NCBI GenBank assembly: GCA_021234155.1
Contig: JAJEKV010000003.1
Location: 27,077,166 to 27,141,165, forward strand
DNA length: 64,000 nt
Reading direction: 5' to 3'
Source: Isoetes taiwanensis
Taxonomy: Eukaryota > Streptophyta > Lycopodiopsida > Isoetales > Isoetaceae
Each line of letters begins with the position of its first letter. Within the stretch, counting starts at the first letter, position 1. The notes under the pieces are model-generated. The model was not told the DNA's origin. It saw only the letters and a program-made list of their open reading frames with translations, and did no database searches. Shown here one piece after another: positions 1-64,000 of the stretch. Both the position numbers and the translations under genes were made by a program.

Positions 1-900
1 TCAAGTACAGGTAATTAAATTATACTCTTTATTACAGTAATGAAATATGGAGATGACACTACTGCATTAGTAATTAACTATGGAACAGGACTTGGTATCA
101 CTAGTCTCACTCCATAACTTGGTATCTTTGAAACTTGGTCTCTCCTTTATGTGTAAGCACTTGATCTTTAGCCCTTACCTCTGATCTTCTGCCTCATCAA
201 GCAAACCAAAACGCCCAAGGTGATCAAGAAGGCAGTCATAGTGATCAGTTCTTGGTGACACATTCTTATGGTTACTGATGTAAAGGAAATGGTGAAACCC
301 CTCATGTATTAAACCTGCATGGCTACATGCTGACAGAATGGCAACAAATGTGATTCCTCTTGCCCTTTAGCTATGGCTCCCAAGCTCTTAGACAAGCACA
401 TGCATCAAGCAAACTAACAAACGTGGCCTTGTTTGGCTTTATGGATCTCTGCTGTACTGCCCTGCTTCTAACCACTGCTTCTAGATGGTGTGTTGTTTGT
501 CCTGATATCCTATGCATTTGTATTTAGCATCATTCTACTGTATTCAGCCCAATGTTTCTTTCCTTTCCTTTGTTTCAGCTCAATGTGAATGAAGCACTCT
601 TACTATTCCCTAGGGTTGAGTTAATTGTGGAAATGCTATTTGGGTTGCCCAGCAAAACCTTGTTTGGTGGTATTGTATAGTGGGGTGGGAATATGTCAAG
701 ATTCCCAGGCCATAGAGACAATATGAATCAAGAATAGCAGAATGATGGAAAAATCTGTGGAGTGAACTCTATGAAATACGGGCGTAAATAATTTTGCATG
801 GAGTGAGACTTCTCTAGGAAATACAGGTGTAAATAATCTCCAATATGTGCATCCTCTTCACCTGGCTTATGATAATTTTCTCAGAGTCTCAAGTCTGTCC
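1..900. other. No gene recognised at the left edge
   Basis: AT-rich sequence with no open frame above 60 codons and no domain I recognise. The minus-strand exportin-2 remnant to the right loses recognisable similarity at about 905, so this stretch may hold more decayed 3' sequence of that gene. A short near-duplicate phrase about aaatac and cgtaaataat occurs at 775-790 and 822-838. Confidence 0.4.
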
Positions 901-904
901 CAAG

Positions 905-1440
905 TCCACTTTAGATGCCACTCTCATGACACATTTCATGACATATTGATCTTCCTGAGATTCTGGAAGTCTCAAAGCACTGAACATGTTGTAAAGCAGG
1001 ATCTCCTGGTAACCAGCAAGGTCTGCTGATGAAATACGAGGTTCCTTACCATCCCTTATCAAAAGCAGCTTCTCAATGCATGTTGCTCTACTGCTCTACA
1101 TTGACTAGATCTGTTTCCAGGGCACCAATCGAAGCTTGCTTGGGTGCTAGGGTAGCCACGAGGTAAATTCCACAGTCTTTCTCCCTCTAGTTTTCAACTG
1201 GATTAGACATGTATTTATCCAGCATGCTCTGGATATAGCTCTAAACATAACTGTTACTTGTTCCTTGTAATGAGTCAGCAGTCCTTTAACAAGCTCACAA
1301 GACATTCGTCTTCTTGTATCAATATCACTTCCTTCCATATCTTTCCTAATATATTCAAAAGGATTACTCTCAAATAGCTCATCATCTTTAGCATATTTTT
1401 GCAGCAGAAATCAGATCCTTTTGCTAATGGAAAATCCTTT
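905..1440 (-). pseudogene. Exportin-2 (CAS/CSE1/XPO2) pseudogene fragment
   Basis: Exportin-2 is the importin-beta-family receptor that returns importin alpha from nucleus to cytoplasm. Read on the minus strand, the fragment gives, in order, [48 protein letters not shown], a frameshifted block about [22 protein letters not shown], then CIEKLLLIRDGKEPRISSA and YQEILLYNMFSALRLPES with YVMKCVMRV. These match the central region of CAS/CSE1 proteins as I know them. It is broken: a frameshift near 1230, stops near 1080 and 1070, and an apparent internal deletion, since LVNVE and CIEKLLL lie about 70-80 residues apart in intact proteins but almost touch here. No intron is visible. The intact hAT transposase gene begins about 130 bp away on the other strand. 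Confidence 0.75.
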
Positions 1441-1572
1441 TGCTTATAGTTCATGCACATTGCATAGGTTTATGTCTGCTTTATGTCCATTGTTACAGTC
1501 TTGCACTATAGTTTACATATAATTCTCCTCTTTATACTAATTTGCTCCTTGAATCCATTTGCAGAATTTGTA

Positions 1573-4463
1573 ATGAAGAGCATTGATGCCTTTTTTTCTT
1601 CTCAACGAGAAGACATTCCAAGCTCAAGTTCAGCGAATGCCTCATTTGACGATGTTAGTGGTTCTCAAGAGACATTTGTCTCCCAATTAAATTCTGGTAT
1701 GCATATGTCTGCTAGTATTTTAGTAAATAATGTTGGAGGTGGAGAAAATGTTGAGGGAGTAGACAGGGGTTTGGATAACAGTACAGGCTTCGGACATGAT
1801 GAGACAATCAATGATAAGGCAGAGAAAAAAGGAAAAAAGAGAAAGAGTGGAGATTGGGATGCAGGCCAAAGATTCAAGATTAATTGGGCTGAGAAGTACC
1901 TGTATATTGAAGAGGAAGTTGACCCTAAAGGTGGACCAGCAAAAAGGGCTCGTTGTGTGCCTTGTTCTTGGAAGGATAGAAAACCGTGTTTGTTGCAATT
2001 AAAAGTGGACACGATTGAGAAACACATGGGTAAGATGTACGTGAAGAAAACAATAGATGGGAAGGAAGTTAGTGTTATTGAATGGAACGAGAATTGCAAG
2101 CATAAGAAGTACGTGAAGGAATATCAAGAGCATCTAAGAAATGAAGAGATGAGAAGCAGAGCACCTTCAATTCCAAGCATGTGGCAGAAAATGTTGGACA
2201 GAAATTTGAGGGAGAAACTTGTGCAGTTTCAAACAGTTTACCATATCTTGCAACTAGGTCGTCCTATGACAGATTATGAAAAGCATAAACAGTTTGTTAA
2301 ACTCCAAGGGAATCCCAACTTTCCGCATTCCCACTGGTCAAGAACAAGTGCTTGGGAATTTGCAAAGGCAATGAATGAAGTCATTAAACAGGATCTGAAT
2401 GAGATTGTTAAAAAATGTGACTATTTTGCAATTTCATTGGATGAAGGGAGTTCAAAAGATAATATTACGTGGATTTGCATGACAATTTACCATGTGAAAG
2501 GCCATACCCGACACGCGGAGTTTGCTGGAATTATAGAATTGAAGAATGATGCAACAGCAGAAAATGTATTCCATATAGTGAAAGAAACTTTACTTACGAC
2601 ATTCCAATTAACTCCATGTAAGATTGCAGCAAAACTCGTATGCGTTGGAGTAGATGGAGCCTCAGTTATGCAGGGCAGTCGAACGGGATTATGTGTACGA
2701 ATCCAAACAACTTTGGCACCATATATGATTGGTATTCATTGCATGGCGCACAGGGTTAACTTGGCATTTCAGATTGTTGATGACTTCCAATGCATTCAAA
2801 AGGTGGAAACTTTGGTGTCGGACGCATATGCATTCTTTAGTCGTAGTCCAAAACGGTACGTATTGCTTTGCTTGGTTTAATTTGTACATTTACTATTCAT
2901 ATAATTCTGATTTGGAGCAGAGGCTTGCCCTTTGGCATAAATGTTCATAGTTGATAAAGCTTCTTGTATTTATCTTTGGCTGCCACATGGCTGCATATGA
3001 CTGAGGCATCTTTCCACTTTCATGTTCCAGCTAGAAGCAAAAGAATTGCTGAAATGTTCAGATTTGTTTATTTAACATTACTTTGCAAATACACAAAGTA
3101 CTATTGCTATTTATAGTTATAACATTCTACATTTTGCTTGTAGGCTTAAGAAATTTAAGGAGATGGCCATTGGACTGACCAAAGGAAACAGAATGCTAAA
3201 AAATGTGGCAACAAGGTGGATTTCACTAAGTTCTCCAGCAAAGCGGCTTTTCAATGAATATGAAGCTCTTATTGCTCTAGTCGATAAGTTAGCATCTACA
3301 AATAAAGAGGGAGAGAAGGCCTTACAATTGCTCGAGGAACTCACTGATGTCGAGACATTACTGACATTAGCAGGTTAATGAATTGGGATTTTTGTTTTTT
3401 TATTCCATGTTGCTGTTGTGGATACTAATTCTAGTATCTTTCAGGTTTGTTACCAATGTTGAGAGAAATGAGCATATTATCAAAGCTGGCACAATCTAGA
3501 ACTTTATACATTTCTGAATATTCTAGGGTGCGAAAGCTAGTATGCACAGCTCTGGATTGTTTGTACACGTGTACTTCCAGTGTGGCATATAACAAGGATA
3601 AGTTTCCAGCTTGGCACAAGTTGGTTCAGATAGAAGGGGAAAATAGTTCAAGCTTTCTTACATACAACTGCGCAGGTTTCCTTTGTGTTAAAGCACATTC
3701 AAGACTTGTGAAGGTAAGTATTGCTGATTTAGTTTTGAATTATTACCAAGTTTTCATGTTTTCTATTATCCAACAGATGTATATGACTAAACCTAGAAAA
3801 AGAGGGCACCTTCCATGTAGAGTAGGCGTCAAGAGATCTGATTTTGAAGCAGTCATACCAAAGGTACGAAAGAACTTGGCTGAAGTTGCAAAAGCGTTGG
3901 CAAAACAGATTCGTGAGCGTTTTCCAAACGATGAGCTATTAGAAGCAATGACAATTGTGTATCCACAATTTTGGATGAATTCCCAAATAATTGAAAAGGT
4001 ACAATCTGAGTTTAAGCGAAGGTTGCATATATTGGTAGCCCATTTTGCACATTCTAGACAGTTGAACGGTATCCAAATACATGGCATTTTGGATGAAGAT
4101 AAATTGTTAGCACAATCGCAGACCTTTGGCACAACTATGTGGTCACATGCTGGCCAATTTACTGACAAGGAGATTACTAAGTTTGGCTGCATCACAAAGC
4201 TCTGGAACATGCTTGGTTACAGTCAAGTGCTTCGTGAACACATGTCTGAATATTTTAAGCTTGTAGATTTATGTCAAACAATGATTCTAGGATCCGTGGA
4301 AGACGAAAGGACCTTCAGCATTATGGGAGTTTTGAAGAATAAGGTGCGCAACAAATTAACAAAAAATTTGGATCTTTGCCTTCGTGCATATGGGTGCAAG
4401 TATGATATTGAAGAATTTCCATATGAACGTGCATTGGCAATATGGAGTTCTCAAAAAGATTGA
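1573..4463 (+). CDS. hAT-superfamily transposase, four exons, open
   Basis: Predicted exons are 1573-2855, 3144-3373, 3445-3713 and 3777-4463, all with GT-AG borders and matching phase, giving 822 aa. I chose the ATG at 1573 because the upstream open frame is hydrophobic and ends at an acceptor-like tttgcag (1558-1564). The protein opens with MKSIDAFFSSQRED, then an acidic/basic linker, then a BED/TTF-like zinc-binding region with C128, C131, H151, C175 and H177. Candidate catalytic residues are D290 in SLDEGSS, D361 in VGVDGASVM followed by IHCMAHRVNLAF, and E771 in VEDERTFS within the C-terminal hAT dimerisation motif. FSRSPKR spans the first intron as in other DUF4371/hAT proteins. Terminal inverted repeats and an 8 bp target duplication were not found by eye. 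It could be an active element, a recently silenced one or a domesticated gene; transposase identity is secure. Confidence 0.85.
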
Positions 4464-5460
4464 AGAGGTTGTGAGGAGGAAGTGACATTGCCAGAACCTC
4501 CAAAATCGATAGGCTGGAAAGCATAAAGGTAAGTTTTCTACATTCATAGTTCAGTCAGAGATATATTCCTATTCTTAATATGCTGTTCTGAATGTAGAAA
4601 TCCCTGCTTTAAATGTTTGAGAGAGTAACTGCAACACAATAATGGCATAAAAGTAGGCATCTTAATTTTACAAGCTTCAAATTTTCTGTGAAAGACTGAA
4701 TTTGAACTATAAAAACCTGTTTTGGTTGTGACTGGTAGAGACCTATGTTAGTTGTGACTGTAACCTTGATGTTTGGACGTTTTATTGCAGTTAAAGCATA
4801 ATGCATGTTTGGTTGGAGCAGCCTGGAGTAGATCACGCAAGCAAGCATGGATTAAGGTTTTGTTTTTCGCATGCAGTAAGCCTAGCATTCAGGGCTGTAG
4901 TCGTCCACACAGATTTGCAGCATAAAACCTCCCGGATTGTAGGTTCAAGTTATCGATTTGAGTTAGTTTCGTATTCGAGCTAGTCAGCAAAGCTACAGTG
5001 CACTGCGTGAATAGTGCACTGGATGAACAGTGTTTATTAAAACTTTGTTTCAATGGTTGAACGTTATTTACGGGTTTAATATTGTTTGCTTCGACTATGT
5101 GGTTGAATATTGCACTTGATAAAAATAACATCCTTAACATTGAAATTTAATCTTTTGAAATTAGATGAATTGTTCACCTATTTGTATGTACAAGTAGATA
5201 TGCCGTATTTGTTCTTCATTTGCATCTTCAGAATTGCTCTTAATGTCTCATAATATAGCAAAAGTGCTAGCTAGGACTTGCATAGATATATGACAAAATG
5301 ATTACGAAAAAAAATTTATAGGTGAAAATTTTATCGCCACAAGGATTAAAAAAATAAATTTTCAGGTTAACTTTATCGCCCGGGGTACTATGAAATTGGG
5401 TTTTTGGGGATATTTTTTCGCCTTAACGAATTTCTTGAACCTTAGATTATTCGCCAGACT
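4464..5460. other. hAT 3' flank, no gene
   Basis: Presumed 3' UTR and right side of the hAT element. At 4993-5031 it has a run rich in CAGTG/TGCACT motifs (acagtgcactgcg, atagtgcactgg, aacagtg), the type of sequence seen in hAT subterminal regions, but I could not pair it with a left end. From 5300 to 5450 there is A/T-rich sequence with repeated 'tttatcgcc' phrases. Confidence 0.4.
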
Positions 5461-5480
5461 AGCTACAGTCAAGTTCCAAT

Positions 5481-6496
5481 ATGGTGCCACTAAAATCATC
5501 ACTGATGGAAACCATTCTGCTACAATCTTATACTGATGACATGTTCAAAAGGAGACTAAGATTATCTAAAGCTACCTCCCATTATATTTGTCATACCTTG
5601 GGTCCCATTCTCGTACATGAAGACATTGGCATGCTTTTAACTATTCCAGTGGAGAAGGAAGCGTGTATAGCTTTATTTAGGGTATATTACTGTTCAGAGA
5701 GCTGTTTTTTGAATTTTGCAGAGCAATTTTGATTAGGCTACATGATATGTGCATGAAATGGCTATCAAATGACAGATTGGAGACTTCGGCAAAGGGCTTG
5801 TAAAAGTAAGAGGGAAGCATACATTGTTGGTGCTATTGATGGTATTCACTTGCCGATGATTGTTCCACACGAAAATGCTTAGGACTAATGTAACATGAAA
5901 GGGTTTCATTCAATTCTTTCAATTAATTCTTTCATCTAACTATTGCATTTGGGATTATGATGTGTGGTGGGCATGTAGCATTCACGACCGAAGTTGTTTG
6001 AACAAACTGAAGATAAATATGGACATCTTGGTAACTACTATCTTGTTCGAGATGTTGCATATCCACCCACGCCTGATGCTTTCACCATTTAAGGGGCACG
6101 AGGAATAGACAACACTATCACTGGAACTTTATTTAATCAAGAACTAGGATGGTTGTTGAGCGTGCTTTCGATATGTTGAAATCCATGTTCAGAATATTGT
6201 TAAAGATAAATGATACTAAGCTTAAGAGCATACCCGAGATTTTTGCTAGTTGTCTTGTTTTATACGACCTTTGTATCATACATAGTGACAAATCTGATAG
6301 TTCATGGGTTGAGGAGGCAAAGTTGGGACTCTATAAGGTTATGAAATCTAAAAGAAAGATCAAGGTTTATAGAATGAAGCGCTTATATATTCTAGAGTCG
6401 GAAGTGGAGCAAGCAGCTTCATATGCTTTATATATAATGAATGGGCCATTGCCTAAATACATAGGCCATTGCCTTAATACATTTATGGGCCTGTAA
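5481..6496 (+). pseudogene. PIF/Harbinger (HARBI1-like) transposase relic
   Basis: Three pieces in changed frames. At 5481-5732 FKRRLRLSKATSHYICHTLG and LLTIPVEKEACIALFRV correspond to the N-terminal part of HARBI1-type nucleases. At 5808-5880 YIVGAIDGIHLPMIVP carries the first catalytic Asp of the DDE_Tnp_4 fold, followed by a stop. At 6030-6090 NYYLVRDVAYPP carries the second Asp. At 6149-6496 VVERAFDMLKSMFRILL (third acidic residue) is followed by ASCLVLYDLCI, the usual ACxxLHN position. At least two frameshifts and one stop make it dead. The DNA-binding partner ORF (Myb/SANT type) of these elements was not seen, nor were terminal inverted repeats. Confidence 0.75.
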
Positions 6497-6499
6497 TAA

Positions 6500-8150
6500 A
6501 TTTTGTTCAATCAGCCATCTTAAGTTTTTGCATTTGGTGTGCATAATCATACTTTGGCTTTCAGAAAATTATTTGCACGTCAGTTTGCCATTTAACTTGT
6601 TGTCTACACATTCTTGATTCAAAGTTATAGAGAGCTTTAAAAACTTTAACCCTTTAGTATATAGTACATGACAAAATTGTTGCCAGTTATAACTATGTTA
6701 CATATGACGTTTATGTTTGTTTTACTGAAAAGCTTGCTTATGTTTGCAAAGAGATTCAAAATGCTCACAAGGAAAATCTAGCTAAGTGCACACTGATTGA
6801 GCTGGATGTTATAGTTTATAGTATCTTATGGTTAAAGGGTTAAGTTCATTACAGTTATGAAATTATGTATGATATCATTGTTGCTAGGATCCATGTTTTG
6901 GCATGGAATGTGTGCAACTCTGGAATAGAAAAAAACATTTTGTTGAAGAGCTATGATTGCTCTGAAATGTGAATTAGTTGTTACGATAACACTGTCAGAG
7001 AGCCATTTGATGTGAGTATGGGATAAAATCTTGGGAAGGTCAGGTCCCATCACAAAACTGCCCCTTTAGTTTGTTTATTGGCACCATGGATTGTGTAGAG
7101 CTTAATGTTCAAGGAAAATATGGGCACTTAAATGCGGTCCAGCTTTTCAAGAAACATGCTTTTTTAATTATTAAAGCAAAGTGTGATGAAGGGATAAGGT
7201 GAAAAGCAAGCAGAATGTTCGTAAGAGTAGTTGTTTGGTTCATTAGATAACTAGCCCCTCAAAATATCCTCAGATTAATCTTAGGAATGACTGCACATTT
7301 ATCATATCAGAAAGAGCTAGTGACTGCACCTTTGTCATATTGGAAAGTGCTAATATAAAGATCTGCAAGGGAGGGTCCTATACTTATTTCTTTGTTTGGT
7401 ATAAAAGAAAAGGTTCAAGAGGTGTCTCGGAACAATTACGCTGGTTGACAATTAGCCCATCAAAAAATTTGTCGATATTCTACTGATGAAGATACATACT
7501 TAAATCTAACAAATGCAGCAGTGAGAGAAGAATCTAGAGAAGAGGTTGTTATAGTGAGGTGGGTAGATTGAAAAAAGGAATTCAGCATATCATGCCCAAT
7601 GCCTCTCGATTAGAGTCATGGTGTCTTGGTGCGCATCAATTGTCAGATATGTAGAGTATGACAAAAACACTATAGCCTTGCAAATTTATGATAACATGCA
7701 GTACGAATACATGCAATCCCCTATAATCCACTTTAAGGGAAAATGAAGGTTATTTTTAACACCAAGTGTGTTTCAGATCGTTGCAAACAGACATAAATCC
7801 ATTACTAAGCATGCATTGCATTAACAGCTCAGACATTAATAGTGGGTCCAACCTTATAGTTTTGGGGCTGCCGCAACAATAAATTTCTTGTATATGATAA
7901 GTATTGACGTTTTATATAGAAGTTTGTTTCTTATATGTTCTATTGCATGTGCTTTTTCAATAATTTTAGGAACACTTCATGAACACGAGAAGTACGATTA
8001 GTATTATGGTGACAGAGGTTCTTTTTGCATATTTGTAGCTCTTTGAGTTTCTAGATTCTCTGAATTGTTTCACTTTGGCGAAGCAAATAGTAGAAAAATG
8101 CAGTGGTCTTATAGAAAACATAGAAGTTTACTTGTTATGACAAATCATAT
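6500..8150. other. Unassigned AT-rich intergenic DNA
   Basis: No open frame or domain that I can support on either strand. It probably contains the decayed right flank of the Harbinger relic and the left part of the tandem-repeat zone that becomes clear at about 8.19 kb. Confidence 0.4.
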
Positions 8151-8189
8151 TTTTGAAAGAGAGATGTTTTGCCATTTTGTGGGGAATTG

Positions 8190-8660
8190 TTGTTGTAGCA
8201 AGGAAGCACAATTGTTTTACCTCCTTTCACTTCTACATTTCACAAAGCCTATGCTTTGGCTTTGTGGGGAATTGCTGGTGTAGTGAGGAAGCAATTGTTT
8301 TACCTCCTTTCATTTCTAAATCTCACAAAGTCTGTACTTTAGAACATTCGTCCCTCTCATCTCTATCCTCATGGATTCGGCTCCTATGTCAATGTTTGTA
8401 GGACGGAAGCACAATTGTTTTACCTCCTTTCACTTCTAAATTTCACAAAGCCTATACTTTAGGACATTCGTTTCTCTCATTTCTATCCTCGCGGATTCGG
8501 CTCCTATGTCAAAGTTTGTAGCAAGAAAGCACAATTGTTTTTACCTCCTTTCATTTCTAAATTTCACAAAGCCTATACTTTAGGACATTCGTTTCTCTGA
8601 TTTCTATCCTCGCGGATTTGGCCCCTATGTCAAAGTTTGTAGCAAGAAAGCACAATTCAC
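8190..8660. repeat. ~120 bp tandem repeat (gcacaattgttttacctcc unit)
   Basis: Unit starts at about 8206, 8289, 8408, 8528 and 8648, so the spacing is 120 bp after a shorter first unit. Each carries gcacaattgttttacctcc, then tttcacaaagcctatac, then ggacattcgt and cggattcggctcctatgtc. Single divergent copies lie at 18212-18252 and 19482-19556. Open frames across it are by-products of the repeat. Confidence 0.9.
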
Positions 8661-9420
8661 ACTCACCCCGGTTTTTGGTCCACTGTTGAAAACATCAGTT
8701 TTGGTAGGTCTACATGTCCTGTTTTCAAAGAATCCTACATGTGGATTTGTGAAGGTATGGTTTTGTTCGATAATGGTGTTCTTTTTTCAGTGGACTAAAA
8801 CATCCACTGTTGTTTTGTAGTTTCTTCTATTGTGACATGTCATTTTATAATACAATCCACTGTAGGAAAGAGTACTTGAATTTCTACATGTCTAATAATT
8901 CTATTGTCACATGTCTTTATAGATGTAGGAAAGAATATTTGATTCTCTACATGTCCTATACTTCCATTCACATGTCTTTATAGTAGTAGGACAGAGTACT
9001 TTATTTGCTAAGGCATTCTAGGAAGAATACATGAATTACTTACATGTGTAATACTTCTATTGTCACATGTCTTTATAGAAGTCAGAAAGAATACTTGATT
9101 CTCTACATGTCATATGCTTCCATGTCACATGTCTTTATAGTAGTAGGACGGAGTACTTTATTTGCTAAGGCATTGTAGGAAAGAATACATGAATTACGAC
9201 ATGTGTAATACTTCTATTCTCACATGTCTTTATAGAAGTAGGAAAGAGTACTTGATTCTCTACATGTCCTATCCTTCCATATCACGGGTCTTTATAGTGG
9301 TAGGACAGAGTACTTGATTTGCTACATGTGATGCACGTGCACGATCACATGTTCTTATACTAGTATTCCATGTAACACAAGTTACTTCAACTACTTCAAT
9401 TACTTAACACCTATTTTTGC
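8640..9420. repeat. Degenerate tandem repeat with 'acatgtctttatag' core
   Basis: At least four copies of a unit of roughly 100-200 bp containing ctacatgt, acatgtctttatag, tagtaggac(a/g)gagtact and aggaaagaata (clear at 8900-9000, 9050-9160, 9180-9250 and 9270-9330). gtccactg near 8680 and cagtggac near 8800 are inverted with respect to each other. No coding content. Confidence 0.8.
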
Positions 9421-9424
9421 ATAA

Positions 9425-10310
9425 CGTGGGCACCAACATGCCAAGGTGGCTCTAACATGCCACCTAGGCTCAAACATGCCAAGGTGGCTCCAACATGCCA
9501 CCTAGGCTCCAACATGACAAAATGGCTCAAACATGCCACCTAGGCTCCAACGTGCTCAAACATGCCACGCAGGCTCCAACATGCCACCTATGCTCCAACT
9601 TGCCAAGGTGGCTCAAATATGCCACGTGGGCTCCAACATGCCACCTAGGCTCCAACATTCCTAGTTGGCTCAAACATGCCACATAGGCTCAAACATGCCA
9701 TTAATGCTCACTTAGGCTCCAACATGCCAAGGTGGCTCCAACATGCCACCTAGGCTCAAACATGCCAAGGTGGCTCAAACATGCCACCTAGGCTCCCAAC
9801 ATGCCACCTAGGCTCAAACATGCCAGGTGGCTCAAACATGCCAAGGTGGGCTCAAACATGCCACCTAGGCTCCAACATGCCACCTAGGCTCAAACATGCC
9901 AAGGTGGCTCAAACATGCCACGCGTGGGCTCCACCATGCCACCTAGCCTCCAACATGCCAAGGTGGCTCACAACATGCCACCTAGGCTTAAATATGCCAA
10001 GTTGGCTCAAACATGCCACCTAGGCTCCAACATGCCACCGTGGCTCTAACCCCGCCACCTAGGCTCAAACATGCCACGTGGGCTCCAACATGCCACGTGC
10101 CAAGGTGGCTCCAACATGCCACCTAGGCTCCAACATGCTCAAACATGCCACGCGGGCTCTAACATGCCACCTATGCTCCAACTTGCCAAGGTAGCTCAAA
10201 TATGCCACGTGGGCTCCAACATGCCAAGGTGGCTCAAGCATGCCACAATGGGCTCCAACATGCCACCTAGGCTCTAACATGGCAAGGTGGCTCAAACATG
10301 CCACGCATTT
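9425..10310. repeat. ~20 bp minisatellite, forward block
   Basis: Dozens of near-identical ~20 bp units of the type caacatgccacctaggctc alternating with aacatgccaaggtggctc. Reading frames stay open only because many units are multiples of three apart, giving nonsense His/Met/Cys/Gly-Ser-Asn proteins. The same satellite recurs at 13.3-14.76 kb. Confidence 0.95.
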
Positions 10311-10329
10311 TTTCCCATGCATTATGCAT

Positions 10330-12370
10330 GTCATCGCACATCCCGCCAAGATTTCACCTTTTTTCGAGACCCGGATTTTTATCTGTGCTTTTCTTTGTGT
10401 TTATGCTCCGGAAATTCATAATTAATGCATGGGGCAGGGAAAAATCCTGGTTTTCAGCCAGCTGGCTTGCCAAGTGGCCCCGAGAGTATAGGAAAATCCC
10501 GGTATTTCCGGATGAGTTTTAGACCCTCGATTTTTATTGGGATGGCGCTGGTTGTCCCGACAAGGTTTAGACCACGTTTTCGATTTTGGGGCATGGAGGA
10601 GGCCCTGGGATTGGCGATCCGACCGCCAAGGCGTCCGGAACGGCGAAATTACCCTAGGGGACAAGTTCCTGGCCGAAGTTTTCCTGGGGGATCAATCACT
10701 TACCCCTCACTAGGAGGTATTCAAAGATCCACCTCCATGCCAATTGACTACAAGTGTGTAGTAAAGCGATCTACTTTGGCGTTTCTTGGAGAGGGGTGGT
10801 CTTCGCCCACCTAAACTTGGTCCCCTAGGTAATGGGGATGTTCGGGTCCATTGGCGGAGCCAGCCTCTGATTAGGAGTGGGGGTCCAGCCCGTCCTCAGC
10901 CCCCAGCTTGGATTAGCCTGCAAGAACAAGATACTTGGGGTTCACCCTGAGGCCCTGGTAGAAGATTGAAGTGACAATAGGAGCACTAGGACTGCTAGGT
11001 GGTATACATGTGACCACGGAGAAGAAAAGCTAGCTCCACTGCTCAGTAGGCCGTTACCGACCCGGTGGCCTCCGAAAGGGGGTTGGCTCGGAAGCTCGTC
11101 TCATGCCTCTGCTTGTGCTTCTATTGTCGGTGCATTTTCTCTTGCGTGTGCAGCGTCATGTTGCATATCCTGCCAAGATTTCACCTTTTTTCGAGACCCG
11201 GATTTTTATCTGTGTTTTTTTTTGTGTTTATGCTCCGGAAATTCATAATTAATGCATGGGACGGGGAAAAATCCTGATTTTCAGCCAGCTGGCTTGCCAA
11301 GTGGCCGCGAGCATACAGGAAAATCCCCGGTATTTTCGGGCGAGCTTTAGACCCTCGATTTTTGATTGGGATGGCCATCGTTGGCCCTGACAGGGTTTAG
11401 ACCACGTTTTCGATTTTGGGGCATGGAGGAGGCTCCGGATTGGCGATCCGACCTCTCCACATCGTCTGGAACGCCAAAATTACCCTAGAGGACAAGTTCC
11501 ACTACCAGTTTTCCCAGGGGATCAATCACTTACCCCCCACTAGGAGGTATTCAGCATCCACCTCCATGCCAATTGACTACAAGTGTGTAGTAAACGACCT
11601 ACTTTGGCGTTTCTTGGAGAGGGGGTGGTCTTCTGCCCACGAAACTTGGTCTCCTAGGTAATGGGGATGTTCGGGTCCATTGGCGAGCCAGTTCTCGGCC
11701 CGAGTGGGGGTCCAGTCCTCGCCCCTCAGCCTTGGACTAGCCTGCGAGAACAAGATACTTGGGGTCACCCTGAGGCCCTGGTAGAAGATCGAAGTGAGAA
11801 TAGCAGCACTAGGACTGCTAGGTGGTATACATGTGACCACGGAGAAGCAAAGCTAGCTCCATCGCCTAATGGGGGGACGTTACCGGCGGTGGCCTCGGGA
11901 AGGGGTTGGCTCTAAGCTCGCCTCATGCCTCCGCTTGTGCTTCTATTGCCGGTGCATTTTTCTGCGTGTGTGCGGCGCCATGCTGCACATCCCGCCAAGA
12001 TTTCACCTTTTTCGAGACCCGGATTTTTATCTCCAGGCTTTTCTTTGTGTTTATGATCCGGAAATTCATGATTAATGCATGGGGCGGGAAAAATCATGGT
12101 TTTCAGCCAGCTGGCTTGCCAAGTGGCCCCGAAGTGTGTGGTGAAAATCCCCGGTATTTAGGGCCAGCTTTAGACCCTCGATTTTTGATTGGGTTGGGAT
12201 GGCCACCGCTGGCCCGGCGACAGTGGTTTAGACCACGTTTTTGATTTTGGGGCATGGAGGAGGCCCCGGATTGGCGATCCGACCTCTCCATGTCATCTGG
12301 AATGCCGAAATTACCCTAGGGGACAAGTTCCACCGCCCCTCTTGATCGAGGAGCATCCCCCAGACAATCC
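10330..12370. repeat. ~825 bp macrosatellite, 2.5 copies
   Basis: Copies begin at about 10330, 11157 and 11977 at the shared phrase cgccaagatttcacc; the first two run to the next start and the third is cut at about 12370. Shared marks in each copy include gagacccggatttttatct, ttttcagccagctggcttgcc and tagaccctcgatttt; the two full copies also share tggtatacatgtgaccacgg. GC content is higher than in neighbouring DNA. Frames of 60-130 codons occur in parallel in each copy but differ by indels and match nothing I know. Confidence 0.9.
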
Positions 12371-12975
12371 TACCAAACCCTAGGGTTTGGTAGGGTTTAC
12401 ATCTCGAGCCAAAGGCGGAGACTAACACATCCGAAACTTTGCATGGAGTTCTCTCAGGTATGCTCGGGGACCATGCCCGGAGATGGGGTCAAATCCCCCC
12501 GCGACAAAGATGCTTTTTCGCACTCCCCTTCCTTTGGAAAGGGGCTTGTGAAGGGAGTCTCCAAAGGTATCTTTGACCGAGAAATTTGGCTCTGTCTCCC
12601 GGTGCCATGAGGGTAATCCAAAGACGGGTATTCCACGCCAGGTCCCGGGGCCCTTCGGGTCATCTGAGCATCCCCGAATGTAAACCCTATCAAACCCTAG
12701 GGTTTGCTAGGGTTTACATCTCAAGCGCCAAGACGGAGACTCACACATCCAAACTTTGCATGGGGGCTTGTGAAGGGGAGTCTCCAAAAGGTATCTTCCG
12801 ACCGGAAATTTGGCTCGTCTCCCGGTGCCATGAGGGTAATCCAAAGACGGGTATTCCACGCCGATCCACGGGCCCTCCGGGTCATCTGAGCATCCCCAGA
12901 ATGTAAACCCTATCAAACCCTAGGGTTTGCTAGGGTTTACATCTCGAGCGTCAAGACGGAGACTCACACATCCGA
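12369..12975. repeat. Telomere-like palindromic tandem repeat
   Basis: Three copies (about 12369, 12689, 12912) of a unit starting with aaaccctagggttt, then agggtttacatctc, then gacggagactcacacatcc. Longer shared blocks (cccggtgccatgagggtaat, ggtattccacgcc, gggtcatctgagcatcccc) lie between them. The first copy is centred on a 26 bp perfect palindrome at 12369-12394; the others have 16 bp palindromes. The half-sites resemble the plant telomere unit TTTAGGG arranged head to head. Confidence 0.85.
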
Positions 12976-13300
12976 AACTTTGCATGGAGTTCTCTGTGTA
13001 TGCTTTGGGGACCATGCCCGGAGATGGGGTCGAATCCCCCTGCGCAACATGCCGTCTGAGACTCCCCTTCACTCGAAAGGGGCTTGTGAGTTCTCCAAGA
13101 TCCTTCTATTCTATCCCTTGCCAAACTCCTCTACAAAAATTTCAAAGGTTATCATATTTCTTGCATAAAGTCCTAGTCACGTCACCACCATCTAGCCATA
13201 TGTCACCCAAAATTTGCCAACATCACCCAATGAAAAGACCAAAGATGGACATCTTTTCATTTTTGGCCTAGTCAAAACTTGGCCTTGCTTACTTGACATG
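12976..13300. other. Junction between palindromic repeat and minisatellite
   Basis: Contains the tail of the third palindromic copy (cttgtgagttctccaag) and about 200 bp of unique sequence around tcacgtcaccaccatctag. No gene is visible. Confidence 0.5.
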
Positions 13301-13862
13301 CCATGTCACCACTTTGAGTGCCTAGGTGGCATGCTTGAGCCTAGGTGGCATGCCTGAGCCACCTTTGCATGTTGGAACCTAGGTGGCATGTTGGAGCCAC
13401 GTGGCATATGGAGCCACATTGACATGTTTGAGCCTAGGTGGCATGTTAGAGCTTAGGTGGCATGTTTGAGCCACCTTGGCATGTTAGAGCCCACGTGGCA
13501 TGTTAGAGCCCACGTGGCATGTTGGAGTCCACGTGGCATGTTTGAGCCACCTTGGCATGTTGGAACCTAGGTGGCATGTTGGAGCCCACGTGGCATGTTT
13601 GAGCCACCTTGTCATGTCGGAGCCTAGGTGGCATGTCTGAGCCACCTTGGCATGCCTGAGCCACCTTGGCATGTTGGAGCCCACATAGCATGTTTGAGCC
13701 AACTTGGCATGTTGGAGCCCGCGTTGCATGTTTGAGCCACCTTGGCATGTTTGAGCCATCGTGGCATGTTTGAGCCTAGGTGGCATGTTGGTGCCTAGGT
13801 GGCATGTTCGAGCCACCTTGGCATGTTGGAGCCTAGGTTGCATGTTGGAGCCTGCGTGGTGC
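13300..13862. repeat. ~20 bp minisatellite, reversed block
   Basis: The same satellite as 9.4-10.3 kb but on the opposite strand: units read ggcatgtttgagccacctt and ggcatgttggagcctaggt. It meets the forward block at about 13,862 around gtggtgccacctagtc, making a large imperfect inverted repeat. Confidence 0.95.
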
Positions 13863-14760
13863 CACCTAGTCTCAAACACCTAGTCTCAAACATGCCACCT
13901 AGATTCCGACATGCCACCTAGGCTCAAACATGCCAAGGTGGCTCAAACATGCCACATGGGCTCCAACATGCCAAATAGACTCCAACATGCCAAGGTGGTT
14001 CAAACATGTCGAGGTGGCTCAAGTATACCACAAGGGCTCCAACATGCCACCTAGGCTCAAACATGCCAAGGTGGCTCAAACATGACACGCAGGCACCAAC
14101 ATGCCACCTAGGCTCCAACATGCCAAGGTGGCTCAAGCATGCCACCTAGGCTCCAACATGCCAAGGTGGCTCAAACATGACACCTAGGCTCCAACATGCC
14201 ACCTAGACTCCAACATGCCACCTAGGCTCCAACTTACCACCTAGGTTCAAATATGCCAAGGTGGCTCAAACATGCCACATGGGCCCAAACATGCCACTAG
14301 GCTTTAACATGCCAATGTGGCTCAAACATGCCAAGATGGCTCAAACACGCCACCCAGGCTCCAACATGCCACTTAGGCTCAAACATGCCACATGTGCTCC
14401 AACATGCCACATAGTCTCAAACATGCCAAGGTGGCTCAAACATGCCAAGATGGCTCAAACAAGCCACCTAGGCTCAAAACATGCCACCTTGGCTCCAACA
14501 TGCCACTTATCCAACATGCCACCTAGGCTCCAACATGCCAAGGTGGCTCAAACATGCCATGCAGGCTCCAACATGCCACCTAGGCTCAAACATGCCAAGA
14601 TGGCTCAAGCACGCCACCTAGGCTCCAACATGCCAAGATGGCTCAAACATGTCATCTAGACTCCAACATGCCACCTTGGCTTTAACATGCCACCTAGGCT
14701 CAAACATGCCAACGTGGCTCAAACATGCCATGTGGGCTCCAACATGCCACGTGGGCATGC
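13863..14760. repeat. ~20 bp minisatellite, second forward block
   Basis: Forward-orientation units (caacatgccacctaggctc type) run to about 14,760, where the array ends abruptly at ccacgtgggcatgcgcc. With the previous block it forms a head-to-head pair about 1.45 kb long. Confidence 0.95.
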
Positions 14761-14764
14761 GCCT

Positions 14765-15720
14765 ATAGAGCGGTGCTTGCCTGCCTTGGTTCTATTTTTG
14801 AGATCTGAGATGTTTTTTTTTTTGCTTCTACTTATGTAAAACTTGGTGTGTTCCGGAACTCGATATTATCTCCAGTTTTAATGCTAGTTTTCATAGGATT
14901 GGCAGATCCAGCACAACAGTTGGTCGGGCTTCCAATGTGAGGAGGAGTAATTCTTTCCACGCAAGCTATTATTTTCGGAGCCATATAATCTTCTCCAGAA
15001 TTTTGTTCTGCATCTATTCTGTTTCAGCATTTTAGGATGGAAATAGTTCTAAACACTCTCGGAACTACGCTTTGGTAATCGCCTATGCTATCCGGAGGGT
15101 ATACTACCATGCAGGGCCTCTCGATATAAAAACATACTGAGAGTTGTTGAAGCTCTTACAATCTCGACCTTTGCTATTGCGGGTTTTATTTCGGGTGTGC
15201 ATATAACCTTTTCCTTTTATCATTTAAAATTTCGAGAATGTTTTTTGCTTTCTTAAGAACCTGGGAAAACCGCTGGTAAGCCAGATCAAGCTAAACCAAC
15301 TCGTGTGCATTGCCAAGCGGCCGATTCTGCGCAGCAATTGCAGCGTGATCCACCTAAAGGATCGACTAGAAATAGTTTTCAAGGGCAATCGCTACTCTGA
15401 CATCCCCGAAGAAATATATGGGCACTGGCCATACCTCAAGGGTAGGGGTAGGGAGTTGTATATAAAAAGGCGGCAGAGAGAAAAGAGTGGGGCACAATAG
15501 GAGAAACAATAGCCCCCTGTAGTAGGAAAAAAAAAGGGGGGATAAAATTTATTATATATATTTAAAAAATATGCATGCAAATGCAAGTAGTATTTTATTA
15601 AACCGGCCAAGATGGACGGTTGAGATCTTCATCCCCATTTTATTATGTTAGATATTGGCCCTTGAAATTGATGGTCGAGATTGACAGCACGATGAACGGC
15701 TAAGATGTTGATCCAAGTCC
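14765..15720. other. Unassigned region with a TATA-like promoter motif
   Basis: No recognisable protein. An open frame at 15303-15500 encodes a basic 65-residue stretch (IHLKDRLEIVFKGNRYSDIP in its middle) that I cannot place. A strong TATA-like tatataaaaaggc lies at about 15,459-15,472, just before a purine-rich run; a similar ggtataaaatggc is at 16,079. Both could belong to decayed transposon promoters. Confidence 0.35.
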
Positions 15721-15729
15721 TCTAATGTG

Positions 15730-16025
15730 ATTGGCCTTGCGCCATGTGTTTCCCTCCGCCCTGTGCTTTCCTCTCTGTGTTTTTCCTCTCTCCCCCTTGA
15801 CTATGGCGAATCCGGCAGAGCTCCTTCCTATGTTTTTCCCTCTCCCGTGCTTTCCTCCCCTGCTTTTTTCCTCTCTACCCCTTGGCTATGGCCCTTGGCG
15901 ATGGTGAATCCCAGAGCTCCTCCCCTGTGTTTTTCCTCTCTCCCTCCGCTTTCCTCCCTGTTTTTTTCCCTCTCCCCTTGGCAATGGGCCCTTGGCGTTG
16001 GCGAATCCGGCAGAGCTCCTTTGCT
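15730..16025. repeat. Three-copy ~95 bp tandem repeat
   Basis: Repeated phrases tttttcctctctcccc, ttggctatggc, gcgaatccggcagagctcc and cgctttcctcc occur in order three times. The open frames here on both strands are repeat artefacts. Confidence 0.8.
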
Positions 16026-16029
16026 TGGC

Positions 16030-17340
16030 GATGGCAAAGCTTCTTCTTGATGTGGGTGCTCTGTCGCTGCATCAACTGGTATAAAATGGCCCGTAAAAAA
16101 AGGTCAGGAAGATATCAAGAACATCAAGGTCATTACATAGATCCATCGATGGGAGCCCGAAAATGGCTCGAGCGCACTCGGATGCGTAAGGGTAGTCAAA
16201 TGGACATGAGCTGCAATAAATCCGGACAAGACAACTGGGAGCCCTAGATTCTCAATAATTAATTGTTCCGAGTTTGGAGGTCCTGGCTATGGCGGTAGAG
16301 GACTGCAGAAGATGTGGCTTGGACTCCAAGGTAACTCCAAAAAAAGCATATTCACCGCTCTCTTGATCTTGTAAAAATCTAATCCGTTCTTTCAATCACG
16401 GATGACCTAGTCCGCCCATCCGAGCTTCCGCTGCAGATCCTTAAAGATGACTTAATCCAACAGAGTAGACCGGAATGAGGATCAAGAAGGCTTAGCGACT
16501 CTTGTCACGGGGAGGGGCTCGTGGACTCCAGTAAATCTTATTCTACTCTCTATTTCCTCCCCGATTGCATATGCCCATGATGTATTTCTAGAAACTACAT
16601 AGGCGCCCTGTTTCTATGAATATGAAACTAGAACGTAGTAAGAATACCGCAAGCTAATTGTTTTGATATGCCTTTGAAACTGGAAAAGGACCAACATTGT
16701 TGTCTTTCTAAACCAATTTTTGAACATTGTTGTCTTTTTAAACCAATTTTTGAATAAAAGGTTCATCCAAAATTTGGCAATGAGCATAACGATTGTTCTG
16801 TCTACTTCAAAATAAGATCAATTGAGCACTCAATATTCTATTGTGTTTGTTTTGCAGGTGAAGAGCATTGGCACCGGGCTTTTTCTATGAAGGGGTGATC
16901 ATCCACGGTTTGTTTTATTATGCGTAAGAGAGAGGATTAGAAACCGCGAGAAAATGCATTTGGCAGACCCTCCATTTGTAAAGAAACATGCTAACTTGTC
17001 AAAGGTTGTTAAAGGGATCTTTCTTTTCTTCAGAATATTTTGGCATAATGAAAGGAAACAGACAAGTTTGCAAGGCGGCAGTGCCATGAAAAGAAGAATA
17101 TGCATATCATTTACTATGTATCAAATCAGCTCCATGGCAAGAATTTGAATAAAGCAAAATTGAGTTTATACAATATATAAATTTGTGAAAATATAACTGC
17201 GGTTTCAAGGCAAGCTTGAGTTTAAATATGGAATCAATTAAGATCAAAACTTAAAGGCAAACTTGAGTTTAGTAGACATTCAAATGATGCTTGCTCCATG
17301 ATGTCTTTTTCCTTTTAGTAGATTGAAATTATCAATAGCT
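16030..17340. other. No gene recognised
   Basis: Low-information sequence with a 30 bp direct duplication at about 16,695-16,755 (attgttgtctttytaaacc then aatttttgaa). Several short open frames show no motif. Confidence 0.4.
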
Positions 17341-17349
17341 AATATATAA

Positions 17350-18200
17350 TTGTTTTTTTTTTTTGAAAATTTGAGTGCCACGTGTCAATATTTGATTGGT
17401 TAGACAGATGTTCCAGAGCGGACCAAACAGGTTTTTTTTTTTATTGAAGAGCGGACCAAACAGGTTGTTTCTCTAAATTTAAATAAAAGCCACATATATT
17501 TTATTTCATTGAAACAACAGCTATATTAAGAAACAACGTGTCTACTTCTTAATAGCTACATATCAAATCAAGGAAAACAATGTTCCCTATATGTGGATTT
17601 CTTTAAAACTACGTATTGTTTTTTAAGAAAACAATAATAACTTTTAAAACCAACATGTAAAGAAAAAACATAATACATATAGAAAAAAAAGGTATATCTA
17701 ATAACTACATATTGTCGTAGTAAAACAACATTTGAAAACAACAATTATTCTAAAATAATACATGTGGATTTCTTAGATATTACGTATTTTCTTTTGTGAA
17801 AACAATGTTAACTTAAAGAACTACAAGTGGAGAAAACAAAACAACACACATTGAAAAGGAAAAAAAAACTATTCTTTTTCAATTTTCCACGTATTAATAT
17901 TCAAACCTACATGTGTTTTTTGGAATACAAACAACGCGTGGCTCCTCCAAAAAACAACAGTCAAGAAAAAACCACACGTTGACAAAAGTTCGTGAAAAAC
18001 AATAGTGAAAAAAAGGACACGTTGATCAAAAACAAAAAGCTGCCAGAAAAACCACAGTGGAATTTTTTGCCAAAAAACCACTGTCTCTTTGTGCAAATCC
18101 GGATAAACGGGCCACGTGGACTTTTGGGGTCATTTTGGTGTTGTTTTTGGCATAAAACAACACTTCCGTACAACTAAAAAACAACTGTGGACCAAAAATT
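17350..18200. repeat. A-rich degenerate repeat zone
   Basis: Repeated variants of aaaacaacaat and catgtggatttctt(t/a) with actacgtatt recur every 60-130 bp between 17,560 and 17,900. A 19 bp duplication around gagcggaccaaacaggtt lies at 17,415 and 17,449. No coding content. Confidence 0.6.
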
Positions 18201-18849
18201 GGGGTCAGTGTGATTGTTTTTACCTCCTTTTATTTCTAAGTTTCACAAAGCGAGTACTTACCTTTCTTCAAGAGGTTATAGTGCTGAGCAGGAGCAGCTA
18301 GGCAAGCGGTCGCCTCCCTTTCTTGGCCGAACCTGACAGTGGAAAATGCATCGGTTGAGGTTTTTTCTGATGGTAGCACAACATTCCATCCTGCTATCCA
18401 CAATCAAAGCTTCAAATCTGTTGCAGTTAGTATCTGTATTTTTCTCAGGTGGCCATGAGCTTTTTTCTCTGTTTATAGCAGGTATTCTACTAACGTGGAC
18501 TCTTTCTTTGGTGCTTCACTAGTCTTTGGTGAAGAGCTATGACTTCTTCCTCGGATTTCGTCACGCCAAAAGGGTATATCCAATTATGGGATACTGGCCT
18601 ATAAGGCGAAGAAAAGAAGCTGCAAATGAAGGTTCGAGTCATGTAGAAAAGCTAGGATATTTTTCTGTAAGCAGGGATTATCTTTTGTGATTTGGTAGCT
18701 TGTTAGGTGCTCCATTCTTTCTTACTAGCAAGAAAGATCAACTATTTGGTTTAGAATGATTAATGGCAAAGCTTGTTTCTGTTTTGATGATGAACAAACT
18801 TCTGGAGTCTTTTTTGCAGTACTCCAAAGCATGATGATAGGTAAAATAT

Positions 18850-19085
18850 GCCCATATTTAACTCAAGTACTGCTACGCTTGACTTTTAGTCTTGATACTA
18901 TATCTAAGACCTTTTAGGTGCTGCTATGCCTGAAATGGGGTACTGTTATGCCTGATATGCTCAACTACTTTTACGCTTGAACTCTTTTTGTCTTGGGTAC
19001 TACTTTTACGCTTGAACTCTTTTTTTCTTGGATTCTGTTATGCCCAAGATCACCCAGGTACTGATATGCCTGAGAATGGCTATTT
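18850..19085. repeat. Short tandem repeats ('acttttacgcttgaactct')
   Basis: At least two adjacent copies of acttttacgcttgaactct plus ttttgtcttgg, and four related phrases of the type actg(c/t)tatgcctga. Non-coding. Confidence 0.7.
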
Positions 19086-19304
19086 TTGCTAAGGCATTGA
19101 TATACCTTAGTATCTGGCACCGTTGATGAAGGTTGTGCTACAAGGTTTGCTTTTGAAGGAAGGGAATCAGCATGGCAGACTTCAAGATTTAGTTATTCTT
19201 CTTTCTCTCCTTCAGCTTTTGTAGTGGACACCGTGTGCTTCATTCTATCTGACAAAGTTATTTCTTGCATTGGAATTGGAAAGATGAAGACGTTGAGTTT
19301 CTCC

Positions 19305-19408
19305 TATAGTAGTCTTTCCAAGGAAGATGCACTGAATTTTTATCTAATCCTTGAGGTATAGTAGTCTTTCCAAGGAAGATGCACTGAATTTTTATCTAAT
19401 CCTTGAGG
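19305..19408. repeat. Perfect 52 bp tandem duplication
   Basis: The unit beginning tatagtagtctttccaagg occurs at 19,305 and 19,357 with no visible difference, which implies a recent duplication. An A-rich stretch (aaaaaataaaaaaataaag) follows at 19,465. Confidence 0.9.
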
Positions 19409-19539
19409 GATTACTTCTGCATAAATTCTTCTAAATTTTTGAATAAAATTTCTCTGTTCCTTCAAAAAATAAAAAAATAAAGTTTCACAAAGCCTGTATT
19501 TTGGAACATTCGTCCCTCTGATCTCTATCCTAGTGAATT

Positions 19540-19680
19540 CAAATCCAATGTCAAAGGTCCTGGATCCGATAGTATATGGATTTGGCCCGAGAATGCCAAG
19601 TGCACACAGAGAAAGTGGAAAATGGATCCGATTCAAGAATACCAAGCTTGGTAGTAATGCGCACAGAGAAAGTGAAACGG
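19540..19680. repeat. Partial tandem duplication ('ccaagtgcacacagagaaag')
   Basis: tggatccgat ... aagaatrccaag ... gcacacagagaaagtg occurs twice (about 19,560-19,615 and 19,622-19,674). The 95-codon frame across it has no recognisable domain. Confidence 0.6.
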
Positions 19681-20212
19681 ATGAAAAACCTTGGAGTATC
19701 ATCCCTGTAGAATCAATCATGCATCGACAAATACCGCAAATATGCCTCTACAATCTCGATAAAGGCACCATCCATAAAAAATTGAAGTCTAAACAAAGAG
19801 ATTCACGAAGATTTCCATAGTGAAATTTAAACAAAATAGATTGGGTCGAAATTATTAGCATTGGCGCAATCTACTGCTGGCATGTGGCATCTGCCTCTAT
19901 CGCAGAATGGAAGTTGGGTCTGCCATTCTGGCCTGCCTCTTTCATCTATTCTTTAGATCAAATCCAACGCTTATATAAGAGAAACTATTCAAACATATTC
20001 ATACCTATGCTCTATTTCCAAATCTAAACTGTATTTTGAGGTCCATGAACTGCATTTTGAGGCCAATGCCTAGGGAAGATTTAAACTCTTCAATTCTCTG
20101 TATTCAAAAGAATGTTTTTGCATTTGGCGCAAATACGAAACAAGGAATGCAGAAAAACAGGGTATGCTTGACGACATGCTTGGAGACTCCGGCATGAACT
20201 GTCCATCACGAC

Positions 20213-20440
20213 CTGCAACAATACCATGCTTCGCTTCAACAATACCCTGCTTCGATTCAACAATATCCTACTTCGATCTTCTGGGCAACAAACCCTTTCA
20301 ACGATGTAGAATAAGCCCTTTTTTAATGTATCTAAGAAGAAAAACCGAAGCTAGTATTTTTATGAGCTACGACTGTAGAATAAACCCTTTTAATGTATCT
20401 AAGAAAAGCCCGAGGCTAGTATTTTTATGAGCTACAGCAA
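20213..20440. repeat. 21 bp and 69 bp tandem repeats
   Basis: Three 21 bp units (aataccatgcttcgcttcaac and variants) at 20,219-20,277. Next, a 69 bp duplication starting tgtagaataa at 20,305 and 20,374, each copy ending ctagtatttttatgagctac. Confidence 0.85.
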
Positions 20441-20449
20441 TAACTCCTG

Positions 20450-21125
20450 GCTCAGAACCCTGTTGGTAAAATCCGGCGAAGAAACTATAAATCAGGCATA
20501 ACAGTACCCCATTTCAGGCCTGATCTATGCGCAAGAACTGCAATAACTATAAATCAGGCCAAGAAACTGCCATGCAAATCCAAATCCATAGCCACAGCCT
20601 GCTGCAAGTATCCTTCAAGCTTTGCAAAAAAATTTCTCCCCAATATCTATTTTGTGGGAAAAAGTCAACCGGTCCCCCTTTCCCGCGTGGCCGGTGACTA
20701 GCTCCCGGCTACTGGTCGCGGGACCCCACCGTCCACACCGGAAAAGAAGTAGGACATGGTAAGAGGTCTGTAATACATTTTACTTTGGATTGCTTGTTCC
20801 TTGTTGCTTGTTGATTACAGTTTTAACTAGAACAAAGCAACTCAGCAAAGGGTGGGTTAAAACCTTTGTTCCCGATCTGATCTCCATTCAAACAGTCCTG
20901 GCATGAAAACCTGAAGTCCTTATACAAAAAGACACACGTGCAAAAAAGAACATGGTTACTATATTGAAATTGTCATTGGGAAATAAATACATGTTTCAGC
21001 GCATCTCCTTCAAATGATGTAATTTCTGAAACTCTCCCAAAAAAGAATTGCTATATCATCGCAGCAACATAGCTGCCAAAACTTTTTCTTGACTTCAGCA
21101 AAAAAACATTTGCGGCTGCAATCAA
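20450..21125. other. 3' flank of the WW-domain gene
   Basis: Downstream of the minus-strand gene. It includes a GC-rich imperfect hairpin at 20,683-20,726 whose outer arms are tcccgcg and cgcggga. The 3' UTR of the gene should lie at its right end. No other gene seen. Confidence 0.45.
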
Positions 21126-24100
21126 TCAGATCGCATGTGCAACTGGCCTATCCCATGTAGTTTCTTTAGTTTCAAGGTTTGCATAATAGACATCTCCTGA
21201 GCTGTCATCGAAGTATGCCTACATAATACAAGAACTTAGATTATGGAAAGCACAGACTAGATATCAAAATCCTTTTACACGCTAATAAAAATAATGGAAG
21301 GAAACAACAGGTGAACATGATTTACTCCTAAAAACGCTACTTGTGTTTAGATAGACCTGAAGTACCAATTCAGTAAAAGGAAAGATACATACACGCCATC
21401 CAGATGGAAGATTCTTTGAAAGCTCCTCTACATTCAATTTTTGCTTTCCCTTGTCTTGACTTGAAGTGACTGCATCTGCCATGCTGGCATTTTGGGACAG
21501 ACTTTTCTTTGCCCGTTTAACTCTTTCCCTCCTACATACATAAAAAAAAAAGATAAAGATCGGCAATTAATAAAAGAATACCAAATTATAACGTTATTTA
21601 CCAGTCTAGGGTCCCAAGAGGTTGGAAATTAGCATTTTCCAAGGCTTCCCCGCTAGCTATCTGCTTCCGACGCCATTCCTGAAATACAAAATGGCTGAAC
21701 ATCAAGAACAGACTCTATCTTAAATAACTCTTACAAATCAACAAACCTCGATTTCTTTTTCACGCTTCCTCTCCAAGGCTGCGGGATCATATAGAACTTT
21801 GTCTTCATCTTCCTCACTTCCATGTAGCTCCTCTTTTGCAGCCATCCACTACAAGTTTGCGACTAAAGTTATGAGTGCTTTAAACTACGCCTTCAACAAT
21901 CAAACACTTGATAAGCTTCGATGTAATACCTTGTCTACAAGAACAGCAACTTTCTTCTTTGACCTAAGGGGTCCTGCACCAGGCTGGGCCCTCTTCTTTG
22001 ATTTTGAAACTGCACATAATCAATCTCCTTAAATACAATAATTGAAAAATTTATTAAGTATAGATATAGTTACGGACCTTTATTAGCTGCTTTCTTCTCT
22101 TCCACAGTGCTACCTCCACTTGTAATGGTATCACCATCTTCCTTTACCTTAGGCTTAGAAGCCTCCACCAGGGGTGCAACAGTAGCAGACGATGGCGGCT
22201 TTGGGATTGGAGCAAGAACTGGGAACAGTGGAGCAGGAACAGATACCTGAAAAGCAGGTGCAATAGCAACAGAAGCAGGAACCAGGGGAGCCAATGTTGA
22301 AGTAGGATATTTATCAGACAATGCTTGCTCATAATGCTCACTTTGGCCATAAGTTTCCATAATCCCATTTGCTGACACTGCTTCATAAGATGGAAACTGT
22401 GGAGGGTAACAATAAGAAAGAGTTGGGATGCCTTCTTCCGGAATATGTGAAGTAGACACTGCATGTGAGAATGTAAACTGAGGTACTTCTGTCTGCAATT
22501 TTCCAGGTGAAGATGATGGCAAAGGTGGTGGCTCCTCTGTTGGTGGCAATGGGATGTTCTCAGCATCGCATTCAGGTGGAGGAGGAGGAGCCCATTCATC
22601 ATCTGGGGGAGGTGGGGGTGGAGGCTGCCATGTTTGAGGAACATATGTAATCAGAGGCGCAGATGCCATTCCAACTGTATTTAGATCCAGTTGATATACG
22701 TTATAGGTAAATGGACTTTGATGTCCTGCATGATCGCCATTCACTTCATGTGTATACCCAGATGGACTTGTCTCCTCATCAACATCCATGTCAACATCCA
22801 TGTCAACATCATTATCTCCATCCACTCTGTTATCTTGTAGAACCGACTGAGGGTCATCCAATGTTACTGGCTCAACAACCTTTCTGTCTTCAAAACCACC
22901 ATCATGATTGAGAGTTTGGTTTGTATGAGAAAGAGACAAGCTATTTTGTTTTAATTTCTCGACTTTGGAGTCTTCAAGAGCGAGGAAAGACTCTATCTTC
23001 TGTAATTGAACCTGCATGTGTCCCCAGAAAGCTTCACCACAAGCACCTTGCAGCGACCTACAATCAGAAAGTCGAATATCTGCTTCAACTGCTAGTCTTA
23101 AATGCATTGGCATATCATCAAGTGTAGTTCTGCATATAGTGAACAAACTTGCTGAATATCTTATGAAGCAATCAAAGGATATTAAAAAAAATTACTTGAT
23201 CCTTCCTAACCTGGTAATTTCTCTTAGACGCACAACCAATGACTCAGCCCACTTCAATATTTGAGATGGTCCGTTTTGTTGAGCTGTTACAGTATCTAAA
23301 GTCTGAACTCCATGGCCCCCTTCAGTTAGTGCAGTATAAAATCTCCCTGTATACAGGTAAGGGTCCACTGCCTTTCCTAAAACAGTGCTTTGTGTCACTG
23401 CAGCTGTTTGGTTTAAGCTATCATTATCCTGATTATATAATGTGCTCTCAAACTCTTCAGCACCATATTTTGAAGCATCATTCACATCATCCAAGAAAGT
23501 CACTTTCCCTTCAATTTTATATGTTTTTAAAGTGGGATCCTCCCATGTTGTCTCTCCAGTTACAGTATTCCAATAATAATAGTCACCACTTTCTTCATGA
23601 AGAACTGCTTGCCATTCCCCATTAGTCTTAACTTCTTTACAAGAAGCTTCTTCTATACTTGTGAGCAAATCAGGACCTTCCACAGTTTCAGCTCCAACAA
23701 TTGGCACATGCGCTGTATCTATTGGCTCATCATCAGGCAATATAGGAACAAGAGCTGGCGTAACATGTTCATCTTCTTTAGTTTTGGCTGGCTGGTCCTC
23801 AGAGCTTGGATCATCCACAGAACCCTCCCTCAAAAGTCCACTAGTTTCTAAATCCGCCAAAAAATCAGCCACCTTCAACACAAACATAAGTAAGTAGATG
23901 GATTCACACGATCATGTGCTTGAAGCTAGTCTTTAACAGAAAGGCTCAATACCTGGTCATCCAATTGATCTGATTGATCATTGTGGGTCACCTCAGATGA
24001 TTCCCTTAAAGTTCTTGCTTCTTTTTCCTCCTCTTCCTCATCACTATACTGCCCGAGTAATGACAATGGATTTCCCTGCAACCCTGCAAACCAAAAGTTG

Positions 24101-24913
24101 ATCAAACGGAAAGCTAAAAATCCCTAAACCATTCTCATTGCTCTTAAACATAGCAATCTCTCGACATTCTAATTGCCACTGTGAAGCCAATTAACATGAC
24201 ATTATTCTCTTATCACCAGTGAATACCTGACATCACAGATGAAGTTAAGAAACCGAACAAAGTTAGAATCATACGAACCGATATAACTGCTGGGGCGTAC
24301 ATTCTCCACACGCTCTGGCTCTATCAATAGTGTTCTGCTGGTACCATGACTGACAAAGCAAGCACTTCTTCAACAGAGCTGATTAAGAATTAACATTCCA
24401 ACTTGCCAATCTGCTATGTTCTGACTCATTGTTCACAAATTGGAGCCAATCTACAGGCCCCAGATCATGTTTGCATGTGCTTACGGAGGCAATCCCAAGA
24501 AACCCACCTGATTGAGATGGTGGTGAAGGGCACCCAGCGCTAAGACCCTCATCATCTTTTCCAGCTTCAACTTTAGCAGAGGTGTCAGCTGCTGTTTCTG
24601 CAAACCATCATTTCAAGTGCTATTAACATATGAATAAAGTTAGCTTCAAATTGCATAAAGCTGATTCAGCAGGTTCTTATGAATCTAGATGGAAACCCTA
24701 ATTTATTTCTGCTTGTAAATCAGTGTTTTGCAGTCGCCAAAATTCGAAAAAGGAAAAAGAAAATCAGGCACGAATAGGGTATGCTTGAAAACAACAACTT
24801 GGAAGAAATATACCTGAACTTGTGGGTTCGTCCTCGAGAGACAGGTCGAGCTTTACCCGACGACTGCTTCCTCCACCAAGAGTACCATGCTTTCGGTCCC
24901 TTCGTCGTCCCAT
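21126..24913 (-). CDS. Formin-binding-protein-4-like WW-domain protein, ten exons
   Basis: Exons, in transcript order: 24913-24814, 24597-24508, 24083-23953, 23872-23211, 23129-22078, 22009-21930, 21848-21747, 21678-21602, 21531-21393, 21218-21126. All introns are GT-AG, phases agree, and the sum is 2526 nt, 841 aa plus TGA. The start MGRRRDRKHGTLGGG with RRVKLDLSLEDE, then NPLSLLGQYSDEEEE (about residues 68-82), matches plant FNBP4-like proteins. WW1 is at about 194-220 (W194, YYYWN, W217, P220). A proline-rich tract (about 495-545) could bind SH3 or WW modules. WW2 is C-terminal (W810, W833, P836) and is split by the last intron after GWR. Lys/Arg-rich stretches suggest nuclear location. 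Animal FNBP4 binds formins; the plant role is unknown. This is the only clearly intact host gene in the window. Confidence 0.92.
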
Positions 24914-25119
24914 CTTATTGCGCCGGATCAGGCCGAGCCTCGTTTGGCAGCCCTTAGGTTTACTTCAATGCAAAGACCCGTCGAGCAGGGCTTATATAAT
25001 CGAGGAACGACCTAGTCGTAGTTTCCTACAACAAGATGGGAGGGTTGCCCTAGGTTAAAAAAACTATTCTATTCTATTCCTAGGTTGTTATTTTTAGCGC
25101 GCAGGGTGAGATTCGACTA

Positions 25120-25292
25120 CTAGAGTGTGTTTTTGCATTGGGTTTCGATCATGCCAATGATTGTGGCGGTGGTCTAGTTGTTACACCTTTAGTTGACTAC
25201 AACTGAGTGGGAGACCTCAGTGAGTTGTAAGTCTCACCATACGGGTGTGTCGCACCGTAAGGTGCCCTTTTCGTCAATTTAAAAAAAAAGGT
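25120..25292 (+). repeat. Possible tRNA-derived SINE
   Basis: It begins with gtggcggtggtctagttgtta, which resembles the A box of tRNA-derived plant SINEs. A degenerate B-box-like gggagacctcag follows about 40 bp later, and the segment ends in a short A-run (tttaaaaaaaaa). It lies just upstream of the WW-domain gene promoter side. The B box is poor, so this is tentative. Confidence 0.4.
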
Positions 25293-25299
25293 GCTAATG

Positions 25300-26180
25300 C
25301 ACTGTGGCTTGCCCTTAAATCTGTTAGAAATGAAGAATGAAACTTGTCTTGAAAATTGAAATAATAAAGGTGCGACCAGGTGAGCTCAAAACTATTCCTT
25401 AACAGTTGTGCCCCAAGTCATGAATGAACGAAGCTTTGGCATTCTGCAGGCTCTTCCGCCTTCTTCCTGCCTCTGCTTCGCCTCCACTGCCTTCTGTCCG
25501 CCTCCTCCGCCTTCTGCCTGTCTCTGCTCCTCTACATCTATAATAGCAGATGGGCAATCTGCCACAGAGTTTATGAAGGTCTGGTCGGAGATGAACAAGG
25601 GTCTCCAATATCAACACCACCTAAATTCTTCGCCTCTCTAATCGGTGCGGAGTTTTTAAATGCAATAAATTGCAGAGCAGGGTGGACGCCAACGCTTCAC
25701 CAACCAACCAACATGCCAACCAGCATACCAGGGCTTTGCCCAGGCATTCCAGCCAGCGGCGGTGGCGCAACTAAATGAGCAATTTTGGCATATCTGACAA
25801 GAAACAAGGCTTCACCAAATCCAATAATCAGAAGCAAAAAATAGCTCAAATTTCTGCTTTGAAGTAGAGTTTAAGCTGATCGATAATTTGAAATGTCAAA
25901 CCGGAAGAACACGCTCTCTTCTCATGTATGCAGCATCAAATGCTCTAAACCCATGAAACCAGAGAAGCCCAATATATTGTTGAACTCAGACCCAAGAGAT
26001 AAACCCACCTGAAATCAATGTTGGAGCAGAACAAAATATCTGGAAAAAAAATGGGTAATGAAATGCGATGTGGACAGCAGTGCAAGGGGCCATAATCTGA
26101 AGATGGGCTATGGAAACGACTGAAGGCAGAGGGAGGGGGCAGAAGTGAAGGGTGAAGGATTGAGCAGGTGGGATGAAGAT
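25300..26180. other. No gene recognised
   Basis: Contains a short pyrimidine-rich run of repeated 'cttctgcctctgc/cctcc' (25,450-25,540) and otherwise unique sequence up to the 3' end of the first LINE. Confidence 0.4.
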
Positions 26181-28700
26181 TTTAAAATAGAATAGAATAG
26201 AGTTTTTATCATCCACGAAGACCAATTGGCCTATCGGATCCAAAAAAGAGGCGCAACAAGCGTATTAGTGTTCATGTTATAAAACCTCCGCCCCGAAGGG
26301 TTTAGGGGATGGCGTGACAGGAATAGGATTGTTGTCAAACTGTATAAAGTAAAGAAATATGTGCACATATCAGTCAAGTACCCGAGGACCGAGCTTATCT
26401 CGGCGATCCATGACCTCTTGAAGGTATGATCCCAATATCTGTACTGAGGCCGTGCTCAACATCTCATACAGGGGATGGCTAGGATGGACCAGCTCAGCAT
26501 AGCATATCCGAATGTCATTATATATCAAGCAGCTCTGAAGGATGTGTCATTCGTCTTCCACAGCTCCAACTTGGCCGCGTTGACAAAGCCTCTCCTCACG
26601 CGGCTCCCAATTCATCTTCCCGTCTCAATCCGGAGATGGTGTATACTTGTGCAGATATAAGCAATGGATCTATGCTTTTTCATGGGTAGATGAGTGCGCA
26701 TGTAGCATTGTGGGCTTCGCTCCAACATGGAGTTTATGTGGCATTGGTAATGTGTCGTCTTGACCTGTTCAATGGTGCTGGCATCTCATAGCTTACTGAG
26801 AAAGCATGTTTCAGGGTATTGTAAGAGATTATGATGATTTGTTTCCGTTTGCACTCGGATGCACCTGTGCTCCTGTACATTCCATCTGGCCAGCCACTGA
26901 GCTCTCTTTTCCCGTCAGCAGGCCTTTAGGCGTTGAGGCCCATTGCCACAGTGTAAGCGAGGTTAGGAAGACAAGTATTGTCCATACTGACATCTTCTGG
27001 AAGTAGATGATGTGTCTATCAAGGGCCCCCCTCTGAAGAGGCAAAAAACATGTCTCCTGCAACAATATCTGGTTTGGAAATGTGGACTTTACCCCCAGGG
27101 CATGTGCTAAGAAAGCTTTCTGTACCTGCTCCAGTTCATTCCAAGTGGCGAGGGAAACCACCGGGCCCTAGACCTCGACCCTATACAAAAGCACAGGTTC
27201 TACTAGCACCTTGAATAGGTGCGACTAGTGGGCCCAATCATATAGCTCTGTCTTTTGGCTATTGTTTTGCATCGCATAAAGTGCCTTACATGGAATTGTC
27301 CTAGTTCATGGCACACGGGAACTCTACCCCCAAATATTTGTAAGCGGGCACCACTTCAATATTTTGGCTACGATAAGTGAGAGTTGGGGCCCTTGCTGGC
27401 ATACGGACGATATTAGGACCACTTTGGTCTTGGCCAAGTTGACACACATGTCAGTCACCTGGAAAAATGTGTCCTGGGCATCGAGATGGCATTGCATGTC
27501 TGCCTGAGTGTGAGCCAAAAGGTCCACATCATCAGCATAGATCAGCTGCCTGGTGATCTGGTGTAGAAGTTGAGCCCCATTGCCTATATTAGCTGCAAGC
27601 CATCTCTCCAACTGATCAATGTACAGGCCAAATAGTGTAGGAGAGAGAGGGCATCCCTGGCGGATCCCGATACTGCTCTCGAATAGTTGGCCCGCTGGTT
27701 GCAGCCGGCCTGTGCATGTCTCATATAACCTGTACAGCGCATTTTGCAGTTCTGCAGGGATGTCTAGCTGTTGCAATCTTGTCCACAACTTATCCAGAGG
27801 CACAATGTCAAAAGTCTTAGCGAAGTCTATGAAGCATCAATACAAATCATGTCGACAGTTCCTGTTGTCCTCAACCAGAGTCCGCAGCGTGAAGATATGA
27901 CCAATGGTTGAGTGCTTCGGCCTGAATCCTACCAGCGTAAGTTCCTGCACTTCCCCTGCCTCTGCCCATCTTGTTAAGTGCTGCTCAAGGATCCCCCAAG
28001 GAGCTTTGCAAACATGAGCTGATCATGATGGTCCGGTAATTGGTGGGGCAATGGGGGTCTCCTGCCTTGTAGATTGGGACAACCCTGCTAGTGGTCCACT
28101 GCAAGGGAAAACTATCCCGTAAATCCTTGTTGAACATGGCGGTTAGTACTGGTGACATGGATGGTTCTACCCACTTAACTCGCCTGCATGCCGTCAAGGT
28201 CTGGCGCTTTTCCATTGGCTAGACGTTCCAGCCCCTGTGGTACCTCCACTTCTGTGATTTCCAGCACCGGGCCCTGCTACGGGGGTAATCTTGCCCGTGC
28301 ACCCTCAAGATTATAGAGTTGCTATAGGTATTTCCCCCATTGTTCCGGGTGATATTTCCTATGGGCGATACTGGCCTCCCGAGCACTCTTTGCCAGAAGG
28401 TCCTGGGATGGCGTTCCAAAAGGAAGAACATTTCATATTGATGGGCTGCAATGTACCTAGCCTTTCTAGCCTTAAGGAAAATGCGATATTGTCTGACCGC
28501 ATCCGGGCGCAGAGCAGGATCTGTGACTTGACGGAGCTAGCGTTTGCATTCTTTGCACTCAGCATCAAGCCACTAGTTACACAGAAAGGTCGTAGCCCCG
28601 GAGCTTTGTTGGCGACGGCTTCTCCCAAAACATCTTTCTGCAGCAGTCCCGAGGACGTCAATGAGTCTGCCTGCTTGCTGCTTCAGCGATGAGCACTGTG
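26180..28700 (-). mobile_element. LINE copy A, minus strand, 5' truncated and decayed
   Basis: Minus-strand reverse transcriptase fragments. At 28215-27985: FPLQWTTSRVVPIYKAGDP and NYRTIMIS (fingers). At 27803-27324: IGIRQGCPLSPTLFGLYID, then LIYADDVDLLAHTQADMQ, the catalytic YADD box, then CVNLAKTKVV. At 27161-26829: WNELEQVQKAFLAHALGVKS and LLQETCFLPLQRGALDR from the region after the RT. Frames change between blocks. The 3' end is at about 26,190: read on the minus strand it is ggtcttcgtggatgataaaa followed by a (ctatt)n tail, matching the tails of copies B and C. Copy D at 37.7-38.3 kb is homologous to its 5' part. Confidence 0.8.
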
Positions 28701-28779
28701 AAATGCTTGCCAAGTCCTCCATAAGCATCTGGGAGTAAGTATAAGCGTGAGTAAAAGCATGCAGTGATGTATAAAAAAC

Positions 28780-29045
28780 GTGCATTTTGACGCCACATTT
28801 TTGTACCTTCTTTGTGGTAGAATCAGGTGGTACATAGAGAAGCAGAGATTGTGGGAGTGTGAAATAATGAGTGTCGGTTATTTTGAATTTTATGTCACGT
28901 CATTGTCCCTATTCTCAAATTAGAAAAATAATCACCTCTTCTTCTGTTTTTTTGCTGCTTTTTGCCGATTGAACCCTATGGATGCCATATTGTTCGATTT
29001 ATTTCTATCTCTGTGTTCGGCCTTGCTTTATGCTTCAAGCGTCTT
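28780..29045. other. No gene recognised
   Basis: Unique sequence between LINE copy A and the ~930 bp duplicated unit. Confidence 0.4.
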
Positions 29046-30274
29046 TGTTCTAAGCTATAGTTACCCACTATAGCTTATTACACCTCTCTTCTCGTTGGAA
29101 TTGCCCCATCTGTCTGGTTGCATCTTGGTGCTCGTTGCTCGTAGGATTCTTATTTTTGTTCATTCGTCCAATTGCGAGTTGTTCCTCTTACCTTTCGGAA
29201 TTCGAAAGCCAGTTTCTATGCCCCTCGCTTCCTCACTTCATTTCTCCTGCATTTTCAATCTAGCTCTATCTATTCGTTCGCTCGGTTTGGGATGTTTTCA
29301 GTTTGTAGTCCCTTGATGTCGTCTTCCACATGTGCCAGATAGTTCTATTTCACTTCTTGGGATTCGTTGTTCAAATCTCGATAGTTCTGTCTACTCCTTT
29401 ATATTGTTTCATTAGTCTCGGGGGCGTCTTATATGTTGTTGTTGTGCTTGAAAGTTCGCTTGGGACCATTATAACATTGGAATTTAGTTTCCCTCCCCCC
29501 CCCCCTTTTTTGGTACCTTGATTCTTCTATTTTGTTGTTCATGTGCTCTTTCTGGTCGTAGTTTGTTGTGTGTCCGGTGCTCATGTTTGTCTTTTACGCA
29601 TTTCATTTTGCTTCTTAGTCTCGGCTTTCTTATTTGTTAAAGCATGGTTGGTTCGCATCATCTTTAATCTGGTATCATCATGCCTCCATCTTCCCTCCCA
29701 TTATTGCTAGGTTTTGCATTCGATGACTAGTTTTTCATCGTCAATATTCTTATCTATTGTATCGCCTCGACTCCCTTGGATTCACCAATCTCATTCAGCT
29801 ATTGTTTCACCTTTGGCGCACCCTAGGTATTGGTTGCTCCTTGTATGTTTTTGACATCCTTTGTTTCTTTGTCACTCCCTACCAGGTCACTCCATTTCTA
29901 AGTCATTTCTTCATCACGCAATTTTCATAAGTTTTATAGTTGTTTCCCATGATGACTCTTTCCGCATTTATGCAACTAAGACAATAGTCTTCACTCCTTA
30001 GTTGCCCGCTATAGTTTATTACACCATTCTGCTCATCTGGATTGCTCCATTGATCTGTTTTCTTCTTGGCATTTTTTCCTTCATAGGATTATTAGTTTGT
30101 TCATTTGTCCAGTTGTGAGCTTGTTCCTCTTACCCTTCCATGTTCGGTAACAGGTTTCTATGCCCCATCCCTCCCCCCGAGTTTTTTCATTTCTCAAGTA
30201 TTTTCTATTTAGTGTTGTCTAGTCTCCACTTAGTTTGGGATTTTTCATCCAGTTGCTTCGCTCTATCTATGGTC

Positions 30275-31663
30275 CCCTAGACAATTGCTCTATGCAGATG
30301 ATGTAGACTTGCTATCCCATACAGCCAGGAGTATGCAGCAGCATTTGGACTCTCTTAGTGGGTTCTGTGACACAACAGGAATGACGGTGAACCTGCAGAA
30401 AACTAAGCTCCTGGCAGTCCTCTCCTCGCAGCATGATATTCCATATCTCTATTACAGAGGACAGAAGGTGGATGTTGTAAGGACCTTCAAGTATCTGGGA
30501 ATCGACTTTTGCGCTAGCATGTTATGGGATGACTGTGTGGAAAGACGGGTCAGGGATGGAAAGCCCTGTATGATGCTATGCGTAATAGCTGCTGAGAATA
30601 GACCTATGTGGACGGGCACGAGCACACCTGCTCGTGAAAGCTTTCGTTGAACCAAGATTGTTGTATGGGGTAGAGGTCCGGGGTCCGTAAATTAGCAAGA
30701 ACACCAGGATAAGCTAGAGAGGGTGCAAAAGGCCTTCTTAACATACGCCTAGGTATCAAGGACACGGTGCCTTATCGATTTTGCTATATGAGATCGGGTT
30801 TCGCCCCTGCAACATTCCGCTATGCGCAGACATCTTGCATATTTCCACAAGGTCACCAGCGTGGATGCACAACGTCTTCCCCCGAGGGCTTTGTTATTGG
30901 CACAAGAGCCACAACGACTCAAGAGGGTATGGCAGATAACCGCCGTGGGTGGTTCGCAACGTGGTCTATAGACTACCGCCAGATTGTGGCTATGCTCGAT
31001 GCCCGGGACAGCCGCGACACCTGAATGAGCGCTTTGCCACCACTCTGTGGGATGCAACCACTCGTGCAAAGCCTAAAACAGAGCACTACCACACGCAAGT
31101 TAATCCAACACTGGAACATGGCCCACACCAGTATTTGAAAGCGATATATCTATGAAGAAACGAGAGCTATTGCCTCCGCGGAGGACGGGTCCCATCATCT
31201 CGTAATTGAAACAGTCGTTGGGACTACGATGGAGGGCGAGAATCCCCGGCATGAGAGAATATGCCAGTGTTGCCACATGCGACAAGAGAGGATGAGCACC
31301 ATGCTCGCAAGAGTGTCCGGCATATATGCATATCCGAGCAACACATGCTGATCTTAGATGCTCTGAGGCACCGCTGCATCAATTGCTGGCATCGCCAATG
31401 GTTGCACGTCTCGCATCCTACATTTTGCAAGTCTCTACCGTTAGAGAATCCCTCGCAGGACAAGGGATCTGAGAGCCTACTACCAGGGTTTTTCCTCCCA
31501 TGTGGGGGTTTTTTCATCCCAGTAGTAGGGACACATTGTATAGTAGCATTTGTCTTTTTGGTGTGGTTTTATCTGCTTTGTGTACTGCATGTACCGTCTC
31601 ATAGGTCAAGTTTGGCCTCCGCGGACGTTAAAATATACTTCCTTCCTTTCCTTCCTTCCTAAT
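30275..31663 (+). mobile_element. LINE copy B, 5' truncated, plus strand
   Basis: It starts inside the RT: LLYADDVDLLSHTARSMQQ, then GMTVNLQKTKLLAVL and TFKYLGIDF (30285-30650). Beyond that, the C-terminal part is recognisable but frame-broken, with AFVEPRLLYGVEV (about 30,635-30,675) and a zinc-finger-like CQCC ... DEHHA (about 31,265-31,305). The 3' UTR has an 8 bp-stem hairpin (31476-31529). The end is ggcctccgcggacgttaaaa at 31,614-31,634 followed by a (cttcc)n tail. It interrupts the second copy of the ~930 bp duplication, which dates insertion after that duplication. Confidence 0.8.
31476..31529 (+). other. 3' UTR hairpin of LINE copy B
   Basis: Arms CCTACTAC (31476-31483) and GTAGTAGG (31522-31529) pair perfectly. 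The enclosed sequence has AGGGTTTTTCCTC and GGGGTTTTTTCATCCC, with cctccc and ggggg able to form an inner stem. The same two boxes occur inside a different stem in the DIRS-like element at 52.56-52.64 kb. Confidence 0.65.
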
Positions 31664-32456
31664 GTCATCTTCTGACAGTGCCGGATAATTCCATTCATTT
31701 CCTCCATATACTGTCCAGTCCTCTTTATATTGCTTCATTGGCCTCAGGGTCCCCGATGTAAGTTGTCTTGTATGTTGTTACTATTCTTGATAGTTCTTTT
31801 GGGTCCATTGTGCATGGATGATATATGTTGGAATTTAGTCTTTGATTTTCTCAGTATTTGTCATGCGAATTTTCGTTGTCGTTGTTAGTGCTTTGATTCT
31901 CCAGTATGGTTTCATGTGCTCCTTGTTGTGGTCATAGTTTGTGGCTTATGTTTGGTTTTTGCATCTAGATGTTGAAGCATTCCATTTGCCCCATTATTTT
32001 CGCTTTCTTTTTGTTAATCGTGGTTGGCTCGCATCATCTTTTTAAAGTTTGTATCATTTGTCTTCGTCTTCCTCCCACCATTCCTTGTTAGGTTTTGCAT
32101 TTGATGGCTGGTTTTTTCACCTTCAATATTCTCACATTTTGTCTCACTTCAGCTCCCTTTGGGTTCACCTATCTCATTCGGTAGTTGTTTCTTCTTTGGC
32201 ACGCCCACAATATCGGTTGCTCCTCGAATATTATTCTTTGTCGTTCTTTACCAGGGCACTTCAGTTCCAAGTCAGTTCTTCATCACACAATGGTCTTAGT
32301 TTCATAGTTGTTTCCCATGATATCTCTTTTCTGCATCTCCGCCGCTAAGAAATCACCAGCCCCCTTAGTGATTTTACTTGTTTTTGCTCATAGTTTTAGT
32401 TTGTGATTGGAGGAGGTAGGTTCCTCTTTGTATCAGGTGTTGTTGCTTTGCAAAGG

Positions 32457-32522
32457 ACCTTTCCCTAGAATGCCATGGTTCTCTTCTTATATAGAAGAGA
32501 ACCATCATTCTGGGAAAAGGGA
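32457..32522. other. Near-perfect foldback hairpin
   Basis: Inner arms ATGGTTCTCTTCT and AGAAGAGAACCAT are perfectly complementary around a 5 nt tatat loop. The outer arms (cctttccctagaatg and cattctgggaaaagg) extend the stem to about 30 bp with a few bulges. The stem is about the size of a small plant miRNA precursor core or a short foldback element. Confidence 0.65.
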
Positions 32523-32869
32523 TGCTAGTTTTGGCATCACGCCATTTTGGACGTCAAATCTATCTATAGCTTGAGCCTTCTATGGCGCAGGCTTTCTTTG
32601 GCTCTGTCTACTATATATCCATGTTGCTTGCTAGCATTCCTCATCGACATTTCCTCTGAGCTGACTTCTGTTTGTTCCAGAGTTTCCCTCCCTCCTCGCT
32701 CACGAAGTCTAGTCACTTAGGGCATCGCCTTTAACAACTGTTGTGGTCTCTTCGTTCCTCTAGTGAATTTTGGATCGACTCTTCTCTTTTATATCTTTGT
32801 GGTTGATGGGCTCTGCAATTTCGGTGTAGCACTTGTAAACTGTAGCACTTGAGACCCACCGGTGGGAGG

Positions 32870-32999
<130 letters not shown>

Positions 33000-35900
33000 A
33001 CTTGCTGATGTGATATGTTTTGTAGAGACGAAAGAACATGAGCTGTATGATTTGCCGCAGATTGATGGTTTTAATAAAATATATTCGGTAAGAAATAACC
33101 GATTCAAACAGGGAGATAATGGTAATGGAGGAGTTGCTTGTTACGTGAAGACATGCATTCATCATTTGGTTCGGGGATCAAAAAAGACTTAAACAACCAG
33201 ATATATATGGCTTGCAATTCGGGGGGATACATCACCTTTTCTATTTAGCAAGCAGTGCTATTACGCCCCAAGACACAAAGGGATATACCAGAATAGTGAA
33301 GCTTCAGGTGAGGATCTATACTTTGAACTTGAGCAAGATATAATGCAGTTTCAAGAAAAAGGAGAGGTTATCTTAACTGGAGATTTTAATAGTAGAACTG
33401 GAAAAAAGCAAGCCACTGCTTATACAGGAGAGCATGATCCACTCTGGTTAGATACCATGAGTGATGCTGAGTTAAAGCAGGAAGGATGGTATAGAGAATC
33501 TAGTGATGGGATAATCACCCGATCTGGACGACAGCTTCTCCATCTCTGCTGCAGTACGGATTTACTAATATGTAATGGTATTAGTAAGTTCCCTTCCACC
33601 TCCCAATGTACATGTAGAACCAGAAGTGTTGTAGACTATGTGATTGCCTCCAATGAAACTATAAACCATTTGGAATTCTATGTTATGGATGAGCAAACCG
33701 AATCGGATCATGTCCCTTTGGCCATCAAACTACCTGTTATGGTATGTAACATTGAACAATCACCAGGAAGCATCTCGGGGGTGAGACTAAACCGCAAGAA
33801 AGCGTACCACTATGGGCAAATAGTGGAAGACCTAGTTGCAAACACCAAGTGGACAGATGATGCAAGTGAAATTAGCAAAGCTGTACATGAGATCTTAACC
33901 GAGGCATCGAACAGAAGTTTCACATCTCAGCGTGTGCAAAAAGGTATGAAATGCAATTCCTGGTTTGATTCTGAGTGTAGGCTTGCAAAGAGAAAATTCA
34001 GAAATAGCATGGGGGAAAGACGAGACCAGCATAGAAAGGAATACCATAAGATTGTTAGGAAAAAGAAAAGGAAGTTTATAAGAGATCAGCAGATAGCATT
34101 GGTAGATCAATATCAGCTAGAGCCAAAACTATTCTGGAATAGGCTGAAAGGCACTATAAAACAAGCAGTCCCCCTTACCGCGAGTGACCTGTGGAAACAG
34201 GTTAAAAAACTTTACCATGATGAAGGGATACCGGGTGAAGTGAAACGGGAATCAAAAATGATAATTAATGATGAGGATGTGGCTGAAGGTATAAAGCACC
34301 TTGCTAATGGGAAAGCTAAAGATGTTCATGGATTATGTGCTGAACACTTGAAGTGGGCAGGAGAGACGCTTTGTAGCAAGATTACTCAAATGTTTAATGC
34401 AGCTATGGTACAAGGATTCCCCCAGGAGTGGCAAATGAATAGAGTGGTCCCAATTCATAAAAGTGGGGCGAAAACAGATGCAAATAATTATAGGACGCTT
34501 ATGGTGAGTAGTTTATTCTCGAAATTGTTTGCTACAATCATAGAAAGAAAGATAAGTAGTTGGGCTGAAAAAGAGAAGGTAAGGGCTGAAACACAAGCTG
34601 GGTTCAGACCCAATAGGTCCACAATGGATCATCTACTTGTTCTAAAAACCATCATGGATTCGGTGAAAGGTACAAAGATAGCGGCATACATCTTGTTTGT
34701 TGATTTCAGGAAAGCATTTGATAAAGTACCAAGGAAGCAATTATGGGAAAGAATGGAAAAGCTGAATGTGCCTAAAGACTTACAGGAGGCGGTGCGGGTA
34801 TTATATGAAAAAGTTTTGGTGCAACTATCCATGCCTCTTGCATTGGAGATCCCGGACTGTGTGGATAGTAATGTAGGAGTGAAACAGGGGTGCCCGATGT
34901 CTCCGACATTATTTGGATTGTTCATTGATAGTCTGGAGGAGTGGCTTAGATGTCATGGGAGAGGAGGCATAGCCTTGAATGGATATGTTATACAGTTGCT
35001 CATGTATGCTGATGATGTTGTCATCTTTGTGCGCACACAGAGCATATGCAACAACATTTAGATTCACTGGCAGCCTTTTGTGAAATGAATGGCATGGAGG
35101 TTAATCTTGAGAAGACCAATATCATGACAGTGGGTGCACTAAAACAGGAAACTTTTAAATACAAGGGGAAGACAATAGATACATGTGACTCATATAAGTA
35201 CTTGGGGCTCATCATAAGCAGGAACCATAGGTGGAATACTTGCATAATACAAAGAATTGAGGGGGGTCTGAAAGCCTTATATGCTATGCAAAGCATGTGT
35301 AGAAGAATCTCACTTTGGAATTGGCAACTAAAAAGCAGATTATTTCATTCATTGGTGCAAAGTGTTGTCTTGTATGGCTGTGAGATCTGGGGTCCCGGGC
35401 TACCTAAATGCTTATGGGAGGATGTAGAACAAGTACTAAAGAAATTCCTGAGACTCGAATTAGGAGGAAGATCCAAACGCCATATCAAATGATGCTAGTG
35501 AATGCGCTTAATGCCCCTTGAGGTGTGAAGCGATACTCCAATGCATACACGTGATCTTAAGAAGGTGAGGAGAATGGATGATACTAGACTACCACATCTG
35601 GCCCTGCAAGTAAGTGAACAAAAAGGATGGTTTTCAGATGTAAAAAAATGGTTAAAAAGATGGGAGATCAATTGGGAAGATGCAGTTCTATATGATGGGG
35701 ACCTTCGAGAATGGGTATGCGGGATGGTGAAGCGGAAATTATGGCAGGGACCTCTGACCAAAATGTTCCTGTACAGGCAAAATATGAACCCAGGATTGGG
35801 TATTGCAAAACACTTGAGTGAAGACATATCTGTTAAAAAACGACATACAATTAGTAGGATGCGGCTAAGCTCACATCGACTTGGAATTGAAGTGGGAAGA

Positions 35901-36280
35901 TGGGGGCAGTCCATTCCCAGAACGATGCGGGAATGTAAAGTATGTGGTAGCGGTGATATAGAAGACGAGGAGCATGTTTTGATATGGTGTCCAGCGTACA
36001 AAATGATACGAGACCGTTTTGGAATAGAGGCAAGTGATCTAACGGCGTTTTTCCTACTCCAGGGTGATAGAATAGGGTCATATTTAATAGAAGTATTGCA
36101 CTATAGAGAGATATGTGTGCGCAATGTAAATACTCTCTTAAATGAAAATGATGATGAGAGTGAGAGTGAGGAGCTAGATGAGGAAACTGAAACTCATCTA
36201 CTTTTTTATGAAGATATGTAAAAGCATCGTCTTATAGGCCTGAGAGGCCTCCACAGACGTAATACATTTCATTTCATTTC

Positions 36281-36283
<3 letters not shown>
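33000..36283 (+). mobile_element. LINE copy C, nearly full length, plus strand
   Basis: An APE-type non-LTR retrotransposon, 33,000-36,283, lying between two blocks of CT microsatellite (32,875-32,997 and 36,284 onward). It ends with ggcctccacagacgtaatac followed by (atttc)n. Only the extreme N-terminus of the endonuclease is missing: the coding sequence starts within the ADVICFVETKEHE motif. The order is endonuclease, RT, and a C-terminal CCHC-like zinc finger. The clade was not assigned; there is no RNase H. Confidence 0.88.
33007..36221 (+). pseudogene. LINE C ORF2: endonuclease, reverse transcriptase, zinc finger
   Basis: Endonuclease: FVETKEHE, GGVACYVKT, one in-frame stop at 33190-33192, then GEVILTGDFNSRTG, RSVVDYVIAS and TESDHVPLAI. 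RT: FPQEWQMNRVVPIHKSG, ETQAGFRPNRSTMDHL, LFVDFRKAFDKVP, VGVKQGCPMSPTLFGLFID, and the catalytic LLMYADDVVIF at about 35,000. A one-base slip at about 35,040 moves to the frame with MQQHLDSLAAFCEMNGMEV and SYKYLGLI (35046-35492). Two more slips and a stop occur near 35,480-35,540. The last frame (35541-36221) has CKVCGSGDIEDEEHVLIWC, a C-x2-C-x9-H-x4-C finger typical of LINE C-termini, and an acidic tail. The copy is therefore dead but young enough to read almost throughout. Confidence 0.88.
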
Positions 36284-36365
<82 letters not shown>

Positions 36366-36430
36366 GCTCTCTCTCTCTCTCTCAAGTATCTCTCTCTTAT
36401 TGTCTCATTATCTCTCTCTCTCTCTTTCAC
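36284..36430. repeat. (CT)n microsatellite, right of LINE C
   Basis: About 80 uninterrupted bases of ct, then imperfect continuations to about 36,430. Together with 32,875-32,997 it brackets LINE C. Confidence 0.97.
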
Positions 36431-36434
36431 GCTC

Positions 36435-37690
36435 GTGGCTTCCAAGTATTCTCATTTATTGTGTCATTATCTCTGTAATCCTTTTCACGTTCTGCTCGTG
36501 TATTTTTTGTTTCGGTTGGCGTTCTGATGCTTGGCCCGTAAGGGCATCTAACCCCTTATCTTAAACTTCCATGTGGTATGTTTGTTTGCAGCTGGCGCAC
36601 GATGGATCGTCTTTTCAATTTTTGCTATTGTGCTTGACTGCTTGTATTGGCTATTAACTCTTTGATTACTATCAAGTTGGTTCTCAGTTGGCCGCATTGT
36701 TCCAGTGTAGCACTTGTCGCTTTTGGAGGGCATCAAGGGGATGCCTCACTCGGTCGAGCCTGTATATAGATATTGGAATTCTCGATCTCGGCTTAGCCTC
36801 ATGGCTTCCGAGGATGCTCGTGGGTTGTTTCCCCGTATTGATGTTGTGATTCTTGTATTCTCGATCCCGGTGTAGCTTCGGGGCTTCTGGGGATTCTCAT
36901 GGATCATTTCTCTTTTTCGATACTGTAATTCTTGTATTGTTGGCCCAGTTTTATAGTCTGCTGACACTTGGCCCTGTGGTTGGCTCCTAACACTTACACT
37001 TCGACGATTGGCGGGATTTTTGCGATTTTTGGAGCTCTGACCTTGTTCGTGCTCGTGGAGTGGCTTGTCTTGCCGAACTGCCCAATTTTTAGCTCTAATC
37101 TCACAAGTGCAGGTGAAGTTGCTTTTTCAGACGAGCAGCCAAGGGTCGGCACATGGAGTTGGTGTGGCAACTTAGCGGGACATGTTTTGAGTTGCAGCTT
37201 AGATGGTTGCCAAGGTGGGCGCGTGTAATTTTGGGGTGGAGATCTTAGTAAGACTTGTTGGGGCGCAGCTTTGACGAGTGGCAATACTTTTGAAGTTGCA
37301 GTTTGGGCAGTGCAGAGACGATCTTCTGACTTTCTTCTGTCTTAAAAGCCTCGCTATGAAGGATTTTTGTGTTACCCTCGGATTTGTCTAGACAATCGGG
37401 GATGCTATCGTTTCTTAGTCATTTTAAGATTCATCATTGGGTACCCCTATGTATTATTGTACTCATTCATTCAGCTCAATGGAACACCACTTCACTCAAT
37501 GGAGGTGTGGTTTATAAGTAAGTGTAGTTTTTAAGAAGGAGTTTTTTAGAAAGTATGGTTCTCTAAAGTGGTGTGATTTCTTAAGGTTCTTTATAGATAA
37601 TTTTGTAAGCACCACCATACAATCATTGCCCTACTCTCATCCATATGATTCACCACGAAGTATCCATGTTCTCCTTACATGCCCTGTATC
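36435..37690. other. No gene recognised
   Basis: T-rich unique sequence with a local duplication of the phrase tctcgatc(t/c)cgg(c/t)(t/g)tag(c/-) ... ggcttc(c/t) (about 36,780-36,880). No protein family was recognised in any frame. Confidence 0.4.
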
Positions 37691-37699
37691 AAAATATCC

Positions 37700-38315
37700 T
37701 CATGCTTATAAAAAGCTAGAATGCCTTGGCCTGAATCCTGCTTGCCTGAGTGCCTGCACCTCTGCTGCCTCTGCCCATCTTGTCAACTGTTGCTCGAGGA
37801 TCTCGGTGAGGAGCTTTGCAAACACTGAGCCGATCATGATGGTTCAGCAATTGATCGGGCAATGCGAGTCTCCTGCTTTGTAGATTGGGACAACCCTGTG
37901 GGGAGGGAGGGGGGACCTTTCCCGCAATGCCTTGTTGAATATGGCGGTTGGTACTGGAGTCATGGACCTGCCCACTTAAGTAACTCTACCTGCATGCCGT
38001 CGAGGTCTGGTGCTTTTCCATTGACTAGACTTTGTAGCCCATGCACTACCTCTGCCTCTGTGATTTTTAGCACTGGGCCCTGCTACAGGGGTAATGCTGC
38101 CCATGCACGCTCAGAATTATAGAGCTATTATAGGTATTGCCCCCACTACTTGGGGGTGATGTTTCCTATGGGCGGCACTGGCCTCTTGAGCACTCTTCAG
38201 TAGAAGGTCCTGGGATGACGTTCCAGGAGGAAGAATATTTCCTGTTCATGGGCTCCAATGTACCTGGCCTTTCTAGCCTTAAGGAAAGTGCGGTAGTATA
38301 AGCGTGTTCATAGTC
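37700..38315 (-). mobile_element. LINE copy D fragment, minus strand
   Basis: It aligns by eye with 27,905-28,500 of copy A on the same strand. Shared phrases are ggcctgaatcct, gcctctgcccatcttgt, gaggagctttgcaaac, gatcatgatggt and tgtagattgggacaaccct. It corresponds to the linker and RT fingers, with no intact frame. Confidence 0.8.
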
Positions 38316-38829
38316 CAGTCTAAGCTGGAGGCATGCAAGGAGATGTTGTATAGGTGGCTGGAGCAACCTGCCAAGCCAGCTACAAGTAGAATGGCAGATG
38401 GTTTGGATCCACCTCCTCATCCCTACCACCCATTCCGACTCGGAAGTGCTTGACGAGATGCATGTCTTGCTCGGTCAGCATTACATAGTTCACCACGCTG
38501 ATGTAGGCACCTCAAACCCTCAAGGTGCTCCTGTTGGGACCCCAATCGCACATCCTGCTCCAATGGCCTCACTTACCACTGCCGGCATGCCACATGCTGA
38601 CTCCACCTCCACCACCCCTTGTGCTGCCACCACCAAACCTACAACTACAGCTCCCACCAGCAAATAGGGATTGTGCCTGCGCATGGTCTCCTAGAATTAT
38701 CGGGGCTTTCCATGGTAGAAGGGAAAGAGTCTCAACTCGGTTGCCGCCAATATAGACCTCATCTTCCTTATGAAAACATGGGAGCATGCTGGATATAGGC
38801 TACCCTTGCCAGGATACCAGCGCCACTCC

Positions 38830-39345
38830 GTCTTCAATGAATGCACATGAAAGTGGGGACATGGAGGGATCGCCTGCTACTATCGGACAGCCTTGGCACA
38901 ATCAGTTTTCGTGTACAAGTTAGACAAGCATAATAGGTACATGTGGATGCGCGTGCAGAACTGCAGTGGTAGCTCTCTCTTTGTGGCGGACTGCTACTTG
39001 TCGAGAGCAACTTCTATCACACCCACTCGGATGTGGACAGGTTGGAGCCCTATGTCAATCTATACGATGACATACAGCAGCACCAGCAGTGGGGTAGTGT
39101 CATGCTCGTTGGAATGCACGTACTAGCACAGAACAACCCACGAGATTTGACCCTTTGGCAAATGATGTATTGCAACTGAGCCCTTCAAAAGGAGCTTAGC
39201 CACGGGCAACTGACATTCAGTTCTCGCACTATGAGAGGCAACTATTGTTGCTTTGTAGTATCTTTGACCTGGTGATTTGCAATGGACTAGCACAGTGGCC
39301 GTCCTCTCGCCATCACACTTGCATTGGCAGCACAAAGACCTTTTG
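38830..39345 (+). mobile_element. LINE copy E fragment (endonuclease part), plus strand
   Basis: Across shifted frames it reads HGGIACYYRTALAQSVF, LDKHNRYMWMRVQNC, SLFVADCYLSRA, and a degraded stretch ending LLLLCSIFDLVICNGLAQW. These match the endonuclease of copy C (GGVACYVKT, LLHLCCSTDLLICNGISKF). It lies head to head with copy D. Confidence 0.7.
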
Positions 39346-39439
39346 CCTATAACGTACATGCATGAATATATCTAGCATAATAACAGGGGGTTCTCTTCGT
39401 ATTTTTGTACGTTTTTCCTTATGGTATTTTTATGTTCTG

Positions 39440-39965
39440 TGTGAAGATGGTCATCTTGCCCTAGAAATCTGGGGAACCATACATATAAAACCTAATATTT
39501 TCACATACTCCAGCATCTTAAGGGCATGCAATAACATCTATAATAGAGCAAGGTAGGTGCACACATGAGCAAATTTTAGATAATGGTTTTTGTTTTGATG
39601 TTGTTGCAGGGAGCACACTTGTTGACCTATATGCAAGATGTGGGGAACTGGAGGAAGCATCAAAGACCTTTGGTAGCTTATCAGTCTAGGATGCGACGTT
39701 TTCGGAATGTACTGACAAGAGCCTATGTTCAAAATAGTAGTTTCATACTTGCACTGTAATATTTTTATGGAATGCAGCATAACGTGGCACAAAGCCCGAC
39801 AGATTCATGAACATGTAGTTGAGAATGGATTGAAATCTGATAGTCTTGTTGCAACTATCCTTTTCAATATGTATGCCAAGTTTGGAAGTCTGAAGGAGGC
39901 AAGCAGAGTTTCCAACAAAGTGTCAAATCAAGATGTCTACAAGATAACTTTCCATCTAGATGGAT
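39440..39965 (+). pseudogene. PPR-protein gene debris
   Basis: Pieces of plant pentatricopeptide-repeat protein sequence in changing frames: IKPNIFTYSSILRACNN (39,490-39,540), STLVDLYARCGELEEASKTF (39,610-39,670), and ITWHKARQIHEHVVENG with LKSDSLVATILFNMYAKFG then SLKEASRVSNKVSNQDV (39,777-39,935). The spacing matches 35-residue PLS-type repeats. PPR proteins bind organellar RNA. No start, no C-terminal E/DYW part and several breaks; it is a relic. A short non-PPR phrase (tttgcactataatattttw) is repeated at both ends of the last block. Confidence 0.8.
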
Positions 39966-40049
39966 CGATATTTGCACTATAATATTTTAATGATATGCAG
40001 CACAATGGGGCACAAATTCTAGTGAAAGTATAAATACATGACACGTCAC

Positions 40050-40082
40050 TATGAATAATTAATGGCACATTAATTATTCATA
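40050..40082. other. Perfect 33 nt hairpin in a dispersed repeat
   Basis: Arms TATGAATAATTAATG and CATTAATTATTCATA are perfectly complementary around gca. The surrounding ~75 bp (from tataaatacatgacacgtca to aaggttagctatg) recurs at about 59,549-59,615, where the right arm is shortened. Likely part of a MITE or LTR. Confidence 0.75.
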
Positions 40083-40203
40083 AGCTAAGGTTAGCTATGA
40101 TAATAATTAAATTATAAAGGTGGAAACCTAACCTTAAACCCTAATTCGAATTTAGGGCTTAACCTAATATTAAAAAGGGCTAAAATACCAAATTAGTTAA
40201 TAC

Positions 40204-40243
40204 TAGTTATGGTGCCCGGTGTTGCCGGGCTCAGTAACTATTT
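40204..40243. other. Stem-loop with GCCCGG / CCGGGC arms
   Basis: The gcccgg and ccgggc arms flank tgttg, and the outer tagtta and taacta add a second short stem. Non-coding; function unknown. Confidence 0.5.
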
Positions 40244-40479
40244 GAGGAGGTGGTTGTTTCATTGTTGGCTAGAATAGACAATGTGGCTTGGAGGGGGCAA
40301 GGATAATATGGAAGAAACTTTTAAGGTTCATTGACATAGAATTCAATATTTAAATTTTGTATATGTGTTGGAATTGGTATCTTTCGAGTAACTTTTCTCA
40401 CCCATATGGTAGTCAATGGTTTTTGTGCCTTTAGGTGGTACGCCGTCTTAATGGCCTAGGTAACTTTTCTCACTTCCAC

Positions 40480-41530
40480 GGTAGTCTATGGGTTTTTGTC
40501 ATCCCAATCTCCCAATGGCCTAACCACGTAGCCACTTGAGCCTATACTTGTTATACATCCTTGTATTATTTTTGAAAACATAGATGTTGATCATGGATAT
40601 ATGACAATAAGAAGGATCGGTGTGTGTCTACCGCCTTCAGATATGATCCCAGTACTATGGGTGGCACTGTTAACAATGAGTAAAAATCATGTGCTTGTAT
40701 ACCATAGCTCTCTCTTATATGTGCATAAGCCGAACATTGCAAGAGTGCATGACACTCATCTTCTACACTACCTGATGAACATAATTTGCAGATTCTTTCT
40801 TCAGCAGGGATCCTGAACCATCTCCCAGTTTCAATCTCCAATCTGTGTGAACTCGTTCTGTACCGGGCAATAATCTGCTTATGTGATCTGGAGATATCCG
40901 AATTTAGATATCCCTGACTTCTGTATTCTGTGAGATGATTAATATTCATCTTATACTGCATCATCCGACTGCCTGGATTCAACCATAAGCGTTCAAGTGC
41001 GAGCTTTTCCAAAAGGGCTCTTGCATCTGTTTTATCACTCGGTCAATTCAGATCTGACAGACCCCATTCACTCGCCCAGCTTCGTAAATCTTTCATCCAC
41101 CTTCTGGACGGATTCTATGTGACACCATAGCCTGGAGGATGTACCTGGACCCCAAATAGGCACGCCATACAGCAAGACTGTTTGAACCAAAGATTTAAAC
41201 AATGCTTTTTTCTAGGCCCCATTCAGTCAACGCAGCCTTATTGCATCTTGCAAGCATGCTATACAGTGCTGCTTTTCCTCCTGCAACCCTTCTCTTCACA
41301 CAGTCCTTCCAATTATATTTTGTCGAGAAATCAATGCCAAGGTACTTGTAGCACTCTACTGTCTCTAATTCCTGTTCTTGATAAGTGAATTTCGGTCTAT
41401 CCCTCGTTCCAAACACCATGATCTTGGATTTTGAAATGTTTACCTTCATTTGTTTTGCTGCACAAAATGATTCTAGGCTGTCCAAATGTTCCTGTAACAC
41501 AGTCTTCTTACTTGCTGTCAGCACCAAATA
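40480..41530 (-). mobile_element. LINE copy F, 5' truncated just after the YADD box, minus strand
   Basis: Minus-strand frames 41527-41195 (KTVLQEHLDSLESFCAAKQ, MKVNISKSKIMVFGTRD, ECYKYLGIDF) and 41012-40566 (SHRLEIETGRWFRIPAEE, ICKLCSSGSVEDECHALLQC, SYLKAVDTHR) correspond to the RT thumb and zinc-finger tail of copy C. About 180 bp between them is frame-broken. The minus-strand 3' end carries ggccattgggagattgggat and gacaaaaac at about 40,495, a diverged form of the family tail. Confidence 0.82.
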
Positions 41531-44474
41531 TAGTCAATCAAAAGACTGTGGTCTTTTTTATTGGACATGCATATGCAACATGTAGAACATTTATAATGTA
41601 TTTGATAGCATGTAAAAGTGTATTCATGCTTTCCTCTTTGGATTTGATGTCCTATGGTTACAGATGAACATAAAGATAAAGACATGTTAGGTTTAGGTGG
41701 GGGTAATTGTGTAGGGGTAAGGGATGCATACCCACATGGGGGTAATGTTTGGCATCGTGGCTTCATGCAATGTACATGGGGGTAATGTTGGGCATTGTAG
41801 TTCTATGCAATTATTAGATGTGAGTGGTGCAATGTATGCATGTTTGTAAAATTTTTTAAGGATAGTTGTAGGGGGATGTCAATGCAATTATTAGATGTGT
41901 GTGATGCAATATATGTATGTTTGTAAAAAAATTGTAAGGATAGTTGTAGAGGGATATCAAGATGGAAAATGAGCTCATGTCCATAAACATTATTGATGTT
42001 ATCCACCTTGCATTGTTTTTGCGCACACAAAAATGGAACTTGCACACACAAAATGGAAAATGCTTATAAATTGGAGAATTGATTTTCAAAGACCTAGAAA
42101 AATGATTTTGCAAATATCATGTTATATCCTAGATAATTGATCGAGAGAGAGATTGGAACTTGATGCAAAGGTAAAGCATCTTGCAAGAATATCTATGGGA
42201 AATCAATGTCATAAAAACGATGGCTTGTCTTAGCGGTGTTGAATTAGAAAGAACCTAGATATATTTGTATTGATTGATGATAGTATTACAAAAACCTTTG
42301 AAATGGTGGAATAAAACTATGGACATGTAAAGATGCTAGCACCCTCGCAAAAAAATTATCTAGGGCAGCAAGACAGTAAGAAAGGAGTATATCAATGCAA
42401 TGAACAACACCTTATGACTTCAGTAGATGTTGTTCGACAAATGATTGATCCTTGTAGGCCCATGTACTATTTCCAACATGGTTTAGAACTGTTGAGAATT
42501 CGAACTGCACCTTAATGAATCAGTGGCTTTAGTAGATGTTTTCTGATGATGATCCTTGTAGGCTTTGTCACGTGGTTTAGAACTGGTTGAAAATTCTAGA
42601 GCACTCAATGGTCCTGCAGCATTTATAGAACTGAGAAATCTACTTTCCTTGAGGCTTGCAAGTACAATTAAGATTGAAAGCTAAATTTACCGTGAGGAGC
42701 ATTTTCGTTCATAAGTTTTGGACCATACTGGATTCTACTTCTTCTCTGGATTCTGCTTCTGCTCTAGAGATACATTTGAAAATAAATGCCAATCGATAGA
42801 TATGTTCAGAGCATAAACAGAAATGTAGTTGTCATGCATCTAACACTAAGGTTAGTAAGAGAGACCTCACATTCGTATTCTGTCTATTGTATAGACAACG
42901 ATATTTTTCGGAAAGGAAACCTGTGTTTCAATCGAACATGCAAAGCCAGCTTTTCTACAAAAAACTACATAACCTTATCAATTAAATAATACTAAGTTGC
43001 TACATAGATCAAAAATCAAACATGAATCCTAAAGGGATTTAAGGAAGTTATGGAAAAATGAGAATTATGAAGAGAATGTTGTTCACCATGCTGACCCAAA
43101 AGAAATTTGACCTGTCAAAGCCAGACTTTGACACTCTACTCATGAGCTTGCTCATAGGCCTCAGACTTTAGACTCCTTGTAGCAGAGGGCAACCAAAGAA
43201 AGGGCCAGTCCTTTAAGATAAGCCAAAACGGGATGATTCGAAACATGGCACTTTTCACCGTTGTACTTGTTCTCTAGCTTACAGATTATAGATTATAGAA
43301 TGGATATGATGATGCATTGGCAATAGTTAAAATCATAAAATATCACCAACTGAAAGACCCATAATCGTTAGAAAGCATGGATATCTGATGTAGCTAGAAG
43401 CAAGTGCAGAGTATTACCTTTGATCCAAGAGTGAGATTTAAGAATAATATATGTATCCTTCATTCAATTGCCTTCCAACCTGTAGCCAATAAATTTTGTG
43501 TTAACTGAGGATGTACATGCCAATTGTAAAAGGTTGCAAGTCACAACCTGGCCATTCCGGGGATCCATTGAACATGGGCATTTGTGTTTCAAACTGCTCT
43601 ACATGTAGATGTGATGATTTTTGGGCTCTAGCATCACAATCAATGTACAAATGTAATTGCTAAAATGCTAAAAGATGCTAAAATTAAGAACCATGCTGAC
43701 CCAAAAGAAATTTGAACCCGTCAAAGCCAGACTTTGACACTCTGCTCATAGGCTTGCTCATAGGCCTCAGACTTTAGACTCGGTGTAGCAGAGGGCAACC
43801 AAGGAAAGGGCCAGTCCTTTAACGATTCGAAAGATGGCACTTTTCACTGTTGTACTTGTTCTCTAGCTTACAGATTATAGAATGGATATGATGATGCATT
43901 GGCAATAGTTAGAATCATAAAATATCACCAACTGAAAGACCCATAATCACTAAAAAGCATGGATATCTGATGTAGCTAGAAGCCCCCTCTATGGCACATA
44001 AGAATCCTTGAACAGTGACAATTGAAGAAGTTTGTACATGAAAATATTTATGACTTACATCTTTAGTGGGAAGCCTGAGAACCTCCACAACAATATAGAT
44101 AATCTGAAAGCACAAATGTCACATAATGTGCAAACAACAAAAAATTGGTGCAACTTTTAGACTAATTATTGGCAGAACTAAGTTGGCTGCCTCTCTGCCA
44201 AGTTATAAACATTAAAAGGAGAAATGATCTATGTGTATTATGTATGTATTAAAAATGTTAAAGCCCATGGATGGCCGATGCTATGCTAAGAACAGAGAAA
44301 CCTGGAAGTGCAAAAGGTCATAAGAGTAGAAATAGACTCAATCATGTAGTAGAGATATGCAATGTTGTCAATATTCAAGAAACACTAATAATATGCCGTC
44401 TAACTATAGAGTATCTTATCATGTTTCAAGTAAATATGGTTGGATGTATAAGAACCGGATTCTAATGTAATAAG
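41530..44474. other. Left flank of the DIRS-like element, no gene
   Basis: Holds small tandem duplications: catgggggtaatgttgggc repeats at 41,736-41,800; a ~65 bp unit with tgcaattattagatgtg at 41,808 and 41,883; and a ~115 bp duplication at 42,420-42,600. A minus-strand frame at 44115-43915 (VVEVLRLPTKD before a GT donor) could be a small exon, but I cannot identify it. Confidence 0.45.
43084..43985. repeat. ~300 bp direct duplication, ~605 bp apart
   Basis: The segment starting accatgctgacccaaaagaa (about 43,084-43,395) is repeated at about 43,690-43,985. Both contain gggccagtcctttaa, tggcacttttcac, atggatatgatgatgcattg and catggatatctgatgtagct. There are a few small indels between the copies. 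Confidence 0.9.
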
Positions 44475-44620
44475 ATGGCATCGATCCGAGCCGTCGGATC
44501 GGCATTCTGGGAAGGGGCGAGCTGCTATATGAGACGTCACTCCAGTTGTAGCAGGTTATCGGCGTTCTTCTCACAGCAGCAGCAGTTCTCCATCTTTGCC
44601 TTTGACTCCCTCCTCAAAGA
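44475..44620 (+). repeat. DIRS A1 terminal repeat
   Basis: About 146 bp, starting ATGGCATCGATCCGAGCCG. It matches A2 (51830-51975) with about a dozen differences. Many put A/T here where A2 has G/C, several of them at CpG sites. Confidence 0.92.
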
Positions 44621-45865
44621 TTCGCTTCACGCGATGCCGTTCTACTCAGCAGCGCTTCTTCCTCACATGGATCGAGATCCTTTTCTTCGAGAGCTAGCTG
44701 GGGTGGTTTTTCTCATCAGTCTGCTCGTCTTACTCTGGAAGGTATGGCCTCTTCTCCTCAATTGCCTGTCTGCACAGGTATAGCCCCTTTTTCGGTTGGT
44801 ATTTTTCCGCTTGTTGGCGGTTGTAGAATGATTCTTTTGATTGGTTTATGAGATGGGCTGTCAGGAAGCAACATGCAGATTGATTGGGTCGGGTCCCTCC
44901 GGATCCTGGTTTCTTTGGGGATTTGGTTTTCAGCTAGGTATGTGTTCATTTGGGAGATGGTGGTGGTTCGTCCAGTTTGTCTGATGCAACAAGCATGCTT
45001 TGTTTTTTGGGAAGAGATTTCATGGTTTGTTGGGGACATGCAGGTGCTTTTCCCGTTCGAGATCTAATCCATCTTAGCATATCTTAGCATGCAGGTTGCG
45101 ATTCAGGTCAGCCCTTTGGCCCCTGCCTCCCCCCTCTGATCATCGCTTGGGATTCTTGTGCAGGCAGGCCCCAGCTTCAGCCCAGATATGCTCGCCGTTC
45201 TCCCGGAGGGTCGATTTGCGACCGGCGCGGGGTTCTTTGTGCAAAATGCGCAGGGGACCTCGGTTGTTCAACCATTGGTCCAAGCACAGGCATCGGAAGA
45301 AGGAAAAAGGGGGAGGTCTAATTTCTCTCAGCTAGATGGGGGGCGGGGACAGGATCATAAGCGATCTTGGCGGCGGAGTTCGGCGATAGGGGGGGGGTGC
45401 TTAGCCACCGCCGCTCGCCTGAAGACGAGCTTCTCATGAGACGATCCAGGCGATTTTATTTGCCGATTTCCCTGCTGGTCGATTCAGCCTCTCTTCCTCG
45501 TTTGCCATCTCTGCGGCTAGTTTCAGATGAGTTTTTATTTGGATTATCTCTGATCTTTTTTCGATTTCATGGTTGACATTTGTTTTTATTTTTAGTACTC
45601 GCTTATTGGTTCTTCTTTAGCTTTCACTACATGCATGGTTATGTTTAGGCTTAGCTTATCGCTGGTCTAATTTGGGCATGCATGGTGGGCGTTCCTTGCA
45701 TTAGGCTGGTTTGCGGTCGGTTTTCATTATGCTTATTTTATGGATGGTTGTTTTGGGTTGATTTATCCTCACCAATGTTTATTGAAAGCTTAATTGTAAA
45801 TTTGGTCTTAGGTTTGTTTTTGCCCAACCCTTTTTTTTAAGCCCCTTTCTTTCTCCTCTCATGCA

Positions 45866-46372
45866 TTGCTCCTACTTTTTCCCCCGGCTTGCTTTCTCCG
45901 CTCTCATAGTAAACCTTTGCTGTTCGATATGGCTTTTGGTTGTCCTTGTTGTTCTACGGATCTGGGCTCTGTTGGAGTTTTCTCAACCCCTTCATCACCC
46001 CCCATGGTTGACATGGCGCGACATCATCTTTACACGGAGCACTTGGAGGTGCTTCACCCTCTGCGAGCGGTTTTTGATGGGGAGCGAGAGGACATCGACC
46101 GCCAGCCGAAGTTTTTCCGATCATTATACCTTTATGCCTCCTTGTCTCCGGGCGCGGCGAAAGTGTTTCGGCTTTTCGGCGTGGATTCTCATCGCCATCG
46201 CTTTCTTGGCGATGTCATTCTACAATGGGGGCTTTTAGTCCCTCGAGCCACTTTCTCTCAAGGAGATTCTTTACATCCTCAAGGCCCGCCCACCCCATTT
46301 TCTTCCCATATACCCGTTAGGCATGGGGTGGTGTGGCGTGATTCCTTTGAGGTTGGGTTGTGGTTTTTGTAA
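45866..46372 (+). CDS. Possible accessory ORF in the DIRS leader
   Basis: A 168-codon open frame; a better start may be the internal ATG at about 45,929 (MAFGCPCCSTDLGSVG). The body is soluble-looking and balanced in composition: MARHHLYTEHLEVLHPLRA, EREDIDRQPKFFRSLYLYA, GAAKVFRLFGVDSHRH. This differs from the T-rich non-coding leader around it. I recognise no family. It could be an extra gene of this DIRS lineage or a 5' exon spliced onto a later ORF. A GT at 46369 overlaps its stop codon, but its phase does not fit the Gag acceptor. Confidence 0.4.
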   Translation: MLLLFPPACFLRSHSKPLLFDMAFGCPCCSTDLGSVGVFSTPSSPPMVDMARHHLYTEHLEVLHPLRAVFDGEREDIDRQPKFFRSLYLYASLSPGAAKVFRLFGVDSHRHRFLGDVILQWGLLVPRATFSQGDSLHPQGPPTPFSSHIPVRHGVVWRDSFEVGLWFL

Positions 46373-46439
46373 TAATCGGCATATCCGCCGTTCTAAGGAA
46401 TAAGGGGGCAAAACCCCATTTGATTTTTTGTGCTATGTC

Positions 46440-47165
46440 TAAACTCTTTAGTTGTTTATCTGTGTTGGTAATGTTATGGATGGCTTAGTGCTTTAGGCGT
46501 TTTATAAGTTCCAATCGTATTTTTAGGTATGGCTAGATTAAATTCTCATGGGGGGATCGGGTGGCATTCTTATTTCACTTATGTGTATTTTTTGTAGACT
46601 TTAAATTCCTTTTTATGTTTCCTTTTTCAAAGTAGTGCTATGGTTGTTTTTTTTGCATCCGCCATATGTGCTAAGGGGTTGAAATTCTTGCATCATTATC
46701 TTAGATGGTTTCTTATTAAGTCTTGCATACTTCATGATTCTTACTTGGGGGGGGAGGCTAAGGTTAGCATGCATCCGGTTTTTCCCAATTATGTCTCAAC
46801 TCTTTGGTGGTTGTATTTGTGTTTTTAACGTTGTGGATGGCTCATTGCTTTAGGCATTTTCCTATTATAAGTTCCTTCAGTATCTCTTCTATTTTGGCTA
46901 GACTAACTTCTCATGGGGGCCTAGGGTGGCATTCTTATTTTCGGCTATGCGTAATTTTCGTAGACTTACATTTCATGTTTTTCCCTTTCAAGTTTGGTAT
47001 TATGATTGTTTGGCATCCGACATATATAAGGGTTGATGGTTTTTGGTTTTGATGGGGGCGAAGTTCTTAATCCTTATTCTAATGGTTTTATTATTAGTTT
47101 TGTAGATTTCATGATTTTACTTTTAGGGGTGAGGCTTCCGGTCTTAGTTTTCTTTGCACCCGGAG
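46440..47165. repeat. ~365 bp tandem duplication in the DIRS leader
   Basis: Parallel marks in both halves: tggatggct(t/c)a(g/t)tgctttaggc, ctagattaaattctcatggg against ctagactaacttctcatggg, gggtggcattcttatttt/c, gcatccg(c/a)catat. Non-coding, T-rich. Confidence 0.75.
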
Positions 47166-47499
47166 GGGGTACTTACAAAATATGTTTGTGGAAAGGGGGT
47201 ATAGGCCCATCTAACATTGATATGCATTGGCAACAATGGTACTTATTTTTGGTCAGGCTACCTATGGGGATGATGTCATTCATTATAGTCTGTTTTTTTG
47301 CATAGCTTTTTCTATTCGTCTTGTGGTTTGTATTGTCTTCCCAGAAGGTTGCTCTCATCCTAACTATGTTGGCTTTTTATCTTGTGCTGTTTTCGGGGGG
47401 GGGAGGACCAAGAAATGGTACTTTGGTGTTTCTTTTCTTTGTGGCCCAAGGTTTTAGGGGTTTTTTCGCTGTTGTGTCCATAGGCTTCGTGTACATATC

Positions 47500-48672
47500 A
47501 TGGGGGCTTATGGGGTCGTGGACGATGCCTTTTCCTCTTTTCCACCTCGTTTCATGCCGCAGTTTTTTCTTTCGTATCTATTCTTACGTGTTCCTCGTTT
47601 GCAGGTTATTGAGCTCATCCCTTCCGCTTCCGGAACCACGGCTTCTACCTCGTCCGGATCTCTTTCCCCCCAACGTCTAGCTCGGGCTGCGGGTGCACGT
47701 CGTCAGCGAGAAGCCTCTCTTTCTCCTGACACGGATTCAGGGGAGCCTGCCTCGGTTTCCCCCCCGTCATCACCCTCCACCACTTTTTCCTTTTGGCCCT
47801 CATCTGCCTTTGCGTCACCTTCTTCCCTTTCTCCATCTGGGGTTGCTTCCCCCTTGTTCTCTCCCCATATGGCTCCGCTTTTTTCATCCACTCCACCTCT
47901 TTTTTCGGCCCCTTCTCCTCCCTCTGCCTCTTCTCCTTTTGATTATACCCAGCTGTTGTACGAGCTCCAACAACAGAGGGCTACTTTGCAGGAGCTTCAG
48001 TCTTCGGTTACACAGCAGCTCTCCGTCCGTACGCAACTTGAACACCTTCAGCAGGATATACGAGAGAGAGCTGCTCGACCGATGCCGACTTTTGAACGCG
48101 ACTCCTTACGACATTATTACGAGTTCGCGTCGGCTATGGACACCAGGTTTCACTGGATCTATGGACGGCTCGCCATGTTGGGGACGGCTATTCCGGAGGA
48201 CGTGCTGCACATGGTGGAAGAAGGTAAACGTTTGGCGGACCAAGAGATGAAATTTGTTTTGATTGCCGACCAACACGGCCACGATGTTGCCCTTCAGTTT
48301 AGTGAGTCCCCCTGTCTTCAGTTTTCTTCTGATGAATCTAAACGACTGCAACAGGCCAAAAAGTTTGCCCATGAGAAACGTCTATCCCGTTCGCGTTCTT
48401 CTCCTTATCCTGCCCCTCCCGTTTTATCCCCTTCTTCGCCCTCCACTGCCAACCCATCCTCTCTTCGCTGTACTTTCTGCGGCCGTTTTCGCCATACCGC
48501 TGAAAACTGTTTTCGTCGACTTTTTTCTCACAATGCAGTTCCCCCCATGTCTCCACCTTTTTCTCCACCTTTTTCTCAGACTGCACCGCTTGCTCCCTCT
48601 CCTTTGTTGACTCTATCTCCTCAATCACCCCAACCCCCTTTGCCTCCGTCATCTCCATCCTGGTCTTCGTAA
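47500..48672 (+). CDS. DIRS Gag-like protein with CCHC zinc knuckle
   Basis: 390 codons from the ATG at 47500. A splice-acceptor-like tcgtttgcag ends at 47604 in phase with VIELIPSASGTTAS, so the true N-terminus may come from an upstream exon. Residues about 60-150 are Ser/Pro-rich and low complexity. A helical, coiled-coil-prone region follows (LLYELQQQRATLQELQSSV, LSVRTQLEHLQQDIRER), then a conserved-looking core (FERDSLRHYYEFASAMDTR, MKFVLIADQHGHDVAL). The zinc knuckle is C324-x2-C327-x4-H332-x4-C337. The role is packaging of element RNA, inferred from position and the knuckle. An AATAAA lies 55 bp after the stop. Confidence 0.75.
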   Translation: MGAYGVVDDAFSSFPPRFMPQFFLSYLFLRVPRLQVIELIPSASGTTASTSSGSLSPQRLARAAGARRQREASLSPDTDSGEPASVSPPSSPSTTFSFWPSSAFASPSSLSPSGVASPLFSPHMAPLFSSTPPLFSAPSPPSASSPFDYTQLLYELQQQRATLQELQSSVTQQLSVRTQLEHLQQDIRERAARPMPTFERDSLRHYYEFASAMDTRFHWIYGRLAMLGTAIPEDVLHMVEEGKRLADQEMKFVLIADQHGHDVALQFSESPCLQFSSDESKRLQQAKKFAHEKRLSRSRSSPYPAPPVLSPSSPSTANPSSLRCTFCGRFRHTAENCFRRLFSHNAVPPMSPPFSPPFSQTAPLAPSPLLTLSPQSPQPPLPPSSPSWSS

Positions 48673-48751
48673 TGTCCGCCAAGTGCATTTTTAGTGTCTC
48701 CTGATGTAATTATGGTTTGTGTCATCAATAAAAAAGCGTGCTTAATTTGAT

Positions 48752-50734
48752 GTGTTATCTTTTTCTGCAGATTGCCAAGTTTTCGCCTCTCCCTTGCCTC
48801 ATTTCCCCTTTGACCCTACCGCCCTTGATACCCACTATGCTACTTTGTCTGTCCGCGGCCGCCTCTCTGCTTGTTTACCATTTTGGCACTCTATTTCCGC
48901 GAACCCCCTTGTTATTTCTTGGATTCAGCCTGGTTACCCCCTTCCTTGGGCACACGGGCCCCCTTCCCAACCATTTTTCCGTCCCAACCTTTCGTCGCTG
49001 TCCTCCCAACTCCCATTTGCCCGCTCCGCTATTCGTGACCTTCTGCTTACAGGAGCAATCATGCAAGTTCCTGACCGCCCTTTCTTTTGTTCTCCCTTGG
49101 GAGTCGTCCCCAAGGGGGCCCACAAGTTTCGCCTTATTCTTGATTTGCGTCACCTTAATTCTTTCTTATCTGTCCCATCCTTCCGTTACGAGTCCCTTTC
49201 TGATGCCTTGTCATTACTTCAACCTCTCGATTTTCTTTTTACTCTGGATTTAAAGTCGGGCTATCATCATGTTCCTATCTGGCCCCCACACCATACCTTC
49301 TTGGGTTTCCAACTCGACGGCTTATTTTATGTATTTACAATGCTCCCCTTTGGTCTTGCATCCGCCCCCTTTGTTTTTACCAAACTTATGCGCCCCTTAG
49401 TTCGTCACTGGCGTGCTGCCGGTGTCCGCTGCACTCCTTACATGGACGATTTTCTTTTCTTGACCCAACGTGAACCTGTCGCCCTCCAATATCGTATCAT
49501 TTCTGATCTGCAACATGCCGGTTTTCTTATTGCATGGCCTAAATGTCGTCTCCAGATTTCCCATCGCACAATTTTCCTTGGGTTCCTCCTTGACTCTTCT
49601 TCTATGATTATTTGTTTGTCGTCCAAGAAGTTAGAAAAATTTTTCCAGCTTTCCTCATCTATTCTCTCTTCCTCTCGTTTGACTTCTCGCCATCTTGCTA
49701 GATTCCTTGGTTTTCTGCAATCTCTCCGCATCGTTTTCGGTTCCTTGGTCTCTTCCCTCACCTTTTTCTCTTATCTTCTCATACAGCCTTTTTTCTGGGA
49801 TGCCCCTATTTCATTATCATCGTTAGCCCGCATGGAAATTTTGCTCTGGGAATCTGTCGCCCGCTCTCTCTGTTTTCGCCCTATTTCTCCTCTCCGTCGG
49901 CCGTCCGCTGTTTTAGGTTTTGATGCTAGCGCTTTTGGTTGGGGGGGTTGGTTGCTTCTGCCTGGCCAAAACCGTGTTGATTTTATGGGTCTTTTTTCTG
50001 CAGCTGAATCTGCCCAGTCATCCACATGGCGTGAGCTTTTTGCTTTTTTCCTGGTCCTACGGTCGGCTTTACCTTTTATCCATTCCCGGCTGGTCACGGT
50101 CCGCGGGGATAATTTAAACGTCGCCTCCATTCTTCAGAAGGGTGGTTCCGCTTCTCCCGATATTCACCTCCTGGCTTTGGAAATTTTTCTTCTGTGTTTC
50201 CATTGTGCTATTTCTGTAGAGCCGGTTTGGATTCCCCGCTCCCAGAACGAATGGGCAGATTACCTTTCCCGGTTGCCTCAGTCCGATGAGTTTGCCCTCG
50301 CGCCATGGTGTTTCCAGCATATTGATTCTGTATGGGGCCCGCATCATGTTGACCGTTTTGCTTCACCTATTAATCACAAACTCCCCGTTTTTAACACCCG
50401 GTTTGCATATCCCCATCGTATCCCGCCAGACGCCTTCACCTATGATTGGCACATCTTTAATAATTACTGTTTTCCCCCTCCGGCTATGATTCCCCGTGTC
50501 TTGCACCATGCGGCGGCTTGTCGCGCTCAGATGACTTTGGTGGTTTTATATTGGCCCTCAGCCCCCTGGTGGCCTCTTCTATGCAATGGCGAGTCATGGG
50601 CACCTTTTATTGTGGATGTATTATTTTTTGATGCTTTTTCTCATGCTTTGTTGCCAAGTTTGTCAACCTCATTTACGGGGTGTCGACGTCATGTAGCTAT
50701 TTATGTTCTTCGCTGTCACTTTAATACGGAATAA
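48752..50734 (+). CDS. DIRS reverse transcriptase-RNase H
   Basis: One open frame of 661 codons with no ATG until about residue 104; the listed first codon is GTG. A strong acceptor-like tttttctgcag ends at 48770, so the protein probably begins on a spliced upstream exon. RT boxes: LLTGAIMQVPDRPFFCSPLG, KFRLILDLRHLN, FLFTLDLKSGYHHVPI (first Asp), MLPFGLASAPFVFTKLM, and YMDD at 230-233. RNase H D391 (LGFDASAFGWGG), E428 (TWRELFAF), D453 (VRGDNLNV) and D503 (NEWADYLSRL) are all present. The tail (VDRFASPINHKLPVFNTRF, VVLYWPSAPWWPLLC) is the extension characteristic of DIRS and Ngaro polymerases. It makes cDNA from element RNA, probably self-primed from the repeats. Catalytically complete. Confidence 0.93.
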   Translation: MLSFSADCQVFASPLPHFPFDPTALDTHYATLSVRGRLSACLPFWHSISANPLVISWIQPGYPLPWAHGPPSQPFFRPNLSSLSSQLPFARSAIRDLLLTGAIMQVPDRPFFCSPLGVVPKGAHKFRLILDLRHLNSFLSVPSFRYESLSDALSLLQPLDFLFTLDLKSGYHHVPIWPPHHTFLGFQLDGLFYVFTMLPFGLASAPFVFTKLMRPLVRHWRAAGVRCTPYMDDFLFLTQREPVALQYRIISDLQHAGFLIAWPKCRLQISHRTIFLGFLLDSSSMIICLSSKKLEKFFQLSSSILSSSRLTSRHLARFLGFLQSLRIVFGSLVSSLTFFSYLLIQPFFWDAPISLSSLARMEILLWESVARSLCFRPISPLRRPSAVLGFDASAFGWGGWLLLPGQNRVDFMGLFSAAESAQSSTWRELFAFFLVLRSALPFIHSRLVTVRGDNLNVASILQKGGSASPDIHLLALEIFLLCFHCAISVEPVWIPRSQNEWADYLSRLPQSDEFALAPWCFQHIDSVWGPHHVDRFASPINHKLPVFNTRFAYPHRIPPDAFTYDWHIFNNYCFPPPAMIPRVLHHAAACRAQMTLVVLYWPSAPWWPLLCNGESWAPFIVDVLFFDAFSHALLPSLSTSFTGCRRHVAIYVLRCHFNTE

Positions 50735-51771
50735 TATTTGGATTCTCTTGGTTTATTTCGTCGTCAATTTAATGTGGATTAACGAGTGCATTCTTTCTTT
50801 TGTGGCAGCTGCTTCGCGCTTAATTCCTCCTGCTCACATTCCTCTATTCTTTTCTTCGCTCCCCTTAGTTTTTTCATCCCGCGCCCCTTCTACCATCTCT
50901 GCCTATGTTGCTATGTTTCGGCGTTTTGTACTCTGGTGCCGCTCACACTCTATATCTTATCTCCCTGCTTCCCCTTTCGCTGTCGCGGCGTTTTTTGCTT
51001 CTCTCCACCAACCGGATATGTCTTCCTCCCCGGTCGCCACAGCCTCGGCTGCGATATCCTTTTTTCATCAGCTTTTCAATCTTCCCTCGCCCTCGGTTCT
51101 CCCCTTGCCATCTTTAGCTCGTCACGCCGCATCTCGTCATGCCCGCCCTCCTCGCACTTTTTTGCCTCTTCTTCCCCATCACGTGCGTTCCATCGTACTC
51201 CAGTTTGCGCCCCCTACGGCCGCCTTTTCGTCCCTAGCTCGGGCCGCCCTCATTCTCCTTTCCTTCGCGGCTTTTTTGCGCATCTCCGAGGCCCTGGCTT
51301 TGAATTGGCACGACTTATCCTTCTCTCCTGCCCACGTCGAGATTTTTATCCGTCGGTCCAAGAGAGATCAGCTTGCCAGGGGCCACACCATTTCGCTAGC
51401 TCGTTTGCCCTCCCTCGCCTGCCCGGTCACTATTCTTCAACGTCTTATTTCGTCCGGTCGCTACCCTCTCTTGGACCCTCCTCGGCGGCCCCTTTCGCCA
51501 GCGCTAACCCCGAAGTCCTCGCGCTCTATCTATCGGCGCATTTCGTTCTTGGTGGCGGCGGTGTTTGCTCCTTGATCGGCTTAGACCAGCTTCGGTATGG
51601 GACACATTCCGCATTCGTCGTGGGGCGCTTCGCTGGCGACATCTCGAGGGGTTTCTCCGGACGCTGCGGCTTCAGCGCTACCGCGGACGATGGCGTTCGG
51701 CCGTCACTCTCGCTATGTCTTTGCATGACTCGAGTCATCACACGGAGGTCTCCAGCAGCTTGGGCCTTTAG
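50703..51771 (+). pseudogene. DIRS tyrosine recombinase, C-terminal part out of frame
   Basis: The ORF at 50703-51575 overlaps the end of RT-RNase H. An acceptor-like ctttcttttgtggcag ends at 50808, after which AASRLIPPAHIPLFFSSLP starts the SAM-like core-binding domain (STISAYVAMFRRFVLWCRS). The catalytic domain has R193 in FLRISEALALNWHD and K220 in RRSKRDQLARGH. The frame stops at 51575 before the HxxR and Tyr boxes. In the next frame (51565-51771) FRIRRGALRW and RYRGRWRSAVTLAM look like the missing R-box and GRW region, while HS of the motif lies in the third frame. I could not place the nucleophilic Tyr. Either one or two small indels killed it or a splice/frameshift is used. It performs circle integration in this family. 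Confidence 0.8.
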
Positions 51772-51791
51772 ATTCGAAGTTCTCTGGCTGG

Positions 51792-51824
51792 TCGGCCGGT
51801 TTGGTGTGCATTGCGAGTCCCTTA
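51792..51824 (+). repeat. DIRS B1 repeat (33 bp)
   Basis: Identical to B2 (52771-52803) over 33 bp, starting tcggccggtttggtgtgc and ending gagtccctta. It is followed by CGAGA and the start of A2. Confidence 0.95.
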
Positions 51825-51829
51825 CGAGA

Positions 51830-51975
51830 ATGGCATCGTCCGAGCCGCCGGATCGGCGATTCAGGGAAGGGGCGGCTGCTATATGAGGCGTCACTCCGGT
51901 TGTAGCGGGTTATCGGCGTTCTTCTCCGCAGCGGCCAGCGAGTTCTCCATCTTTGCCTTTGACTCCCTCCTCACA
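51830..51975 (+). repeat. DIRS A2 internal repeat
   Basis: Second copy of A1, immediately after B1 plus 5 bp. The B1-A2 unit is the internal template that restores the ends during circle formation in split-direct-repeat DIRS elements. Confidence 0.92.
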
Positions 51976-52079
51976 GCCCATAGGTTGTTCCCGGGTTTTG
52001 TTACATTGTTTTGTTTCATTTAAGTTGTTGTTACACTGCGGGTGCATGTTATTTTCCACCTTTGGAGGTCATGCGAACT

Positions 52080-52300
52080 TTATATATCTATTTTATCTGG
52101 TCCACCCCGTGGTGTCTTGGCTAGCGATATATATATGTATTTTTTCATTTGGTCCACCCATGGGGTGATCTTATTTTTTTCATGTCTACATATATCTATT
52201 TTTATCCGGTCCACCCTCGGTGATGATTTGTTGCTTATATATCTATATGTATATTTTTTCATCCGGACCACCCTTGGGGTGATCTTATTTCTTTGTTTCA
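52080..52300. repeat. ~60 bp imperfect tandem repeat in the DIRS 3' region
   Basis: Four units, each with tatatatctat or similar, then (t/c)ggtccaccc and ggtgatctt or ggtgatgatt. Non-coding. Confidence 0.75.
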
Positions 52301-52555
52301 TGTTGTTATGGTGTTATTCCAGTAGGTTGATCCACCTTCAGGCGATGCGGGTTTATTAGATTTGTCACCACATGATCTACTCCACACCAGGTCCTTTTGC
52401 ACAGGTGGGTTGGTTCCATCGGATATTTTTTGGGTCTAACCTATGACGGGTGCTTGCTTATGGTTTTCTTTCAGGTCCTTAGACATCTCGCACTCAAGTC
52501 CGTGATCCAGCTCTAGCGTGCTCCTTGGCTATGGTTGCAGGCAGCTTATGAGGGG

Positions 52556-52636
52556 GTGGTGACGGTTTCTCATTAGGGTTTTCCTCGAAAACCCGAAAGG
52601 GCGGGGTTTTTCATCCCGATGAGAAGGTGTCACCAC
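52556..52636 (+). other. Long 3' UTR hairpin of the DIRS-like element
   Basis: GTGGTGAC (52556-52563) pairs with GTCACCAC (52629-52636), and TTCTCAT (52567-52573) pairs with ATGAGAA (52619-52625), separated by a small internal loop. Inside, aaaaccc and ggggtttt form a further stem. The boxes AGGGTTTTCCTC and GGGGTTTTTCATCCC are nearly identical to those in LINE B. Confidence 0.75.
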
Positions 52637-52770
52637 TAGCCTCGTCTTGTCTTGCCTATGTATTATATTTATGAGGGGGGCTCGACGTTGTTCCTATGGT
52701 CAGCCCCCCACTGACTACATTTTTTGAACTGCTGTAAACTGCTGCTGTGATGAATGAAAAGCCCTATCTA

Positions 52771-52803
52771 TCGGCCGGTTTGGTGTGCATTGCGAGTCCC
52801 TTA
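52771..52803 (+). repeat. DIRS B2 terminal repeat (33 bp)
   Basis: Exact copy of B1 that forms the right end; it is followed by ATAAG, the same 5 bp found immediately outside the left end. Confidence 0.95.
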
Positions 52804-54470
52804 ATAAGATGACAAAGTTTATGACCTTATTCTATTCCAACCCAGACTTAAGGAAGAGCAAAACAATAGATATTACTTGTCATGAATGCTGACAATACTT
52901 GTAGTTCAGCCCAAGAGCTTGATATCTTGCCTAATATCTGTCAATCACTGTAAATTAACGTTGAAAACTCACCTTCTTCACTGTTTGAACAAAATCAGCT
53001 TTGCAAAAAGGAAAAAACTTACAAAGGCCCGAAATACTGTAGATTATTCATGCAGTCATGGCATGTACATGCCAAAAGGGAAAAATACATCACAACAAAA
53101 AAAATCTCTCCAAAAATCGTGCCCTTCACAAAGCCTTAATTTTAGCCCTGAGCTTGCAGAACAAAGCTACTTCAGATACCTAGAAATGCTTTAATTTCTT
53201 AGTTTACCACATCTGTAGCAATATTCTTGTTGAAATCTTGCAATTTATTTGGAAATAGACTTACATCTCATACTTTTTCACTTGCACCAGGATAATAAAG
53301 CCCCGTTGTAAATATTATTCATTGTTGTCATCTTGTAATCTGCCTTGAGAAGTTATGAAATCTTGCAAGAGAATGTGGGCTAGGTATAGAGATGAACTTA
53401 TACAGCCAAGAATCGTGTTTACCATGATCAATCAATAAACAAATACAATTACCTCAGAATCTCATAGTACTGAAAGCCGATGGAACTCCAAGCCACCAAA
53501 AGCAGCCCTCCTCCAGAGCAACATGACAATGAACTTTTTGTTAATCGAAGCTTCAATACCTATCTGCAAGATGAAATACCATAGCCTGAGATGTCGCTCA
53601 GATGCATATGTGGCTTGTAACTTAAACCTCGCAATACAGAGGCTATGTTCATGAATCAAAGGGGTCCCAAAGTGATGGATCGGCTCCCAAATGCCCTGCT
53701 CAAAAACATAAAAAATAAATGTTTCTAAATTTTTGGAAGAACGGTAATATTTCCCGGCGACTAAAACATCAACAATCTTAGGAAATCACACAAAAATAAA
53801 TTCCAAAAAACCTTTTCACCAGACCGGAAATTTTCAAATTAACAAGATTGATTAGCCAACTCGGAGCTGCCACCTGGCCCAAATCGATTGGGCAAGGGAG
53901 AGTTACTAACTTGGGACCCAAATTGGGGTTTTGCACCCCCATTTGCCCCAATTCGAATTGGGGGAGGTTGGTGGTGGAGGAGCTGCTGTTCCACCATGTT
54001 CCAGCCGGAAGGATGGAGCACCCGAGCGATAGTGGACCTAGCTATGATCCCGGTTAGTACGTAGATAGCTTGGATTCCTAGATATTCATAGGACTGACCC
54101 TTGTATGCTTATCATTGGTCGTGTTCCTTTTATGGATCACTCCCCCAGATCATGACACATGCTCTGTAATACGTAGTGAGTCCTTGTGTTAGAACCCCCA
54201 CAACAATGTCAGCACTTTATTAATCCCGGGTACAAACCTTGGTATCATTTTGTGTCAAACTTCACCGCCTATATGGCTATGAGTACCCCACGCCTGTCAA
54301 ATTGACAGCAGTCTACCCTCTTTTGGACTTGTTTTCCCGTACATTCCAATGGCCTCCAACCATTGTTGACTAGTCACCCCCTTCTAGGCTATCTAGATCG
54401 CGTTGGGGCGAAGTCTTTCCAACTATTATTTTAGTGCCTAAACATCATTAAGTTCCGCAAATGAACTTAC
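52804..54470. other. Right flank of the DIRS-like element, no gene named
   Basis: A minus-strand open stretch at 53659-53462 (RHLRLWYFILQIGIEASI) ends near a GT donor at about 53,453 and could be an exon. The stretch at 53,830-54,055 is open on both strands with Pro/Gly-rich minus translation. I recognise neither. Confidence 0.35.
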
Positions 54471-54489
54471 ATATTCCAAGGGATTATGT

Positions 54490-54664
54490 GAAGATCCTAG
54501 GGGACCGTACCACCCAAAGACCCCTCAAGATAGGCCTCCTCTATTACGAGACCTTGTGTTCAAGTCTCTGCGGGTCCGGCATATGTCCTCATGGACGCTG
54601 CCAATGTGGCATGACATATAAATGCTATCTACCTATCTATCTATTTATTGAAAAAAAAAAAAGT
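54490..54664 (+). repeat. Possible SINE with poly(A)
   Basis: A B-box-like tgttcaagtctc (about 54,559-54,570) is followed by ~75 bp, then a ctatctacctatctatctat run and twelve A residues ending at about 54,662. The A box is unclear. Confidence 0.35.
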
Positions 54665-57600
54665 CCTTGGTGAATTCAATTCACCATATTGTCCTAGGAC
54701 ATGGAAGTCTTCTTCCCTAAGCCATACATCAAATCTTTAAAGAGTTTTTCAGCTCTTGCTGCCTTTCAAGCTGCACGTATATCTTTGCATGTTAGCAAAG
54801 ACTACCCTTCATTAGGAAATAACCTTCCTATCCAGATTGCTCCTTTTCAGTAGAGTCACCAATCCATTTACTCCTTTACGTATCCATTAACCGTCTTGTG
54901 ACTTCTAAGCCGCTATTATATGTTCCCTATATTGTTAACCCACCTATCATTGGGGGTTATGATTCAACGTTGTCCTACATCCTAGAAATGTTAGTCATTA
55001 TATTCCTATGTCATGATGTTATGACGCTATTGTGGCATTCCAAATGACTTTGCATCCTCATTTAAGCCAGAGTCATGGCCTAAGACTGGTGAGCCTTCGC
55101 CTAAATCGTAAATTACCTGGAGTCATCCAGGTACCTGCATGGTATTTTGTGAGTCTTCCTACAATACCGACATTTGCTATAACTTGAACTTGTATCCATG
55201 TTCGAGTCCTGTATATTCTAACTTACACCTCCATGTAACCCATGTTGTTCACCTCTGCTTGATCCAGGTATGGATCATGTGGGAAAGATAGTCTTAAGTG
55301 TCTATGCAAGACACAATTGAACTTCTAGCCAGTAACTGCTATCTGATACCTATCCTGAAATTGTACTATTGTACTATTCGACCCCCTCATCATAAGCTTC
55401 ATTCTATAGGCCGTTAACATTTATTTCACGTCCCAACTACAACATCACACCCTAGCATGCAACGGATTGATGGTCCTTTGCACATTTCGAACATACCTCC
55501 AGACCCTTCATCGGTAACTTGGGCGTACACTCGTCTTTCTCTCCCCGTGTCGCCACTTAGATTACCTCTCCAAGATGTTTATCGTACGTGTACATAGTAT
55601 GTACATAATAAACATATATCCACATTCCACAATGCTAGAGCTCTACTCTAACTTAGCTAAAGTGTAACCTTGGTAGTTCTTTCAAACAAAACCCATTGCC
55701 TATACACCTTTATCATCTGGCTGTGCCACCTACTTCCCAAATGGACAGGACCCAACTCTATGTTGGACTTGTCTATGCGGCCTATATTTTGATAGGGTCT
55801 CTAGCTATTTCAACCATTCCTTTAGTGCCTTATGGTACTTTAACCCCGTACGTAAACTATGATTCCCCCACGGGCTTATGCCATAATTCCAAAGGTTTCC
55901 ACCACAGTCAAAGGCCTTCTCTAAAGGTTCCTTCAGTTAAATATCCTTTGTGTTCCACCATGCTTTGTCACAATTAACCTATTTTCTTAAGTTATCATGT
56001 CAACTTCAACTTTTCAAAGCTTCAGATGTTGTCGTCTTTGGCTCCCTCATAATCAGATGGAGGCATTAAAATCTCTCGATCTCATAATAGAAAAACCCCT
56101 ATATTCGAACCTAGTCTTAAACTCATAGTCTATAAGAGGTCTATGCCTCAAGGCAACAGATCCTGCAGCTTTTACTTCAGTATCTACAATTGTTTCCCGC
56201 GAGTAGGGTAATTCTTACGATATATGGACTGACTACTGATCTATATAATCTCACCCTTCTGTTCGGTACACCTCGTCTAGATTCTTATTAGGACTTGAAA
56301 TTGCTCTATATTGCTCTCTTCTCGGGTATCCCTAAAGGTATAATCGCCAAAGTCGTCGTACTCCTTCTTTTCTTCCATCAGGGGGATACTATATCTTACA
56401 CATCTTCTTATTCCCAAAACCGAATAGATGCTCTCAGCTTATAATGCTGAAGTAATGCATTAGTATCTAGAACCTTTGAGTAGTTAAGCTCTTATTAGTG
56501 GTTATTCCAATACCGTTCCAACCATCCTCGTGGTGTTTTTGAATGTAACATCATCGCATATGCTAGACTTACTCTGGCTATTTTTACTAATTTAAACTCT
56601 TTCCATATCTCTCCTGGATCATACCTAACCCAATATCTTCGTATATAAGCATATCATTATGCTTATTCTTTAACCCTTCCTAAGTAATATTTCACTCGCC
56701 TTATACGAATATACTACTATCTTCCAATATGATATACATCTAAATATCACAATCGACATCTTCGATAGCCGTACGACCCCATCAAGGCTTTTGAGATCGT
56801 TAACATCCTTTGCAATTATTGGGATAGTACTAAGCAGGAAGCCTTTGTTGATGCGAACGATCACCTCTCGCAGATATTCTATGCACTTCGAGACCTTTTT
56901 AATTTGTTCATCATCAGCCCTACTTTGAGCTATCAGTAGGTTATACTTCAGCCTTGGACTAGGTACCCGTGTGAGCCAACTCTAAGTCTACATTCATAGT
57001 GATTATTTGACATAGCCACCTAGCTATGTTCATACTTGCCACCAATTTTTTTCCTCGACTCGGTTCTCTGCTACCATGGACATGTTGTGGTTTCGACACC
57101 ACACCTTCTAGACTCCAGCCTTACTTTGCCGTGCTCCTCAAGCTCTAGTCACAATTCCACAGGGGCAAATGCCACCCTAAGTCCTAGTGGACATGTTTAA
57201 CGACTCGTATAGGAATTCTTATCTTCATTACTTCTGTATTCATATGGAATGTGAACTAAAAGTTCTATTATACACCCTTTCTTTTTCTTAATATGTTTTA
57301 CCATTAAATGGTCCTAGTATGCATATACCAATGCGGAGCTACTCCTCGAGATACACACGCGATACCGAGTCCAGAGCACATTCTCCTTGGTGAGATGTTC
57401 ATTGGGCACCTACCTTGTTCATACTCCCGACTTTGGTCTATTCAAAGTATCCCTCCAAATTTTCTATATTTGAGACGTTGTTTACAACAACTTTCAAGTA
57501 CCTCTTGTCAAACACTAGACTTGTGGGTGCATTTCTTGCCTCCCTAGTGTATCATTCGTTGAATGTCAACTTTCCTTCATACTCTTGCAAACATACTTTG

Positions 57601-60050
57601 TAGCTTTCACACGGTTGCACCTTCTGCTGCCAATTGCATCTTCCATTCCGGCAGTCTTACAGAATGCTTATTCCTACCTTCGTTCAGTTTGACCTCGACT
57701 ATCTTGACATTGTATAGAACCTATGTTCCACACTATTGTCCAGTCTTTAATTTGGCATCCAGATGCTCCCAACAGACATAAGATATATCCATTTCCTTTA
57801 ATTTATACCATGCATAATGGTCATGCATTTGACCAACGTCATTAAGCGTATCCACGTGACTATGTGGTCATCTTAGTCATGCACACACTTGCATCGTTAT
57901 TGCACACCTCAGGAACATCAATCTCCTGACGAAACACAACATATGCATAATTTTGTAATCCTAGTTTATGGATCCGCATCCTCATACAACATTATTCTCT
58001 ACCTTTCCGCGAATCATACCTCCATTGAAGTAGCAATAGCTATAAAATGTCGGGTCGACATTCTATGCCTGCACCATCATGGTCGAAACCTACGCTTCTG
58101 AAGTGGTCTCCCTTTCAGGAGCTGGGTACTTATAATTCAGTTTCCACCTTAGAATAGTACCTCTCTAACGTGGTCTATGGTAGATAATCATAAACCACTT
58201 CTCCATCAGATATATGGTGCTATATCCAGTCTCCTTCTACGCGGAATGACAATATATATGCCGTATAATAAATCAATCTTTGTAATTATTACATCCAGTG
58301 CTTCAATGGGATAACAAACATCGTCATACCAGTTCTCTCGACTAGTGACCCAAATCAAGATACCTTACCACTCCTTATTCCCACCGTTTAACACTTTTAC
58401 TTCAAGTAAGAACCTAGGACCTGCTTAATCATCATTGTATAACAGCCTCAAGAAGCACCAGGCATGCTTCCGATGCTTCTGTCATATAAGCTCGTTTTAG
58501 TCTTATTTCCCTCGAAATCCCTTTGTGTCAATTCACCTAAAGAACCATCTATTACTTTTGGAAAGAAATGTTTATTTTCACTTGAAGCCAACAATATAGC
58601 AATTGGAGTTTTACATCTTAGAACTTTATTTGAAATCAAACCAACATTTAAATCAACAATGTAGCCTCATTTTCCAAGGGTCTTTCCCCCTTGCATATCA
58701 AGGTCTGGTTATCACTTACAGCTAGCCGTAAACTATGGATCGCGAGTGTGAGTCTGGAAACATTAAAGATGGTCAAAAGAAGAAAAGTATCTGAACACAT
58801 AATCAAATATAGTAGAATGAAATAAAATAGCAAGACTTACATAAAAATATCAGATACAGTACAATATATAATTGTATTAAAGGCTAAGTATAAATGTGAG
58901 GGGCATGTAGAACACTGAGGATAGGAACATACGAGTTCTTAAAACTGTATCAAAATAGGAAAACGAAATTTTGCTACAAAATTAAATTAGGGCTGGTTGT
59001 AATAAAATGAATTGCAAAGTGAAGGGGGAATATAATAGACATATACACAGAAGTTAATAGGATTAGAATGACTTTCTACTAAATAGTGCGAGATTAATAA
59101 CTCCGTATTATAATATAAGAACAAATAGAGCTTGCTTATATCTATACATGTCTATAATATATAATCAGTTACACGTATGTATAAAAAGAATGAAATCTAA
59201 ATTAGATAAACTCTGAACTCGTCACCACAAATGAAACAGTGAGACTTTCACAAATCTTGACTGTTCAATTTTGACAGTCCTAAAACGATGATCATGTCTG
59301 ACCTATACCTCTACCTTTTATATCCCAGAGTTATAAATTGCACATTACAAGTCATTTCACACTTAATCACTTTGAACATCACAAAGTCTGTATGACTTAT
59401 AATATCACGCTATCTTTTTAAGGAGGGGAGACTTCCTTCTAATGTACGATGTGTTGCCCTGCAACAAGAGTAGTCTTGATGCTGAGGACATCATCATTTT
59501 TAAGGTGGTGAGAATATGACGTTCCACATATTTATACGCCTTTTTAAGTATAAATATATGACACGTCACTATGAATAATTAATGGCACATTAATTAAGGT
59601 TAGCTATGTTAATAGGGTAGAAGCATGAAAGGGTGATTGAATTTTTTTGTATATTGATGTAAAAATTTGAACTGGGTTAAAGTGTTTGTAATGTACATTT
59701 TGAATTTTACATGGAGTTGCCTATCATTAATAAAGGCGGTTGACGTACAATATTCTCCATAATTATACCAAATCCTCCCGAAATCTTGTACTAGCTTCTC
59801 TATCAATAAAATCTAAATATCTTGCCTGCGAAAAAAAAAAAAACTTTGGCGCACATTTTGAACATTACTCAATCGATCAAACATGGCTCCGGATTCTACC
59901 TCAACGAAAACTTGGCCCGAATCGATTATAGCTGCTCTTAAATCGAATGCATTTCAAGAAACAAATGTATCTTGAACAAATTGAAATCCCTTTCCTTCAA
60001 GCAGTAATACAAATCCCTTCAAGCAGTAGTACAAATCTGGTTAATAATCT
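54665..60050. other. 5.4 kb with no recognised gene
   Basis: Pyrimidine-rich to about 58 kb, then AT-rich. All frames are short and I found no polymerase, integrase, transposase or host-protein motif. At 59,549-59,615 lies the second copy of the palindromic dispersed repeat of 40.03 kb, and at 59,830 a short A-run. Confidence 0.45.
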
Positions 60051-60064
60051 GATTTCTTGTGCAG

Positions 60065-63000
60065 GATGTTGTATCCCCTTTCTGCAGAATGGATCGATGT
60101 CTTAAAGCACCAGTTGAAGAAGAAACTATGGAAGAAGGATTGGACTCTCATGCAAGCACTTCGAGGTCAGCATCGGGTTCAGATTTCAATCCTCCTGTTG
60201 ATGAAGTTTCGGAAAGCACTGTTACAAGCAGGCAAAGAAAATCGAAACAGAGGGTTTGTAGGGGTGGATACGTGACAAAGCCAATTAGAAGAAAGGTGAA
60301 TGCTTCTGTAAATCTCATAATGAATGAGGTATCTAATTTGACTCCAAAACAGCAAAGTATATTTGCAAGAAGATTATTGCAGGACAAAAGATTGCAATTC
60401 CTATTTGAGCCAGTCATTGGAAGGCCTCAAGAGGCTATCGTGAAAACAGATCTGGTAAAGAATTTAAAGGATGGCCTCCAAGACGTCAAAAATGTAAATA
60501 GCAATGACAGACTTGCTGCAAAGCATTCTGTACTATCTATGGTGGTTGGAGAGGAAGGAGAATTACAGAAGACTTCACTAGCAGCTAAGTTGCTAAAAAT
60601 ACATCCTAGAAATATGAAACTAGCAGTCGAGAGAAGGAAAAGAATGTCACTAGGTGGAACAAATCTGTGGGCATTAGCAGGTCGAAATCCAAGAACAAAT
60701 ACGATAGATCAGGCTATGAAGGATATGGTTGCTCAGTTTTGGTTAGATAACTCAAAGGTTTCACCAAAAATTAGAGATGTCATGAAGAAGAGGACACAAC
60801 CAATTTAATATATTGACATTACACAGGTACGTCTGTAATTTAGCTGTAATTGCATCTTGTTTTTCAGAATAAAAAATGTAAAGTTTGTAGATTTCTTTAC
60901 TTTTTGGCAGAATAAAGATGTCTTTTATTTTGTAACACTGATGTAAATTTTGTAACAGATTTCTTTACTTTTTGAATGTAATGTAGATGCAGTCTGCCCT
61001 AGTTGTTCTACATGGAAATGTCAAATTATTTCATGGCAACACGTACATGTATATTTGTTTACATGTATGTTCTGGATGTATATTTGTTTACATGTATATT
61101 CTAGATGTATATTTGTTTACATGTATATTCTGGATGTATTGTAGATGTAGGCAGTAACTAAGAAGAAATTAGTGTGGAGATGTATTGTTTGTCAAAAAAT
61201 TATGTGACTTCATAGTAAATGAAATAAAATTCATGTCAGAATGTACATGTATGTGTGGGAGTTTAGGGTCTTGAATATGTAAAAGATTTGTATGTAATGT
61301 AATGTAATGTAATGAGGTGACTAATTTTATTTCACTGTAATTTTACAGGCTGAATTATTCCAGAATTTTGTGGATCAGTATCCAGAGGTTCGGATTGGGC
61401 TTAGGCAATTTGAATACTTAAAACCTTCTTGCATTAGAAAGCTAAAGGAAAAAAACACATGTTGTTGCGTGAAACATGAGCAATCAGATATGTACAAGCA
61501 GGCATTTAATTTGATGAGGTCAAGACTCCATGAAAATTGTTCGTGCAATTGTGGTGTGTGCGATCCAAGCTCATGCTTGGAATATGTCAAGTTTAAGGAC
61601 AAGACATTTGATAATGTTAGCACATTTTGGAGGGCTATGGTATGTAGAGCAAAGCAGCAACGAAAGTGGCATAAGCTAAAATGTATCAAATCAGATTGTG
61701 GAAATTGTGGGAAACAATTAATTGAGTTGTGTCCAAGAGAATACAAGGAGCAGATTGATCAAACGCTTGATTGGCAAGTCTATGGTTACGTTAATGAGCC
61801 CTCAAGAAAGGAACTTCAATAAGACTAAAGCTAATTGACAAGAAAGGCAGCTCCAAGAATATGTTGGATAACATGTTTGATCATATGTCAAGTTTGTATA
61901 TCATAACTTTGTGGCACATTGGCGAGCAAACAATTCAAGGAATCCATGAAGAGTCTTCGTGATGATACCGTATTATCGGGTTGTTGATTTCTGAGAATTA
62001 TACTTTGAAGCCATTCAACGAGATTCAAGCACAACATTGGTACAATGAACAAATCAGCATATTGGTCCACATCACGATGTTCAAGGTGTGAGGGTAAAAT
62101 GAGGAAATGTGTGCACTTCTTTATTTCAGATGACAAAACACATGATACTCACTTTGTACAAAAAGCATTCAAGATGCACCTCAATTGGCTGAAAGAAAAT
62201 GGTGCTGGTCATATGAAATACCACTTAGTTTGGTCCGACGGGTGCAGCCCAATTCAAGTCGAAGAGCTTTCTATCATGTAACTAGGTATCATCAAGAGCA
62301 TAAGATCAGAATGCACCGGAATTTCTTTGGCTCGGGACATGGGAAGGGCACACATGACGGAGAAGGAGCCATAGCCAAACTATGGCTCGAGGCGTAACAA
62401 AGAAAAAAGGATGGGAAAGTGATAAAAATGCAGTAAACGCATGTGAGGTTCTTGAAGAGAAAGTTTCGATGTGGAAAGGGTATTTTGAAGGTGTCCGACA
62501 TTGACCGTTCCCAAAGATTTGATGTGCTCCTGAAAGTGAAAGGGGTGCAATCTCTTCATTGCGTATCATCCATAGATCCAAATGATCCAACAAAGTTAAT
62601 GTGTAGATCTCTTTCATGTTTTTGTAAGGCATGCATCAATTTTGATTGGCCTCGCTTGTGAGAATGCTGATCATTGTGGCGGTGGGAGTTGAGAAAACTA
62701 GAGCCTACAAACGGGGACAATGTTGAAGAAGATGGGTACGAGGCAGAGGACTTGTGGGCAAATGACGTGGACAATGTGGATGAGACAGTGCAGGTTGGAG
62801 ATTATTTTGCATCATTCACATCCCCAGACAATTATGAAAGGGTCCCTTATTATCTCATCCAAAGGTAATGAAGTGAAACATGCCCTCGAAGAAGACACCA
62901 AGGATGACTATGGAAATGAATTTTATTGTGGTAATGAAGTTATAGCTGGTAACTACTTTGAATTGATTTCTGGTTGCCATCAAAAAAGTCTGGGTGCTTA

Positions 63001-63176
63001 TTCAAGGAAAGAAAGTTCTTGTCCATCCCGAGTCAGTAATTGGGGTGAGATTTCCATTGGAGCCAGTCAAACATAAGATTAAAGGTACATCTTATGCATA
63101 TGAACTGACTAACTATTGGCATAAAATGTTGCTGGGAAATTTGCCAGAGATTGTAGAATCTCTCAGAATACGCTAA
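60065..63176 (+). pseudogene. Transposase-like gene of an unnamed family, broken
   Basis: Exon 1 (about 60065-60826; first in-frame ATG 60089) has an acidic N-terminus, then NLTPKQQSIFARRLLQDKR and KLLKIHPRNMKLAVERRKR. It has a TAA at 60806-60808, 18 bp before a consensus donor (cag-gtacgt). Exon 2 starts at 61349 in the same phase: AELFQNFVDQYPEVRIGLRQ, FEYLKPSCIRKLKEKNTCCC and a Cys-rich block (HENCSCNCGVC, KSDCGNCGKQLIELC). After 61822 the frame slips at least four times, but VVDFSENYTLKP, EIQAQHW, ILVHITMF, HFFISDDKTHD, YHLVWSDGCSP, FYHVTRYHQEHKIRM and NFFGSGHGKGTHDGEGA are clear. The Asp residues in DFSENY, WSDGC and HDG could be a DDE/D-type active site. A Cys-containing, acidic C-terminal part (MCRSLSCFCKACINFDW, EEDGYEAEDLWANDV) and VLVHPESVIGVRFP follow to about 63,176. 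I recall similar proteins in animal genomes but no agreed name. Confidence 0.6.
61045..61140. repeat. ~30 bp tandem repeat in the intron
   Basis: Three units of the type tgtatatttgtttacatgta plus trttctrga, inside the intron 60827-61348. Confidence 0.85.
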
Positions 63177-63179
63177 CCC

Positions 63180-63670
63180 GTTGTTGAAGTAACTTTTCTA
63201 TGCACTAAGGCATGGACTTGCAAACTGAATGTAATCTTAATGTGAACCAGATTAAAACACAAACATTAATATAATGTTTATATACTTCCAAGACAATTAT
63301 ACTTAGTGTAAGTTCAATTGGTTTCCCTGTTTCGGCATTGATCTCCTCAAGAATCTAAAAGCGGGTGAGTTTGCATTTGAATTGGGGATATGGATTGTGA
63401 TCTAGTCGCTCGATCTCCTCCCGCCATCTAATCAACCACCAAACACAGTAAAAAGGAATTTTTATCCCTGTCTATTCCCTTCTCCCCTGCTTTTCGATAT
63501 GGCTCGCACCATGCCAATGATTTGTTCCTTAACCAATGATTTGTGCCAATGATTTGTTCAACATCCTTTTCTCAAAAATCTATCCCATCGTCCTCTTTTT
63601 TCTCTAACCCAATTGGCCAATGGTTGATGCCGCATATATCCCACAAGCCTAGCTCAAAGGAAAGGGCTAT
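63180..63670. other. No gene recognised
   Basis: Unique sequence after the transposase-like pseudogene. ccaatgatttgt is repeated three times at 63,510-63,560. Confidence 0.4.
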
Positions 63671-63679
63671 ATTTCAATG

Positions 63680-63940
63680 TGGAATATTCCTTTCAATGTA
63701 ATAAGGAATATTCTTGATAACTAGGCACTAAGGAATATTCCTTTCAATGCAAAAAGGAATATTCCTTTCAAGGTAATAGGAATATTCCTTGTAACTATGG
63801 GTGCACTTAAACAAACTAAAGAATATTCCTTTGAAGGTAATAAGGAATATTCCTGATAACTAGGCGCTAAGGAATATTCCTTTCAATGCAATAAGGAATA
63901 TTCCTTTCAAGGTAATAAGGAATATTCCTTGTTATCTCTA
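63680..63940. repeat. GGAATATTCC palindrome array
   Basis: About ten copies of ggaatattcc (some ggaatattct), separated by tttcaatgcaata, tttcaaggtaata or (c/t)tgataactaggc(a/g)cta. The palindromic core recurs every 20-40 bp. Confidence 0.92.
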
Positions 63941-64000
63941 TATTGTTGACTCACGCTTTACCAAACACAATATGCATAGGCACACAATATGCCTTAACAT

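Follow-up and report, generated by a model that had tools for sequence, protein, structure and literature searches.

A PAT-like tyrosine-recombinase retrotransposon family in the genome of Isoetes taiwanensis

Does an 8,329-bp unit of Isoetes taiwanensis DNA belong to a type of retrotransposon which, according to a recent review of land-plant transposons, is known among plants only from green algae, and is it part of the plant genome? The unit resides in a window (the whole stretch of 64,000 nucleotides analyzed) covering 27.08-27.14 Mb on a scaffold of 34.66 Mb, and was described by the first-pass annotation as a near-complete DIRS-type element in a land plant. The observation is confirmed, and is stronger than originally claimed: the DIRS-type reading is supported, the element being better named PAT-like, of the DIRS order, and resident in the I. 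taiwanensis nuclear genome with a probability of about 0.93. The element type is known; the vascular land-plant host and a conserved extra reading frame (ORF1) are new. The PAT-like lineage is not named in the available portions of the main text of the I. taiwanensis genome paper (PMC8566536). The lineage is PAT-like, complete, composed of several families and recently active, and its presence in a vascular plant broadens the host range of the order across a major branch.

Layout of the window copy

The order of the components is A1 - ORF1 - Gag (CCHC) - RT-RNase H-(Dam-like) - recombinase - B1A2 - B2 (Table 1). The split direct repeats A1/B1-A2/B2 reported earlier are borne out by the alignments: A1 and A2 feature 135 matches, 8 mismatches and 6 gap columns (135/143 identical), B1 and B2 are identical at 33/33 positions. 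The element is PAT-like, not DIRS1-like, because its repeats are split and direct; as inverted repeats of at least 25 bases are missing in the 43000-54500 region, the anatomy is of PAT type, not of DIRS1 type. The limits of the unit are exact, and the repeats, Gag and RT-RNase H are all in place; the term near-complete does not extend to the recombinase, which is broken, nor to ORF1, which is frame-shifted, both defects having gone unremarked in the first-pass annotation. The CpG observed/expected ratio is 0.83 in the element vs. 0.49 in the rest of the window. Scans of the window for tRNA genes and Rfam families found nothing.

Table 1. Positions of the features in the window, with the basis of each assignment
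Feature	Position	Strand	Basis
Decayed, rearranged DIRS remains of the other subfamily, separate from the window copy	28800..32700	+	RT profile 2.4e-8 and 4.5e-4
Left junction bases TAATAAGAT	44468..44476	.	identical bases at right end
PAT-like tyrosine-recombinase retrotransposon, whole copy	44475..52803	+	split direct repeats at both ends; sister copies with same layout
Terminal repeat A1	44475..44619	+	alignment to A2
ORF1, extra conserved reading frame with CxxC motif	45812..46369	+	homologues in sister loci, dN/dS
Gag with CCHC knuckle	47458..48669	+	CX2CX4HX4C motif
RT - RNase H - Dam-like domain, open frame, 662 aa	48746..50731	+	Pfam matches
Tyrosine recombinase, N-terminal part and box I Arg/Lys	50697..51572	+	Phage_integrase; frame broken beyond
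Recombinase C-terminus remnant (HxxR and Tyr region), mixed frames	51573..51725	+	three-frame translation vs. intact sisters
Internal repeat B1	51792..51824	+	33/33 identity with B2
B1/A2 junction CGAGA; AAT core completed by next AT	51825..51829	+	
Internal repeat A2	51830..51976	+	alignment to A1
Terminal repeat B2	52771..52803	+	33/33 identity with B1
Right junction bases TAATAAGAT	52802..52810	.	

Sister copies and coding regions

Relatives were monitored in the whole genome assembly (1,658,258,908 bases, 1110 contigs). The RT search matched 72 stretches on many scaffolds, decayed copies included, and the window B1-A2 stretch gave 40 scored matches, with 13 repeat pairs spaced by about 7.2-7.4 kb among them. 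Twenty sister loci, mostly top-scoring, were hand-chosen from the 72 RT matches; the A repeat was found in 17 of these, A and B together in 14. A1 and A2 are identical in three copies (L011, L012, L021), and families are mutually saturated in dS. Signs of both recent and long-term activity are found in the family. The decayed remains in the window lie about 12 kb from the element; their 32402-32695 segment is matched by the junction region of a sister copy, L020 (82%, E 1.8e-76).

The RT-RNase H frame noticed earlier is open in the window copy, and matches Pfam RVT_1 (E 9.7e-15) and, just below the curated cut-off, RVT_3 (4.7e-4). RVT_1 is matched in 13/13 and RVT_3 in 11/13 family members (E up to 0.1). 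RT dN/dS values range from 0.05 to 0.34 in the 33 of 66 pairs featuring unsaturated dS, and the domain is under purifying selection. The Gag frame contains CTFCGRFRHTAENC, and the CCHC knuckle recognized at first reading recurs in 20 of 21 copies.

ORF1 homologues reside in 10/20 sister loci, and dN/dS varies between 0.07 and 0.31 in 19 of the 21 sister pairs, the remaining two being saturated. The frame-shift in the window copy is near the ORF1 end, and leaves the C-terminal part out of frame with respect to the sisters. No convincing relatives of ORF1 were found in Pfam or PDB: a match to ZFAND2 zinc fingers (1/7 members, 0.0045) and three weak PDB rows (best 0.31) were both judged uninformative.

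The recombinase claimed for the unit holds for the N-terminal domain and box I, and for seven sisters with a full catalytic set, not for the window copy as a whole. The window frame matches Pfam Phage_integrase at 0.0013, below cut-off, and is closed by a stop at 51573 and by a second soon after, ahead of the HxxR/Tyr half of the active site, the GTHSA, RRG and ASLATSRG motifs being spread over three frames. Since the frame is interrupted and three frames are used, the window recombinase is not intact. R, K, HxxR, H and Y are all present in 7/12 aligned recombinases, though in one of the seven, L025, the N-terminal part lies in another frame. Judged from the reading frames, the window copy cannot provide a recombinase of its own, but complete ones are encoded by sister copies. 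Phage_integrase is matched in 8/8 recombinases (E up to 0.1), and the family alignment matches Cre-type chains in PDB (best E 5.9e-7). A single-sequence PDB search with the window recombinase found nothing, and the structure predicted for it on its own was of low quality (pLDDT 42.5) and was set aside. In PHROGs, only a weak integrase match came up.

Plant ALOG regulators have been proposed to originate from an element of this kind; as of 2012, no complete versions of it were known from streptophytes, according to the available portions of PMC3537659. A living plant source of tyrosine recombinases bears on this proposal, though the Isoetes copies are of a different type: ALOG-type DIRS elements (Ectocarpus, marine animals) carry the ALOG domain in the recombinase N-terminus, and no ALOG domain was matched among 8 Isoetes recombinases (E up to 0.1).

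Insertion junctions and proposed cycle

An AAT core is found at the left end of 12/16 copies and at the right end of 17/19; the left core differs from AAT in 4/16. At 3 of the 19 right ends, that of the window copy included, the last bases of B2 are replaced by target bases also standing at the left end. PAT-like elements are expected to insert through a short common core and to lack target-site duplications. The replacement is not predicted by a plain 3-bp model, and no model known to us has target bases copied to the B end. ATAAG flanks the element on both sides; reading it as a conventional target-site duplication was rejected because 16/19 right ends have none. The junctions of L014 and L015 were read by eye, and so were the right ends in the window copy, L021, L024, L026 and L027 (in L026 and L027, B2 is retained up to the core); L018, of unclear arrangement, was left out. 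Of five further copies fetched in pieces, one was informative for both ends and three for the right end alone, while C1061 was unreadable.

By the known PAT/DIRS model, the element RNA would run from A1 to near B2 and be copied by the RT-RNase H. The internal B1A2 block would serve as template joining the two cDNA ends, giving a circle that contains a single B-AAT-A junction. This junction may then be exchanged with a genomic AAT by the tyrosine recombinase, and the resulting copy would have AAT at either end.

Affinities and residence in the plant genome

In the RT tree, 12 Isoetes copies group with a DIRS1-type reference, L032 (support 94/99), and 13 Ty3/gypsy RTs form a separate group (83/85), neither branch reaching both values of the 95/80 support mark; the DIRS side consists of L032 only, on a long branch, and the program flagged possible long-branch attraction. 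DIRS_L014, with a mixed-frame stretch, was not included. The Isoetes RTs do not fall inside Ty3/gypsy or LINE, in a tree whose references were Ty3/gypsy and LINE RTs and this single DIRS element. Of the two outcomes named at first reading as refuting, neither such a grouping nor a location on a contaminating contig was observed. L032 was the one relative found in genome_contigs, by the alignment scan and not by the pattern scan; scans of viral_contigs with the RT, the GYHHVP pattern and two alignments found none, and no PAT, Kangaroo, Ngaro or VIPER sequences surfaced in either set. The L032 RT is 29% identical (tblastn E 7e-71, relative to the candidate stretches). L032 shares the Gag, RT-RNase H and YR genes, but exhibits the inverted terminal repeats and internal complementary region of DIRS1-like elements, in contrast to the direct split repeats of the Isoetes element; the match of its recombinase to the Isoetes recombinase profile is not significant. 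The alignments now allow searches of other lycophyte, fern and bryophyte genomes.

The echinoderm form of Pat1-like elements has a forward recombinase, followed by the B1A2 block. This form likewise features split direct repeats, a Gag zinc finger and the RT-RNase H-MT and YR gene set, as outlined in PMC4157794, the counterpart of the MT in Isoetes being a weakly matched Dam-like domain. Set against PAT by description, the Isoetes element differs in having a vascular plant as host, and one Isoetes subfamily adds the conserved ORF1 and a long leader ahead of Gag. Kangaroo/TOC elements of green algae share the PAT group, the split direct repeats and a green-lineage host (as far as outlined in PMC3266345 and PMC4157794), but the Kangaroo recombinase is inverted (PMC4157794), and that of Isoetes forward. 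Cryptons have a recombinase without reverse transcriptase; the Isoetes element has an RT, and is thus not one of them.

Recent horizontal arrival, once or repeatedly, instead of long residence is an unlikely history, yet one with some weight: the three copies with identical A1/A2 and the high CpG of the element favor it, while decayed copies are present, and families with mutually saturated dS are nonetheless under purifying selection, although they may have diverged before arrival. Long residence is the broader reading, held tentatively and at somewhat less than even odds: tyrosine-recombinase retrotransposons may be native to land plants, the lycophyte families being dS-saturated, under purifying selection, provided with an ORF1 of their own, recently mobile, and integrated at AAT with occasional copying of target bases at the B end.

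A Ngaro- or VIPER-type element, with split direct repeats and without methyltransferase domain, is an improbable substitute for the PAT-type assignment. Both types share the A1-B1A2-B2 layout (PMC4157794 and PMC6681497, in the portions available), and the Dam-like match is weak: Dam is matched at 0.037, below the curated cut-off, in the window C-terminal piece after RNase H, and weakly in 4/13 family members (best 0.0055). It is however the top Pfam match of that piece, and the RT joins L032, a bearer of DIRS1-type inverted repeats.

That a degraded Ty3/gypsy LTR element was misread as DIRS is very hard to sustain. The best PDB sequence match of the RT is indeed the yeast Ty3 RT (E 2.1e-17), and Ty3/gypsy elements of the Isoetes genome share a common RT and RNase H ancestry with the element; these Ty3/gypsy elements feature integrase-bearing frames (by eye) instead of split repeats and a tyrosine recombinase, and their RTs group apart from that of the element. 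No LTR pair was found around the window copy in a repeat search, no Pfam integrase or protease in the four element frames scanned, and a tyrosine recombinase is located downstream of RT in 20/20 sister loci.

A further alternative, that the element came to lie beside plant genes through a chimeric assembly or a contig from a contaminating alga, fungus or protist, draws on the CpG difference and on the published plants being grown non-axenically, with an assembly in need of contaminant cleaning (portions of PMC8566536), and has next to no chance against the RT stretches on many scaffolds, the 13 repeat pairs of the same family, the decayed relative in the window, and the same target bases flanking the window copy on both sides. 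The family cannot be accounted for by contamination or chimerism, which are refuted for it as a whole. The land-plant host proposed at first reading is upheld by the LEAFY family, which has 4 matches in the genome, one on the same 34.66-Mb scaffold as the window.

Anatomy of the element and its coding capacity

The unit that the first-pass annotation had singled out is a PAT-like element (DIRS order) in a vascular plant, and its limits were correctly drawn, alignment of its split direct repeats A1/A2 and B1/B2 confirming both ends. In the window copy, 135 positions match between A1 and A2, against 8 mismatches and 6 gap columns, and B1 and B2 are identical (33/33). Inverted repeats of 25 bases or more were searched for at the element, and none was found. 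The element type is already known; new are the host, an extra ORF and replaced B ends.

Coordinates of the PAT-like element and its parts in the window
Feature	Position	Strand	Remarks
Whole unit	44475-52803	+	ends exact by repeat alignment
Repeat A1	44475-44619	+	aligned to A2
ORF1	45812-46369	+	reading frame between A1 and Gag
Gag	47458-48669	+	CCHC knuckle CTFCGRFRHTAENC
RT-RNase H	48746-50731	+	open frame, 662 aa
Tyrosine recombinase	50697-51572	+	frame interrupted past 51572
Repeat B1	51792-51824	+	aligned to B2
Repeat A2	51830-51976	+	aligned to A1
Repeat B2	52771-52803	+	aligned to B1

The Gag with its CCHC knuckle (found in 20 of 21 Isoetes copies) and the RT-RNase H, matching Pfam RVT_1 (E 9.7e-15) and RVT_3 (E 4.7e-4), are present as annotated. 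The recombinase is confirmed too, with a qualification: beyond the tabulated frame, three-frame reading places the HxxR and tyrosine region scattered across three frames, so that the window copy is not autonomous. The C-terminal piece following RNase H resembles Dam methyltransferase at E 0.037, below the curated cut-off; the match recurs in 4 of 13 family members (best E 0.0055).

All eight recombinases of a family alignment match Phage_integrase (E up to 0.1, best 6.8e-10), and the same alignment matches Cre-type chains in PDB (best E 5.9e-7). Twelve recombinases, picked from the 21 loci by long frames, were aligned; at the columns which we take to be the catalytic positions, box I Arg, Lys, HxxR, second His and Tyr are all found in seven (L010, L011, L019, L020, L022, L024 and L025), the N-terminal part of the L025 protein sitting in another frame.

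Among 12 RT frames, dN/dS ranges from 0.05 to 0.34 in 33 of 66 pairs, dS being saturated in the other 33. ORF1, homologues of which are present in the subfamily of the window copy, has a CxxC motif close to its start, and neither Pfam nor PDB offers a convincing relative; no homologue was detected in the other Isoetes subfamily at the threshold used. Values of dN/dS of 0.07-0.31 in 19 of 21 pairs among seven sisters (two saturated) indicate that ORF1 is under purifying selection in this DIRS subfamily. The ORF1 end of the window copy is out of frame relative to the sisters, and dS is saturated in 7/7 pairs with them. Eight mismatches in 143 A1/A2 sites would put the window copy at roughly 4.5 million years, if A1 equalled A2 at insertion and the rate cited by the Ceratopteris paper (PMC6890710), 6.5e-9 per site per year, applies. 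Several A1/A2 differences resemble CpG to CpA changes in A1. CpG observed/expected is 0.83 inside the element and 0.49 in the remaining window.

Copies, host and relatives

An RT search of the genome (1,658,258,908 bases, 1110 contigs; 34,656,710 bases in C1034, where the window takes up 27077166-27141165) turned up at least 72 stretches matching at E up to 0.001, among them the window itself and some pieces of a single copy; this is a lower bound because scoring covered 67 of the 9361 first-look candidates. Stop-free stretches are 55 to 83% identical to the window RT. Of 20 sister loci taken from these matches, all selected on RT, every one has the recombinase downstream on the same strand, 19 have Gag upstream (L023 does not) and 10 have ORF1. 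With the window included, 13 of 21 copies have RT-RNase H as a single frame without stops. A repeats occur in 17 sister loci, both A and B in 14, and A1 and A2 are identical in L011 (127/127), L012 (114/114) and L021 (160/160). Copies sharing the B1-A2 junction, a check that had been proposed, were sought within the Isoetes genome with window 51780-51990: all 40 candidates scored out of 437 matched, and among them are at least 13 pairs of an A1 match and a B1A2 match, spaced by about 7.2-7.4 kb, with that of the window counted. The upstream match of the pair on C985 also covers most of B1.

The LEAFY family (PF01698), to our knowledge confined to streptophytes, has four profile matches in this genome, one on C1034, and none in 14 control genomes.

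The proposed placement of the RT was made with 12 Isoetes copies, L032, two LINEs of the window, yeast Ty3 and 12 host RTs labelled Ty3/gypsy because of their 44-49% match to yeast Ty3 RT. DIRS rows fall on one side of a branch (support 94/99), with L032 as sole DIRS reference, and Ty3/gypsy RTs are split off by another (83/85), in a tree for which the program warned of long branches. L032 (JAJDDB010000011.1) is a contig of 5,841 bp assigned to a Phycisphaerales MAG (GTDB label Phycisphaerales bacterium OFTM33). Its inverted terminal repeats are 90 nt long and 99% complementary. The contig also has an internal complementary region and Gag-like, RT-RNase H and recombinase frames (Gag and recombinase labelled by eye), and is thus a complete DIRS1-type element; its presence in a bacterial MAG is therefore most likely eukaryotic contamination. 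In contrast to L032, the Isoetes element carries split direct repeats.

PAT-like families have been reported in chlorophytes, DIRS1-like elements being then undescribed in plants (PMC3266345). The Ceratopteris repeat table holds 361 DIRS pieces totalling 45,453 bp (PMC6890710). The 'Gypsy/DIRS1' figure given by a Lycium paper (PMC11963026) looks like a repeat-masking label instead of a DIRS report. The word DIRS is absent from the main texts of the I. taiwanensis (PMC8566536) and I. sinensis (PMC10541799) papers, the repeat tables being supplements. Searches of the open-access literature turned up no account of a complete DIRS/PAT element from a land plant.

Insertion junctions

B1 and A2 meet at one AAT. 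Left of A1, 12 of 16 copies have AAT, the exceptions being the window copy, L010 and L014 with GAT and L012 with GTT; right of B2, 17 of 19 have it, the window copy showing GAT and one other AAC. Several of these rows were read by eye. As the internal AAT is single, one of those at the genomic ends must come from the target, a pattern such as would be expected where a recombinase exchanges a short core. Three of 19 right ends lack the final bases of B2 and carry in their place the same bases as stand to the left of A1; these are ATAA ahead of GAT for the window copy, TTGCCAAT for L021 and AGTCTCAAAG for L024. No clear example of the reverse case, an A end carrying B-end bases, was seen among the junctions read. 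We conjecture that the cDNA circle may have a gap at its B end which is filled in from the target strand; this would account for the one-sided replacement. L020 (TAG) and L028 (AG) do share with the B end the two or three bases just before the left AAT, perhaps by chance. The target bases left of A1 in L024, AGTCTCAAAG, are closely like the element's own B end, AGTCTCCCAAG, a likeness that may reflect target choice.

Other repeats and genes in the window

Decayed and rearranged pieces of the other subfamily, close to L020, lie at 28800-32700. The RT profile matches there at E 2.4e-8 and 4.5e-4, with RT pieces near 29.7 and 32.1 kb, and a stretch resembling a junction (32402-32695) is 82% identical to the L020 junction region (E 1.8e-76). 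The recombinase profile, run across the window, has no match outside 44475-52803. Non-LTR retrotransposon pieces are found at 33193-36218 (RT and endonuclease domain), 27327-27836 (RT) and 40569-41533 (similar by eye only). DNA-transposon remains (1468-4460 and 6137-6493) include two long frames, hAT-like by eye (Pfam at 0.01 gives nothing for them), as well as a DDE_Tnp_4 match slightly below cut-off. A likely gene of the host, encoding a WW domain (match in 23195-23911) and probably made up of several exons, occupies 22073-23911 on the minus strand. Arrays of a 19-bp minisatellite unit span 9424-10305 and 13320-14750, with both orientations present.
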